Source of the DNA: Planoprotostelium fungivorum
Taxonomy: Eukaryota > Evosea > Variosea > Cavosteliida > Cavosteliaceae
Length of the DNA: 64,000 bases
Direction of reading: 5' to 3'
Assembly: GCA_003024175.1 (NCBI GenBank)
Contig: MDYQ01000292.1
Location: 62,001 to 126,000 of the forward strand
Under the pieces are notes generated by a model. That model ran no database searches. It had not been told where the DNA came from and saw only the letters and a list, made by a program, of their open reading frames with translations. This document shows positions 1 to 64,000 of the stretch, piece by piece. The stretch's first letter is position 1. Every line of letters begins with the position of its first letter. The translations under genes were made by a program, and so were the position numbers.

Positions 1-10
1 CGTGGAAGTT

Positions 11-3000
11 TCACATTTCTTCGTTGAGAAGAAGTGGCTCGTCATCGATGTGATCTCTCTTCTTACATTTCGTCAAAAGTTGGTGGATGATGATGATCAG
101 ACTCGTCACGAACGGTAACGCGATGATGATCTGCACTGCTTCAGTCTCATCCATACAGAACGACTGTTCACCAGAAAGGCGTGAGAGTATCTCTCTTCCA
201 GCTGTCCGTTCAGCAACGTCAGACAGCACAGAGACAGAAGACATATTGTCTCTAGCCACTGCCCTGCTGCTGTGACGAAAGGTGTGAAGACGAGATGCAG
301 AAAGAGAGCAGTGAGAAGCAGAAACCGCATCACTGTCGCTGACCTGTGTCACGTCAGTCTCAGTCCAGTACAAGGTGCTCACCATCGCTCGTCAGTGATG
401 AACACATATGCCACTGCTATCACTACTCGTCTCACCATGTACACACTTTCCCAGTACCTGCTCTCATGTCACTCTCTCTTCTGCTTGTACCTGTTGATCA
501 GTCTGTGCTCACTTTGTAGACTGTCTGTAGCAGCCGTCTAAGACCATGAGCACATCTCTGCCTGTCTCTCTTTCCGTCCCTTTCAGTCTTCGCCTGCATG
601 GTGTCACAACTGATCACACAGAGATGTTGCCTCACCTGATAAAGAGGAGAAGAAGAGGAGAAGGTAGCAACAGGATAGATGCCACTGAGACAAACGGTGT
701 TCTCCACCACTGATCGCATCTCTCTGTTCCTGCGTTGTACATCACCCATCGCTCAGGCTCAATCTGTCTTCTCTCAGTCTTCTCCTCTCATGCTTCGTTC
801 TTCTGTTGTCTTCCCTCACCTCTATGCAGAAGTACAGCTTCAGATATGACCCTATCAGCCCGCTGTACATCAGCAAGAAACCTGCCACAAGGCCTGTTGT
901 GCACCGACTCAGCATGCTTCTCTTGTCCAGCGCTTGTGTCAGAAACATGATCTTTCGCCGTGGTATTGTACAGCCCATCTTGTGATACAACAGGGCACTC
1001 AGACAGGCAAAGAGGAAGAGAAAGATAGTGCCAGCTGGAATGTAGAGAGATATGAGCTCTCTCTCAATGTAGTGCATACTTCCAACGCAGAAACCAAGCA
1101 AAGAAGAGCCCATGTTGGTGGGCGTAGTGAACAGAGAAGAGAACATCGTGATGATGCTGTTCTGTCTCTCTTGTTTTACTGTTGTTATCAGTCTCGATGA
1201 ACAAGATGTATATAGCATAGTACTCACGTAAGAGTGGGACCGTCTGTACAAAGTATGACATCGACTTCCACATTGACCCATCTCCTATCGGTAGGAACAG
1301 CAGCACTGTCACGTAGACGAAAGGGATGATAGAGAGCAGTCCTATCCACTCGTGTCTGCAGTGATCGACAGGCAGACAAGCAGATGTGAGAAAGCCAAGT
1401 GTGTAGCCATCTGCACAGCCGCCACACAGCTCGCCACTGCGATGACCGATGCATGAGCTGTTCCACAGATGAGCTGTCTCGTTGCAGTAGCCGCTGGGAC
1501 AGTTGTGACAGATGAGCTGTTGTAAACTGTTCTTTCCACACCAATAATTTGGTTTAGCCTGTGGCATATGAACAACTACAGATGACGACGACACGTCAGC
1601 GTCTGATCACAGTGATGATGCTGACGACACAGAGCTGATGATGATTCGGACGATGACTATGATGATCGGTTGAACAATCACAAAGGTGGTAGATATCATG
1701 AGGTAAGATAAATATGGCTGACCTGGGGTGTCTTTCCGTCGATGCATTCTACACCCTTCTCTGGACATCTCGTGCACTCGTTGCCCTTCTCTACATCCCC
1801 TACCACTTCTCCTCTGCCCAGAAAGTATGTGCCACTTGCACACGGTCTACAGCTCCACACAAGAGAAGAAGAGGCGTTGGATGATGCCAAGTATCTCTCT
1901 TCTGCACAAGACAGTGACACGTTCTCGTGGTCGTACTTGCCATACAGATACAGGACAGAGTGATCGTTGAGAGGGTTATCTACATCATCTTCCACGATAA
2001 TGTCCACATTCTCCACCTTTCATCATCAGCTGTCGGCGCACGAAATTTTGTCACCTGAATGTCACCACCAGAGATCGACAGGGCAGAGCCGTGAGGTGAC
2101 CGATTGTGGATCAGTCTGCAGTCCCGAATCACAACGGTCTGTTCTGTAGTCGATGTGGAGATGGAAATTGCACCACCCACGGTGGGGCTAGTGTTGTTGT
2201 ACAGCGTGGAGGACTTGATGTCAATGTTGCTATTCTCGACAGTCATGGATATAGCTCCTCTTCCGCAGTTACTGATGCTGTAAGATTTCAGAATCATCAC
2301 CAGGTTTAGATGATACGATTCACCTCACGGTATCGATCAATATGGCGGCCTTTGTTGTACTACTGACCTTGATTCCCCCTTCACTGTATCCATGGATACT
2401 CGTGTTTCGGAGGAGAAAGAAGCCGTACATCATCTGCAAGTGCAGCGCTGGTGTGTTTGTTTCTTTGATTGGACCCGTCCAGATGGTATCTTGCATGAGC
2501 AGCATCGGTACTAAATCCATATTGAGGATAATCCTTGCACTGGACATGATATTTCGATCAAATTTGACAGGCGTGGATAATTTGCCTTGCGTGATGACAT
2601 ACGTGAAGAAAACAAACTTGTTATCTGATATCACGTCTCCCCTTCTCGTTTCATATCCCTTACTCTTTGTACGTCAGCTGGATATCAATTATCTCTACAG
2701 ACAAATCTTCACCTCTATCAAATTGAATGCACGAATGTCATTGTGATGCAGCAGGAGGGTCACACCGTTGGAATCGACGGCCGCTAGTACGCCAACTCGA
2801 TTGTGGTGCATGAGGATGGATGCATTGACGGGCGATCCACTCTTGGTCACCACAATCGTCGAAAATGAGTTGTAATCGATCTGCAATGATGGGATGCGAT
2901 CGTCATGATCGATCGATGCGATCAGTCGGACGTTCACTCGACACAGAGTGAAGGTGTTTCCGGTGAGGCGTAAATCTGGTATTTCCATGGTAACGAGGTG

Positions 3001-3830
3001 AATATTCAGTTGGGGAAGTGTGTTATTTTTGACGATGATATGGCGCTCGTTTCTCTTCAGATCTTGAGCATCGGACCATTGGATGGTTAAGCGGGAGAGT
3101 TTTGATGAGGGATCATGCGTGTTGTTCATGATGGCGTGATGCGATCGCACGTCCGTGGTGTTGTCTGAGAAGGAGAAAGCGGATGAGCCCATCAGGTGGT
3201 TCGAGGTGAAGAGGAAGAGAGAGGATGCGATGGCGGTCGATGTGGATGATTCGGATGGAGGAGTGTGGAGGAGACTGACAGTCGTGTGGTTGAAGAGGCA
3301 ATCACTGAATGTAGAATTGGGAGAAGCATCTTGTGCCCGGATCTGTTCGCATGATTTTTAGAAGAGCACAAGAATGGATCGGCCCACCGTGATTCGTGAT
3401 TCATACATGCGAACAGATCGAAGGGTAACCTCTCTACAATTTGGTGATCTGACCATGCTGCAGCGGTCGATGTCCACAAGCTTCCAGAAGATTGATGGTT
3501 GGACATCGCAAGAGATCTTCGGAGCGTTGAGACAGGTGATTCTAGGTATCTGTATATCCTCAGTCTTTGTCTTCGGGTAGTAAACACCTGTGTTCCGAAA
3601 CCATTCGACCACCACCCCCGAATTTGAGAGGGCATCCGATCTCTGATGTTATACTGACCAGAAGATAGACACACGTTCGTACTATTATGTGGGATGCTTC
3701 TGCAGGGATTCATCCTGCCTCCACACGAGACAACATCATTTCCAGACTGACTGTCCACATATATCTCACAATCATCCAAAGAGGTGGCGGTGTATAAGAA
3801 GAGAGAAACACAAAGAAGCCGTGCGATCAT
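11..3830 (-). CDS. Beta-helix ectodomain, Cys-rich, multi-pass membrane protein (tandem copy 1)
   Basis: Start chosen at a Met followed directly by a hydrophobic signal peptide (MIARLLCVSLFLYTATS); another in-frame Met lies 20 codons upstream. Next comes a short Cys segment (CEIYVDSQSGNDVVSCGG), then several hundred residues of short beta/Asn-rich repeats with GGAISI and GSALSISGG turns, typical of right-handed parallel beta-helix (pectin-lyase-like, POMP-like) proteins. Two Cys-rich modules follow (CRPCASGTYF...CTRCPEKGVEC, then CPSGYC...GELCGGCADGYT...C). The C-terminal half has roughly 7-9 hydrophobic spans and ends in a short basic/acidic tail. Many short introns; the last (about 132-172) separates SHAFL from the final span. 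Likely a cell-surface receptor or adhesion protein; the ligand is unknown. The HRxGxLCGxC-GY module before a polytopic region recalls an uncharacterised family I associate with protists and cnidarians. Its C-terminal half is almost identical to the next copy. Confidence 0.75.
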
Positions 3831-4109
3831 CCTCTCAATCGTCGCACCGACAAAATATCGAATGTTTCTCCGCGGAGTTCGACTCAGCAAAATGATATGT
3901 GCCCCTTAAGGATGTGATGGAGAAATACGAACTCGAAAATTTCACGATTTTATGCGTGCAGCCACGCTTCATGATCACTGGACCGTGGTACTGTCTTCTC
4001 GTCTATTGTCTCACAGAATCACCGTCAGCTGTCCTCTTGCGGCAGAGAAACACCCCTGTTGATGTGGGGATAAACTCATGATAGGATTTGATACCCACGA
4101 TGTTGGGTT

Positions 4110-5100
4110 GTCATCATCACACATCACCGATCTCATCTCTCACATCGACCTTATTGACGACGGTGTCTACCACGTGGAGTGTTATGTGCTTCAAATCCCC
4201 AAATACCTTCATAAACTCATCGATCGAGAGCTCTCTCTCTGTCTCGGCTCGTCGTAACTGTTGCTTCGCCACTCCAGTGTGGGAATCACAGAGGCTGTGA
4301 CCATGATTTTAGACTGTGTTAACGTCAGAGTGGATGGACCCAATTGGCCTCACCATAGAAGCTCCAATGCAATGTGATATTATGAATTTGAACGAGTTGT
4401 GACATCATGTGCAGCGTCTCACGCTGTTTGAAATGGCCGCTGCAGCCATCGCTCCACAAGTAGATGCGATTGTAACCATGAAGAATCCCTCCCAACCCAA
4501 ACTGTTGATTGAAGACAGAGCAAACGTGATGCTGGTTCTGCTTCTCCTGGGTCAAATGGTCGTGATAATTCCACTCTACCGTTGATCCGTTCGATCTGTT
4601 TGTAATTAGATATGGGTCAAAACCAAAGTCTTACTTGTATATCGCCATCACAAGATCATTCAATTTTGACGGGGAATCGGGATAATACTTGCTGTAGTCG
4701 ATGACAACCAAGATCTCGTTCTCCAACAGTCCATCTCTCTGCTGGTATAACTTCTTCCGTCGATGTGATTGGAGTTCGTTATGATACTCCAAAGTTCTGT
4801 TGTGATCGTCAGATGATGAACACTGATGATGACAATTACTCACTTCTTCTCTGATATGTCTCTATCAGAGAGAGGCACTCGCTTCCGCAGTATGTCCAAT
4901 GCTAAGTGATCTTCAGGCGTGGTGTCCTTGGCCTTGAGGACCAACTTGTTCTACTTCTTCTGCATCTTGTCATCAAGATCAAAGCCACTTGCCTGGACAG
5001 ATCGGAGCTTCTGCAGCGTGAGAAACTCCTTTGTTGACATCGATGTGAGAGCATTCAACTTGTTGTAAATCTCCCTCTCTACAAGAGATAGTGGGAGCAA
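4110..5100 (-). mobile_element. Decayed DDE-transposase-like remnant (DNA transposon)
   Basis: Reading the minus strand gives scattered coding pieces: a segment with ILVVIDYSKYYPDSPSKL, one with IYLWSDGCSGHFKQRETL, one ending in SFYGEANWVHPL, and a downstream piece SGVAKQQLRR. The order Asp strand, WSDGxxxxFK, then G-x-(G)-VAK/R-R matches the catalytic core of uncharacterised DDE transposases of animals and protists. An upstream piece with STKEFLTLQKLR may belong to it. The pieces are not one open gene, so this is a dead copy. No clear terminal repeats or target-site duplication could be seen by eye. It lies between two tandem membrane-protein genes. Confidence 0.5.
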
Positions 5101-5979
5101 ATGAGAGACGCGTATTTTCCGTTTATTTCCCGACTACGTCACGACTGATAGCACTTACAGTTAGACACCTTCGGTAGGATAATGGTCATCGTATTGAAGC
5201 AGAGAACGGAGAAAATTTTGCAAATGAGAGACGGTGATCTCTCTTTTTCGTCAGGTTGGCGTTATATCATTAGTTTCAATATGCCTCAACTTACACTCAC
5301 GCTTGTGGTGTATGGTCACCACATAAGAACCAAACAGTTCAATGAGTCTCTGTTTATAAAGAATGATTGATTCCAAATCAAAGAAAGACAAGGTGTTCCT
5401 TTTCAATGAATGTGCATTGAATGTGTTTCTTGGTTGCTGAGTTTTCACTGACTTTTCTCCATTCCTTAGAGTTCTTGATGGGTTTCTTACAACTGCAGGC
5501 CTTCCCTGTTCTTATGTGCTTTTCCCCTCTCTTTCGCTCAAGTTCTGCTCTCCTCCTGATCGGTTGCCATGATGGCTTAGTTTGTGTTGAATTTTGACCA
5601 AGAGTGCCAAATTTTTATGGCGCGAATATGGGTTTGTAACCAGACAAAAGGTGACAGCTTTCTGGCCCTGTGGAGCATCCTGTGGAAATGTAGAATTGGG
5701 GCTCGCCATAGTCCTTGTGACCAATTTTGGAGTCTTTTATCGATGGAATATGATCAATTCTTGAACCCTGCAGAAAATCCACCAACACGTCTTCGTCTTC
5801 GTATTGGTAGAGACAATATTATATACTATGCGTAGATAGAAAGAGATGAAACCCTGCAAGATGTTCTCGTCTGCTCCTTTTTGTATTCAATGAAGAGCAT
5901 TTTGTCAATTTGGGACAGCCTTGATGGCAATACATTCCGCTCAGAAAGACCATTTCTTTGTCGCATCCAATTGTGTCTA
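5101..5979. other. Intergenic stretch without recognised gene
   Basis: AT-richer sequence between the transposase remnant and the stop of the second beta-helix gene. Only short, unrelated open frames are present (for example 5584-5835 plus, 5251-5448 minus), with no recognisable domain. It must carry the 3' flank of the downstream minus-strand gene; no other signal was seen. Confidence 0.5.
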
Positions 5980-8900
5980 TCATAGTTCCTCTGTGGTGAG
6001 CATTGGCTCATAATCACTTGTGGGGAGTCTCTGCTTCCGTTTCGTCCAAAGTTTGTGGATGGCAATCAACAGGCATGCGATGAAGGGGAGTGCAATAGCA
6101 ATCTGCGAGATCGTCGTAAATAACATGTTTCGAATGATGAACATAGAACGTACCAGAAAGACGTGAGAGTATCTCTCTTCCAGCTGTCCGTTCAGCAACG
6201 TCAGACAGCACAGAGACAGAAGACATATTGTCTCTAGCCACTGCCCTGCTGCTGTGACGAAAGGTGTGAAGACGAGATGCAGAAAGAGAGCAGTGAGAAG
6301 CAGAAACCGCATCACTGTCGCTGACCTGTGACACGTCAGTCTCAGTCCAGTACAAGGTGCTCACCATCGCTCGTCAGTGATGAACACATATGCCACTGCT
6401 ATCACTACTCGTCTCACCATGTACACACTTTCCCAGTACCTGCTCTCATGTCACTCTCTCTTCTGCTTGTACCTGTTGATCAGTCTGTGCTCACTTTGTA
6501 GACTGTCTGTAGCAGCCGTCTAAGACCATGAGCACATCTCTGCCTGTCTCTCTTTCCGTTCCTTTCAGTCTTCGCCTAAAACTAGATGACGACAGGACTA
6601 CAAATTTTACAGCCCACCTGATGAAGATGATAACAAGAGGCAATGGTAGGAGCACTATGGAAGCTGTACAGACCAGAATTGTTCTCCACCACTGATCGCA
6701 TTTTTCTGTTCCTGCATTGTACATCACCCATCGCTCAGGCTCAATCTGTCTTCTCTCAGTCTTCTCCTCTCATGCTTCGTTCTTCTGTTGTCTTCCCTCA
6801 CCTCTATGCAGAAGTACAGCTTCAGATATGACCCTATCAGCCCGCTGTACATCAGCAAGAAACCTGCCACAAGGCCTGTTGTGCACCGACTCAGCATGCT
6901 TCTCTTGTCCAGCGCTTGTGTCAGAAACATAATCTTTCGTCGTGGCATTGTGCAGCCCATCTTGTGGTACAATAGAATGCACAGACAGACCAGCAGAAAC
7001 AGAAAGACGGTACCAAATGGAATGTAGAGAGACATGAACTCTCTCTCAATGTAGTGCATACTTCCAACGCAGAAACCAAGCAAAGAAGAGCCCATGTTGG
7101 TGGGCGTAGTGAACAGAGAAGAGAACATCGTGATGATGCTGTTCTGTCTCTCTTGTTTTACTGTTGTTATCAGTCTCGATGAACAAGATGTATATAGCAT
7201 AGTACTCACGTAAGAGTGGGACCGTCTGTACAAAGTATGACATCGACTTCCACATTGACCCATCTCCTATCGGTAGGAACAGCAGCACTGTCACGTAGAC
7301 GAAAGGGATGATAGAGAGCAGTCCTATCCACTCGTGTCTGCAGTGATCGACAGGCAGGCAAGCAGATGTGAGAAAGCCAAGTGTGTATCCGTCTGCACAG
7401 CCGCCACACAGCTCGCCACTGCGATGACCGATGCATGAGCTGTTCCACAGATGAGCTGTCTCGTTGCAGTAGCCGCTGGGACAGTTGTAACACATGAGCT
7501 GTTTTGAAGTGTTCTTTCCACACCAATAGTTTGCCTGTGCCTAGAGTTCTCGTAAGTGGAGGTCATCGCATGGTGATCTATTGGAGATGGAGAACTTGAT
7601 CACGAATATCGTCACGAAGGTTGTATGAAATGTCGACGAGATGGAATCTTCACCTTTGGTGTTCTGCCGTCGATGCATTCTACACCCTTCTCTGGACATC
7701 TCGTGCACTCGTTGCCCTTCTCTACATCCCCTACCACTTCTCCTCTGCCCAGAAAGTATGTTCCAGTAGCACACGGTCTACAGCTCCACACGAGAGAAGA
7801 AGAGGCGTTGGATGATGCCAAATATCTCTCTTCTGCACAAGACAGTGACACGTTCTCATAGTGGTAGTTACCGTTGAGAATGACGACAGAGTGATCGACG
7901 AGAAGTTGATCGACGTCATCTTGCACGATGATACTAACATTATCCATCTGAAATCGTCACCACGTCATCCGATTCCTCTTCTCACGTGAAGTGTGCTGGC
8001 AGAGATCGATACGGCCGAACCGTGAGGTGATTGATTGTCGATCAGAATGGAGTCCCGCATGGTGAATGGGTTATCGTGGCCTGAGATGAGGATAGCACCT
8101 CCCGCCGTTGGACTCGTGTTGTTGTGGAAGATCACAGACCTCAGATTCACAGAAGAAGATTCTGTTGCCACAACGATACCTCCCTTTCCACAGTGGCTTA
8201 CACTGTATTCTCTCAGCCGAATCACATCGAAACGTCCGAATTCGATGTCTGCGACTCACTTGATCGATTTGATGTAGATGCTGGATTGTACCGTCCCACC
8301 GATGTTGATGCCTCCTCCTCTGTATCCACTTATATTGCTGTTGTTCAAGAAGAGAGAACAGCTCGTCATCTGAGCGATCAGCAGGGCTGGCATCTCGGTT
8401 TGGTTGTAAATTGGCCCCGTCCAAACGTTATCTAGCACGTAGAAATCTGCCTTGACATCCGAGATGAATGTGATCTCTGCCCTGGAGAGGAAGTTCCGCG
8501 TGATGTACGTGTCACCACTTCTTCCCATCGTGCTATATACAGAAACGTAATTGAGCTGGACGAAAGTGTTGTCCGTGATCACATCTGTACCTCTGGTTCC
8601 CACGTCTCCTCTCTATATTCCTCAATCATCACGATATGAGTGTTTGTAAACAGAAACGGAAGATGAAATGGATGCACTTCATGGTGTAGAAACAACTCAC
8701 CCCCGATATCGAGCAGATGTGAATATCATTGTTGTGGATTGCGAGTGGTAAGCTATTGGATCGAATAGTCAACCGTATCAGCACATTTTTCTGAAGGTTG
8801 ACGGCACCGAGGACAATATCTCGACCCTGTTTGTCCAGGTTGAAGGTAGAAATGTGGTTGTCCTCGATGAAGATCAGTGACTCGCTTGACTTGGATCCAG

Positions 8901-9816
8901 AGATGGTGAGCGAGACGTCACACTTGTCCAGTCGATTTCCTACTATTCTCAAATCTGGTATATCATCGGTATGGAGATTGAGCACCACAGAAGGTAAGAC
9001 GTTCTTCTGTATGAGAAGGTGGCCCGTCGAATAATCAGTACCGTGTTGTCCGATCCATGCGATGAGAATGGTGGGAGACTGTTGGCTTAGATATGTGGGA
9101 TCGAAGGTGTTGTTGACGAGCTCTTGAAACGATTGTATCTTATTCGTGGTCTTGTCCCAAAAGGAGAAACGAGATGAACCCAGCATGCGGTTGTTGTTGA
9201 ATCGGAGGAGAGATAATGACGTCATCGGTGGTGGAGATGCTTCAGAAGCCGAATAGTGGACCAGATCCAGTTTGGTGTTGTCGAATCGACAATCGCAGAC
9301 GGTCGAGTTGAAAGAATTGCCCATTGATGTGATCTGTTGATGGGTCGATCTCATATCCATCATCACCATCTCACCAACAGTTGTGTATTCAAGAAGGAAA
9401 TCGAATTCAAGGTGATTGTCGTGCATTCTGGTTCTATGAATTGGCAATTGTTGATGTGTAAACGGTCCCAATACAATGAGGGCTGCACATCACAAGAGAT
9501 CTCTACTTCCTTCTGACAGAATATCTGAGGGACCTGTTCTTATCAGTTTTCTTTCCGAAGATCACTGCACCTGTCCATTCGAGCCTGCTGGTTTCCACGC
9601 TCGAATTTGAGAGGGTAATCGATCCATAATGTTATACTGACCGGAAGACAGACACACGTTCGTGCTGTTATATGGAATGCTTATACAGGGGTGCAGCGGA
9701 TCACCGCAGGAAGCGCTGTCGTGACCGAAATGACCATCAACGTATACCTCACAATCGTCCAGAGAACTGACGATATGTAACAGGAGGGATAGACAGAAGA
9801 ATCGGTTTACCATCAT
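5980..9816 (-). CDS. Beta-helix ectodomain, Cys-rich, multi-pass membrane protein (tandem copy 2)
   Basis: Paralogue of the gene at 11-3830. Signal peptide (MMVNRFFCLSLLLHIVSS), the same N-terminal Cys block (CEVYVDGHFGHDSASCGD) and a long beta-helix ectodomain with TAGGAILISG turns. Then the Cys modules (CRPCATGTYFLGRG; CPSGYCNETAHL; GELCGGCADGYT) and several membrane spans, including TILVCTASIVLLPLPLVIIF. The last intron starts gtacgttc after SHVFL and is followed by IAIALPFIACLLIAIHKLW and a tail ending MLTTEEL. DNA at about 6153-6577 and 6710-7522 matches copy 1 nearly base for base at a constant offset of 5,982 bp, whereas the ectodomain exons are clearly diverged. Another in-frame Met lies slightly upstream (9834). 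Probable surface receptor or adhesion protein; ligand and signalling partner unknown. Confidence 0.75.
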
Positions 9817-9834
9817 GTTTTGTGATGGATGCAC

Positions 9835-10390
9835 AGAGCTTTCGTTTTTTCTTCACACCCGCCTGATGGTCCGCTGTAGAAAACTGTGATGGCAGAAAAT
9901 TTTCTTTTTAATACGGTCTTGAACGTTGATACGTCAGACATGTGGTGTACAAGGCTGGTTCATTTTGTCTGAATGGCTCGTCAGATTTGCACTCCCTCGC
10001 AAGATATGATCATCTGTCTGGCAATTGAACTTGATGACGATCAGAAAACTCTCGTTTATAAACAGATTGAACATTTGTCGGTGAACGTTGTAAAGGCCCC
10101 GCCCCATCAGATCAATACCGTATCCTTGTGGAAAACATCCCTTCATTTTCCCGTCATCATCCGTTCCACATCATCGATGATCGATGACCCAGAGATCGAT
10201 CATCAGTATTTCCTCTTCTTTGATGGCTGTGAAAGGAATGATTCTGCGTCGTACAATTCTTCCTTGTGTAAAGCGAATGAATGCGTGTTTCTCCGGTATG
10301 TGATTGGATTCAGACTCTCTGCTGACATTCCACTGATGGCATCGTTCATTCTCTTCGTTCGTGAAGATGAATGGTAGAGATAAGATGATT
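9835..10390. other. Upstream region of copy 2, no recognised gene
   Basis: Probable promoter side of the minus-strand gene ending at 5980. One open frame (9973-10377, plus, about 134 codons) has no signal peptide, repeats or domain that I recognise and is probably chance. Nothing else was seen. Confidence 0.4.
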
Positions 10391-10391
10391 C

Positions 10392-10625
10392 TCACAATTC
10401 ATCACCGTTGCAAAGAGGCTCGTAACTCGCGTGACTTCTTCTCGTTCTCTTGTTCCAGTATTTGTGAACGACTATGACCAGGCTAACCATGAAGGGTAGG
10501 ACGATGATGATCTACAACGCAATTCAATTGATCTCGCCGAACGATGTACGATCTATCAACCCACCAGAAATGCGTGAGAGTATCTCTCTTCCAGCTACAT
10601 CAAAAAACTTGTCGCAGAAAGGTTA
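10392..10625 (-). pseudogene. Stub of a third beta-helix membrane protein copy (C-terminus only)
   Basis: The minus strand encodes ELEERYSHAFL, a 5' splice site, an intron of about 50 nt ending TTGTAG, then IIIVLPFMVSLVIVVHKYW and a basic tail ending NGDEL and a stop. This is the last intron and final membrane span of the two upstream genes. Just upstream a patch resembling the TTTCTGCATCTC exon of the other copies persists, but most of that exon is missing and no ectodomain follows. It is therefore a truncated relic of the same tandem array, which shows that the array once had at least three members. Confidence 0.7.
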
Positions 10626-11125
10626 CTAAGGAGATGCAGAATAGAGGAGAATCAACATGATCATGTCTATAAGAAATGCGAAAGCCTACGCTGATTGACA
10701 ATTCTATACACGTATCTTTCTATGATATTCGTCACCACAATATTCTGGCGTTGTAATGGTCAGATGACATATTATTCAGAAGAAGAGGATTTGATTTCGA
10801 CCGCGAAATTGCCTCAACATTTCTCCCTCCATTTCAACCACACCATAAGCCGGTGGCCGCCCAGAGGACTCTGTTTGCTTTCTAAAGACGATAGAGAGGA
10901 GACAAAACATCAGCCGAAAAGAGGAGACCAAAGAAGGACTCCAACGGCTCAGCCTCCGCGACCACCATTCCTGTATAGAACGAAACGTTAAACGATCTTC
11001 TATAGAAGAAAAACAAACAGAGTGGGTTGCATCTTTCAGATCGAATGATCCGCAGTCCATTTTGTTTTGGCGGTAAACTGAATGGAGGGCAGACGACAAC
11101 GGAAACATTTACGACGAAATATAAG
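10626..11125. other. Intergenic / 5' flank of RING gene
   Basis: Separates the minus-strand relic from the plus-strand RING/B-box gene. Open frames on both strands here are low-complexity and show no domain. An in-frame Met at 11027 could extend the RING gene upstream, but the added residues look non-conserved. Confidence 0.4.
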
Positions 11126-12633
11126 ATGAAGTCCAGCGGTAGCCGAGAAGTCATTCTGGGTAAATCAAGTATGGATGGTGCAGTGGACATTATCCGTGGG
11201 ATTGTGGGAGACATGATGACGGAGGAGAGGATCAAGATGTTCTTATTGGGGGCGGACGGAGACACAGAGATCGCTCTGAACCATGCATTGAATTACATAG
11301 AAAAAGAGCCGAGAGGTGAGAAATCACTTGGATCATGTAGATTCTGACCCTCTTCACAGGGGATACCTCTGCAGCTCTTCAGAAATTATTAGAAGGCCTG
11401 GCAGAAGAGGTCAAATGCAGTATCTGCTTGGGTTATCTTTCACAACCCGTGGCCCTTCATTGCCTCCATTCCTTCTGTTTAGATTGTATAAAAGAATACG
11501 GTGAGAGGAGGTATCTCTCCATCACACCATTCTCACATGTTCACAGCCAGCACCAACTGCATCTCTTGCCCCCTCTGTAGAAAACAATCTCCATTGGACG
11601 AGAGGGGTGTGGAGGGTCTAAAGCAGAACAGCTCACTGGCCAATATCATCGACAAACTGAGAAGTTCGCAGGCCACGAGATTATGTGGTGAGAAGCTCTC
11701 TCTTCCTCCATCCAATCACCATCATGTCCATCGTGTTTCATCACGTCTACATCGATCATCGCCTGACCTCCACAGGTGAATGCGAAGAGGTTGTCTGTTC
11801 CGTCTACTGCGTCGAGTGTGGCAACTTCCTCTGTGAGGACTGTGAACGCAGGACCCACGCCAACTCAAAGAACAGACACCAATGCAAGCCATTCGAAGAC
11901 GTCTACACGAAAGACACCGTCTTCCTTCCCCGAAAGGTGATCGTCACCTCCAACATCCAATTCCATCATCAGCATCATCGATGGCATCTGACGTTCGTCA
12001 TTACAGATCGGACACCAGAGATGGAGGCCCGAATATGCTCTCTCCTTCAACATCAAAGCCGAGCAATGCGAAGACATCCTTCATCACTGGCTGGGTGAAC
12101 TTTGGTTCGCACCGTTCCATCTCGAGAGCCGAGTGCAGACGATCTCTTTAGAATCTGTCTTCCTCCCCTTCTGGCAGTACAACTGTCCACTATCTCATCG
12201 CAAGAAGGACGAGCACGTCTTACCTACGGCGACACCGTCCAGAGACATCCTCTTACTCGCATCTCGCGATGTAGATCATCACATTGCACCCGTCCATCAC
12301 TCCATCGATCACCCTCTCATCCCGCTCACTGGACTCAACACGAGCAAGACTCGCGTGGCCCGCATAGACAGGTCCGCAGAGAGAGCTTGGCAGGAAGTCA
12401 ACCTGTCAGCCGCAGAGAAGGTCACAGCGACACCGACACGTGCGGCGGTTGTCTTCTTACCCTGCTATAGAGGCTGCTACACGTACAGAGATAGAGAGTA
12501 CCAGTTTGTCGTGTGTGGAGTGACTGGCAAGTGCAGGGGAGAGAGGCCATACTCTTACGGGAAATTGTCCATCGCGACGGGATTGGGTGCCGCCATCAGC
12601 ATCTTCACTTCGACGAGGATCGCGAACACTTGA
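11126..12633 (+). CDS. UBA-like / RING / B-box protein with bacterial-type C-terminal domain
   Basis: Five exons, with introns at about 11316-11359, 11509-11550, 11688-11775 and 11937-12006. The N-terminus (DGAVDIIRGIVGDMMTEERI...GDTEIALNHALNY) looks like a UBA-like ubiquitin-binding helix bundle of the type found at the front of Rad5-like proteins. A C3HC4 RING follows (CSICLGYLSQPVALHCLHSF, C..CI, CISCPLCR), then a B-box-like zinc module (CSVYCVECGNFLCEDC, H-x-H). So it is probably a TRIM-like E3 ubiquitin ligase. The last exon, about 210 residues, is unlike TRIM C-termini: it carries HHWLGELWFAPFHL, VFLPFWQY and, near the end, FLPCYRGCYTYRDREYQFVV and GERPYSYGK. These resemble the C-terminal domain of bacterial zinc-ribbon proteins often annotated as PriA-like (GVYxPYWTF, LLPVWxxxYxYxGKxY, GERPYS). 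The start could also be 11027. Confidence 0.75.
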
Positions 12634-13285
12634 TGTAAATAGACGAATGTAGAAGGTGTCGATGATGTGAGATGATATGGTTGTGATGTGATTCGATTGA
12701 GGCCGATTTAGAGATGTGATGGGATGTGATGATACGATGAGGTCGAGAGAGAACGGGAGACACGAATCATGTATTACATCTCATCTGCCCCCATCCTGCT
12801 GACGTTCGCAGATGGTTCATTTATGGATTGCATCTTCGTTTCATTCGTCATCGTCAGTGTCGAATCCCATCTATACATCTGTGCTCCATATTGTTGATTC
12901 ATCGTTCGTTGCATCGCCGAGAGGCTCAAAAAATTCGTCTCACTACCTTTGCAGGAGTAGACAGTGTGTAAGTTGTGATAATTGTTGTCAGCGAAACACC
13001 CATCTCATTTCGGTCATCAGGTGAATCATCTTTCAACTGTACAAGGGCGTTGATCGATCGATGTCATACCATTCGCGACATCACAGACAGAATTTATATA
13101 TATATTATGGGTGAGAGATAGACACGATGAGAAGATTGAGATCGTTTGGATCTTTGCTTTTTAAACGACGAGTAGGATGGTTAAGTGTCTATCTTGTAAA
13201 ACGTTCGTGGATGTGAAATCGTGTGAGAAGATCACTCGATCGTCACAGCAGACAGAATCCACAGAGCCCCTCAAATGCTTTATTC
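12634..13285. other. Convergent 3' intergenic region
   Basis: Lies between the stops of the RING gene (plus) and the MTFP1-like gene (minus), so it should hold both 3' UTRs. It includes an alternating TATATA run near 13092-13107. No gene or RNA was recognised. Confidence 0.5.
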
Positions 13286-14322
13286 TCATTTTGTCTTCTT
13301 CTCGTCTTGCATGATCTCAACGATGTCCTGCGGGAGGTCAGTTTTAGACATGAGGCAACACATGATTCACCTTCGCCTTCTCTGCGATAGCTCCAGAGTA
13401 CCTTGGATCGCCAGGAAAGAGAGCCGGTGTCTTCTCTTCGTCTTTCTTCTTGTCGAAAAACTTCTCTTCTCCATACTCCCAGACTGTTGTCTTCAGTTCG
13501 ACGTGTCGTCATGAATGAATGTAGAAGATGCATTCGGATGAGATGGCTCACCCTTGTCAACGACCATCTCTGTCGGGTGATCAAAGAGGAAGGGAAGAGC
13601 TGGAACGACAGCGAGTCCCAACACTGTGGGACCCCAAGCTCTAACGGCGGGTGCAGATGATTCTGTTTCAAACGTAAATGATGATTCGTATGACCATCGA
13701 TCTCTCACTCTGGAAGACCTTGGCAGAATGCTTGACGACGGAATGGATGGTGAGGGCTGGTAGCAGCATGCTGGCCACACCCTGGAAGATGGCTCGCTTA
13801 GCCATCATTCCACCCACGGTAGAGGGATCCTTCTGCAGTTTCCATGCTTTGTATCCTGTTCGAAATGTGTGAGTCCATCTGGATGTTTGGTATCTGACGA
13901 TTCCATCGATTCGATTTAGATCACACCTTCCCAGGAGACATCGCCAGCGAGATACATCCAACTGATGGCATATGTTGCTGTTACGAAAGCGGGTTTGATG
14001 ATGGGTCTAAAGGCCTCACCCACGTCCGATGTGTAAGCGAGGTATCTGTGAATGTGAATAGAAGTAAGGGGCCACGGACTCTACCTCGAAGATGCAGTGA
14101 CGAGGGTACGATAGCGAGCCAAGTATGCAAGATATCTGGCATTACTTTCAACTGTATCGATAGGTGCTGGGATGTTCTCTTTGATTCCTCCCGACTGTAT
14201 TAGACGTCAGCCATCTGTATTAGCATGCTTCTGAATCTATATACTTTGTCGATGGCCTCTGCCACGAGGGCAGGTGAAGGATTGGGAGCAGTGGTGTTGG
14301 GTTTGTTTGTCCCTGAGTTCAT
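13286..14322 (-). CDS. MTFP1: Mitochondrial fission process protein 1-like (MTFP1/MTP18)
   Basis: Spliced minus-strand gene. Joined exons give AEAIDK, then SGGIKENIPAPIDTVESNAR, YLAYTSDVGEAFRPIIKPAF, AISWMYLAGDVSWEG, YKAWKLQKDPSTVGG, FQGVASMLLPALTIHSVVKH and PAVRAWGPTVLGLAVVPALP. These align with the MTFP1 family hallmarks: YLGYANEVGEAFR, the WQ-LASVAIPGFTIN-type helix, and RKW-TTLGLATIPIIIHPID. In animals MTFP1 is an inner-mitochondrial-membrane protein that promotes fission and responds to mTORC1 signalling. Here the canonical region is followed by an extra charged tail encoded by two small exons (VWEYGEEKFFDKKKDEEK and DIVEIMQDEKKTK). Hydrophobic helices are present in the expected order. 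Family assignment is good; the charged tail appears lineage-specific. Confidence 0.8.
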
Positions 14323-14623
14323 GTTGTTCGTGTCAAAAATTGTTGTTGTCAGCAACGGCAAAGTAATTCTCACGGAAGAATAACAACGCTCCTCTTTCCC
14401 AACTAGGAAGCCAGAATCCTGGCAGAAGCACGCGAAGGCTATGTGAAAGCATCGTCCAGGTAACATCCTTCTATACCATGTGACTATCTATCATAATATC
14501 AGCTTCTCTCATGCTGCATACACTTGATCCTCTGCTATACGAGTGATGCAAAAGTTGCATCATCTGATGAAGAGCGTACAGAAACATCTCAAAGAGGAGA
14601 GCGAAAGTTGTGACATGAGATGT

Positions 14624-15837
14624 TTATATCTTCGGCCCTGATCTCTTCCTGGCCGTGTACTTTGTGTCCGGTCTGACGTCTTTACCCTTCTTTCTCTGAG
14701 ATTCCTTCTTCTTGATGACCCAGTCTCTGTCCTTAACTGACGACCTCTTTCCCTTCTTCTTATCGTGGCTCTTTCTCTCTTTGCTGTATCCAACGGTCTG
14801 GCCTCCATCCTCTTCCATAGATTCTTCTCCCTTTGCCTTTGGTGTCTGATGGTCTTTCAGTCATGTTCGAGTTGATGATGATGGATCCAAAAATATTGAT
14901 AAAGAATTTGGAGTCTCTCTTCTCGTCGAATGTGTTGATTCTCTTAATGATGGAATGTGTTGGATGGAGATGATCATGATGCAAAATCGATCTCACCTCA
15001 TAGCCTTCTGGTGGTGCACCGGCAAATAATACGAGGAAATATTTCTTCGCTCTCGTGGACTCTGGATAATCCACCACAAGACCTCCAGTGAAACCACATC
15101 GCATGGCGGCCGATGTGATCATCTCCATCTGTGCTGGATTCTCCGGATAGAATTGGAAGACAGCTCTGGCGCCTTTGGCCAGGACTGCAAACAGTGACTC
15201 GAAGAACTTCTTTAGTCTCGTTCTAGGATTGTGCCAGCTCTTATCTGCGTTACACAGCCATTGGAGAGCAGATACACTGCCGAGTGTGAGTGGAATATAG
15301 AGGATGATATGTGAGATGATTACCTGATGGCGCCGTCGAACATACCAGCACGGAAGAACATTCCATCACCCATATCGGCAAGGAACAGGTCCCCTTCTAC
15401 CTCTCTCTCGGTTGCGACATCCAGCATACTCTTGCTGATGTCCAAACCGACCCAGTAATGTCCTTGTCTCGAAATCTAAATTCGCGTTAATTTCGATTCA
15501 TAGAGGGAGGTGATAGAGGATGATGACTGGTGTTACCTCATCACCACTGAGACCAGATCCGCAACCGATGTCTAGAACCATCTTGCTTCCTCCTTCGAAT
15601 TCGAGATTCAGCAGCTCTAAGGCTCTCTCTGACATTTGCGTTTGAATCTCAATCATACGAGAGCTGTTTGTGTCAGCTCACAATCACTTTGAACACCGTC
15701 AGAGCTCACTTCGACGTGTATTTACGAGCTTCATCATCACCGTAAAACTGGTAGACGATTCAGAATGCATTCCTCGACTTCGTTATAGAACTCGGACTCA
15801 CGATCTCAGGTGGCGCATCATGCTCTGGACGTGACAT
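14624..15837 (-). CDS. BUD23: 18S rRNA (guanine-N7) methyltransferase BUD23/WBSCR22
   Basis: Starts [12 protein letters not shown], the highly conserved N-terminus of Bud23. After [17 protein letters not shown] comes the class I methyltransferase SAM-binding motif [16 protein letters not shown], then the motif II region [16 protein letters not shown], and [17 protein letters not shown] with [12 protein letters not shown]. The C-terminal Williams-Beuren region is Lys/Arg-rich and ends with [20 protein letters not shown] and [12 protein letters not shown], as in yeast and human orthologues, where it binds Trm112. It methylates N7 of a guanine in 18S rRNA during 40S maturation in the nucleus. 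All catalytic landmarks are present. It is transcribed divergently from the WDR46 gene only about 120 bp away, also a small-subunit processome factor. Confidence 0.92.
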
Positions 15838-15958
15838 CTTTCCGCTGCTCCTCTTGTTTCTTTCTTGTCCTACAATTTTCTCTCCCTTCACAGTTTTTTC
15901 CGAGGGCGCATCACAAGCCACTTCATCTTACATCAGAAGGGACTGTCTGACAGCAGAG
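15838..15958. promoter_or_regulatory. Compact divergent promoter of BUD23 and WDR46
   Basis: Only 121 bp separate the start codons of two ribosome-biogenesis genes on opposite strands, so this stretch must serve both promoters and both 5' UTRs. It is pyrimidine-rich on the plus strand (TCTTTCTTGTCC, TTTTCTCTCCC). No TATA box is evident. Confidence 0.6.
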
Positions 15959-18820
15959 ATGGCCAAGAAGAAGCCCCTTAATCAGCTGGACGCGAAGCGA
16001 TGGGAGAAACATGCGGAGAGAAAGAAGGAGATCCTTGCATTTCAAGAAGAGCATGCCAAAATCGAGAAGGAGGAAGAGGAGTATCAAAACAGGGTATTAG
16101 ATAGACAAACGAAACAATCGTGAGTTTCATACAGATCATCAAATCTGTCGTGAGATTGACAGTCACGCAGTAAGCCAAAGGCATTCTCGAGAAAGTTGAC
16201 TGATGAAGAACAAGAGAAGTTCGATAAAGGACTCCTTCGTGCCAGAGGAAGGAACATCTTGGAGGTGAGGCTCATTCGAACAAACTGGATGGCCATCTGG
16301 CCGTTCGATCGCCATCATGTTCTAATCATTGCGATGATGTTCTGAACAACATCATCAGCCCACCTTCAAGAGTGTATTGAAAGAAGAGGAGGAAGAGTTG
16401 AAACAGAGACAAGATGAGAGAGTGGCTTCAGCAGATGTGTGGAAATACATCGAGCCCGCCAGTAGAGGGTGAGGAGAAACATCATGCATCGCGATTCCGA
16501 TGATTGACCGTGACATAGAATGTTGGTCGTTGATAGTGGAGAGACAAAGGACATCACTCAGAGGGATCTCAGACGTTCTGTCAACGTGCTCACAGCCTCG
16601 AAGGTGACGTGATGTCATCATGATGATCTCTCATCTTTTCGATCTCAAATCTTACATATCAATTTTTCCTCTTTGTATTTTCGATTTTTCGTTCGATCTC
16701 TCAAGTCATTCCAGATGTTCAACCTAGACCTACCAGACACAGGCCCATACAACATCGACTACGACATGTCCGGCCGGTGAGTCCATTCAAATTTCAAATT
16801 CCAATCCGCGCGGGAAACCTGACTTACGCAGACACCTTCTCATGGGAAGTATGAGAGGTCACATGGCCCTAGTCAATTGGGGCGACAAGAAATTAATCCA
16901 AGAGTTACAATTAGATGAACCCATCCACGCCGTACAGTGAGTGAAACGTCATTCAAATTGTCTCAATTTTATTTTCAGGTTCTTTCACAACGAAACCATG
17001 TGGGCCTGCGCAGCTGAAGAGAAAGTGGGCATCTACAACGCGGGTGGAATTCAGATCACAAAATTGAAGACGAAGGGCATCAGACAGATGAGCTTCCTCC
17101 CCTATCATTTTCTCTTGGTCACGTCGGTATGTGTCATCTACAACGTTGTAGATGGATGATTGACGTCGTTTTCCAGTCACCCAACAGGAAGATCATCGAA
17201 TACAGAGACGTATCACTGGGAGGAAAGGTGAATCCGAACAATAAAATGAAATAAAATGACTCGAGATATTGACTCGTAACAGGTTGTCATGGAGACCACG
17301 AATAAGACGTTGAACACTTCTTGCATGAAAGTGAATCCTTACAATGCTCTCATCGGTGTGGGCACGAAATCTGGAACCGTCTGCACTTGGTCTCCCAACA
17401 GCAACGTACCAATCGAGCAGGTAAGTTACACGATGACTCATCATCATCATGATGAGATTCATCATGATCATGATCATGATCATCATCATCATGATGAGAT
17501 GCTGATGATGTGACAGCTCTTCGCTCACAGAGGTACCATACGAGGACTCGAATACTCCAGGGACGGAATGTGAGTGAAATCCCGCGGAAATTTCGTGACG
17601 AAGGTGCAGGCAGATGGTCACGGGAGGAGACGATGGAATGGTCAGAGTGTGGGACGTCAGGAAGATAGACAAACCCATGAGCGAAATGGAGTTGGCTAAG
17701 ACGAGAATCATCAAATCGATGCACTTGTCGGCGACGGGTCTATTGGCTCTGTCGTACGATGACTTTGTTCAAGTGAGTGAAATTCATCATCGGCACGATC
17801 GTGATGATGATCGCGATGATGACGAACTGATGGGAAATAGGTTTACGATAATGTGTTGACTGGTCACACGGACATCACGAAGCCATACATGCAACACCGT
17901 CTGAAGAAGAAGCAGCAAGTCCAACAGATCAGATTCACTCCCTTTGAAGATATCCTGGGTATCGGTCACTCTGGAGGTTACAGCAGCAGTGAGTTCCTCC
18001 TCTTTGCTTGCACGATCATCATCACGGTCTCATGATCATCATCATCATGATCTCATCATCATGATCATCATATCATGATCTCATGATCATGATCTCATGA
18101 TCATCATCTGATGTGATGATCAGTTGTCATCCCTGGCTCAGGAGAGGCCAAGGTGGATACCAGTGAAGTCAATCTATTCGGTAATATCCGATCGAGAAAC
18201 CAGAAGGAAGTTCAGATGTTGCTCGAGAAGGTGAGCCACGCGATGATGATGATGATGATGATCGTGATGTGACGATCAGATCCCCTACGAGATGATCATC
18301 AGCGATCCCAAACTCATCGGTGCTGCTTTCTTCAACGCTGCAGACAAGACAAAAGAGGTGAAGGACTTGATGCGCGATGATGACACACCATCGTGACTGT
18401 GATCAGGAGCTGAACGCCTCAACCGGTCAACCCAATCAGAAGAAGAAGACAGCGAAGGTCGCAGGAGCCAAGAAGGTAGAGGGGAAGAAGGAAAGCCAAT
18501 ACTGGGCCAACAAGCGAGAACACTTGAGAGAGACACAGAAGAGGAAGAGAGACGAGAGAGAAGAAGTGGAGAGGGAGTTGAGAGGAGAAGCGGGAGAGGC
18601 AGTGGTCGAAGAGAAGAAGCCATGGTCACCGTTCAATCGATTCTCGGACAAGAAACAGAAATTGGAGAAATTGGTCACGCTGCCTGATCCAAAGAAGGAG
18701 GGAAAGAAGGGAGGCAAGAAGGGAGGAGAGAAGCGAGGCAAGAAGGAAGGAAAGAAGGCAGGCAAGAAGGGAGGAGAGAAGGCAGGAGAGAAGGCAGGAG
18801 AGAAGCAAGAAGAGAAATAA
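15959..18820 (+). CDS. WDR46: WDR46/UTP7 (BING4) small-subunit processome WD40 protein
   Basis: Starts MAKKKPLNQLDAKRWEKH. The N-terminal coiled, charged part (KAFSRKLTDEEQEKFDKGLL) and the linker DITQRDLRRSVNVLTASKMF precede WD40 blades. Recognisable blades are YNIDYDMSGRHLLMGSMRGH, TMWACAAEEKVGIYN, MSFLPYHFLLVTSSPNRK, MVTGGDDGMVRVWDVRK and IRFTPFEDILGIGHSGGYS, followed by SIVIPGSGEAKVD. The FLPYHFLL and IPGSGE motifs identify UTP7/WDR46, a nucleolar component of the U3 processome needed for 18S processing. The C-terminus is an extreme Lys/Gly/Glu repeat (KKGGKKGGEK-type units, about 18690-18818) after WSPFNRFSDKKQKLEKLVTL, longer and more repetitive than I expect for the family. Several introns contain long GAT/CAT simple repeats (17436-17505, 18020-18118). 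Confidence 0.9.
17136..17153 (+). repeat. Intron palindrome ATCTACAACGTTGTAGAT (WDR46)
   Basis: Perfect 18-nt palindrome near the donor (gtatgtgtc) of the WDR46 intron after FLLVTS; the 3' side continues GGATGATTGAC before the AG. Confidence 0.85.
18690..18818 (+). repeat. GGMAAG purine repeat encoding a Lys/Gly/Glu tail
   Basis: Tandem purine-only units (GGNAAGAAG / GGAGAGAAG) code the repetitive end of the WDR46 protein. The opposite strand is open as a Pro/Leu/Ser-rich frame, which is a mirror of this repeat and not a gene. Confidence 0.8.
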
Positions 18821-19029
18821 ACCTCCAAGAAAAACGTTTGCAGCGGTCATCTGAAACTTGATCGTTCACTCATAGCAAGAGAAACCTTCAATAAGACTCA
18901 CAAATCGGTGTCCATCATCTCGTCACATGATCAGATCATCACGTTCTAAACCCATGCAGTGACATGAACTCGTTCAAATACCACGTGACGAACGTGAGAC
19001 AAAGAATCGACCCATGCGTATACACATTT

Positions 19030-22000
19030 TTATAGAGGCAACATCTCATCCGAGATGTCTGCATCCATAAAGTCATCATCGACCGTCTGAATCTGTTTCT
19101 TTCGAAGGTTGGCCGTGCTAGGTCTCTGCAATTGAGGTGCAGGAGCTCCACTGGAAGATCCCATGCCCATTGGAGAAAAGCCCGAAGAGCCAAAAGTTGG
19201 CGCTTTAGATGGAGCCGGCTCAGGTTTTCTGCTGGTGGGAGGTGCAGAAGCCTCGACGTAGGATGTCTGTAGAGATGATGCTCCTGACGGTGATGTCAGA
19301 TGAGGTGGAACACATGATGTCGAACTCACCCTTGATGACTGTCTTCGGTGCGACGATCTTCTGCTGTTGCTGGACGAGATTATCTGCCGTGTCGGTGTTG
19401 GGAGTGCCCTCTGCCGACTTCGCCGCAGCCTGCTCTGCTTTTCTCAAGCGAGTGACGTATACATCGACTTGATCTTTCATACCAAGATCGTTGCACAACT
19501 GAACGAGATAACGGATGGCTGATTCACACGTCAGTCATCGTTGATTTCACGGCTCTCATCGATGTCTCACATTCCACATTGTTTGGGTCCTTCAACAAGA
19601 TCTGCTCGTAATATTCTTTCGCTTGTCTGTACGCTCTCATGCGTCGGTAGCATGAGGCGATCATGAGCAGCCATTTGATGTCTTGAGGCTCCAACTGAGC
19701 GGCTCGCTTGAAGAATTCGATGGCCTTCTCGTACACCTGTCTTCCTCTCAGAATTCAGGTCGCGTGATGGATGCATTCACCTCTCCTCTGACATAGTAGG
19801 CGCCCAACCAGCTGATAACGTTCAAGTCAGCGGGGTAGTAACGGTACGATTCCATGTAACTCTGATGCGCTGCGATCTCATCATCGCTCTTTGCATAGAG
19901 GGCACCCTATCCACGATGAGATCATGATCGTTGATGATGTGATGACAGAGACGATCGTGGTGATCAGACTCACGAGACGTTGTAAGACGACTGGATCAGA
20001 CGGTACCACGGCGAGCAGAGCCTTGTAACGATCTTCAGCCGCCCTGATATCGCTGTCTTTTCCCAAGCCCTCCAGATTCGAGGCGATCTGGTACAATACC
20101 TCCGGATGATTGGGGATGACTTGTTGCAGCTTGTTGAAGTACAAAAGTGCCTTGTCGTGTTGATCGAGCTTCTTGTGCACCAGACCTGAGTGAATTGAGT
20201 GGCTGGTTCCTGCATCGTTATGATATCACCCAAATTGTACAGCGCCTCCACACAATCTGATTCGGCATCGATGGCATTCTGATACATCTCCTTCGCTTGC
20301 TCCAACTTCTTTTTGACGAAATAGATGTTTCCCTTGTTAACGAGAGCGTTGGCGTTATACTTGTCCGCCTTGATCGCAATGTTTGCGTACTTGTCACTGT
20401 TTCGATAATCTTGCTCTAAAAAGTACAAAAATGCGAGATTCGTAGCCGCCGGACCAGCCATCGTGTGATCTTTCCTCTCGAACCCCTTCAAAGTCTCTAT
20501 CGCCTGACAACACGGTCATCATCGTGAACTTCATCTCAGATCATCATCACCTTTGTGACATCCTTCTTCTTCATGAACGTCAACGCCTTTGATATCTCTA
20601 ACTCGTTGGCCAGATCCGAGTTCTTTGTCGCGTGCAGAGTGTCGACCACGAAATCGAATCCAGTGGCAAAGTCTTTCTCAATGTGTGGTGCGATGAGCTT
20701 CGAACCCAGAATAATGTACCGCTCGGCAAATTTGTTCCTCTCTCGGATCTCTTGCCTCAGGGCATCGTTGGGGCCCAGATTCTCCTCTTCTGTCTCTTCT
20801 TCTTCCTCTTCTGCACCTTCTGGACGGCTGAAACTGCTTCTCCCGATGGTTAGGATGGAAGAATAAGAAGATTTCATCTTTTCTGGGTTGTTGAAAATGT
20901 ACTGAGACAAGAGCAGATTTAAGCCTTCACGAGATCAGATGATGACGATGAGCTGGAACGCACCCGATCGATAGTCTGGGCTGGCCTCCATGATGGTCTC
21001 GAAGGCTTGTACTGCGTCTTGAAATTTACCCAATTTGATGAAAGAGCAACCGATGTTTCTCATGATGCGAAATCTGAAGGGAGTGACGTTAGGACACCGA
21101 TGGGGACGAGGGTGCAAATCACCTGATTTCCTTGTTCGTGTTCTGAATCTGATCCATCGCCATACGATACATCTTAATTGCATCTTTGTAATTTCCCCTC
21201 TCGTAATGTATGTTTCCCATGTTTACTCTCATCCGACCTGCTTGCACGAAATTCTTGTTCTTGACAATGATATTGTAAGTGTTCAGAGCGTCATTGTACA
21301 AACCATTCTTGTGATACCTTCGTGGACGCGATCAGATGACAATGCGATGATGGAGTCGATCTCACTGGTTGGCTAAATTGAAGTAGACGACATAGGTGAG
21401 ATCAGGATTCTGCGTCTCGTGCAATTCTTTGCTTTCTCTGTACTTTGTGAGGGCCTTCTCTTTCTTGATGGCCTCCTTTGCCTTCTCCAATGCCACTCTG
21501 GGCTCTCCTCTGGCTGTGTAGACGGCGGATTCATCGATGAGCGAGTGAACCTTTTTCTCCATGTTTCTCGCTTCGATTTCAGGACTGATCTCCAATTTTT
21601 TGACGGGGCCGCGACCTACATTGCGAAAATGAGATCGGATGTGGCGTGTGATTCGTGACAGACGACCGACGATTACCTCCTGGACCTCCTGCATCGTATC
21701 TACCAGATTGGGGTCTACCCGAGTTGTATCCAGCTGATCCGATGGACGTCATTGGTCGAGCTGGTCCGTCAGCGCCACCTCTCGACGCTGTTTCGTGTGA
21801 GATAAATCGTCTTCTTTTGAGCTGCATGCGATTCACCTGGAGGACCCATTCTAGATGATACTCCCATTCGGCTGGCCGGTTGGTTCATGCTCATCTGAGT
21901 TGAAGTGTCTTCATACACTTCGACCGGTGCATTCTTCATCATCGCATCAGATCTCGTACGATGCTTGTCACCGCCTCACTTCGTAAGGGTAATCCTGATC

Positions 22001-22063
22001 GAAATTGTAATCGTCCTCTCCCTCTTCGTTCTGGATCTCTCCATTCTCCCACTGCTCAGCCAT
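19030..22063 (-). CDS. IFT88: Intraflagellar transport protein IFT88 (TPR protein)
   Basis: Start MAEQWENGEIQNEEGEDDYN; the acidic N-terminus resembles that of IFT88 orthologues. A Gly/Ser/Arg linker follows, then KKVHSLIDESAVYTARGEPR and ALEKAKEAIKKEKAL. A long run of tetratricopeptide repeats then begins: DLTYVVYFNLANQ, YNDALNTYNIIVKNKNF, RMRVNMGNIHYERGNYKDAI, MYRMAMDQIQNTNKEIR, IMRNIGCSFIKLGKFQDAV, later NALVNKGNIYFVKKKLEQAK, DCVEALYNLG, HDKALLYFNKLQQVIPNHPE and YEKAIEFFKRAAQLEPQDIK. The order matches human IFT88 and Chlamydomonas IFT88. It is a core IFT-B subunit required to build cilia. The C-terminus is Ser/Pro/Gln-rich and ends in an acidic MDADISDEMLPL, as expected. Its presence implies that this organism makes, or recently made, a flagellum. 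Confidence 0.93.
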
Positions 22064-22339
22064 ATTCACCTGCAGTTCAAATGCGGTGAGCTTATATGAT
22101 CTCAAAATAGATCACCATGATTTCAGTTTCCAATCGTTGTAGATGAGATGATCTCGAGTCTACAACGACATTGAAAAGCGAAGCGACGAGATTTGTGTGA
22201 CAGCGACACACAGAGGGGAGGCAGGACTGGTATGTCCTTTCCTTCTGCTCGTTTTTTTGGGTCAGATCACAGTGGAAGACATAAAAAGTCACAAGGCAAT
22301 AAAACACAAAGATCCCTTGGCAACATTTGGTCGAGAAGG
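22064..22339. promoter_or_regulatory. Divergent intergenic region between IFT88 and the lipase
   Basis: About 275 bp between start regions on opposite strands. It contains an inverted pair of the window's recurrent word (CGTTGTAGAT at 22135-22144 and TCTACAACG at 22169-22177), able to fold as a hairpin. Confidence 0.45.
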
Positions 22340-25300
22340 AGGATGTTGACGACGACGCAAGAAGAGGCGATAGACCACCGAGAGTTTCTGGTCCGTGCGA
22401 GTTCGAGAGATCATCTACTGGTTCGGAGGGCATCGGTGATTTGTCGACGTGTTCAGAGGCAGGGAGAGAACTGACACAAGACAGAAGTCACAACCCCTGA
22501 CGAAACCCGCCACACTTCCAACCATCAGTGCATTAGACACCGCAATCCATACATCAGATGAAGAAGACAACCAGACTGAACTCATCGAATCATCCGTAGT
22601 GGGGCAACAGGATGAGGTATTATTATTGTCTTCAGAAGATAATGACATTTACATCCATTCACAGGAAGATGGTACCATTATTCAAGGACCTGTGAAAGCT
22701 ATCGCTTGCGGTATCTCCGAAATCGAAGCAGAAAACTTTTCGACATCCAAACTGCAGGTTCGAATGGATCCATCCGATCCATTCTGAATCATACGACAGG
22801 ATGCAATTTTGTTTGAGAGAGCCTACACGTCCCAATTTTGTCAGAAGATCAAGATGAATTACAAGAAGGTCCCCGAGTTCACGAAGATCGACAGACATTT
22901 TGCCAACGAATTATTGAACACACTCGTCACGATGGAGCCTCACATCGACATCATGCTGAGTAAGTGTCCTTCACTTTTTATTCGATCTTGTATCTCACAC
23001 GATCGACCCCACCATCGCATCCTCCTCTCAATCACATCGTCACATCGACATCGTCACATCATCTGATCGACCCCGTTTAGAGCTCTCAAAGACAGCTGGT
23101 ATCTGTGAAGGCTTCAACGGTTACCGCAGTCTATTGGTCGTCTTGAAGAGGGTGATCGTCATCCATCTGCATCGCTTTAGAGGATGACACATCTCAGGTG
23201 CTCATCAAAGTCAACGAAAACTTGGCACAATGTCCAGACTATGAAAACAGCACGTTTACTATACCCGGTGACTTCTCTCTGAAGAGATGGGAAAAGGGTG
23301 TCAAAGACTACGTCAGGCAATTACAAGTGAGTCGAAGAAAACAAAATCATTTTCGGACGTTTTATTTCGAAACTCAAACTCGAAACAGGTAGTGCAGGGC
23401 ACTCTGGCGTTGGCCGTGGAGCTCAGTTCAAAGACGGATGGTGATCACATCCATCAGCCATCTCATCCAACATGACATGCGACAGACCTCTTTGTCAATC
23501 ACGAAAAGTTTGAGAAATCAGAAGAAGATCTCATCATCAGCTTCGCTACCAAATTACCCATGGATAGTTTCTTTGGCAATAATTTCGGGACTCAGGTCAG
23601 AACTTGTCTCACACTTTTGTCGCTGACATAAGCGTCTAGTTTAGTAAGAACGTGCAGACGATGTTGAAGATGGTCGTTTTAGCTCAGACTTCGTTCAGTC
23701 AATCGAAAGGTGACAGTGCATTAGCCAACAATTGGTTTCTGAGGGGCACGAGGTAGATCGACTTTCTATTTCATTTCGATTTATTTATTCCTATCTCTTT
23801 CCGTTTCATTTCATTCATTCTCTTCTTATTTCATTTCGAATTCAACTTTGTCGTCTCATCGATGACGACGATGATCACGTGAAGAAATAAAATCGAAATC
23901 AATTGAAAATAAAACAGGGCCATCATGTGGGGAGCATACTACAACGCGTTCCCCAAAGTAGCCGCCGAACGATTTGTAGAAGTGTCCACCTCCCCCGACG
24001 TAAGAGACATGCAGCAATTTTGGAATCTCACCGAAGGTGTGTGACGTCACGATCACGTACGTACGTACGTACGGTTGACACGTAACAGGCAGCATGGCCG
24101 AGAACGTGACGGGTCTGACAGTTACGGGCGGCTCTGATTATAAGCTGACGATTCCTCCCCGAAAATTCCAAGTCTATCGCCTGGATGGAACGCAAGTGAG
24201 CGGGACACTCTGATTGGCTCGTTGTAGATTGACGTCACCCAGTGTGACGTTCTACCCCCCTCCCTCTCACCGGCCATGCTGACGAAAGCCGAAGAAGACT
24301 CACCGGGTGAAGATCCAAAAATAGAATGGCTCGTTGTAGATGAACGTACTCACACGTACAGGCGCGGGAGAGCCGCTGTTGGCCGTGAACGCCAGGTTGA
24401 TCTCGCACATTGATTATCGAACCCATTTGATCGATGAAAATGATCAAGCGAGGAGAGAATACCAAGCGAAATTGACGAGGAGAGAGACGAAGAAACAACT
24501 ACAGCAGACCTTGAGGGGTTTGACGGGTGAGTCGTCCCAAATTTCAAGTCCCAAATTTCAAGTCTCAAATGTCGACAGAGAAGATCGGCTTCAGAAGTAA
24601 ATCTTCCACCACGGGAGAGGTACCATCGAGTTTCATCCCCGTTTCAATCTTTCTTTGTTAAAAATAACGAATACAAACAACGGATAACTGACACCACTCA
24701 GTTCACTTCTGATGGAAAAGCTCCAGAAGAAGACAACGACAGGATGTACTACAGCACGTCACAGATACCGAGGACGATGGTCATGAACGATAGTGTAGAG
24801 AGCAGCCCGTCCTCCAGGCCGCAATCCATCATCACACCGAATGCTTCTCCCACGGCGAGCACCATCTCGACCAATAAGAAAATGAGTCGATATCTCATCA
24901 TCTACTTCCACGGTGATGAACTTGATCATCGTGATGTCATCGAACACATCATCCATCTGACGATCGCGATGCGCGATGATGCATCGTCTCATCTGATGAT
25001 GCATCAACGATCATCACATCACGATCATTATATCACCATCATCCACATCATCATCCACATCATCATCCACATCATCATCCACATCATCATCATCCACATC
25101 AATGCTGACGAGACATACCAGGTGGTGGCTTCGTCGCTCAGACCACGTCATCTCACTTGACCCACGTACGTCACTGGTCGAAGGAGACATCGGCTCCCGT
25201 TCTCAGCGTAGATTATCGTCTGGCGCCCGACTATCCCTTCCCAACTGCCTTTCAAGAGTGTTACTACAGCTACCTGTGGGCCATACAAAACGCCTGGAAA

Positions 25301-26232
25301 TTGGGGTCGACCGCGGAGAAGGTATTTTATTTCATTTTATTGTTGGGCTGACGGGGTAGGTCATACTGTGCGGTGATTCTGCCGGAGGAAATTTAGCTGC
25401 CGCCGTCACGGTGACGTGTTCTATGCATCGATATTATCTGCATCCGTACGTCACACGAGACATCGTCCATTGACTCTTTTGAAAACGAATGGAACTGACC
25501 TCGATGCAGGTGCGAGCCATTGTGGAGAACGTTAGAGTTCCCGATGGATTGATCTTGGCTTATCCTGCCGTGTACATGATGTTCGTTCCTTCACCCAGTA
25601 GATTGTTATCGGCCATCGATCCTCTTTTGCCCACCGTCACACTCAAGAAGTGCTTCGAAGCTTATCTGCCGAAAGAAGAAGAGGTGATCACCATCATCGC
25701 TCGATCATCACTTGATCATCACGATCGAACATCAACATCAACATCACGATCGAACATCAACATCATTGTCATCTGATCATCACATCACCTCATCATATCA
25801 TCATCATCTCCATCTCATCGCATCATCACCTACAAAGATCAGATGACATCCATCTCTTCTTCTCACTCGAAACAGGTCAATCCACTAGACAACCCTTACT
25901 TGAGCCCTGCATGTGCCTCAGACGAGATTTTCTCTAAATTTCCAGACAAGACGTACATCATCTGCGGTACGGCCGACCCCCTCTTAGATGATTCCATCTA
26001 CCTTGCCAAAAAGTTGGTCACGGTAGGCAAGCCGGTGACGCTCAAAATCTACGAAGACTTTCCTCATGGCTTTATTAATTTGGGTGCTGTTCCAGGATAC
26101 GGCAAGGTGGGAATGCGTGATGTGATGATGATGAGACTGATAGAGGGACAGGAATGCTGGGAGGGTGTTCAACAGATCGCAGAGTATATGAAGTGTGTCT
26201 TTGGAGCTCCACCTCTGTCTCCACCGGTCTGA
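22340..26232 (+). CDS. LIPE: Hormone-sensitive lipase (HSL/LIPE family)
   Basis: Multi-exon gene with both HSL regions. The N-terminal HSL domain is seen as FTKIDRHFANELLNTLVTME, AGICEGFNGYRSLLVVLKRV, DYENSTFTIPGDFSLKRWEK, and AIMWGAYYNAFPKVAAERFV with DMQQFWNLTEGSMAENVTG. The catalytic alpha/beta hydrolase follows: HGGGFVAQTTSSHLTHVRHW (oxyanion hole), APVLSVDYRLAPDYPFPTA, KVILCGDSAGGNLAAAVTV (nucleophile Ser in GDSAGG), VPDGLILAYPAVYM, PSPSRLLSAIDPLLP, ICGTADPLLDD (acid) and DFPHGFINLGAVPGYGK (His). It would hydrolyse diacylglycerol or other acyl esters in the cytosol or on lipid droplets. The HGGG codons are split by an intron of about 200 nt made of ATC/CAT repeats. The start codon is uncertain: the first confident exon begins near 22450 and an ATG lies at about 22340. 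Catalytic residues are intact. Confidence 0.9.
24216..24244 (+). repeat. Shared intron 3'-end word (lipase intron)
   Basis: The intron after LDGTQ ends with TTGGCTCGTTGTAGATTGAC followed shortly by ACCCAG. The same 20-nt word plus ACCCAG ends an intron of the unrelated NRDE2 gene (53604-53630). A weaker copy (AATGGCTCGTTGTAGAT) sits in the next lipase intron at 24324-24341. Confidence 0.8.
24914..25121 (+). repeat. Long intron of CAT/ATC simple repeats in the lipase gene
   Basis: The intron that splits the HGGG motif is filled with CATCATCCACATC-type units, most regular at 25027-25097. Similar but irregular CATC-rich sequence fills another lipase intron (about 25684-25875). It contrasts with the 40-60 nt introns elsewhere in the gene. 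Confidence 0.75.
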
Positions 26233-26338
26233 AAATAAAAGAAGGAAAATCGTTTGTAGATGATGATTTATTTGCCACGCAACATTCATTGAATTGGAAG
26301 TCCCCAAATTTGCCGAGACAGACAATCATACATACAAA

Positions 26339-27179
26339 ATGGAAGACCTACTCAGACGTAACATTGACTGGAACGCCTTGTTCAAGACGGCCGACTTGTG
26401 AGTGGAATAAGAAGACGATTATCATTTTTAACCCCTCCATAGGACACCACAGATCCAGAAACACTTGGGCAATGTATATACAACACTCGTAGCCACCGTC
26501 CTCGCGGCTGCCATCGGTTCCATCACCGCCATCGTCCTCCGCATGGGCAGCGGTCTCCTCTTCTTTGTCGGTCTCGCCCTTGCCATCTCCCTCAACTTCA
26601 TCCCTCGCGAGCAGGTCGCCAAGAGAATTGGAGTCCTCCTCGGTTTTGGATTCGTTCAAGGACTCAGCTTGGGACCCTTCCTCGCTCAACTCGCTCGCAT
26701 CGACCCCAGGTAACATCTCATCGCGACGGTCCACTTCTGACATTCCAATCAGCATCATCACCTCTGCATTTTTGGGCACCGTTTGCATCTTTGGATGCTT
26801 CTCGGCCGCCGCCGTCTTCGCTAAGAGGAGATCTTACCTCTACCTCGGTGGCTTTCTCAGCTCCGCTCTGACCATCATGTTCTTCACATCACTGGCCAAC
26901 ATGTTCTTCCGTTCCACCTTCGCCTTCAACGCCATCCTCTATCTCGGTCTGTTGGTCTTCTGTGGATTTGTCGTTTTCGACACTCAGTTGGTCATCGAGA
27001 GGGCAGCTGTGGGCAACACCGACTTTGTCAGCGACGCTCTCGGACTCTTCATGGGTGAGTCATGTCTAATGCATCAGATCGATCAAGATGTCTGATGTTG
27101 ATTAGATTTCGTTGCCATCTTTGTTCGTTTGGCTATTATCTTGTCGAAGGACAACAAAAAGAAGAACGAGAGGAAATAA
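26339..27179 (+). CDS. TMBIM6: Bax inhibitor-1 family protein (TMBIM6-like)
   Basis: Four exons; MEDLLRRNIDWNALFKTADL starts the protein. Six to seven membrane helices follow: YTTLVATVLAAAIGSITAIV, GSGLLFFVGLALAISL, FVQGLSLGPFLAQLARIDPS, AFLGTVCIFGCFSAAAVFAK, RSYLYLGGFLSSALTIMFFT, AILYLGLLVFCGFVVFDTQL and FVAIFVRLAIILSK. GLSLGP, CFSAAA, YLGG and VFDTQLVIE are the family signatures; the Asp of DTQ and another acidic residue are implicated in the pH-gated calcium leak in this family. The C-terminus is Lys-rich (KDNKKKNERK), as in BI-1, where it faces the cytosol. It is an ER protein that limits stress-induced death and leaks calcium. The gene starts about 105 bp after the lipase stop on the same strand. 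Length (about 235 aa) is normal. Confidence 0.93.
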
Positions 27180-27413
27180 ATAGAAGGATGACATCTATAA
27201 CGTGTCTCTGATCGTCAAGGTGCATGTCTTGTTGAGAAAAGCGATCATCGTGGGAGGAAGGAATCAGCCTAACATAGTCTGACCCATCTAACTCTTTCAC
27301 AGGAGAGTGATGTTTGTTGTCACTTCTACATCATGATGGATACGTCTCTGTTAATGAAATAAAATCAAAATAAATCGAAATGTATCGGTGATGCATCTGA
27401 TCTTTCAAACAAC

Positions 27414-28538
27414 ATGGCAACACCACCAACTCATCAGCCCTCCACCTCTACACTGACTGTCGATCGACCTGAGGTCGAGAAACGCCCTTCGAGTAGCGCC
27501 ATTACGGCTTCTCAGCTCGATTCACGCCCCACAGCAACCGCATCGAGTTCAACGATATCAGCTTCATCTTATTCGACTCCCACCGATAAGAGGAGAGAGT
27601 TTCACGAGGCCACATGGGAATTTTTACACTCTGAGATGTTGCAGTTGTTGATGCAGGTGAGATCATGTGGTCTACATCTCAACTTCAGTTCGAATGGATT
27701 CTTCACGAAGAAACGTAGTTGTCGTATCGATTGTCTGATATCATAATGTACAGCCATTGACAAAACCATCTCGAGTGACTGTTCCATCGAAAGACAGCAA
27801 GAAGAAAGAGAAGGATGCACAACCAGAAACGACAGGTGAATCCATTAAGAACGACACATCTTTCCGACTCACTGTCTTCAGAGGCACCCGCTGCATCAGC
27901 ATTGACAACGGAAGCTCTACTTGCCACCACCACACAAGTAGATCATTCCATCATCTCATTCTCTCTTCGCTCCCATCCATCTTTCAACATCTGATATCTC
28001 GAATCAGGATGACAACAAGTCTCGCAGCGGCCTCAGCAAATTAGACGCCGCCGGCTATTCCGTCGGCTACACCTTCATGGAGCGCATCACAAAAGACCGC
28101 GCACGCTTCGTGGAAGTTTTAGACATCATCAAGTTCATCTGCAAGGTGAGTTCCTCTCTCTCCTCTCTCTCAATTCTTTAGGAATTCTGGATGGAAGTCT
28201 TCAAGAAGAACATCGACAACTTGAGAACCAACAGAAAAGGAACTTACGTGCTGAGTGACAACAAGTTCAGATGGCTCAACAAATTATCGGCGAGCTCGAG
28301 CAACGAGACGAAGCAGGCAGCGACAAAGTATCTCTTGTTCCCATGCGGTCTCATTCGAGGTGATCGTTCTTCGTGATGTCATCAGACATAGAATTGAAAC
28401 GATCAGGTGCGCTGGCGAATTTGGGCGTGGCTGCGACCGTTTCCGGAGAGATCAGCCCGTCGAGCCCCAGCTGTGAGTCTTTCATTTCGACGTGACGTGA
28501 CTTTCTCAGGTGTCTTCACCATCAAGGTCGAACAATAA
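27414..28538 (+). CDS. TRAPPC6: TRAPP complex subunit 6 (TRAPPC6/Trs33)
   Basis: The core matches the Bet3/TRAPP fold of TRAPPC6: EATWEFLHSEMLQLLMQ near the front, then LDAAGYSVGYTFMERITKDR, FVEVLDIIKFICKEFWMEVF, KKNIDNLRTNRKGTYVLSDN and KFRWLNKLSAS, then KYLLFPCGLIRGALANLGVA. These are the classic KNIDNLRTNxxGxYVLxDNKF and CGLIRGxLxNLG motifs. TRAPP is a Rab1/Ypt1 exchange factor at the ER-Golgi. Unusual features are a Ser/Thr/Pro-rich N-terminal extension of about 60 residues before the first helix and a Lys/Glu/Ser linker (KDSKKKEKDAQPE) inserted after it, so the protein is longer than the usual roughly 160 residues. The last exon join is uncertain; I take the frame ending FTIKVEQ. Confidence 0.88.
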
Positions 28539-28632
28539 AAGTTGTAATATCTTCTACGTCTTTCTTTCTCTTCATCATCACAGATGTCCATGGAGAAAGA
28601 ATGTTTTTATCTCTCAATATTTTATTATCTCT

Positions 28633-31600
28633 TCACATGTGAACTAGACCGTAGATGTCTTTCTGTCCTTGAAACAAACTACTTCCACTCGTGGCTTGTT
28701 CGGAGCACAGCCTGCCCATGACATCTTGAATAGCCAGCCTCAACTCTACTTCTCTCCTGGTACACTGCGTGATGAGCGTGGAGATGGTCTCGTCCGCTCC
28801 TCTCGCGACGACGTAGCTCTGTCCTCCGACCTTGGTTCTCTTGACCATCTGAAATGCACGTCAGCGACGGACCGTGATGATGTGATGATGGTGGAGAAGA
28901 GACGATGATCATGTGTCGTTCTCACTTCTTTTTGGTTGTGTTCATCGTACAGATGTACGTCGTTCGTCACCATGGCAAAGAGTAAGACTCCGAAGCTCCA
29001 CACGTCAGAGCCGGCCTGATACGTTCCACTCTCTATCACTTCGGGTGCCTGTTACATTCACGTCAGAGTGATTTCACCATGGATTCTCACCGTGTAGACA
29101 CCGAAGGTATCAGGGTCCGCTTGGCTATTTATAGATCGAGTCAGATTCAAACCAGTGATTTTTGCGGAAATTTGACCGTCCGTGATGGAGAGCAGGATCT
29201 TGATGCTTCTGTCAATTTATCTTGCGAGGTGTGATGTCTCACCTTCTGAGGCGACAAGTGAATGTGAGTCGTGTTCATGAATGTCAGGTAAGATAGTCCT
29301 CTGGCCACATCTGCTCCTCTGCAACTCGTCATTCTTTTTCTCTCCACTCTCTTCTCACATGATATAGATGGATGAGGCGTTCAGTGCTTGTTTTACCATG
29401 TACTGCTGCAAGCTGCCCCCATTCATATACTCCATCACATAGTATCCTTCTGCACACTGTCAGCCATCTCTCCCTCACACGCGACAAGACAAGTACCTGC
29501 GAGGTCCTGACCGATGTACAAGATGATGTTGGGATGATGCATGCCCTGCTCACGTCATCACACGTCACAGTGACGTCATCTCTCACCTTCAGTGTCGTCG
29601 CTTCTACGATCAATTCCTTTTCTCTCTTCTTCTCTTTCGCCTTCTTGATCGCCACCGTCGTGATCTCGTCCAGCTTTCCCTTCCATATCTTGCATCTTCC
29701 ATCGTGTAGTACATCCTCATATTCGATCTTCATCTTGACATCGCTATATGCTCTCATAGCCATATTGACTCCGTTCTATCACAATTCAGTCATCTTCCAT
29801 TGTAGATGACACTCACGCTCGATCTCTTGCCTCTCAGCACGAAGTAGACGATGAGAGAGACGACGATGATCAGCAGTAACCCTCCACCTGCCGTACATGC
29901 TGCGATGATGATCATTGTGTTCTGACTCCGGGTGTTCGGCTGTGCGGGAGAAGCATCACTCTGTGCAGCTTGTGCAGGTTTGACGCCGAGAGTGAAATTC
30001 GTCAAGTGATTGCACTGACACACGATCACTTCATCTGCTCTCACTGTGGCGTTGCAGCCTTCTCTCTGCCATCTCTCTTCTGTCTCTTGCCACCACAGAC
30101 ACTCTGCCTCTGTGACTCGTCAGTCTTTCTCATCGTGTGTGCATCGAGTAAGGAGACATATCATACGTGTAACTGACCTGCAGAGGAAGGAAAAGAAGAT
30201 GGAAGGATGCCCATCGTGATGTTGATCAGCTCTGTTCCTGTCACATCTACTTCTCTTTCTCTGTCGTATACTGTCACTCCTATCACATTGCCATACCTGT
30301 TACATGTCAATCACAATATCAGTCAAGATCAATGTACATACGTTGTAGTGTTGTCTATCGATGCGAATGGATTAGAACTGATGCTAGAGACTGCCACAGA
30401 TATCTGCTCTGTTTCCACTTCAGTTTCGTTGTAGATGTGGAAGGATAGTGATATCACCTCGAGAAGAGATGGAAGAAGAAGGAAAGACAGCAGAGATGGA
30501 CGTGTTGGGCAATGTCACAGACAGACTGGCTGTCGATGTCACACTGTACGTGTTGACATACAAACTGCTGTCGTTCGTGCGCAGAGAGAAGCTAGACGAG
30601 TTCTTGAGAAGCACTGATGTCAGAGCGGACAAGATGCCTGGCAGCTGCAGTATGTCAGACACTCTTCTTCTCTCTCTCATCTCACCTCATCTACAGATAC
30701 AGTTGCTTGGTTGAGCACCGTCTGTCTTACGTCAGATGACATCATCACAGGTCATACACTCACTTGAGCTGCAGTCGCACTCAGGCTGCTGTTACTGTTG
30801 TAGATCTGATCGACTGACGTCTGACACGTCATCTTGCATCGTCCAGAAGGCTGAGCGGGAACACACGGAAATTCGTTGAACGTCAGATCGCAAATGGTAC
30901 CGCCTAAATACGGACCCTGAGCGATGGAATTGAATCGATTGTACGACAAGTCAATATACTGTGACATCAGTGTCGGTACTTGTCCCGTCAATTGATTGTG
31001 ACTGTCTCTTTCAGTCACTCTGCATTCTCTGCGCACATCACCTGGCGTTGATCTGTACAGTTTTCCAGCCAGAAGCCAGACTTCCATTCAACAGATTGTT
31101 CGACTTGCATCATTTCAATCTAAGAAATCGAGCACAACTCACCAGATCTAAGCTGAAACTGGGGACGTCAATCAACGCTGGAATGGGTCCAGACAGTTGA
31201 TTACCATGCAGATCGAGAGAATACAGTGCGTGCAGATTCGATATCGAATAGGGGATACTTCCACTCAGCCGATTGCCACTCAGATCAATGTACGTCAGAT
31301 ATTGCTGATTTACGCTCCAGCACGACGGAATACTTCCGTTGATCAGATTGTTCCGCTGTCACATGTCAGATCTGACGTGCATGTTATGTCGTCACCATGG
31401 TGAATGTCTGCAGGCTGGCGAGACTACAGATCTGGTTCGGAAGTGGACCCTCTACACGATTGCCGTCCGCGTTGAAATATTCGAGAGAATTCAACTTGCC
31501 GATGGAGTTGGGAATGACACCGGTCAGATTGTTGACTTCTAGATCGATGGAATAGACGCCAGTGAGGTTCCCGATGGAGCTGGGAATACTACCAGTCAGC

Positions 31601-33031
31601 TGATTGTCGCTCAAGTCCAAGTATTGTAGGGTCAGGTCCCCAATGGAGCTAGGAATATTTCCCGTCAGCTGATTGCTGTACAAGTTGAGGGTGAGGAGGT
31701 ATTTCATGTCTCCGATGGTACTCGGTATCGATCCGTTGAAACGGTTACCTATGGGGTGAATCAATGTCGATTCGTGATGGTTCGTTGTAGATGGACTCAC
31801 CGCTCAGATCGAGTGTCTGTAAGCCATTCATAGTGGTCAGCTGCTTGGGAATATTTCCCTCGAGCTGGTTGTTGTTGGCGGTGAAAGATGTGAGGCCCAT
31901 TTTGAAAATGGAGCTGGGGATGGTTCCACTGAATCGATTATTTTCCTGGGAAAATGAGAACATCATCGAACACGATCGCCATCGAGACGATGGACGATGA
32001 TGGATGATGGACGTGGTGATCGTGATGACGATGGATGTTGTCCATCGGACGATGATGAGAATGATGATCATCTCACGATCATGAGCACCGAGATCAAAGT
32101 GGAAGAGATCCAACCAGGGATGGGTCCACTGAAACGATTGTCGTTGATTCGGAGCGTAGTCAGATCCATAAAATTATTCCCAACAGGCCAGGTGGATAGA
32201 TCACCAGTCAGGTCATTATTTGACAACCATAGTTCTCGTAGATTGAGAGAAGCGAGCGATGATGGGGCGACGCCGGTCAAATTGTTGTTGTGCAGGGTCA
32301 ATTGATTCAGTTGTAGAAGGCTGCCCAAGTTGGTTGGAATCGTACCGTTGAGAGAATTATGATCCTGTCATATTCGATCAGATGATGATGATATGGACAG
32401 AGCCGAAGGGACCCACCAGAAAGAGTTCCGTCAGACTAGTCATCCCTGCGATGCAGGGTGGAATATTACCCTCTAAACGATTCGTTCCCAGGTTGAGTCG
32501 AGATAATTGATTCAGACGGCCTTCGACGATTAAAAGAAGAATTCAACATCACGTCTCACATATCGCATCAGGAATACCACCGGTCAATTGATTGATTCCC
32601 AGATTCAGAATCAGTAGATTAGGGAGGTTTCCGATGGCGGAAGGGACGCCACCGTTCATACCAGCCTGTATAGCGAGAACTTGCAATGTCGTTAGATTAG
32701 CAATCAGAGGGCTCAGGTATCCCGTGAAGGCCCACGGTCCAGGTTGATAGAATTCGATCCGAATGAGAGCACCATTCTGGCATGTAACTCCTCTGAAGTC
32801 AGTGCCATTGCAAAACTGATACCTGAATCAATCCAAAGATGAAACCGATATCCCATCTCACATCGTTGCCAATCCACAGAGTGGAGTTACCTACGGATCT
32901 TGAGAACATCTTAAGATTCTTCTCTCACCGTTCAATGTCTTCCAAATGGATTTAAGAGTCGCCAATGTGTCCGCTTCTACCGTGATGAAACAGCACATCA
33001 GGCATAAGAGCAGGATGGACGATGATCTCAT
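28633..33031 (-). CDS. LRR-GAIN/GPS-TM-pseudokinase receptor A
   Basis: Signal peptide MRSSSILLLCLMCCFITVEA, then DTLATLKSIWKTLNG and FCNGTDFQGVTC (LRR N-cap). About a dozen plant-type LRRs follow (for example LDLSDNQLTGSIPSSIGNLT, YLDLSDNQLTGSIP). A Cys segment (CDLTYNEFPCVPAQPSGRC, CQTSVDQIYNS) and a GAIN-like region with SLSVTLPNTSISAVFPSSS lead to a complete GPS: CLWWQE..RW..GCNATV..VIVCQCNHLTNF, with the HL/T cleavage site. One span follows (NTMIIIAACTAGGGLLLIIV), then a kinase-fold domain: VAIKKAKEKKREKELIVEAT (Lys and alphaC Glu kept), but the HRD region reads TTHIHLSPQKILLS and the DFG position reads AKITGL. TAPEVIESGTYQAGSDVWSF is intact, as is TLITQCTRREVELRL. Both catalytic aspartates are missing, so this is probably a pseudokinase signalling scaffold. 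About 15 short introns. Confidence 0.85.
31783..31800 (-). repeat. Donor-side half word GTGAGTCCATCTACAACG (receptor A)
   Basis: Starts an intron of the minus-strand receptor A gene; a related half word, GTGAGCTGATCTACAACG, starts the corresponding intron in receptor B (36156-36173). Confidence 0.8.
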
Positions 33032-33292
33032 GGCTTCTCTATTGAAGATGCGTTATGCTCTGCCTGTCTAGAGAAGGCATCAGCGTGTCTGCGGACAAAA
33101 ACGTGTCAGTCGGGTGTCCCCACGTCAAAATTGTACCTCTTGACGATTGAGGTGAAGGTGGTCGTGTTGTGCCATCAACGAATGAAACAGATTGTCCACC
33201 TATGACTGAAGAGTTCAGAGGTCCAACACACAACAAGAGAGATATGAATACAGATGCCCATTGAAAATTCATTTTGCGATGGATGTGCATGA
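33032..33292. other. Spacer between receptor genes A and B
   Basis: About 260 bp between the start of A and the stop of B, both minus. A minus-strand open frame (33039-33290) begins with MNFQWASVFISLLLCVG, which looks like a signal peptide, but nothing recognisable follows. It could be chance or a leftover 5' exon of another receptor copy. Confidence 0.4.
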
Positions 33293-36200
33293 TTAGATGT
33301 CAACAACGCCGTAATGATCTCTCTCCATGGGAGTAGTTCTGACTTGATCTCTCAGTGGATGAGTCAGCCTCCCCATAGCATCTCTGATCTTCAGTCTCAG
33401 CTCCACTTCTCTCCTCGTGCACTGCGCGATCAGCGTGGACATCATCTCGTCTACTTCTTCGACGGAAAATTTCAGCTCGCCGCACTTGATCTCGTTCACC
33501 ATCTGATGGATGTCAGCGATGATGTCTTGGATGATCATGTTGTCGATGATCATGTGTCGTTCTCACTTTCTTCTGTACATGTCTATCGTACAGATGTACA
33601 TCGTTCGTTGCCATGGCAAACAGTAACACACCGAAGCTCCACACATCCGAGCTGGCCTGATACGTTCCACTCTCTATCACTTCGGGTGCCTGTCACATTC
33701 AGATCAAGATGATACACCTGTACAGTGTGTCCTCACCGTGTAGACACCGAAGCTGTTTGGATTTGCTCGGCTATTTATAGATCGAGCGTGGCTCACGCCG
33801 GATATTTTCGCGGAGATTTCACCATCCGTGACGGAGAGTAATACCTATACCTATCAGTTCGTTACATCATATGATATCTCACCTTCTCTGGTGTCAAATG
33901 AGTGTGAGTCATATGGATGGACGTCAGGTAAGACAGTCCTTTGGTAACGTCCGCCGCACTACAACCAGTCACTTTCGTTTCTCATCTCTCTTCTCACATG
34001 ATGAAGACAGAAGAAGCGTCCAGCGCTTGCTTTGCCATGTACTGCTGCAAGCTACCACCATTCATATACTCCATCACATAGTATCCTTCTGCACACTGTC
34101 AGCCTTATCTCCCTCACACTCGACAAGAGAAGTACCTGCGAGGTCCTGACCGATGTACAAGATGATGTTGGGATGATGCATGCCCTGCTGACGTCATCAC
34201 ACGTCACAGTGACGTCATCACTCACCTTCAGCGTCGTCGCTTCTGCAGCGATGTGGTTGACCCCATCGTTTCCCTTCTTCTTCTTGATGACAATTGTCGT
34301 CGTTTCATCCAATTTTCCCTTCCAGATCTCGCTGAAATCTCCACGATGAATGACGTTCTCGTACTCGATCTTCATCTTCTCTCCCTTCTCTGTCGTCATG
34401 GTGACATCCACTCCACTCTACATCGCGTCAGATGTTTATCGATTTTTACATCATTCACCGTTCGTCTCCTCTTGATCACTAAGAAGACGATGAGAGAGAC
34501 GATGACGATCAGCAGCACTCCTCCACTTGCCACACATGCAGCGATGATGATGACTGTCGTCTGATCTTTTGGACTCAACGGAAGGCTTTCGTTTCGGTGC
34601 GAGCTGTTTGCAGTTCGGGCGCCGAGAGTGAAGTTGGTCAAGTGATTGCACTGACACACGATCACTTCATCTGCTCTCACTGTGGCGTTGCAGCCTTCTC
34701 TCTGCCATCTCTCTTCTGTCTCTTGCCACCACAGACACTCTGCATCTGCCGTCTGTCAGCTGTGTCCCTCCTTTTGTCACATGTCTTGTATCGAGATGAC
34801 TCACCTGCAGAGGAAGGAAAGGAAGATGGAAGGATGCCCATTGTGATGTTGATCAGCTCTGTTCCCGTCACATCTACTTCTCTTTCTCTGTCGTACACTG
34901 TCACTCCTATCACATTTCCATACCTGTCTCTTGTCAATCACAACGTCATTTGAATATCACTAATAAACACACGTCATAGTGTTATCTACAGATGAGAATG
35001 GATTAGAACTGATGGTGGAGATCGCCACTGTAATCTGCCCTGCTGCTACTTCAGTCTCGTTGTAGACGAAGACGTCACCTCCAGAAGAGACCACAGAGGG
35101 AGGAAAGGTAGCAGAGACAAAGGTGCTGGGAATCGACGCCACCACGCCATTCACAGAGGATCCATTGTACGTGTTGACGTAGAGACTGATCGATTTTGTT
35201 TGTAGAGAGAAACTCGACGTGTTCTTTAGAAGGGAAGATGTGATGGCCGAAACGATGCCGGGTAGCTGATGCCGTCAGACACTCTTCTTCTGATCCTCTT
35301 CACCTGAGCCAGTGGTACCACGACTTGGTTGAGTATGGTCTGTGATGACGTCATCGCACGTCATCACACGTCATCATTTTACCTGAGCTCTGTCTACCGT
35401 GATACTGCTGCTGCTGTTGTAGATCTCATCGACTGACGTGTGACAGGTCACGTTGCACTTCTTCGAAGGTTGGGCGGGAACACACGGAAATTCATTGTAC
35501 GTCAGATCGCAAGATCCGTAGTTGGACAGAGAATCAACACCGATCGATGAGAACCGGTTGTGAGACACATCGATGTACATCGCATCGATGCGCGGTACTT
35601 GTCCCACCAATCGATTGTGACTGTCATACCTCAATCTCCTCGCATCTTTCATCACTCACCTGATGTTCAGACGTGTCACGGCCCATCCCGAAGACAGAGT
35701 ACCGTTCAACAGATTGTTCGACTATATCGCGTTATTCATCGTGATGGATATTCCATCTTCCCACCAGATCGAAATTGATACCGCGCAGGTTCGATACGGA
35801 AGCCGGAATCGGTCCAGACAGCTGATTACCCTGGAGGAACAAGAAGTACATCGGCCCGAAATCAGAGAAGACGTCGGGAATACTTCCATCCAATCGATTG
35901 TTCTGCAGGGACAGATCCGTGAGAAATTTCAGGTCTCCGATGGAGCTGGGAATGCCGCCCGTCAGTTGATTGCCACTCAGATCGAGATTTTCGAGAGAGA
36001 TCATGTTCTCGATGGAGCTGGGAATATTTCCGGTGAGACGATTGTTGTACAAGTAAAAGCTTTTCAGACTCGAGAGGTTTCCTATGTCTTCCGGTATCGT
36101 TCCGTTCAACTGATTGCCTGCGTACAGTTCAGCGTGACGTACGTCTGATGGATGTCGTTGTAGATCAGCTCACTATCTAAATAGAGCGTTATGAGATTCT

Positions 36201-37387
36201 TCAGGTTCGTGATTTGCCGTGGGATAGTTCCAGATAGCTGATTGTTGTACATACTGAGGTACGTCAGATTGACGAGTTGACCGATGGAGCTGGGAATGGT
36301 TCCATAAAAATGGTTGTTTTCCTGGAAATCGTGAACTTCGTCGATGATCGATCATGATTGTCATGATGTGCATCATGATCGTGATGAGACAAGCAGATGA
36401 CGTCGACGTACCATCTTCCATTGTTTCAGTGAAGTGTCACCGATCCAGTCAGGAATGAGCCCCGTCAGATTGTTGTTGTCGATCACGAGCGTATTCAGCT
36501 GGCTGAAGTTCTTCCCCACCGGCCACGTGGACAGATCGCCCGTCAACTTATTCTGAGACAACCACAGCTCCCTCAATCGATTGAGAGAGGAGAGAGGAGG
36601 CAAGAAGCCGGTCAATTTGTTCAAGTGAAGCGTTAATTCGGTCAGTAGAACGAGGTTGCCAAAGTTGGTTGGAATCGAACCACTGAGGGTATTGTTGTCC
36701 TGTCGTGCTCGATCAGATGATGAGATGGAGAGATCAGAAGAGGATGTGAGGATGATCACCAGATAGAGGGAGTAGAGTTTAGTCATTCCTCCGATGCAGG
36801 GTGGGATGTTGCCCTCTAAAAGGTTCGTCCCCAGATTGAGATAACCCAATTGAGTCAGTTGGCCTTACGATAGAATGAGAACCGAAATTCAACATCACAT
36901 CTCCTTTGAATCATCTCACATATCGTGTCGGGAATATGACCGGACAGCTGATTGACTCCCAGGTTGAGAGCCATAAGATTAGATAAGTTTCCGATAGTAG
37001 AAGGGATGCTGCCATTCATCTGACTTTGGATGGACAAATAGGCCAGGGTCGGAAGATCTCCAATTAGAGGATCCAATGAGCCGTAGAAAGGTTGTGTTAT
37101 CAATATCGCGAGGAGTTGTCCACTTACACATGTGACTCCTTGGAAGTCGGTGCTGTTGCAAAACTGAAATGAATCAATTGGAGAACGATATGACATTACT
37201 CCATCCGATCCCTCACATCATTTCCCGTCCATAAAGTCGGATCACCTGCGGCTATCAATCCCTCTCACGGTTCCAGCTGCTCACCATTGAGCGTCTTCCA
37301 GACAGATTTCAGATTCAGCAGTGTGTCTGCCTTCACCTGCATGAGACAATACACCGAACATGCGACCAGAATAGAGGGTAGACGCAT
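33293..37387 (-). CDS. LRR-GAIN/GPS-TM-pseudokinase receptor B
   Basis: Same architecture as receptor A. Signal peptide MRLPSILVACSVYCLMQVKA, DTLLNLKSVWKTLNG, FCNSTDFQGVTC. LRRs include LDLSGNQLTGGIPSSIGDLK and LTLHLNKLTGFLPPLSSL. The Cys segment CDLTYNEFPCVPAQPSKKC and the GAIN-like part lead to the GPS (VIVCQCNHLTNFTLGA) and the span TTVIIIAACVASGGVLLIVI. The kinase-like domain starts MKIEYENVIHRGDFSEIWKG and has the ATP-site Lys in VIKKKKG. The HRD region is MTHTHLTPEK, the DFG position is AKISGVSH, and TAPEVIESGTYQASSDVWSF is kept. The glycine loop is degenerate (RGDFSEIWKG). With both catalytic aspartates replaced it should not phosphorylate. GAIN/GPS and kinase exons are much closer to A and C than are the LRR exons. 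Confidence 0.85.
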
Positions 37388-37752
37388 GGCTGCTCTTGTA
37401 TCGTCCCTCTCTCTTTTGTGTCTCTTGTCAACCTCAAGATTGTTATGTCACCTTACTGTCCCCACACCCAGAGTGTCCGTCAATGCATTGAGATCTAAAA
37501 TATCTCTTCTTCTTCTTGTGCTGTCCAGTGTATGAGATAGAGACTCCTCCGTGTTCTTCTTGGAATATCATCGTGTGTTGTGTGATTGGCTCATCTGTGT
37601 CGTCTGACACAGAACCAACCCTCCCATCTGTTTCTATTTTTGTCTATGTGGACACTAGACACTCTCCAGTGCTTGACGACTCCAAGGTTGACATAAGTCA
37701 TGTGGGTGTAGATATACAACAATTCATTTCAGATAACCACGGCTCATTTCAG
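37388..37752. promoter_or_regulatory. Divergent region between receptor B and F-box/ankyrin-like gene
   Basis: About 365 bp between start codons on opposite strands; must hold both promoters. No clear TATA or repeated motif. A plus open frame runs through from about 37516 into the downstream gene, so the downstream start could be further upstream. Confidence 0.4.
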
Positions 37753-39628
37753 ATGGGAGGGACATTAGATCCTCTATCGAGACTGACACGTGATGCGCTT
37801 GTGCACGGTGTTCTAGAATATATCCCTCTCATAGATCGATTGCCTCTCGCATTCGTTTCTAAGGGCTTGATGGGTGCGGTTCATCAATCAGCCCATTCGG
37901 AGGACATGGAAACCGAAGTGCATCGTAGAGTCCCGCGGGGGATCTGTGTGACGGTATTGATTCGATCTCAAATCATCTTCTCATTTGAGACAGAGATGGT
38001 TCTATCAGGAGTTAAAGGTGTTACCCTCTAGAGGTCATATCCTCTCGACTGTCGAGACAGGCGACATCGACAGTTTAGAATACATCTTACATCTTCCACC
38101 CAAGAGCTGCGTCATGCAACGTCCTCAATTAGAAAAAGGGTTGATAGCGCTAAGTTTCGTGGCGCATATGCTCAGTGCAACTCTTCAAGGCTCAGGTGAA
38201 TGACGATCTCATCCAGCATCGACATCGCATTCTATGCTGCCGTCGAAAACAATAGAATTGAGTCCTGTAGGACTTCGGCACGATCCTTCAGCGATGGACA
38301 CACACATGAACCGCTTCAAGTTGAAATCTCTCATCACGGCCGTCGCCGCCCATCATCATCACGTCCACATCTTAACCAAGATCCTCTTAGACACAGACAA
38401 GATCTCTCTCTGGAACTCCACCCCGGAAGACGTTCACTTGAACGTACGTACTTTACGTCGGACCCACTGACCCCCGCAGGAATTATTTCAGAGGGCCCAC
38501 GTCCACGAGCTCATGGACGCATCCACCGCCGCCACTTACGGCTCTCTCTCCACTCTCGTCTGGCTGATGGAGCACCAGCTCCTCGAGCTCCGTTGGGACG
38601 GGACCCATTCATCCCTGGACCGTATTGTTACGGGCCAGATCGAGCGGGGAGACATCGAGTGTCTAGAGTGGCTCGAAGAGAAAGGAGTCTTCGAACAAGT
38701 GCAACCGACAGCGGCATTGAGATGGATAGAATCAGCCATCCTCTCTCGCGACATCAAGAGAGTCGAATTTATCTTACGAGTGTGTCGCATGCAGTCACAG
38801 ATCGATGCGAGGATGATCGGTCTGTCGATGAGAGGAGAAGACGAGATGTTGACGGATTGGTTGATGGAGAGACATCCGTGTTCGCTGGATTCGTTGTTGC
38901 CATCTGTGCCGGATGTACAAGCCCCGTGGCTGGTCGAGTGGATGAATCGAAGGGAGCCCGTCGGGCCAGATCGATACGAGAGGATCATACTGTACCGTAC
39001 GGGTGATACCAAAGGACGGACGGATCCCAGGGAAATGATGGAGAAGCTGTGGGAATTGGGTGTTCGTCCCGAGGACAAGGCTTTCGATCTGGCGGTACAG
39101 AAGGCAGATTTTACGGTGTTACACTGGATGAGAATGAAAGGGGGAGGAAGAGAAGAGTATGAAGACACGTTAGATTGGATTTGGAGCAACAGACACCGAC
39201 TGGATGAGAAGAAAGAGAAGAAGAGCTTCCGGCTCAACTTTTTCAAGAAGAGAGAGAACAAGGTAGGGAGGGTAACGAGGGCTCTGTTTGAAGATGCGTG
39301 GGACTGTTACATTCCGTCTGTACTAGAATGGCTACACAAGCACAAATATGAGTGAGTCGGGGAGAACGTGATCGTCATCGTGATTGACATCTTGAACAGG
39401 AGAGATGACGAAGACGGACTGACCATGTGTCATCGGGTGGCTCTGAAACAGGGTTCTACGCCCGCCCTGAGGTGGCTCATCGAAAGAAGGTATCACATGA
39501 GAGGTCAGCCATCACATTATACGGAGGAAGAAATATTGGACTGTCTCATGGTGTGGAATGATGAGGGGTGTTTGGAGAGTACATCCTATCTTCGCCGGTT
39601 ACTCAACGACCTCGGAACGATAAAATGA
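37753..39628 (+). CDS. F-box-like protein with ankyrin-like repeats
   Basis: The N-terminus MGGTLDPLSRLTRDALVHGV and LEYIPLIDRLPLAFVSKGLM has the hydrophobic spacing of an F-box (LPxxLxxxIL...L....R...VSKxL). Splicing by frame then gives RWFYQELKVLPSRG, ILSTVETGDIDSLEYILHLP, AVAAHHHHVHILTKILLDTD, ELFQRAHVHELMDASTAATY, GSLSTLVWLMEHQLLELRWD, RGDIECLEWLEEKGVFE and QKADFTVLHWMRMKGG. The recurrent pattern AxxxGxxxxLxWLxExG is the degenerate ankyrin-like repeat abundant in amoebae and giant viruses. A last exon after HKHKYE adds KQGSTPALRWLIERRY. A likely role is substrate recruitment to an SCF ubiquitin ligase; the substrate is unknown. The long opposite-strand frame here is a mirror of the coding sequence. 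Confidence 0.7.
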
Positions 39629-40269
39629 GCTTTTGTATCTGTCATGCTGTGAATATGACCCGCATATCATTACAGTCGTACCGGATTGTAGATCGTAAAA
39701 AGGATTAAAAGTCAATCCCTCTACAACGATGAACAACTTGCTATGAATAAACACTTTTAGCTTATCGTCAATCGAGCTAGTCTTATCTTACCTGTTAGAG
39801 GTGTGGACCCATCGCCACGACGAGTGGTACCCTTAAACGAGCCCCAAAGCTCACAGTATTGTCTATTTCATCGGTGCAATAACGACTTCTTCCATCCTGC
39901 CTTTTTCACAAAGCTACTGTCGCACTGTCAATACCATAAAACGATATTGAATACGTCTGAGACGACGATGGAGAGCCTTGACACGAAAGTGAATTTAATA
40001 CAATCTACTCCTTGGCGCACCTGCACGCCACCAGCACGTCCTCACAAGCCGCGTCTGTGTTGTAACAAATCAATCCTCACTCGTCGACGCAGCTTTTGAG
40101 CTCTTCAACCACCAAAAAGTGAAATTGAGCACTTCAACTTGAAGTGGTTCGGGTGCACGTCGCATCATCCGGATGATTCGTTCCATCGCGATGATTCGCT
40201 AAGACAGCGAGTCGTCAGAGACTTTTCAACTGTTGACATTCTAACTTTCTGCCGAGAAGACCTCCCACC
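39629..40269. other. Intergenic stretch, nothing recognised
   Basis: About 640 bp between two plus-strand genes. It has short open frames only (39803-40099) without domains; no tRNA A/B boxes, hairpins or repeats stood out. Confidence 0.45.
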
Positions 40270-40979
40270 ATGTCTATCAATGATCTATCACGGCCCGACC
40301 AATGGAGGCTGGCTATCACCATCTATGTTTGCCTATTGATCGTGAGAGACATTTAGTGCAGAGACGAGAAGTCTTCTGAATCCTACGAAGAGTGGTGGAT
40401 TCTTCAATCTGATCTGGTCCTGTGTTTTCTTTCTTCCTCAGGGATCGTTCTGGCCGGGCATCACGTCCAGCGTCTCCCAAGTGATTCCATCCATTTTACC
40501 AGAGTTTCTGAAGAGAAACAGATCCTCGCCGGGCTCTTTGGAATCTCTGCGGTCCAACGCAGTGCCTCTACGTTCGTCGTCAAATTGGTGATTAATCCCA
40601 TCTCAACCGAAATGCTGTTTTGATAAGAAGCACCAGTACATCGGATGTCTTTCGGTAGGAACTCTTCTGAATCTCGGGCTGATGATCGGAGGCCTGACCA
40701 GAATCAATCGCTGGAAGATCTTGTGTGAAGAGTGTTCCAGCAAAGACATCTTGGTGATGGTCGTCATCCTGACCATCTTTGAACTTCTCATCGGGGTGAG
40801 TTCAACACTACTCCTTCTTTCTCATGCAAGAATAGTTGTCGTGCATCTACTGCGCGAAATCTTATCACGACACGATACAAGACGAAGACATCTTTGGTAC
40901 CATGGACCATGAATCGATGGATAACGCATCATTACTGAGCGACCCCGATCACTACGTACAAATGAAGACAAGCTTGTGA
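40270..40979 (+). CDS. Small four-span membrane protein, unknown function
   Basis: MSINDLSRPDQWRLAITIYV opens a first hydrophobic span. Further hydrophobic stretches are LVLCFLSSSGIVLAG, YIGCLSVGTLLNLGLMIGG and DILVMVVILTIFELLIG followed by SCIYCAKSYHD. The C-terminus is acidic (DEDIFGTMDHESMDNASLLS). Introns at about 40590-40629 and 40797-40836 are convincing. Near 40345-40356 the frame meets a TAG that only an unusually short intron (15-30 nt) or a different first exon would remove, so the front may be wrong or the gene damaged. The four-span layout with a polar loop recalls tetraspan proteins, but no family signature is visible. Confidence 0.45.
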
Positions 40980-41247
40980 TTTCGGTGTTTTCGTATTTTG
41001 GTCGAGAGTTGCTTCTGGTTCTTGTTCTTTTCACAACGACAGAGGATCCTTACTGTCACGGTGAGACATCGAGTCACAGCTGGACAACCACTTCTGAAGC
41101 AGAATTTCTGTGCCTCTTTCACCGTGAACAGAGATCAGGTGTTCTCTGAAGATCTGACATCTGGGGACATTGACATGACTTGTAAGAGGACAAACGTTGG
41201 TTCATAGGACCTACCGCGCATTTTGCTGTGCGCCAAAGAGAGCAACC

Positions 41248-44200
41248 ATGCAGACTTGGACTCTTCTCCTCGCGTGTCTGGCCTCTTGTTTCATCGCAAT
41301 CGACGCTGATACACTGGCAACATTGCAGACCATTTGGAAGACACTCAACGGTGAAGCGAAAGAAGCCAATTGAAACTCACGCGATCTAGGTAACACCACG
41401 TTATGGACAGGGAATGATGTGAGGTCCATCTCATCATACGTCCACATTCTAAACACAATTCAGTTTTGCAACGGCGCAGACTTTCAAGGAGTCACCTGCG
41501 AGAGTGGAGTCCTCGTAGCGTTGTCACTAGGCATGTTTACCACAACTGTGGGCACACTGAGCCCATTGATTGGAAATCTGACGACACTGCGCTTCATCGG
41601 CATCCAATCCAAAGTGAATGGCGGCATCCCCCAATCCATCGGAAACCTTGCTAATCTCACCCTTCTCGACCTGGGAAATAATCAGCTGACGGGAGTCATT
41701 CCAGATACGATATGTGAGCCGCAACCTGAGATCCTTTCGAATACTCACAAAGACATCGAAGGTAATCTGAACCAACTGTCCTATCTCAACTTTGGAACGA
41801 ATCGTCTCGAGGGTAACATTCCATCATGCATGGGTCGATTGACGAAACTCACCTCTCTCTTTCTGGTATTGCAATCGATTTCTTCAGTCTTTCTTCGACA
41901 TCCATCTCGAATCATCTCTCCATCCATAACATGTCATCTCTCCTGATCTGATCTATGTTAATAGGATCACAACTCTTTCAACGGTTCGATTCCTTCTAGC
42001 TTTGGTCAACTCGTGCAATTGACCAAATTGACCCTTCACTTCAACTCTCTCACTGGTGTCGTCCCTTCTTCTCTCTCCTCCCTCAATCAGCTGACGGAGT
42101 TGTGGTTCAATGACAACCGGCTCATCGGTGATCTGTCAACGTGGCACGTGGGGAGGAATTTTAGCCAATTGATCGTCCTCAATGTCGCTGATAATCAACT
42201 GAACGGCACGATTCCAAATTGGATCGCAGACACTTCAGCATCTCAGTTGTATCTGGTGAGCCATCGCGATGATCTTCATCTTCACGGTGGAAATTGATTC
42301 TCCGCAGGAGAACAATGGTTTCACCGGAAGCATTCCAAACTCGATCGGACGACTCGTCAACCTGACGTGGTTTACCGCCTACAGCAACCAGCTGACTGGA
42401 CCCATTCCTCCCGAGATAACAAATGCGAAGGGTCTACAGATCTTCGATGTCAGCCGTGAGTCCATCTACAACGATCGATCACTGTGGACGTTAACGTGTA
42501 CAGTGAATCGATTGAACGGAACGATTCCAGATGGCATCACGAGTCTTTCAAATCTGACGGCTTTGTATCTGTACACGAATCAGCTGACAGGAAGCATTCC
42601 CAGCTCCATTGGGAATCTGAAGAAACTGAGCTATCTGATGCTGAAGTTCAATCAACTGGGAGGCTCAATTCCGTCGCAGATCTGCGATCTATCATCCGTC
42701 AAAACCATCGGTCTGGTGAACCATCTGAATTATGCGCCACATCTGACGTACAACAGTGGACGAATCAGCTGAGCGGGAGCATTCCAACGTGTCTCAGCGC
42801 AACCGCTCTACCCTACCTGACATATCTCGATTTGAGTGGTAACAAATTGACGGGATCGATACCTCCCCTCATCGGTACCCTGACTGGTCTGACGGACCTA
42901 TACCTGGAGGACAATGAGTTGACCGGAACAATACCGGAAAATCTATCGAGCGTAAGCTCGGCGAATTTTTTGTGGCTGCAGAACAATCAGCTGACGGGTA
43001 ATATTCCGAGTTCTTTTGCAAGAGTAAAGTTCAACAATTTGAACATGGTGAGATCGTGAGATGTGTTTTCCACCGCTGACGATGTCGATCAGTCTCGCAA
43101 TCGTCTGAATGGATCCATGCCGAGTTTGAACGCCAATGTCTTGGATGTCAGGTGACTGACACATCGTGAAGTCGATTGACACGATGTGACAGTTACAATC
43201 AACTGACGGGATCGATACCGAAGATGATATCAACAAGACTCGATCTGTCACACAATCGATTCGCTTCCATCGGCATCAACTCGTTCAATCAGAACATCGG
43301 CTCCTGCGATCTGACGTACAACGAATTTCCGTGTGTTCCCGCTCAGCCTTCTGGTCCATGCAAGATGACCTGTCAGACGTCAGTCGATCAGATCTACAAC
43401 AGTAACAGCAGCCTGACTGCGACTGCAGCTCAAGTGAGTGCATGACGTGTGATGATGTCATCTGACGTCAGACAGACGATACTGAACCAAGCAACTGTAT
43501 CTGTAGATGAGGTGAGATGAGAGAGAAGAAGAGTGTCTGACATGCTGCAGCTGCCAGGCATCTTGTCCGCTCTGACGTCAGTGCTTCTCAAGAACTCGTC
43601 TAGCTTCTCGCTGCGCACGAACGACAGCAGTCTGTATGTCGACACGTACAGTGTCACATCCACAGCCAGTCTGTCTGTGACACTGCCCAACACGTCCATC
43701 TCTGCTGTCTTTCCATCTTCTTCCATCTCTTCTCGAGGTGATATGACTATCCTTCCATGTACATCGAGACTGAAGTGGAAACAGAGCAGATAGCAGTGGC
43801 AGTGTCTAGCATCAGTTCTAACCCTTTCGCATCGATCGACAACACCACAACGTATGTATATTGATCTTGACTGACATTGTGACTGACATGTAACAGGTAT
43901 GGCAGTGTGATAGGAGTGACAGTGTACGACAGAGAAAGAGAAGTAGATGTGACAGGAACAGAGCTGATCAACATCACAATGGGCATCCTTCCATCTTCCT
44001 TTCCTTCCTCTGCAGGTCAGTCATCTCGATACAAGACATGTGACAAAAGGAGGGACACAGCTGACAGACGGCAGATGCAGAGTGTCTGTGGTGGCAAGAG
44101 ACAGAAGAGAGATGGCAGAGAGAAGGCTGCAACGCCACAGTGAGAGCAGATGAAGTGATCGTGTGTCAGTGCAATCACTTGACCAACTTCACTCTCGGCG

Positions 44201-45587
44201 CCAGACCTGCACGAGCCGCAGTGCAGAATGACACCTCTCCCGCACAGCCCAACAATCAAACGACAATCATCATCATTGCAGCATGTGCAGCAGGTGGAGG
44301 AGTGCTGCTGATCGTCATCGTCTCTCTGATCGTCTACTTCGTGCTGAGAGGCAAGAGATCGAGTGTGAGTGTCGTCTACAATGGAAGACGTCTGACGCAT
44401 TGTAGAGTGCGGTTGACATGGCTTTGAGAGCACAGAGCGACGTGAAGATGAAGATCGAGTACGAGAACGTCATCCACCGTGGAGATTTCAGCGAGATCTG
44501 GAAGGGAAAATTGGATGAGACAACGATGGTAGCAGTCAAAAAGGCGAGAGATAAGAATGGTAGAAGAGGGTTCGTTGCAGAAGCGACGACACTGAAGGTG
44601 AGTGATGACGTCACTGTGACGTGTGATGACGTCAGCAGGGCATGCATCATCCCAACATCATCTTGTACATCGGTCAGGACCTCGCAGGTATTTCACTTGT
44701 CGCGAGATGACATATTCTGATGGAGAGCAGAAGGATACTATGTGATGGAGTATATGAATGGTGGTAGCTTGCAGCAGTACATGGCAAAGCAAGCGCTGGA
44801 CGCTTCTTCTGTCTTTATCATGTGAGAAGAAGAGAAGAGACGAAGAATGACTGGTTGTAGAGCGGCAGATATCGCCAGAGGACTGTCTTACCTGACGTCC
44901 ATCCACATGACTCACACTCATCTGACACTCGCGAAGGTAAACCCAGATGATATATCCCAATATTGAATTTCTCTTTCTCCGCATGAAATATTTACAAATG
45001 TAGATCCTGCTCTCTATCACGGGCGGTCAGATTTCCGCAAAGATTTCTGGTATCAGCCACGTACGTTCTTTAAATAGTCGAGCGGATCCAGACAGCTTCG
45101 GTGTCTACACGGTGAGGATGCATAGCGAGATCGTTCTGACGACATCGTGACAGGCACCCGAAGTGATAGAGAGTGGAGCGTATCAGACCAGCTCTGACGT
45201 GTGGAGTTTCGGGGTAATGATGTACGCTATGGTGAAGAATGATGTACACGTATACGATAGACGTACCGAGAAACAGGTGAGAACGACACACCATCATCAT
45301 CTCTTCCTACCGTCATCGCATCATCATCATCGTGTTCGCCAACGTCATCATTGCAATAATTTGATTCATAATAGATGGTGAAGAGAACGAAGAGTGGAAG
45401 GGAAAGTTTCGTCGTCACAGAAGCAGACGAGATGATAGCTACACTCATCGCGCAGTGCACGAGGAGAGAAGTGGAGCTGAGACTGAGAATGCAAGACGTC
45501 ATGGGGAGGCTGACGGTTCAAGTGAGAGACGAAAGAGGAGGATACAGTTACGGAGGCAAAGACACATACGGAACGGTGGACTTGTGA
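41248..45587 (+). CDS. LRR-GAIN/GPS-TM-pseudokinase receptor C (inverted copy)
   Basis: Opposite orientation to A and B. Signal peptide MQTWTLLLACLASCFIAIDA, DTLATLQTIWKTLNG, FCNGADFQGVTC, then about 12 LRRs (LLDLGNNQLTGVIPDTICE, LYLYTNQLTGSIPSSIGNLK, YLDLSGNKLTGSIPPLIGTL). The Cys segment CDLTYNEFPCVPAQPSGPC and a GAIN-like region (SLSVTLPNTSISAVFPSSS; VIGVTVYDREREVDVTGTEL) precede ECLWWQETEERWQREGC and VIVCQCNHLTNFTLGA. The span is TIIIIAACAAGGGVLLIVIV. The kinase-like domain has VAVKKARDKNGRRGFVAEAT, then GMHHPNIILYIGQDLAG and YYVMEYMNGGSLQQYMAKQA. MTHTHLTLAKILLS stands in place of HRDLxxxN and AKISGISH in place of DFG; TAPEVIESGAYQTSSDVWSF is intact. The C-terminal helix is TLIAQCTRREVELRLRMQDV. 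Probably a signalling pseudokinase receptor cleaved at HL/T. Confidence 0.87.
42456..42473 (+). repeat. Donor-side half word GTGAGTCCATCTACAACG (receptor C)
   Basis: Half palindrome fused to the 5' splice site. The same 18 nt occur inverted in the orthologous-position intron of receptor A (31783-31800). Confidence 0.8.
44596..44637 (+). repeat. Palindromic intron conserved in receptors A, B and C
   Basis: The intron before GMHHPNIILYIG is almost entirely an inverted repeat (TGATGACGTCA ... TGATGACGTCA around CTGTGACGTG). The same intron sequence is found, inverted, in receptor A near 29549-29590 and in B near 34189-34230. Introns normally drift fastest, so this points to recent conversion between copies. 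Confidence 0.75.
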
Positions 45588-46023
45588 GAGAGCTGAGATA
45601 AGAGAGGAAATAAACGTTAGGATCAATCCTTTGAGAGACACATTGTGCGCAGAGTGTGAGTTCATTGTGGACATTTAAATATACACTACAGTGATGGAAT
45701 GGACTCCTCCGGTCAATCGAGGAGACACCCATACGTCTCCCCTTCTGGTGAAGTTGCTGCTCTATCGTCACGTCAGATCATCGTCATCATCATCATGTCT
45801 TCACCTTCCCATCGATGATGAGTTGATTCCAAGAGCATTCACCAGAGATACGAAAAGAACCATTCATGTCTTCTGGCGCCTCCACCTTCGCCATTAACGT
45901 TCGATTCTACGTTTAATTCAATATAAATTCGAATCAATTCGAAATACACACCTGAAGCATCCACGACGCATCCAATCTACCCCACCTCGTATCGAACCCT
46001 CCTTCTACCTGTCCTGAATCATT
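45588..46023. other. Convergent 3' region of receptor C and rhamnosidase
   Basis: Should contain both 3' UTRs. A short plus open frame (45691-45897) has no domain. Ends in TTTTATTTCATTTTATTT, one of the recurrent AT words, next to the rhamnosidase stop. Confidence 0.45.
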
Positions 46024-48334
46024 TTATTTCATTTTATTTCTCCCTACCCCTGTGACGTTGGCCAAGTGTGGGTGAAACGTCCAACGCCCTGCTTTCCTAT
46101 CCAATTTGGGTTCGTTCAATCGTAATCCTAAGAGGTAGAATGTCAAGGATGATGTTGGGCCCGTGCTCCACCCGTGGCTGTGGGACGTGTAAGCTTCCCC
46201 CGCCCCGTAGCCGTAATTCAATCCACCGTCCTCTGCATAACCTGCGGGGGTGAGTCGATCTACAACGGTGTAGATGGACCTTCGAGGAGGGTAGATTGGA
46301 CGGAGAGGTTGGTGGATATCATGTAACCCCATTGTAGACGGACCAGTCTCAATGCTCGATCGGTTTCTCCCGCCAAAAAATGAGCGGCTACCTGATGATA
46401 TCATCACACGTCACGTGACGCCAGCCATGATATCGTGACGTACCTCGAATGAAGTGATGAAGGGAGATGTGATCCTCGGGTTTTCCGTGGAAACTGCTCC
46501 GAATGCGTTCCACCTCTCTTCCAATTTGAGACTGATCTGTTTCCCGCGCTTTTCGTCTGCACCACGATCAATCACTTATCGATGAAAATCCATACCAGTG
46601 AGTTGAAAGAGGACGGCTAACGAGTTGGAATCTTGTGGAAAGATCTTGTCATCTGATGGTGCTTCGTTTCTAAACATGTGTTCATCTTCGTCCCAGAAGG
46701 CAGAGTGAAATGATGTCTTGAGTTTTCTAGCTTGAGAGGAGAAAGTGTGTGATTCTTCTTTCTTTCCTAAGACGGAGGCGAGGTAAACGCTGTTCAATAG
46801 AACCTGTGAAGAGATGAGTCCTAAATTGATCAAATAAATCGAAATAAACCCAATAGATCCTATACCTTATAGTAGATTGCGTTCGCGTGAGAGGTGAAAC
46901 CGGCGACTGATTGTAGATTGAGCTATCACTATCTCATTCCCCCCACCTTTTGCTTTTCTGCCCCAATCTGCATCGCGTGTCACTTGTAACAATCCTCTCT
47001 CATCCACCTTTACACTCGTCAACACGATAAGGATGTGTCGTTCACCTTCTCTTGCATGAGAGATAAGCCCCGCGTGTATCTGTCCCATAGACCTTCTAAC
47101 CAAGTGACGTCACCGCTGAAGATGAAATCGTCGTGGACTGCAGATAGAGTCCACATGTGGTACGTATCGCTGTTGTAGATGCTGATGGGAGGACCTTCTC
47201 CTCTTGAGTTTTTTCGGTCGCGAAATAAAATGAAATAAAACATATTCACCGGCCCAGGGAAACAGACCATCTCTCTGTGCAGCGAAGAGAGTGTCGATTG
47301 AGTTACGTACGGCCAACATGTCTCCGGTAGAAGTCACAGTCGTGTCGATGCTAACGGCTAAATCTCCCGCCCAAACTGTACGGTCCCGCTTGGCAGCGTC
47401 AGTCAGCACCGGTGATCGAATTCCAACGGCTCCATCGTTCTCCCAGCCAGCTGAAGGGGGATCAATCGGGGACTGAATGTCTATGGGGAATCTTACCTGA
47501 AACTTCCGGCCAACGCCTGCCCTCATTAGAAGCAATGACGCACGTCTGAACGGTGTAGGCACCGGAGTACCAGATACGGTTAAGAAGGTCGTCATCACTG
47601 TAGAAGTAGCCACTGTATCTCTTCAAGTCTTCGACGTGAGGGGAGAAGGTGATGTTTAGAATGACATCGCGCAGCTCGAGATCTGTGAGAGGTGAGATGC
47701 GAAGATGGATCGGTAAAGATGAGGAGAGAAAGAGGAATGGAATGGAAGATCTCACATGTGACTGCGAAGATGGTCAAGTAACGAAACCCTCCTCTTAATT
47801 TATCGGTTGGTACAAATTGTTGTGATTGTTCTCGTACGTACAACTGTCTATTCGTCAAATCATTGGACGATCCGTGATCATGCGACCTCTAAGAATCCAT
47901 CTTGCCCATTCTCTGTTGATCGATCAGAATTGGGGCCGATGTATAGAGGTGATTCTGTGAAAGAAAGACGGACGATGGAGCCCTCTTCCACATAAAACCC
48001 GATCTGACCCCCAACCTGCGAGATCAATCTGGTGATTCGACGTATGGAGCCACCTCTTTATCAAAATCGAGCGTGATGCTTGAACCCACAGACAAGTTCG
48101 CGACGCCTCCCTCTTGACACAAGAGATCTGGATGATAGACAATTCCATCGGACGAATGGACGCGAGAAGGGCGTATCTGACGATTTGGAGATAGATTATA
48201 TGCATCCCACGGACCTGTATGACAGTAAATTCCATCGAATGATATATCATCAACATTTCACCTGGAGGTGCGTATATAGCTCCCAAACACCAACATATGC
48301 ATAACAGAAGAGACAATTGAAAGATCCTCTCCAT
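46024..48334 (-). CDS. Secreted alpha-L-rhamnosidase-like glycoside hydrolase (GH78, six-hairpin fold)
   Basis: Signal peptide MERIFQLSLLLCICWCLGAI. A beta-rich N-terminal part (FRYLTIFAVT, DVILNITFSPHVEDLKRYSG) precedes YFYSDDDLLNRIWYSGAYTV, then SPVLTDAAKRDRTVWAGDLA (the D-x(3)-KRDR-x-W-x-GD catalytic loop of GH78) and TSTGDMLAVRNSIDTLF. Next come SDTYHMWTLSAVHDDFIFSG, VTRDADWGRKAKGGGN, YKVLLNSVYLASVLGK and FWDEDEHMFRNEAP. The C-terminal AEDGGLNYGYGAGEAYTSHS and HGWSTGPTSSLTFYLLGLRL complete the alpha/alpha barrel and closing beta domain (SHGWSTGP is typical). It should release rhamnose from fungal, plant or bacterial polysaccharides outside the cell or in the phagosome. The closest motif match that I recall is to fungal/bacterial enzymes. 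Several introns are present, so it is an established eukaryotic gene. Confidence 0.85.
46258..46275 (-). repeat. Intron palindrome in the rhamnosidase gene
   Basis: Read on the coding (minus) strand: ATCTACACCGTTGTAGAT, one mismatch from palindromic, then CGACTCACCCCCGCAG at the 3' splice site before the YAEDGG exon. Confidence 0.8.
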
Positions 48335-49053
48335 GATGGACTGCGATTGTAGACATGGCTGATCTTTAAACCCAACTGTCACGACACGGACGAAGGATGG
48401 CATGACACTTCGTCAGAATCATTCGATTCTTTATCGCTGACAACATCTCCTTCGATACCTTTCCTCAGCTGATGCTCTCTCCTCACATTTCATCCTGCAA
48501 CTGGTGTGAACGCCTCTTCACCTCCACGTCTTCCCAATCCAAGCGAGCGTCTGATCACTCATGCTGAAATGCAACTCTTGAAGTGTCTGCCGTGACCCAG
48601 TAGCTTCTCCTGCTCTACCATAGGAGAGAGGCTTCGATCTGCTATAGAAACGTGCAAAAAGTATCTCCTGACATATGTTTTGCAAGTCATAGACCAACGC
48701 GGGTACAAGCTCATTCCCACTGCCACACTTTGTGTGGAAGTCTGGATGCAAGAAACTGTACAGCTGCGCGAGCTGGCTTTTCTTGCGAGGCTGATTTACG
48801 TGAAACCACAGATAAGAAGCAGAACCGAGATTGATTCGCGGGCACAAGCACAATTCTTGCGAGACAAGTGAAGTCTAATCCCTTTGGTAGCCTTAAATAG
48901 CCCCGAGCGTTATATACAGCAGTCACAGGTGTAGTTAGGGGTCTAAAGATGTCCTAACCAGATCAATTTTCGGAACAAGTATCGCGTTACTGACGCGGCG
49001 CTCTCAGAGAATTTATTCATTCATATACAGTCCGGAAAACAACAGCAGACACC
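48335..49053. other. Intergenic stretch, nothing recognised
   Basis: About 720 bp upstream of the rhamnosidase. Mid-length frames on both strands overlap each other (48518-48853 minus, 48680-48871 plus) with no recognisable domain. No RNA gene was identified. Confidence 0.4.
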
Positions 49054-49402
49054 ATGAACTCGTGCACCACGGAGACCAAGAAAAAGAAGAGACAGACCCA
49101 GAATGATACGTTGAGACTACTCCAGGACGTGAGACCACAGGTGATGGTGTCGATCGATGGGATCTAAAGAGTCTCAGTTCATGGTTGGTTTGAATCAAAC
49201 GTTCAAGAGGATGAGGAGAGACACGACGCATGTCACTGTGGCCCGCCATCATCGAAGAGAAGGGTCGGCATTACCCTTAGAACCGAAGCACCCACTTGTT
49301 TATCCTTTGTATATAGCACCCCATCCAGTACAGACGCTCCCCGATAGAGAGAGAGAGCAGAGCCAGAGTTACAGAGTGTCAATACAAAATTTACTTACAT
49401 AA
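49054..49402 (+). CDS. Uncertain small gene, possibly L7Ae-like
   Basis: ATG followed by MNSCTTETKKKKRQTQNDTL and RLLQD. Assuming an intron of about 45 nt (GTGAGACC...AAAGAG), the frame continues SQFMVGLNQTFKRMRRDTTH, VTVARHHRREGS, KHPLVYPLYIAPH and ends SIQNLLT. The pattern VGLNxTFKxM....THVTVA has the feel of the L7Ae/RPP38 RNA-binding fold (xGxNxxxKxLExxxxxLVxVA), but later landmarks are absent. It may be a small RNP protein, a truncated copy or chance. Confidence 0.3.
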
Positions 49403-49884
49403 TGCGTGGTGTTCATTGTCTATGTCTATAGAATTCGAGATGCTACGGTCTTCACGTCTACTGAACACTTCAAAGCAATAGAATATGGTGTTCTGAGGCG
49501 TCTAATATCAACTTCATCTTTTCTAGATGATGGACCATCATACGCTCCTGGTACGAGCAGCAACAGGAAGAGATATCGTTTAGAACCCGCTGGACTGAGA
49601 GGGACATCCAGCAACAGAGTTTTCAGTCTCGCAGTAAATTCTGCAGTATAGACGATACTGCAGTTCAGGAGACACCTCAACGGAGGACAACACTGATTCA
49701 TTCTCTCCACAGACGAGTACGAGAGAGGCACAGGGGTATTATAGAGAGACAACAGCAGCGACACAGAGAAGCATTCTATCACCAGAAGAAATAAACAGAA
49801 AAGTTCGGCAGTCACGTCAGTGTCTCTTCTACAACCCATTTCATCACATCGCATTGATCATACGATGACGATCGCAGAGAGAGA
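49403..49884. other. Intergenic / 5' flank of NRDE2
   Basis: No recognisable gene. A plus frame (49406-49651) and a longer overlapping minus frame show no domain. A short near-palindrome (ACTGCAGTATAGACGATACTGCAGT, 25 nt with one internal block) lies around 49650-49673. Confidence 0.35.
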
Positions 49885-52800
49885 ATGAGTGGAGCGTATA
49901 CTAGTCCATTTGCAGTGAATCGTGATGATGTATATAAGGAACGACCATCTCTGGATTGACGATAGATCAGGATTTCGTGCCTCCACCTCCATCGACGCCA
50001 TCTTCCGTTGTGTCTTCTTTCTCTTCTGCACCTTCTATACCTTTCGACGATGCACCACCAGTGAGAACGTTTATATCATCACACATTTCATCTCCTTACA
50101 ATCAACAGCCACCACCTCCCGACAGTCCAACTTTCGATGACTTCGAAGAGAAGCCCACATTCAAGGTGGGATCACTGTCCAATCTCCCTTATCATTTTCA
50201 TTTCCATCTCTATTTCCCTCCGGAGTGACGCGACCTCCACGAGATTCTTCTCGTGTCGAACGCCGCCCTTTCACTCCTAGATCTTGTTGCCTTCGATGAC
50301 TGCAAACGTAAAGCATACCGGCATGCGGACAGATACGGGCACGACATGTTCTATAACTCACACCTCTCCAGGTCGCCCGAGTCGAGCCCAAGGTAGAAGA
50401 CACGGAACGCGATGACAGCATGGCATTAGATCTCCATCCGTTCCTGAAGAGAGACAGAAGCGACCGAAAGAGATCCGATAAGAAGCAGAAGAAGGACAAG
50501 AAACACAAGAAATCGAAGAAAAACAAGAAACAAAAGACAGATCAAGAGAAGATCATCGCCATCGAACAGAAGTTGGCTAAAGAAGGGAGGAGGAAACCTC
50601 CGAGCGTGTGGCTTACCAAGGATAGGTGATGATATCTGCAGTAGCCAGTCGCTGAATTTTCGGCAGAATCGTGGAACAACCTTATTTCTACGACATGTTG
50701 GGCGACCCGAACAATGCTGTTTACGGTGAATTGTACAGAAACGATGTCCCAGTGTACAGGAGGGGACGCAGATGCATAGGACTACCTGAGAACGAGGTGA
50801 GATCAAGAGACACCATGACTTTTATTCATCACAACTTTTATTCATCACAACTTTTGTTCATCGTAACTCTTCATATCGCGACTTTTCTTATCACAAAACT
50901 TTTGTTCATCGTAACTTTGATTCATCACAACTCTTGTTCATCGTAACTTTTCTCATCAACTTTATTCATCATGACTTCAGGTCATTCGTCCCACGAGAAT
51001 CTGCTATCTCTTCTCCACCAGGGGAAGTCGTGAGAATTCAGGCACGAGTAAGGGCAGGTATCTGGATCGTCAGAACATCGCGAAAGAGAGAGACGTCGAG
51101 CTGAAGAGGGTGAACCTCAAGGCCATCAAGAGACAAGACGCGGGGACGTTAGACGGTGACTTTATCAAGTTGGACGGTGAGAAGAGATGGAGAAGGCGTG
51201 GGAATGATGGAGAAGTAGTGGAGAGGGTGGAGAAGAAGAAGGAGGCGAGGGAAGAGAATGAGACGTATTCTCCAACGATGGAGAGTAGTGAGAGCGAGGA
51301 TGAAGACTATGCAGACTATTTGGAAAGGTGAAACATCCATCTGGTATCATGTGTATTTGATCATCATCATGCGATCACCGTGTGATCATCACATCATGTG
51401 ATCATGATCATGATCTGATCGTCATGACAGAGTCGACAACAGTGAAGACGAAGACGAAGAGAAAGAACGTAAAGAAGGTGAGTTCACCTCCACTTCGACA
51501 CAGACTAAAGCTCCACAGACGAAGGAGAAAGTTTGGAAGAATGGGTCACTCGCAGAACGAGGCAGCTGAATGCCGCCACGAGAGAGAGACCCGACGAGTT
51601 GAAAGTCTGGTTAGATTTCATTCAATTCCAGACGAAATTGTCTGACATGGGATTCGCCGGAAGAGAAAAGTGAGATTGCATTACATCAACACACAACATC
51701 ATCATCACATCATCACATCATCACATGATCATCACATGATCATCACATGTTATACACACATCATCACACTGAAACGGCACAGATTATCTGGACTACTAGA
51801 GAAGAAGATCAGCATCTATCAGAAGGCTCTCGAATACCACCCCGACTCTGTCCAATTGATGCTGGGCTTGGTCAGGGAAGGAAAAGCACTGTGGACTGTA
51901 GAGAAGACGGAACAAGTGTGGACCGCCATTCTACAACAAGCCAGGCCACAGAACGTGGTGGAGATTTGGATCGAATATCTGCGACACTCGCGGAGCAGTT
52001 TCCAGTTATTCTCCATCACGAGATGGAGGGAGAGGGTTGCCAGGGCGATTGCGGTCATCACAAACGTGGAGGCGGACAGTCGAACGGATGAACACAGATT
52101 AGAGATGGAGACTCTGAGGTGATCATCATCACATCGATCATCACACATCACATTGATCACATTACATCGATCATCACTCGAGCTTGTATGGACGTCACGC
52201 TGAACATGATTATCACCTCTATCATCACATCACCTTCCATCATCACATCACCCTCCATCATCGACATGCATCGTGCTGATGACTGTCAGACTCTTAGTTG
52301 AGACTGCATACATGGAGAGGGCGGCAGGCTACAGAGAAAGAGGCATCGCTATCTTTCAGGCTGCCATCGAATTCAATCTCTTCACACCTTCCCACATATC
52401 ATCCGGGAATCTTCGAAGAAATTTCGAGAAGTTCTGGGAATCAGAAGTACCCAGGGTGGGGGACGAGGTGGAGTGGCAGGTTGTAGATGGAATTTATTTT
52501 AATTCGTATCAGGGAGCGATGGGGTGGAATCAGTGGAACGAAGGCGACTCGGACCAAACAATTGATCCCAAGCACTCCCGCCCCGTGAGGCCTCCAAAGA
52601 AGCCGGAGGTGACGACCATCTACAACGCCGTTGTAGATTGACAATATACAGGTTTATTCCGTTCCTCTTCCACCTTCACGTTTAAATCCACAAGAAGAAT
52701 TAGAGAACATGGACCAACAAATGGAAGAAGATCTATCTACAATGGACCCAGAATCTCTCAGCGCCGAAAAATTGAGAGCGGCACAGAGAGAAGTGCAAGC

Positions 52801-54842
52801 CAAGAGGTGAGATATACGTCAGAGATATCATGATGACGTCATCACAGGGATCTATTGAAGTGGATGAACGAAGAAGAAGAGAAGGAAAAATCACAGAAAT
52901 TTCCGTGCCGTCCCCTGGTCGGCTTCGGAATCTCCGAGGAGGAAGAGGTGATGACGTCACGTGACCTCATCCATCTGATCGTTGTAGATCACCGATCCCG
53001 ATCGGGTCATCATCTTTGATGACATCAGACCTTTCTTGCATTTTTTCGAATTGAAAGAGACAAGGATGTCACTTGTAGACCACTTTTTATGTTTCATGGG
53101 TCTATCACTACCGAACAGCAGCACCGGGGAGAGACTAAAGAGGCCGGGCGAGCCCAGCGTGGGATCTGTCATGCCTCTCTACTCGACCGAGGTGATTTTA
53201 TTTCGTTTTATTGTCTCGTATTTGGGACTGACCCGTTGTAGATTCAATCGCTCTTCGATGAAATCAGGATTCCCACCGATATGAAGGGAAACACAGACAG
53301 AGAATCGTGGCGAAGTTATTCACCTCTACCGGACCCGTTGGATGCCCGATGCGTAGAGTACTCATCCCCTTCATTAGAATGAACTGAGAAATTTCCAGGA
53401 ATATCTTCTACCAGACGAGAAAGTTGTTTCCTAGCGACAGGAGGCTATTGATGAATCAGCTTCAATTTTTCACCATACAGTCTCCCAATTTGGCCGCCGA
53501 CGTCATCAAGGCTGAGATGTCTAAAAATAGAAACGATCTCTTACTCTTCGACGCTTATGCGAGAGTGAAGAGGAAGACTGGTTCACTCGAAGAGGTAAGA
53601 CATTGGCTCGTTGTAGATTGACAGACCCAGGCGAGGAAAGTGTACAACGGTGCTCTGTCGTTGTCCCACGCCTTACCCCCTGCTTCCCGCTCGGCCCACG
53701 TCATCCTTCTCAGAAATTTCGCAGAAATGGAGATGGAAGGTGAGCATCTACAACGTTGTAGATCGATGACTTAATACTCACTCTCACAGCCGGACACTCT
53801 CAGGCTTCGACTTTTGTTCTCACTTCCATCTGCGATGAAACCTTCTCCCCACTCTCGTCTACAACGCCCCAAGTCCCAAAGACAAAGATTCCAAAGGCGC
53901 GAAAACTGTGGAGTGACAGGTCCCAAAAGGTCTCAGAAGAGGCCGATGGAGACGAGAAGGTGTCCACCTTTGTCTGCCACGGTCTAATGGAATACTTGAC
54001 CGGAGGTGAAACATTAAAATGAAATAAAATGATTTTGACCCTCACAGGAATCCAAGCCTGCATCCACGCCTTCGAATCGTGCGAGAAATTTCTAGGAAAA
54101 AGCTCGATACAATTGGAGGAGGTAAGGAGTCTGTTGAGACGTGTCACTGACTCGTTGTAGATGATGACGTGTCTAGTACGTATTCTATTGTGGCATTCTA
54201 ACAGACACAATCTATCTCCAAAGGTGTTCAGAGATGTTATCGTTCGATGCATGGAGAGGTGGGGGAATGATGGATTCAAATTTTAAATCTCCCGCCAGAT
54301 TTCCAGTCAACGGATACTTTCTGTCCGTCTTCATCGAGAGCGAGGCTCGTTCGCAGATCGCAGGTCGCATTCGCAGCCATTTCGACGACGTGTGCGACAG
54401 GTACTGTGATGATGATCTCATCCATCAAACATCTAATGACAGACAGACTCAACAGTCCTCTCTTATGGATGATGAGCATCCACACCGAGACGACTCGCCT
54501 CGGTGGCAGTCACAGAGTCCGCTCCCTCTTCGATCGAGCCCTCCATGATGCATCATGCCGCAGCTGTCCCGCCCTCTGGAGATACTTTATCCAATTCGAA
54601 GCGCAGAGGGGCAAATTAGAAGGAGCGAAGGCTGCCTTCTATCGAGCCATTCAAGAGGTGCCATGGGCAAAGCCGGTTTGGAAGGACCTCTTTACCGTTC
54701 TACAATCGAGAGCGACATCAGACGAGCTGCGAGATGCAATCAAGTTGATGACGGAGAAAGAGGTGAGATGGATGGATGGAGGTGAGATGGAGGGACTGAT
54801 GGATGACAGGTGAGGTTGATGGTGCCTCCCGATGAAGAATAG
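49885..54842 (+). CDS. NRDE2: NRDE2 (nuclear RNAi defective-2) HAT-repeat protein
   Basis: Start MSGAYTSPFAVNRDD. After a Pro/Ser-rich stretch (DFVPPPPSTPSS) comes a Lys-rich nuclear region (RKRSDKKQKKDKKHKKSKKN), then the family's signature block VEQPYFYDMLGDPNNAVYGE, LYRNDVPVYRRGRRCIGLPE. The C-terminal two thirds are HAT repeats: RPDELKVWLDFIQFQTKLSD, LEKKISIYQKALEYHPDSVQ, AAGYRERGIAIFQAAIEFNL, DRRLLMNQLQFFTIQSPNLA, ARKVYNGALSLSHALPPA, RVRSLFDRALHDASCRSCPA and LWRYFIQFEAQRGKLEGAKA. VDHFLCFMGLSLP and FDDIRPFLHF are also NRDE2-like. The nuclear protein works with the MTR4 helicase and the exosome, and with siRNA factors in worms and fission yeast. At least three introns use CGTTGTAG directly as 3' splice site (about 52987, 53240, 54160). 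Confidence 0.88.
50798..50981 (+). repeat. Intron of degenerate tandem TTCATCACAACTTTT units
   Basis: The intron after CIGLPENE (donor gtgagatc, acceptor gacttcag) is about 184 nt and is built of roughly eight to ten degenerate units of about 15-17 nt (TTCATCACAACTTTTA / TTCATCGTAACTTTTG). It is far longer than neighbouring introns. Confidence 0.75.
52618..52638 (+). repeat. Intron palindrome ATCTACAACG-N-CGTTGTAGAT (NRDE2)
   Basis: Perfect inverted repeat with one central base, directly after the donor gtgacgacc and followed by TGACAATATACAG, the 3' splice site. Almost the whole intron is this hairpin. Confidence 0.85.
53604..53630 (+). repeat. Shared intron 3'-end word (NRDE2)
   Basis: TTGGCTCGTTGTAGATTGAC followed by ACCCAG, identical in its 20-nt core to the lipase intron end at 24216-24244. 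Confidence 0.8.
53746..53763 (+). repeat. Intron palindrome ATCTACAACGTTGTAGAT (NRDE2)
   Basis: Perfect 18-nt palindrome three bases after the donor GTGAG of the NRDE2 intron following AEMEME; identical to the one in the WDR46 intron at 17136. Confidence 0.85.
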
Positions 54843-55143
54843 AGATGTCTGTGGGAATAAATGAGATCGTGATGATGGATTCGTCTGTGACTCGACGGTG
54901 TCAAAGATAAGTCGATAGACGCTGAGCCCTCTGTCTCTCCATGGACGCGGAACTGTTCGTTTCGCACCGCGAGCATGGATCCCGAAGAGCTCAAAACATC
55001 CACCTCAGACCTCATCGAACTGCCTCTAATCCTTTGAGTGTCTCTGCATCACATACTCTTACAAGAAGGATCAAGGTCGATGTTGATTTCAAATGATTTA
55101 ATAGAGACAATGTGCGACCGCACAGAACTTGAAGGTGACGCGC
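54843..55143. other. Convergent 3' region of NRDE2 and cofilin
   Basis: About 300 bp between two stop codons on opposite strands. Contains AATAAA near 54857 (plus). No gene seen. Confidence 0.45.
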
Positions 55144-55745
55144 TTATCGGGCATCCTTGGAGACCTTCTCGAGGACGGAAGCGTGGTCGATCTCAGAGGC
55201 ATCAGTGGCCTGGACTTCGGTGGCGATACCGACGAGCTTCTTTCTCAGATCGGCCTTGGAGGAGGTGTAAAGCATCTTGGGCTTGATCTTGCTTCCATCG
55301 GGAGCCCTGCGAGACCGTCAACCTCTATGGATTTCGAAAGAAAATGCAAGACGAAAAACAGAAAGAGGGCTCACCAGAGGATGAAGACGATCTTGTTTCT
55401 GCTTCCTCCGTCGGGGGTGGAGAACTCAAAGTCAAAGACGGCGTATCTGCAGTCGTTGGGGGGCAGAGAAGATTGGAACTCGGCGTATGTGGCGGAGGCA
55501 GGGGCTGTCTTCTCGACGACGACCTCAGTGCTGGTCTCGTTGAGCTTGTAGATAATGTATCTGAGGCTCTTGCCGAGCTTCAGGTCCTGGAACTTGGTCA
55601 CGACCTCGTCAGAAACTCCTACTCCGGATGCCTGCGACTCGATAAGGAAATGTCTAAAACGAACAATCGGATGCGAACCGCCGCAAAGAGGTCAGCGGTC
55701 AGGTGTAACCCCACAACACGAATGGACATAGAGGATCCTCACCAT
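55144..55745 (-). CDS. Actin-depolymerising factor / cofilin
   Basis: Exons joined by frame give M, then ASGVGVSDEVVTKFQDLKLG, KSLRYIIYKLNETSTEVVVE, KTAPASATYAEFQSSLPPND, CRYAVFDFEFSTPDGGSRNK, IVFILWAPDGSKIKPKMLYT, SSKADLRKKLVGIATEVQAT and DASEIDHASVLEKVSKDAR. That is the full ADF-homology fold, about 140 aa, with the N-terminal SGV, the actin-binding long helix (KIKPKMLYTSSKADLRKKL) and the YAVFDFE strand. It severs and recycles actin filaments in the cytosol and is regulated through the N-terminal Ser next to Gly-Val. The first coding exon is just the ATG: an intron (GTGAGGATCC..., acceptor CGAGTCGCAG) follows the start codon at once, an arrangement known in ADF/cofilin genes of several lineages. 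Ends in a TAA. Confidence 0.93.
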
Positions 55746-56342
55746 TACTTCTAAACTGTTGACTGAGAGAACCGAGAGCTGCTGTGTGCTTTCGGCTTGG
55801 CCTCGAAATGCTGTTCCGCTCTCGGTGCTGCCGTAGACAATGTCGACACTGCGATTCGGCCTACGCCCTTCAGTCGACAAAATCTTCAGCGAAAGGCAAC
55901 GCGTCAAGGCCTCCCACCCCTGAAGATTTTCCCGCGCAGTTTTTTGCCCGAACGGAGAAATGTCTTTGCGCTGGAACAGGAGCATCTGCTCTTCTTTATA
56001 TCTCTCTCTATGCATCTTCTTCTCTGTCTCTCGTGTGGTTTAGACGTATTCACGTGAGAGGTGAGATTGTGTGTCGATAGAGCGAGGTAGAGGTGACGAT
56101 ATACGATGAGAGGCCGCGAAGGAAGAGGATAAGTGAAGAGATGGAGATAAAGAGGATGTTGTCGCTGTGGTCGTAAGTTATAAGAGTTGACACAACCAGG
56201 GCCTGCTGACGCGTCGCAGTCGAGACAAAACGAGAGACAAGTTTATTCTATTTTATTGTTCCAGGGAAGGATTGTGATTGCATCCGCCGAGAGGGAGACG
56301 AGAGAAGAGGTTATCCATAGAGAGGTCATCTGTACACGATCC
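55746..56342. promoter_or_regulatory. Divergent region between cofilin and LSM12
   Basis: About 600 bp between start codons on opposite strands. Carries a short AT word (TTTATTCTATTTTATTG, 56240-56256). Open frames here show no domain. A plus open frame continuous with the LSM12 start begins near 56187, so the start could be earlier. Confidence 0.4.
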
Positions 56343-57185
56343 ATGGAATCATTTATCGGCCTACACGTTCAGATTAAGACGCTGTCTGATGATACATTGG
56401 AGGGAGAGATCTTCAGTTATGACAGCAATACGGGCTGCGTCGTATTGTCCAGTGAGTATAGGATGGTTATATCGTGCGATGTCTGTTCGATTGTGGAGTC
56501 GTTATGAGATCATGGGATATGATTGGAAGGAAAAAGCGCTGATGTCGAATACAGCTTCGTTAGTTCATACGACGATGAAAAAGACGTTGAACATCATCAA
56601 GACCTCTCACATTAAAGACATCCAATACATCGGAAAAGGTGAGCCACATGATACCATCGATCATCTCACATGAACACGAATATAAATAAGAGATTTCTAT
56701 TTCTATTTGTGATCCTGATGATAAAAAAGGAACGACAACGAATCTGCGTCTTCCATCTGTCGACGTCACCAAGATCAGAAACAAGGAGGACATCGCAGTC
56801 CGAACCGCTAAAGAGGAACAACTCCGCATCGGTGTCAATGTATCCAAAGAAGCACAAGACATCTTCAACGCCCTGTCTAAAACGTGAGTCCATCATCTCA
56901 CACGAATTATCTCGCTGTTGCCTTCTTGTGATGATGTCTGACGATGAGACAGCCTGCCATGCCGATGGGATGGTGATACCATCATCGTTCTCGATGAGAT
57001 CTACATCAGGAACCCATACGGAAACACAAACTGCCAGGGTAACAACACAGTCATGTTAGAAAGAGTTCGTAAAGTGGTACGTCATCTCATCATCATGTGC
57101 TCGTGTGGACACAAACACATATCAAGAGATGATATCATACTGATGATATCAGTTGGACGGAGAGAAGAAGAGAATGGTCAAGTGA
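56343..57185 (+). CDS. LSM12: LSM12-like RNA-binding protein
   Basis: MESFIGLHVQIKTLSDDTLE with GEIFSYDSNTGCVVLS forms the N-terminal Lsm fold of LSM12 (GxxVxxxTxxGxxxxGxVxxYD). Next exon: TASLVHTTMKKTLNIIKTSH and IKDIQYIGKG. Then LRLPSVDVTKIRNKEDIAVR, AKEEQLRIGVNVSKEAQDIF, NALSKTLPCRWDGDTIIVLD and EIYIRNPYGNTNCQGNN form the C-terminal anticodon-binding-like (AD) domain; the pattern CxWxGxxIxVLDxVxIxxPY is its signature. The protein ends VRKVLDGEKKRMVK. Human LSM12 is a cytosolic NAADP-binding and ataxin-2-associated translation factor. Both domains look complete at the usual length (about 190 aa). Confidence 0.88.
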
Positions 57186-57331
57186 AGAGATTTCGGAAAA
57201 ACGGAAAAACAAAACGGCTCGGCGCGTGACGCGCACACAAGACAATTTGTGTATAAATTTTCAGTTGAAATCTTTTCAATATTTCTGACACGTTCAACAA
57301 TTCTTTTCAATACTTTTGACACATTACAAAT

Positions 57332-60300
57332 TTAATTTTCTTCAAATGTAGGAAAAGTGAGTAGGCTCAGATCTGCACTCGCCCACGCCACTCCATCAAA
57401 CAATTCGTAGATAAATCTCCTCGCCTGCCCCCGTCAATCTACACCGTTGTAGATGCACTCACCGCCAGCTTGTACTTGTACACTCCCATCAGCTTGTAAG
57501 CCTCCAGGGCCACTCTGGGTGAAGAGAAGGCGAGTGTGTGCTGTGCCTTCAGCCTCTTTAGAGTTCTCGATGCACTGTCTGCAGAGATGGAGTTGCTGAG
57601 GTGTGTGACGTTGGTCAAGATCTCGTTGTTCGTCTCGTCTTCCTTGTCAAAATAGGAGATGTGGCCGCTCACGGCGTACGAGCCGCAGTACTTGTCGTCG
57701 TGGAGCTGTAGTGGGTGATGAGATGGTGATGAGATCATGAGATGATGTTGAGATGGATGATGAGATGATGTTGAGATGGATGATGAGATGATGTTGAGAT
57801 GGATGATGAGATGATGTTGAGATGGATGATGTGATGAACGGGTGCTCACTCTAAAGAGGAGCTCGCTCTTGTGGTCTTTCGGTACACAAATGAGAGAAGA
57901 TAGATTCGTCGGGGACTCCCAACCCAGCCAATCCAATCGCCGTCTGGCATCTTCCACCCCGGACATCATTCCCAGGATGTACATGCACGTCCTATTGATG
58001 ACGTCAGATGACGTCACTGGTCACGTGACCCACCCTCTGATGGATAGACAGGGGTCGTTGGTTGCCAAATTGGTCAATACTTGTAAGACATCCATGTTTT
58101 GGATGTGATATCTCGACTGTAAGAGAAAAGATAGACCCGTTTGGCTCGAACCGATGTGGCCCTGTCATATCTCAGATCTCGATGTACGATCGTACGGTGG
58201 GATTTAGGGTTTAACGATACGTACCAGGGCCCACAGGGCGGCCCGCCTCTGGAGTTGTGTCTGTGTCGTGAGCTCACTCGCACATTGGATGAACTCGTTG
58301 ACGTGTCTGCTCTCTTCTAATACCTGACAACCCTTCTCTGTCTTTGCCAATTCTCCGTAAAAGTGAGGCGGTGGGGTCACCCCATCTCTGTCATGACTGA
58401 TGAGCGTTTCTCATCGTCATGAGTGTAAGTGACTCACAGTTCTTGTTCTTTCGTTGCGGTGAGAGAGGATGATGGTGAGAAGACTTGATTGAGTTCGTGT
58501 TCGATGGATAAGACGTAGCTGTCGTTTAGTTCTTTCTTCCACAGATTCATCTCGGTGTGGATCTGATTGCCTTCTGCCAACAAGTTGGCGAGGCCGTTGG
58601 GGCGTGAGAGAGATCTGTCATCGTGAACAGCTGATTCGTCGATGTGATGTGGATGTTGATGTGATGTTGATGATGATGTGATGTGATGTCAATGATGATG
58701 ATGATGATGATGATGATGATGTATCACCTCAGCCACAGATGTTTACCCGCCGGACCGTGTTTGAGTAGCTGAGGTTTCGCAGCGATGAGAGCATCCATGC
58801 ACTCCACTTGATTGCACGCCTCCGTCAGTGCATTCAACGCCATCTTAGAAGCTTTGATGTCTCCATCGTTCAGCTGCATCCCCGTCAGAAACAATAAAAT
58901 AGAATAAATGTCGAGCGATATTCGCGTTGCGATGGAGACGAGAATAAAATGAAATAAATACCTGATCTAATAAGAAGGTGATTCCCCATTGGTCGAAATT
59001 TTGAACTCCAGATCGAACCAACACGTGAAGATGCCTCGTAGCTCTGAATCTCGTTCCTACTTTTTTCTCAGATAAAGAAATTTCCATCGACTTTCACCCT
59101 TCGAGCTAGAGCTCAAGGCTTTACTCAGAAACATCCTCGTGTGATCCGAACTGTTTCTCCGTCATCTTTCGTCCGTTTTTCATCGAGTTTTCATCGAGTT
59201 TTCACTCACGTAGTGTAGTCGAGAGAGGTAACGATGGTTGCAAACAGATCGTCTCTCGATGGCAGAGCGACCAAGGCCGTCAGATAATCTAAGATGCCGA
59301 AATCGATCAAGATCTCCATGCCGCGGGGGGTAGTGCTGAGGCTGCCAAGGATGGTGAAGTACTCTGCTGACATCTTCTTCCACATCTTTTCAGAGCTGAG
59401 GGGTCGTTCTTTGTGCTGTGGAGGGATCAATAAAATCGTTCGATTTCATTTCGTCTTGTATTCGTATCGTCCATCCTTTTGTCCTTATTATCTATTCTTC
59501 TATTCTTATTATCGATCCTTCTATTCTTATCGTCTATCTTCATTCTTATCGTCATCCTTATTCTTATCGCCTATCTCTCTATTCTTAATCTATCTTCTCG
59601 ATTTCCATCCATACATTCTCTATTCTCATGCATCGTCTCTCTCATTCGTAGGATTCGATTTGATGCATTGGAAGACAAAGATTTGATGTAAATAACGCAC
59701 CGCAGGATGAGCGTTAGCCACCGGGTCTAATTCCAACTTGATGATATCGATGATCTCCGGAATCAATTTGCTGTGCTTCAGATAATCCGCTCCCTGCTCC
59801 GTAGACACGAGCACCTACCGCCGTCACCCCACGTTAAACCCTAAACCCACCTGCAGCAACTGTACGGCGATCCTCCTGTACTTGTCGTTCTCCGGTGTCC
59901 ATGGTAACGCGGCGAAGGCTTGTGTGAGTGGCCTGAAGTAAGAGAGTACCCTCTTGATGAATTTCGTCTTCATGACTTGAGTCAATAGAGTTGGGTTACT
60001 CAACAGGGGCCCGTCAATGAGATCGCTGATGTTATCCCATTTCCATTTCGTGTGATCTTTCGTTGTGGTCACCTGAAAGATGTCAGCAGATCGAAATTTC
60101 ATCGAAATCTACCTGAGATTCGAGAATCTTCGTCCTCAGTTGGTCTTGATCGAGTTGAGCGTCTAATTTCTTCAGTGAATCGATCTTTCTCTCGTGTCTC
60201 CTGTCTCCCAATTTCAGTCGTTTCCAATCGTTGGTCGCGCCACTGGTTTCAGCCGTGTTGTTGTTCGAATGTTTCTGATGGTGATACGAATGCAAATTGG

Positions 60301-62156
60301 ACAGCATCGTGGAGGCACGTGATCTCTGTCTTGGGTCCAACACGGTGAAAGAGGCCGCGAATTCGACTAATTTCGGTAGAGTTTGCACCTGGACGCGTTT
60401 CAATCCCGCACCCTCCCATTTTTTCACCTTTGCGCATTGGTTGGGTGGTAATAAAACATTGGTCAGGTAGAGCAGTTCACCCAGTAAGAGCGTCGCCTTC
60501 GTGACTGTACTCTGTCCTCCCGCCTCCGAATTCTTGGAATATTTCGTTCCCAAGGTAACGAGGCCTTCGATGAGTCCACAGTGAATGAACGCGACGAGCA
60601 GCACGGACAAGTAATTGTTTAAGAGGTTCTGCTGTTTTCCTCTCGCCTTCTTTGGTAGTTCTAATAATCCAATGGATCGAAACGAATGGTCCTCCTCTGC
60701 TGAAGATCCCAATTTGGTTCCGGACGGGTCCGAATTCTTGTCCACGTCGGAAATTCGGAATATATCGAAGAGAGCGTCCAGGACTTGGACCTGATGACGT
60801 CATCACGTGGAACTCGTGGAAAACTCACGTGGAGGTCGTGAGAGGGGAGGTAGAAGGCATTGACGAGCGAGGCTAATCCGAACGGAAACGAAGAGAGGAC
60901 GAAGACACCAGTCCAACCTCTCAGCAGAATCGATATAGCTCGGATGCTCATCGATACCTAGACCAGTCAATCTACAACCTGCCACGACGTCTCACCTTGT
61001 CTTCTTTCTTCTCCTTCTTTGGGGCGGTGGAAGTCTGGCCGGTGGGGTTCGTGATCGTGAGCTGAGGTTTGTTCTGAGCGTTTCCCGCCAAATTATTTGG
61101 CGCGTTGTTTGCGGCGCCAGCGGCGGGTGCCGGGGGTGGTGCAGGTGGGGTTTCCTGATTTATTTAATTTCCATCTACAATCCATCGAGATGTCGTGACT
61201 CATGTCATGATGTGCCTCTTACCTTGATTTGACATTCGGTGATGGGAGCGAGCAGGATACCGAGATCGAGAGGAATTCGAACGAATTTTCGATTCGAACC
61301 GTTCAAGAGGTAGGCCAGGCCTTGAACCAGAGACTCTTGTATGCCGACGTTATTAGGATCGAGAATAGCGTTGAGGAGTAATTTGATGCCTCCGCAGTTG
61401 GCGGACACCTTTGGATTTCGCATGGCTGTGATGTCCATCAGATGGATGATATGACATTCGGACTCACTGATCTCGCAGACGACCTCAACGGAGATTCTCT
61501 GTAGAGGGTCCTCGGCTGCCTCTCCCAAACTAACGAGAGAATGGACGATGTTGTTGGGAATGGTCTCACAACATGTGACGACCCACTTTCTAACCAACTT
61601 CAAAACTTGCAGTCTGTCGGGGTTAGAAGAGAGATGACGAATGCATCTTTGCACCTCTCGACTTCGGTTTGTTTGTCGATCTTGTCTAATGACCTGATAT
61701 GATGGTCAGATGGTGGGAAGTGAAAGACAAAATTACCTGGAGATGAACAAATTGACACCGAGAGATATGAGATGGACGGTAAATTCAGAGTTTTTGAGAT
61801 AGTAACGAATGACACGGAGTGCGGCAACTCTTAATGTTCTGAGAGATCCCAATAGGGTCGCTCGTAGGCTGAGGAATTTCTTTACGAACTCGATCTTCGA
61901 CTGATGATGATATGATATGGTATGTAAAGACTCACCAACAGAGGAGTGCGTCCGTATCATAACTCTCAATTTGATCCGATATTTGGACCAACTCGTTGAG
62001 GAGATTCAGACGAATCTTGGGAGGAACATCTTCATCTCCTTTGGAGAGTTGTTGAACGATAGACGATACAGAGGACTCTGGTTTAGACATCCACTGCTGT
62101 CTATTAAGAGCCGACGGCTTCTTCCGCCTGAGGTCTGATACAGATGAAGATTCCAT
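57332..62156 (-). CDS. RICTOR: Rictor / Pianissimo, TORC2 subunit
   Basis: Start MESSSVSDLRRKKPSALNRQ, then PPKIRLNLLNELVQISDQIE. Armadillo/HEAT-like RICTOR_N follows: SLRTLRVAALRVIRYYLKNS, FTVHLISLGVNLFISRSLDK, VLKLVRKWVVTCCETIPNNI, VHSLVSLGEAAEDPLQRISV, AMRNPKVSANCGGIKLLLNA, IQESLVQGLAYLLNGSNR, with a Pro/Ala/Asn-rich insertion at about 61010-61155. The middle domain shows LDAQLDQDQLRTKILESQV, TTTKDHTKWKWDNISDLIDG and MKTKFIKRVLSYFRPLTQAF. Near the C-terminus, RRRLDWLGWESPTN and LICVPKDHK are RICTOR_V-like. The last exons give YFDKEDETNNEILTNVTHLS and ALEAYKLMGVYKYKLA, then ARRFIYELFDGVAWAS. Scaffold of TORC2, acting on Akt/PKB and actin polarity; Pianissimo is the Dictyostelium chemotaxis orthologue. 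About 20 introns. Confidence 0.92.
57436..57453 (-). repeat. Intron palindrome in the RICTOR gene
   Basis: On the coding strand the intron reads GTGAGTGC, then ATCTACAACGGTGTAGAT, then TGACGGGGGCAG: donor, hairpin, branch-like TGAC and acceptor with almost nothing else. Confidence 0.85.
57741..57832 (-). repeat. Four tandem 23-bp repeats in a RICTOR intron
   Basis: Unit (plus strand) GATGATGTTGAGATGGATGA + TGA repeated four times with almost no change, inside an intron bounded by donor GTGAGCAC (near 57850) and acceptor CACTACAG (near 57706). Confidence 0.85.
59440..59690 (-). repeat. Low-complexity TCTTAT/CTAT intron in RICTOR
   Basis: Intron sequence between two RICTOR exons is made of irregular TCTATTCTTATCGTC-like units. 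The open frames it creates on the plus strand (Ser/Leu/Phe-rich) are not genes. Confidence 0.65.
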
Positions 62157-62807
62157 TTTCAGGTTGTAGTCGTCTATTTTTTAGCTTTTTAGTGCTTCCA
62201 GCACCTCGACCAGCGTGCAAAGAGCGACACCAACCATCGCAGCGTTCAAGTGTACGCTGATAGAGGGCTCTATCCATCCACGTGTTGCATCTTTTCAATC
62301 GACGTAGAAGGAGGAATCGATAGAATGATGCATCATGTGATTAGGAGGCTTCGTTGGACGTCCTGGTGTCACCCTCTAACATGAAACTGGTGCCAATACG
62401 ACTGAAGAACCAGAATGCCAAGCTAAGTTGATTCCCATCTCGAACCAATCATCTCACGGGTTCTCCATTCCACGTTCTGTCTGTCTGCTCCCATTTCATC
62501 GTCAAGTTATGAATGAATGCAAGGTGGCGAATTCTTCCTAGGGACGAACATCGTTCCGCGTGGGAGGTGACGGCCAAAATCTTTCTCTTTGCCACACGAT
62601 TATTGAAAGAACATTGCGCGGTATTGACTGTTAGGAGCAAAGAATGCCGAATTTCAGATCGCCACCTTAGCTGCAGAAGACGGCAGCAGCTGCGATGATT
62701 CGGTGATTGTTGGAAGAACATAGCGCGGTATCGACTGTTAGGACCTCCGGAGGTCCACCTTAACAGCTGCCTCTTATTTGTTTCTTTGGGTCATAAAAAC
62801 AACAACC
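62157..62807. other. Divergent intergenic region with small repeats
   Basis: Lies between the RICTOR start and the F-box-like gene start. Holds a 28-bp direct repeat (62609-62636 and 62716-62743) and a facing pair of AAGGTGGCGA / TCGCCACCTT words about 150 bp apart (62521 and 62663), which could be the ends of a tiny MITE-like element. No gene recognised. Confidence 0.5.
62609..62636 (+). repeat. 28-bp direct repeat, first copy
   Basis: GAACATTGCGCGGTATTGAC plus TGTTAGGA; the second copy at 62716-62743 differs at two positions and lies 107 bp downstream, close to the start of the F-box-like gene. Confidence 0.75.
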
Positions 62808-64000
62808 ATGGACACTGCACCCCCCGACACCATCATAGCCATACAAGAGCACCTCGACTTCTTCTGCATTCGTCAATTGGTGCAGTTCTACCCTTGTTCT
62901 CTCTGACCAACTCAGATGAGCACATGCCGCAGATTGTTCACCATCTTAGAGCCTCTCTACTGGTCTCGCCTCAAGTTCACCGTACACACATATGATTCGT
63001 GTATGAGCTGGCTGTACAACAAGAAGGAGCTGGCTAGACATGTCCGAGAGCTCTGCATCAAAGTGCATGAATATCCAGACGACCCATCTGCCTTCCACGA
63101 GTGTTTGAGCCGGTTCATCAATGTCGATAAGATCAAGCTGGAACTGGCTGTATGGTACGGTTTACACCAGTTGTTTGGAGCTCTCAAATGCAAGCCACGA
63201 GAGGTTCACCTTCACATCACTTATAAAGACTGGGAGATTGAACAGGTGACGAACTTTCGATCAAGAGTAGAGGTCTGACCGAATGACAGGTAAACCAAGA
63301 GTGAGATTTGGGAGATAATGATGCGACGCTGAGTACAGATCAGGGCACTGAGAGAGTTGCTCCAGCGTGGCGTCAGGTCGATTCACATCGAGTATGAGGG
63401 ACAGATCGACTTTATAACAGAAGAAGACCTTCAACAAGTCGAATCCATTTTCATCTCTCATACAAATGGAAGCCTGCTCACGTATCGGTGAGTATTCCCC
63501 CGCATAATGTTTCTTACACACCACAGCCTACCCAACTTGAAAAAGATTCAATTACGCGTGAGTGCACAGCTTAAAGAAACAAGTCTGATTCCAACAGGAG
63601 CATTTCGATCGATTCAACGCGTTTGCGGCCATCAATCCACAGATCACTCACGTTATCATCCAATACGGCATACTACCTCCTTTGGGTGATCTATTACCCA
63701 ACCTGCAGCACTTAGAAGGGGCCGCACACTATGATGCCATGTTGCCCATGTCTGATGGTGAGGTTATTCCATGTCTCTCTCTCATTCTGTTCTAGGACGA
63801 TTTCGAACCATGAAGACGTTCTCGATACATCAGAATGCAATTCCTCCTCCTCCTTCCGCCTGGGCGGCTCAGAGTCAACTTTGGTCTCTGTCGATGGTTT
63901 ACCCACTCCCCGACTGGAGCCATCTGCCACCGAATCTAACTCACCTCTCAGTCCAAACCTCCCACGATGAAGTGGACAAGATCTTATCGCAGGCTGCAAA
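62808..64000 (+). CDS. F-box-like protein (partial, runs off the window)
   Basis: MDTAPPDTIIAIQEHLDFFC, IRQL, then after a 37-44 nt intron MSTCRRLFTILEPLYWSRLK and FTVHTYDSC. The pattern (P-x-I-I..I-x-x-x-L....L-x-x-x-C-R-x-L..I..P-x-W) is an F-box. The rest looks like irregular LRR-type beta-strand segments: ARHVRELCIKVHEYPDD, FINVDKIKLELAVWYGL, LKCKPREVHLHITYKDWE, VRSIHIEYEGQIDF, LPNLKKIQLR, ITHVIIQYGILPPLGDLLPN, LQHLEGAAH and PPNLTHLSVQTSHDEVDKIL. Introns are short; the frame is open to the window end. Probably a substrate adaptor of an SCF E3 ligase; target unknown. Confidence 0.65.

Follow-up and report, generated by a model that had tools for sequence, protein, structure and literature searches.

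GAIN domains have mostly been studied as the front end of seven-transmembrane (7TM) adhesion GPCRs, whose stalk, once freed, acts on the 7TM bundle. Within the window analysed here, a stretch of 64,000 nucleotides from Planoprotostelium fungivorum (contig MDYQ01000292.1, positions 62,001 to 126,000, forward strand), three genes, A, B and C, share with adhesion GPCRs such as latrophilin and GPR56 a GAIN/GPS with the HL/T cleavage signature (the slash marking the predicted cut) and a profile match that runs through GAIN-B, but one span and a kinase fold replace the 7TM domain and the head is of the plant-type LRR kind. Polycystin-1-like proteins are likewise GPS-bearing receptors of a type other than 7TM, with many spans in polycystin-1 against one in A, B and C; among the PKD_channel matches listed for the genome, none (0/7) adjoins a listed GPS match, positions being compared by eye. 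The LRR head, the one span and an often catalytically poor kinase fold are also found in plant LRR receptor kinases, CORYNE included, to which we liken A, B and C by domain order only and from which they differ in carrying a GAIN/GPS ahead of the membrane. A kinase-dead EFR variant is reported to still boost BAK1 (PMC11259431), and CORYNE is described as a pseudokinase co-receptor (PMC4983110). The Dictyostelium GDT and DRK TKL receptor kinases, of which rk3 bears a TIG domain, are similar in having a signal peptide, one span and a TKL-type kinase, but their description in the kinome paper names no GPS or LRR head, and they number nine TKL receptor kinases, compared with 150 scored GPS matches in the present genome (PMC1420674); the same source gives 11% of the Dictyostelium kinome as predicted inactive. 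A pan-eukaryotic survey of protist LRR-RLKs reports the same LRR-TM-kinase order in Amoebozoa, with a deep 'others' category, whereas its main text has 0 mentions of GPS and 0 of pseudokinase (PMC13091385). In the GPCR-TKL/K fusions, too, a GPCR-related part is joined to a TKL kinase; the 7TM domain is reported as present there, whereas in A, B and C GAIN is fused without it (PMC12716839). In the titles and abstract openings covered by our search, made in a library with few subscription papers, no GAIN or GPS single-span receptor kinase is described.

Judged by their sequence, A, B and C belong, as intact genes, to a large family of receptors. Each is almost certainly a single gene for a putative receptor in which a secreted LRR head precedes a GAIN-like region that includes a complete GPS; a single helix crosses the membrane, and the cytoplasmic part is a kinase fold. 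The features, in coordinates of the window, are as follows.

28633 to 33031, minus: gene A, 1114 aa in 22 exons; signal-like stretch at the N terminus, then LRR, GAIN/GPS, TM and predicted pseudokinase
33293 to 37387, minus: gene B, 1050 aa in 20 exons; domain order as in A
41248 to 45587, plus: gene C, 1092 aa in 22 exons; domain order as in A
30893 to 32779, minus: A, plant-type LRR array, exons within (Pfam)
35512 to 37127, minus: B, plant-type LRR array, exons within (Pfam)
41500 to 43304, plus: C, plant-type LRR array, exons within (Pfam)
30003 to 30832, minus: A, GAIN-like region ending at the cleavage bond (family profile)
34639 to 35451, minus: B, GAIN-like region ending at the cleavage bond (family profile)
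43365 to 44181, plus: C, GAIN-like region ending at the cleavage bond (family profile), 96% identical to A
29991 to 30104, minus: A, GPS motif (PF01825), HL/T at 30008-30000
34627 to 34740, minus: B, GPS motif (PF01825), HL/T at 34644-34636
44080 to 44193, plus: C, GPS motif (PF01825), HL/T at 44176-44184
29835 to 29915, minus: A, single membrane span (hydropathy)
34474 to 34554, minus: B, single membrane span (hydropathy)
44266 to 44346, plus: C, single membrane span (hydropathy)
29776 to 29816, minus: A, 41-nt intron between the GPS-TM exon and the first kinase exon
34418 to 34458, minus: B, 41-nt intron between the GPS-TM exon and the first kinase exon
44365 to 44405, plus: C, 41-nt intron between the GPS-TM exon and the first kinase exon
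28708 to 29733, minus: A, kinase-like domain, HIH at the HRD position (29266-29258), GLN at the DFG position (29153-29145)
33365 to 34375, minus: B, kinase-like domain, HTH at the HRD position (33906-33898), GVS at the DFG position (33799-33791)
44448 to 45512, plus: C, kinase-like domain, HTH at the HRD position (44913-44921), GIS at the DFG position (45049-45057)

The models come from our own splice finder, seeded with 44 introns from trusted predictions for A, B and C and then retrained on these loci. Comparison with paralogues guided the manual corrections: the start codons of all three genes were fixed, a false intron was removed from the GAIN part of B, an intron missed in its LRR part was added, and C was split by hand from the adjoining upstream gene. 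All introns are GT-AG and 38-131 nt long, and the spliced models contain no internal stops. The outer ends given for the cluster in the first-pass annotation, 28633 (A) and 45587 (C), agree with these models; its starts of B and C had to be moved to 37387 and 41248. A Pfam scan of the spliced proteins found LRR families, a GPS and a PF07714 protein kinase in all three (E 2.7e-34 for PF07714 in A), and hydropathy found one strong span in each, which bears out the original description of three receptors of this make-up. An LRR head, one span and a kinase fold thus occur in a single predicted protein, as in a receptor kinase. Since a single 41-nt intron lies between the exons concerned in A, B and C, the GPS and kinase parts belong to one gene.

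PF01825 scores above its cut-off in A, B and C (E 1.1e-9 in each), with the Cys, Trp and H-L-T/S pattern of the GPS in place; by the same kind of evidence the GPS of each is cleavage-competent, and self-cleavage at HL/T is probable. A GAIN-B fold upstream of the GPS is predicted with high confidence. A profile built from 15 GAIN regions of the family, GPS included (209 positions), matched 24 distinct PDB sequences at E up to 1, 23 of them adhesion GPCRs and the best being GPR56 (9s9u, E 7.3e-13). Latrophilin-1 (4dlq) aligned to positions 36-199 of the 209, and several of the adhesion-GPCR sequences aligned across most of the profile. A single-sequence query matched chiefly in the GPS part, and the Pfam GAIN model gave no match in A, B or C at E 0.01, so that the GAIN label proposed at first holds through the family profile and adhesion-GPCR structures, not through Pfam. 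Scans of viral and prokaryotic contigs with the profile gave pattern matches in 5 and 12 stretches, respectively, and 0 relatives. The start of the stalk hardly varies: all 57 GPS places read show H-[LF]-T-[NSY]-F followed by S or T. In adhesion GPCR structures this part of the stalk is buried within the GAIN fold; because TNF[ST], the conserved stalk start of the present family, would sit within that fold too, its conservation is no proof of agonism. Exactly one strong membrane span was found per protein. An N-terminal hydrophobic stretch exceeds the hydropathy threshold in A and C and falls below it in B, and one segment of the B GAIN region is barely above it (1.61). Neither the 7TM domain that follows the GPS of adhesion GPCRs nor a multi-span region of the polycystin-1-like type was found after the GPS of A, B or C; one strong span is followed by the kinase fold.

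The HRD motif is replaced by HIH in A and by HTH in B and C, as initially noticed. Replacement of DFG is likewise upheld, but the triplets first given, TGL, SGV and SGI, begin one residue early: alignment with Src and with family members that retain DFG fixes the register as GLN, GVS and GIS. Each of the three has Gly where the Asp would be, so the loss of DFG stands despite the shift. Nor do these readings come from mis-joined exons, the motifs lying within exons and away from junctions. Both catalytic residues expected of a receptor kinase, D166 and D184, are therefore replaced in all three, and the Lys and Asn positions of the catalytic loop are altered too (HTHLTPEK in B). Retention of the ATP-site Lys (VAIK, IVIK, VAVK) and of APE, already remarked upon, is seen in the family alignment, and the alpha-C Glu is also kept; because the Lys-Glu pair is present in A, B and C, ATP binding is possible. 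A pseudokinase has been defined as a kinase fold that has lost K72, D166 or D184 (PMC1420674), and A, B and C, with K72 retained and D166 and D184 gone, fall under that rule. It is very probable that their kinase folds carry out no phosphotransfer. Of the catalytically dead scaffold proposed in the first-pass annotation, the missing Asp residues are observed in all three; its signalling role is one that we, too, infer.

A, B and C do not form an isolated cluster, as they had been presented: a PF01825 profile search of the genome gave 150 scored GPS matches. When 20 were drawn at random from the 114 matches whose downstream DNA had not been read before, 19 ran into a downstream kinase-like domain, which rules out chance and, with the 41-nt introns, confirms the fusion within one gene. 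The co-occurrence rate is taken from this sample, as the genome list for PF07714 scored only 134 of 1388 candidates. The His and Thr of the cleavage site are retained in 57/57 GPS places read; of the 51 kinase domains whose loop could be read, only three keep both catalytic Asp. The random sample contributed 18 of the 51, and the other 33 come from places selected for their hit rank or for a kinase hit close by. Two of the three that keep both Asp are otherwise canonical, so active-looking siblings, whose existence had been raised as a question, do occur. The motif alignment excludes three short translations, and one place, L003 (C196:626), is outside the list of places read. At 3/55 readable loci the GPS and membrane span are not accompanied by a kinase, which would thus be dispensable in some members. 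In a tree restricted to the kinases of this genome, A, B and C fall inside a 19-row clade (SH-aLRT 98), none of whose rows has D166, and a distinct 5-row clade (SH-aLRT 96) contains both canonical members. Relatives show adhesive-looking heads and Ser/Thr-rich linkers, with beta-helix and lectin matches below their cut-offs. One GPS place elsewhere (C61) carries a stop, and the models of two relatives (L034, L037) are truncated.

The dead kinase folds of A, B and C are under purifying selection, with dN/dS in the kinase region of 0.20, 0.21 and 0.24 for the three pairs. The LRR part gives 0.28-0.29, rough values since dS there is near saturation, and the GAIN region (A-B 0.33, B-C 0.30) does not fall below it. 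The stalk and TM have the highest ratio in two of the three pairs (0.68 and 0.59; A-C 0.25).

A, B and C thus represent a large family of single-pass receptor pseudokinases that appear to be autoproteolytic; their cleavage, inactivity and signalling we infer. The explanation that we favour, with moderate confidence, is a cleaved receptor whose pseudokinase has a switchable docking role. GAIN would cut the chain at HL/T during maturation, head and stem remaining non-covalently joined; binding or pulling of the LRR head would strain or shed it, altering the packing of the stem, TM and pseudokinase. The pseudokinase would then offer a switchable dock, recruiting or allosterically turning on an active kinase, perhaps, as a guess, one of the rare family members with HxD and a DFG-type Asp. 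Signalling through a partner kinase has, in our estimate, an even chance of being correct. With different LRR heads on a shared GAIN-TM-pseudokinase chassis, the set may act as a recognition repertoire, a role that could equally well prove right or wrong.

Alternatively, the cut may shed the head for substrate or prey contact or for ligand clearance, with the kinase fold as a cortex or trafficking scaffold without receptor signalling. The three loci without a kinase and the adhesive-looking heads and Ser/Thr-rich linkers of relatives would fit, but a kinase fold is recognisable in 19/20 random members, and purifying selection acts on it in A, B and C, which makes this unlikely. Slightly less likely still is a tethered-ligand receptor, as proposed in the first-pass annotation: once the head is lost, the TNFTLG stalk set free would itself be the ligand, acting on its own stem, on a neighbouring one or on a separate protein of the 7TM type. 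The near-invariant stalk start (57/57) recalls adhesion GPCRs, and since a stalk agonist is reported to regulate polycystin-1, not a 7TM protein (PMC11458180), a missing 7TM domain alone is no bar. However, A, B and C have just one strong span, no receiver is known, and in two of the three pairs dN/dS peaks in the stalk and TM; a genome search with PF00002 yielded no 7tm_2 match, which weighs little, the control being blind, and we do not claim an absence of 7TM GAIN proteins. Certain pseudokinases stay active through other chemistry. An active plant pseudokinase has been reported (PMC9403797), and with the VAIK Lys and alpha-C Glu present, 'dead' could be the wrong word for A, B and C if they worked like the few known atypical kinases; with both the catalytic and the metal-binding Asp lost, the loop Lys and Asn positions differing and D166 absent throughout the 19-row clade, this is improbable. 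That separate genes or decaying pseudogenes were misread as fusions, as the stop in C61 and the truncated L034 and L037 might suggest, is scarcely credible for A, B and C, given 41 nt between exons, too short for a terminator and promoter, open frames, dN/dS of about 0.2 and the 19/20 co-occurrence.

More tentatively, the family may be a receptor class not described before, whose conserved core function is self-cleavage by GAIN and not phosphotransfer. One genome would then have about 150 cleavable single-pass receptors, a repertoire comparable to plant receptor kinases, in which LRR heads, and probably also beta-helix and lectin-like ones, are interchangeable on a shared, mostly pseudokinase chassis. 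If so, GAIN could drive signalling without a 7TM partner. In adhesion GPCRs cleavage and stalk agonism are hard to separate; a single-helix family with conserved cleavage residues and a mostly dead kinase would offer a direct test of GAIN cleavage without a 7TM pocket. The family would also be a large natural experiment in how kinases repeatedly lose catalytic residues while the fold persists. GAIN is abundant in this amoeba genome, but carried on kinases. Finally, dS between A and C is 0.137 in the GAIN region against 1.64 in the LRR part, and the 40-codon GPS core is identical in DNA between B and C; together these point to gene conversion of the common chassis beneath diverged heads.

Genes A, B and C join LRRs, a GPS, one membrane span and a kinase fold within single predicted proteins, and were modelled as follows:

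Gene A, 33031-28633, minus strand: 22 exons, 1114 aa, no internal stops
Gene B, 37387-33293, minus strand: 20 exons, 1050 aa, no internal stops
Gene C, 41248-45587, plus strand: 22 exons, 1092 aa, no internal stops

The genome (36.86 Mb in 471 contigs, the window being C250:62001-126000) has genes rich in short spliceosomal introns, and the models come from a small, purpose-written, splice-aware gene finder. Its seed was a set of 44 introns taken from A, B and C, all GT-AG, 40 of them 38-60 nt long and many with a CTGAC-like site ahead of the acceptor. The three start codons, a false intron and a missed one in B, and the merge of C with the gene upstream were adjusted manually by comparison with the paralogues, which share 63-68% pairwise identity. 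As the first-pass annotation had proposed, Pfam matches LRR families, GPS (PF01825) and protein kinase (PF07714) in all three proteins, and hydropathy gives each a single strong membrane span; an N-terminal hydrophobic stretch lies over threshold in A and C and under it in B, which also has a borderline hydrophobic segment within GAIN. In all three genes 41 nt separate the GPS-TM exon from the first kinase exon, a gap too short to accommodate separate transcripts, so that both parts belong to one gene. Mis-joined exons were also considered as the source of the lost HRD and DFG motifs; both motif positions sit within exons. A stretch of the GAIN region is an open reading frame in B (34973-35265). 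In A and C its counterpart is out of frame and is readable as an intron of 49 nt (A, 30409-30457) or 47 nt (C, 43738-43784), possibly reflecting intron gain or loss among the paralogues.

The GAIN label stands, but not through the Pfam GAIN model, for which no match was reported in A, B or C at E 0.01. A single GAIN-region query matched adhesion GPCR structures in the PDB mainly via the GPS part. A profile built from 15 diverse members of the family, with the GPS part included, matched 24 distinct PDB sequences (E up to 1), 23 of them adhesion GPCRs and one an unrelated reductase (E 0.18); the best was GPR56 (E 7.3e-13), and several matches span most of the profile (latrophilin-1, 36-199 of 209; adhesion GPCR G6, 5-204). 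Because of this match to adhesion GPCRs, the region is, judged by sequence profile, a GAIN fold.

Across the whole genome PF01825 gave 150 scored matches from 176 candidates, all above the curated cut-off and one with an internal stop. The sequence after the GPS was examined in 57. Since the first loci had been chosen partly for a nearby kinase match, 20 were drawn at random from the 114 matches with 1.4 kb downstream unread (two of these partly read); GPS was matched in 20/20 and PF07714 in 19/20 (E 0.01), the exception, L047, lacking a kinase after the membrane span. Of the 57 loci, 52 carry a kinase (L029_29860 counted from reading frames). Two sequences (L027_24442, L030_735) end too early to judge, and no kinase was found after the GPS in L047 (C36:60513), L021_52113 (C351:52113) and L022_55341 (C351:55341). 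These three, with GPS, membrane span and short tail, resemble plant receptor-like proteins.

The residues needed for catalysis and those at the predicted cleavage bond have fared differently. In A, B and C the HRD position reads HIH, HTH and HTH, and the VAIK Lys and APE are retained, all as first annotated; the alpha-C Glu is kept too, and a PDB search with the kinase fold of B aligned HTHL onto Src HRDL. DFG is indeed replaced, its Asp by Gly in all three, likewise in relatives reading GFG, but the triplets first given (TGL, SGV, SGI) begin one residue too early: with the register taken from DFG-keeping relatives and Src, they are GLN (A), GVS (B) and GIS (C). Active-looking siblings are few, both catalytic Asp being kept in 3 of 51 kinase domains with a readable HRD loop:

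L015: HGD, DFS; both catalytic Asp
L017: HTD, DFG; both catalytic Asp
L046: DID, DFR; both catalytic Asp, usual His and Asn absent

The loop is missing from the L034 model, which is outside the 51; in L031 and L027_15948 the DFG position is unreadable and D166 absent. The random sample gives 1/19 (L046), L034 included. In Dictyostelium, the criterion of K72, D166 and D184 predicts 11% of kinases to be inactive (PMC1420674). Two other kinases of this genome, too few for a control, read HRD and DFG (L010) and DFG with HRD unmatched by pattern (L009). At the cleavage bond, His and Thr are kept in 57/57 GPS loci, one with Phe in place of Leu. L030 (two copies) and L037 have lost two GPS cysteines, that of GC and the second of CxC, and L029 and L039 only the latter, as if one GPS disulphide were being dropped while HLT stays.

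For 49 kinase domains a quick maximum-likelihood tree was built after masking HRD and the stretch around D184; in it, A, B and C fall in a 19-row clade (SH-aLRT 98) in which D166 occurs in no row. Two canonical members lie in a separate five-row clade (SH-aLRT 96), whose other three rows have all lost D184, and one also D166. The minimum number of changes is four for D166 and five for D184, over a tree with weak deep forks and five very long end branches.

Among the three pairs, dN/dS is 0.20-0.24 for the kinase part, 0.28-0.29 for the LRRs (dS near saturation), 0.13-0.33 for GAIN and 0.25-0.68 for stalk plus TM. Because dS between A and C is far lower in GAIN (0.137) than in the near-saturated LRRs (1.64), and because the 40-codon GPS core is identical in DNA between B and C, on opposite strands, we interpret the pattern as gene conversion acting on a common chassis (GAIN, TM and pseudokinase) beneath diverged heads. 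By eye, the relatives' heads are LRR, beta-helix-like, lectin-like or Ser/Thr-rich. A domain scan of five relatives gave LRR matches above cut-off in two, and matches under cut-off to Beta_helix (24.6 bits against 25.9) and B_lectin (20.8 against 32.4) in one each; in L017 nothing matched besides GPS and kinase. Long mucin-like Ser/Thr-rich repeats separate the head from GAIN in L012, L019, L024, L025 and L028.

We propose that the receptor would be cleaved and its pieces held non-covalently; strain on, or loss of, the head would alter the stem, and the pseudokinase may then engage an active partner, on the analogy of EFR, whose kinase-dead variant still enhances BAK1 (PMC11259431). Possibly the freed stalk acts as an agonist, although one without a known receiver. 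In non-holozoans GAIN and the aGPCR 7TM are encoded by separate genes, and 7TM-kinase fusions have been described (PMC12716839). GAIN domains went undetected in amoebozoan family 2 GPCRs, Protostelium among the species (PMC10445921). LRR-RLKs occur in Amoebozoa (PMC13091385), in a paper whose main text has no occurrence of the term GPS. No description of a GAIN single-span receptor kinase was found in the literature covered; the likeliest papers fall outside it, and a prior mention is possible.

Elsewhere in the window, a predicted TPR protein (19030-22063, minus strand) is IFT88-like by eye; if so, the organism would have cilium genes. Two related predicted membrane proteins form a tandem pair (11-3713 and 6234-9816, minus strand), with very similar C-terminal halves and an N-terminal side that is beta-helix-like by eye.
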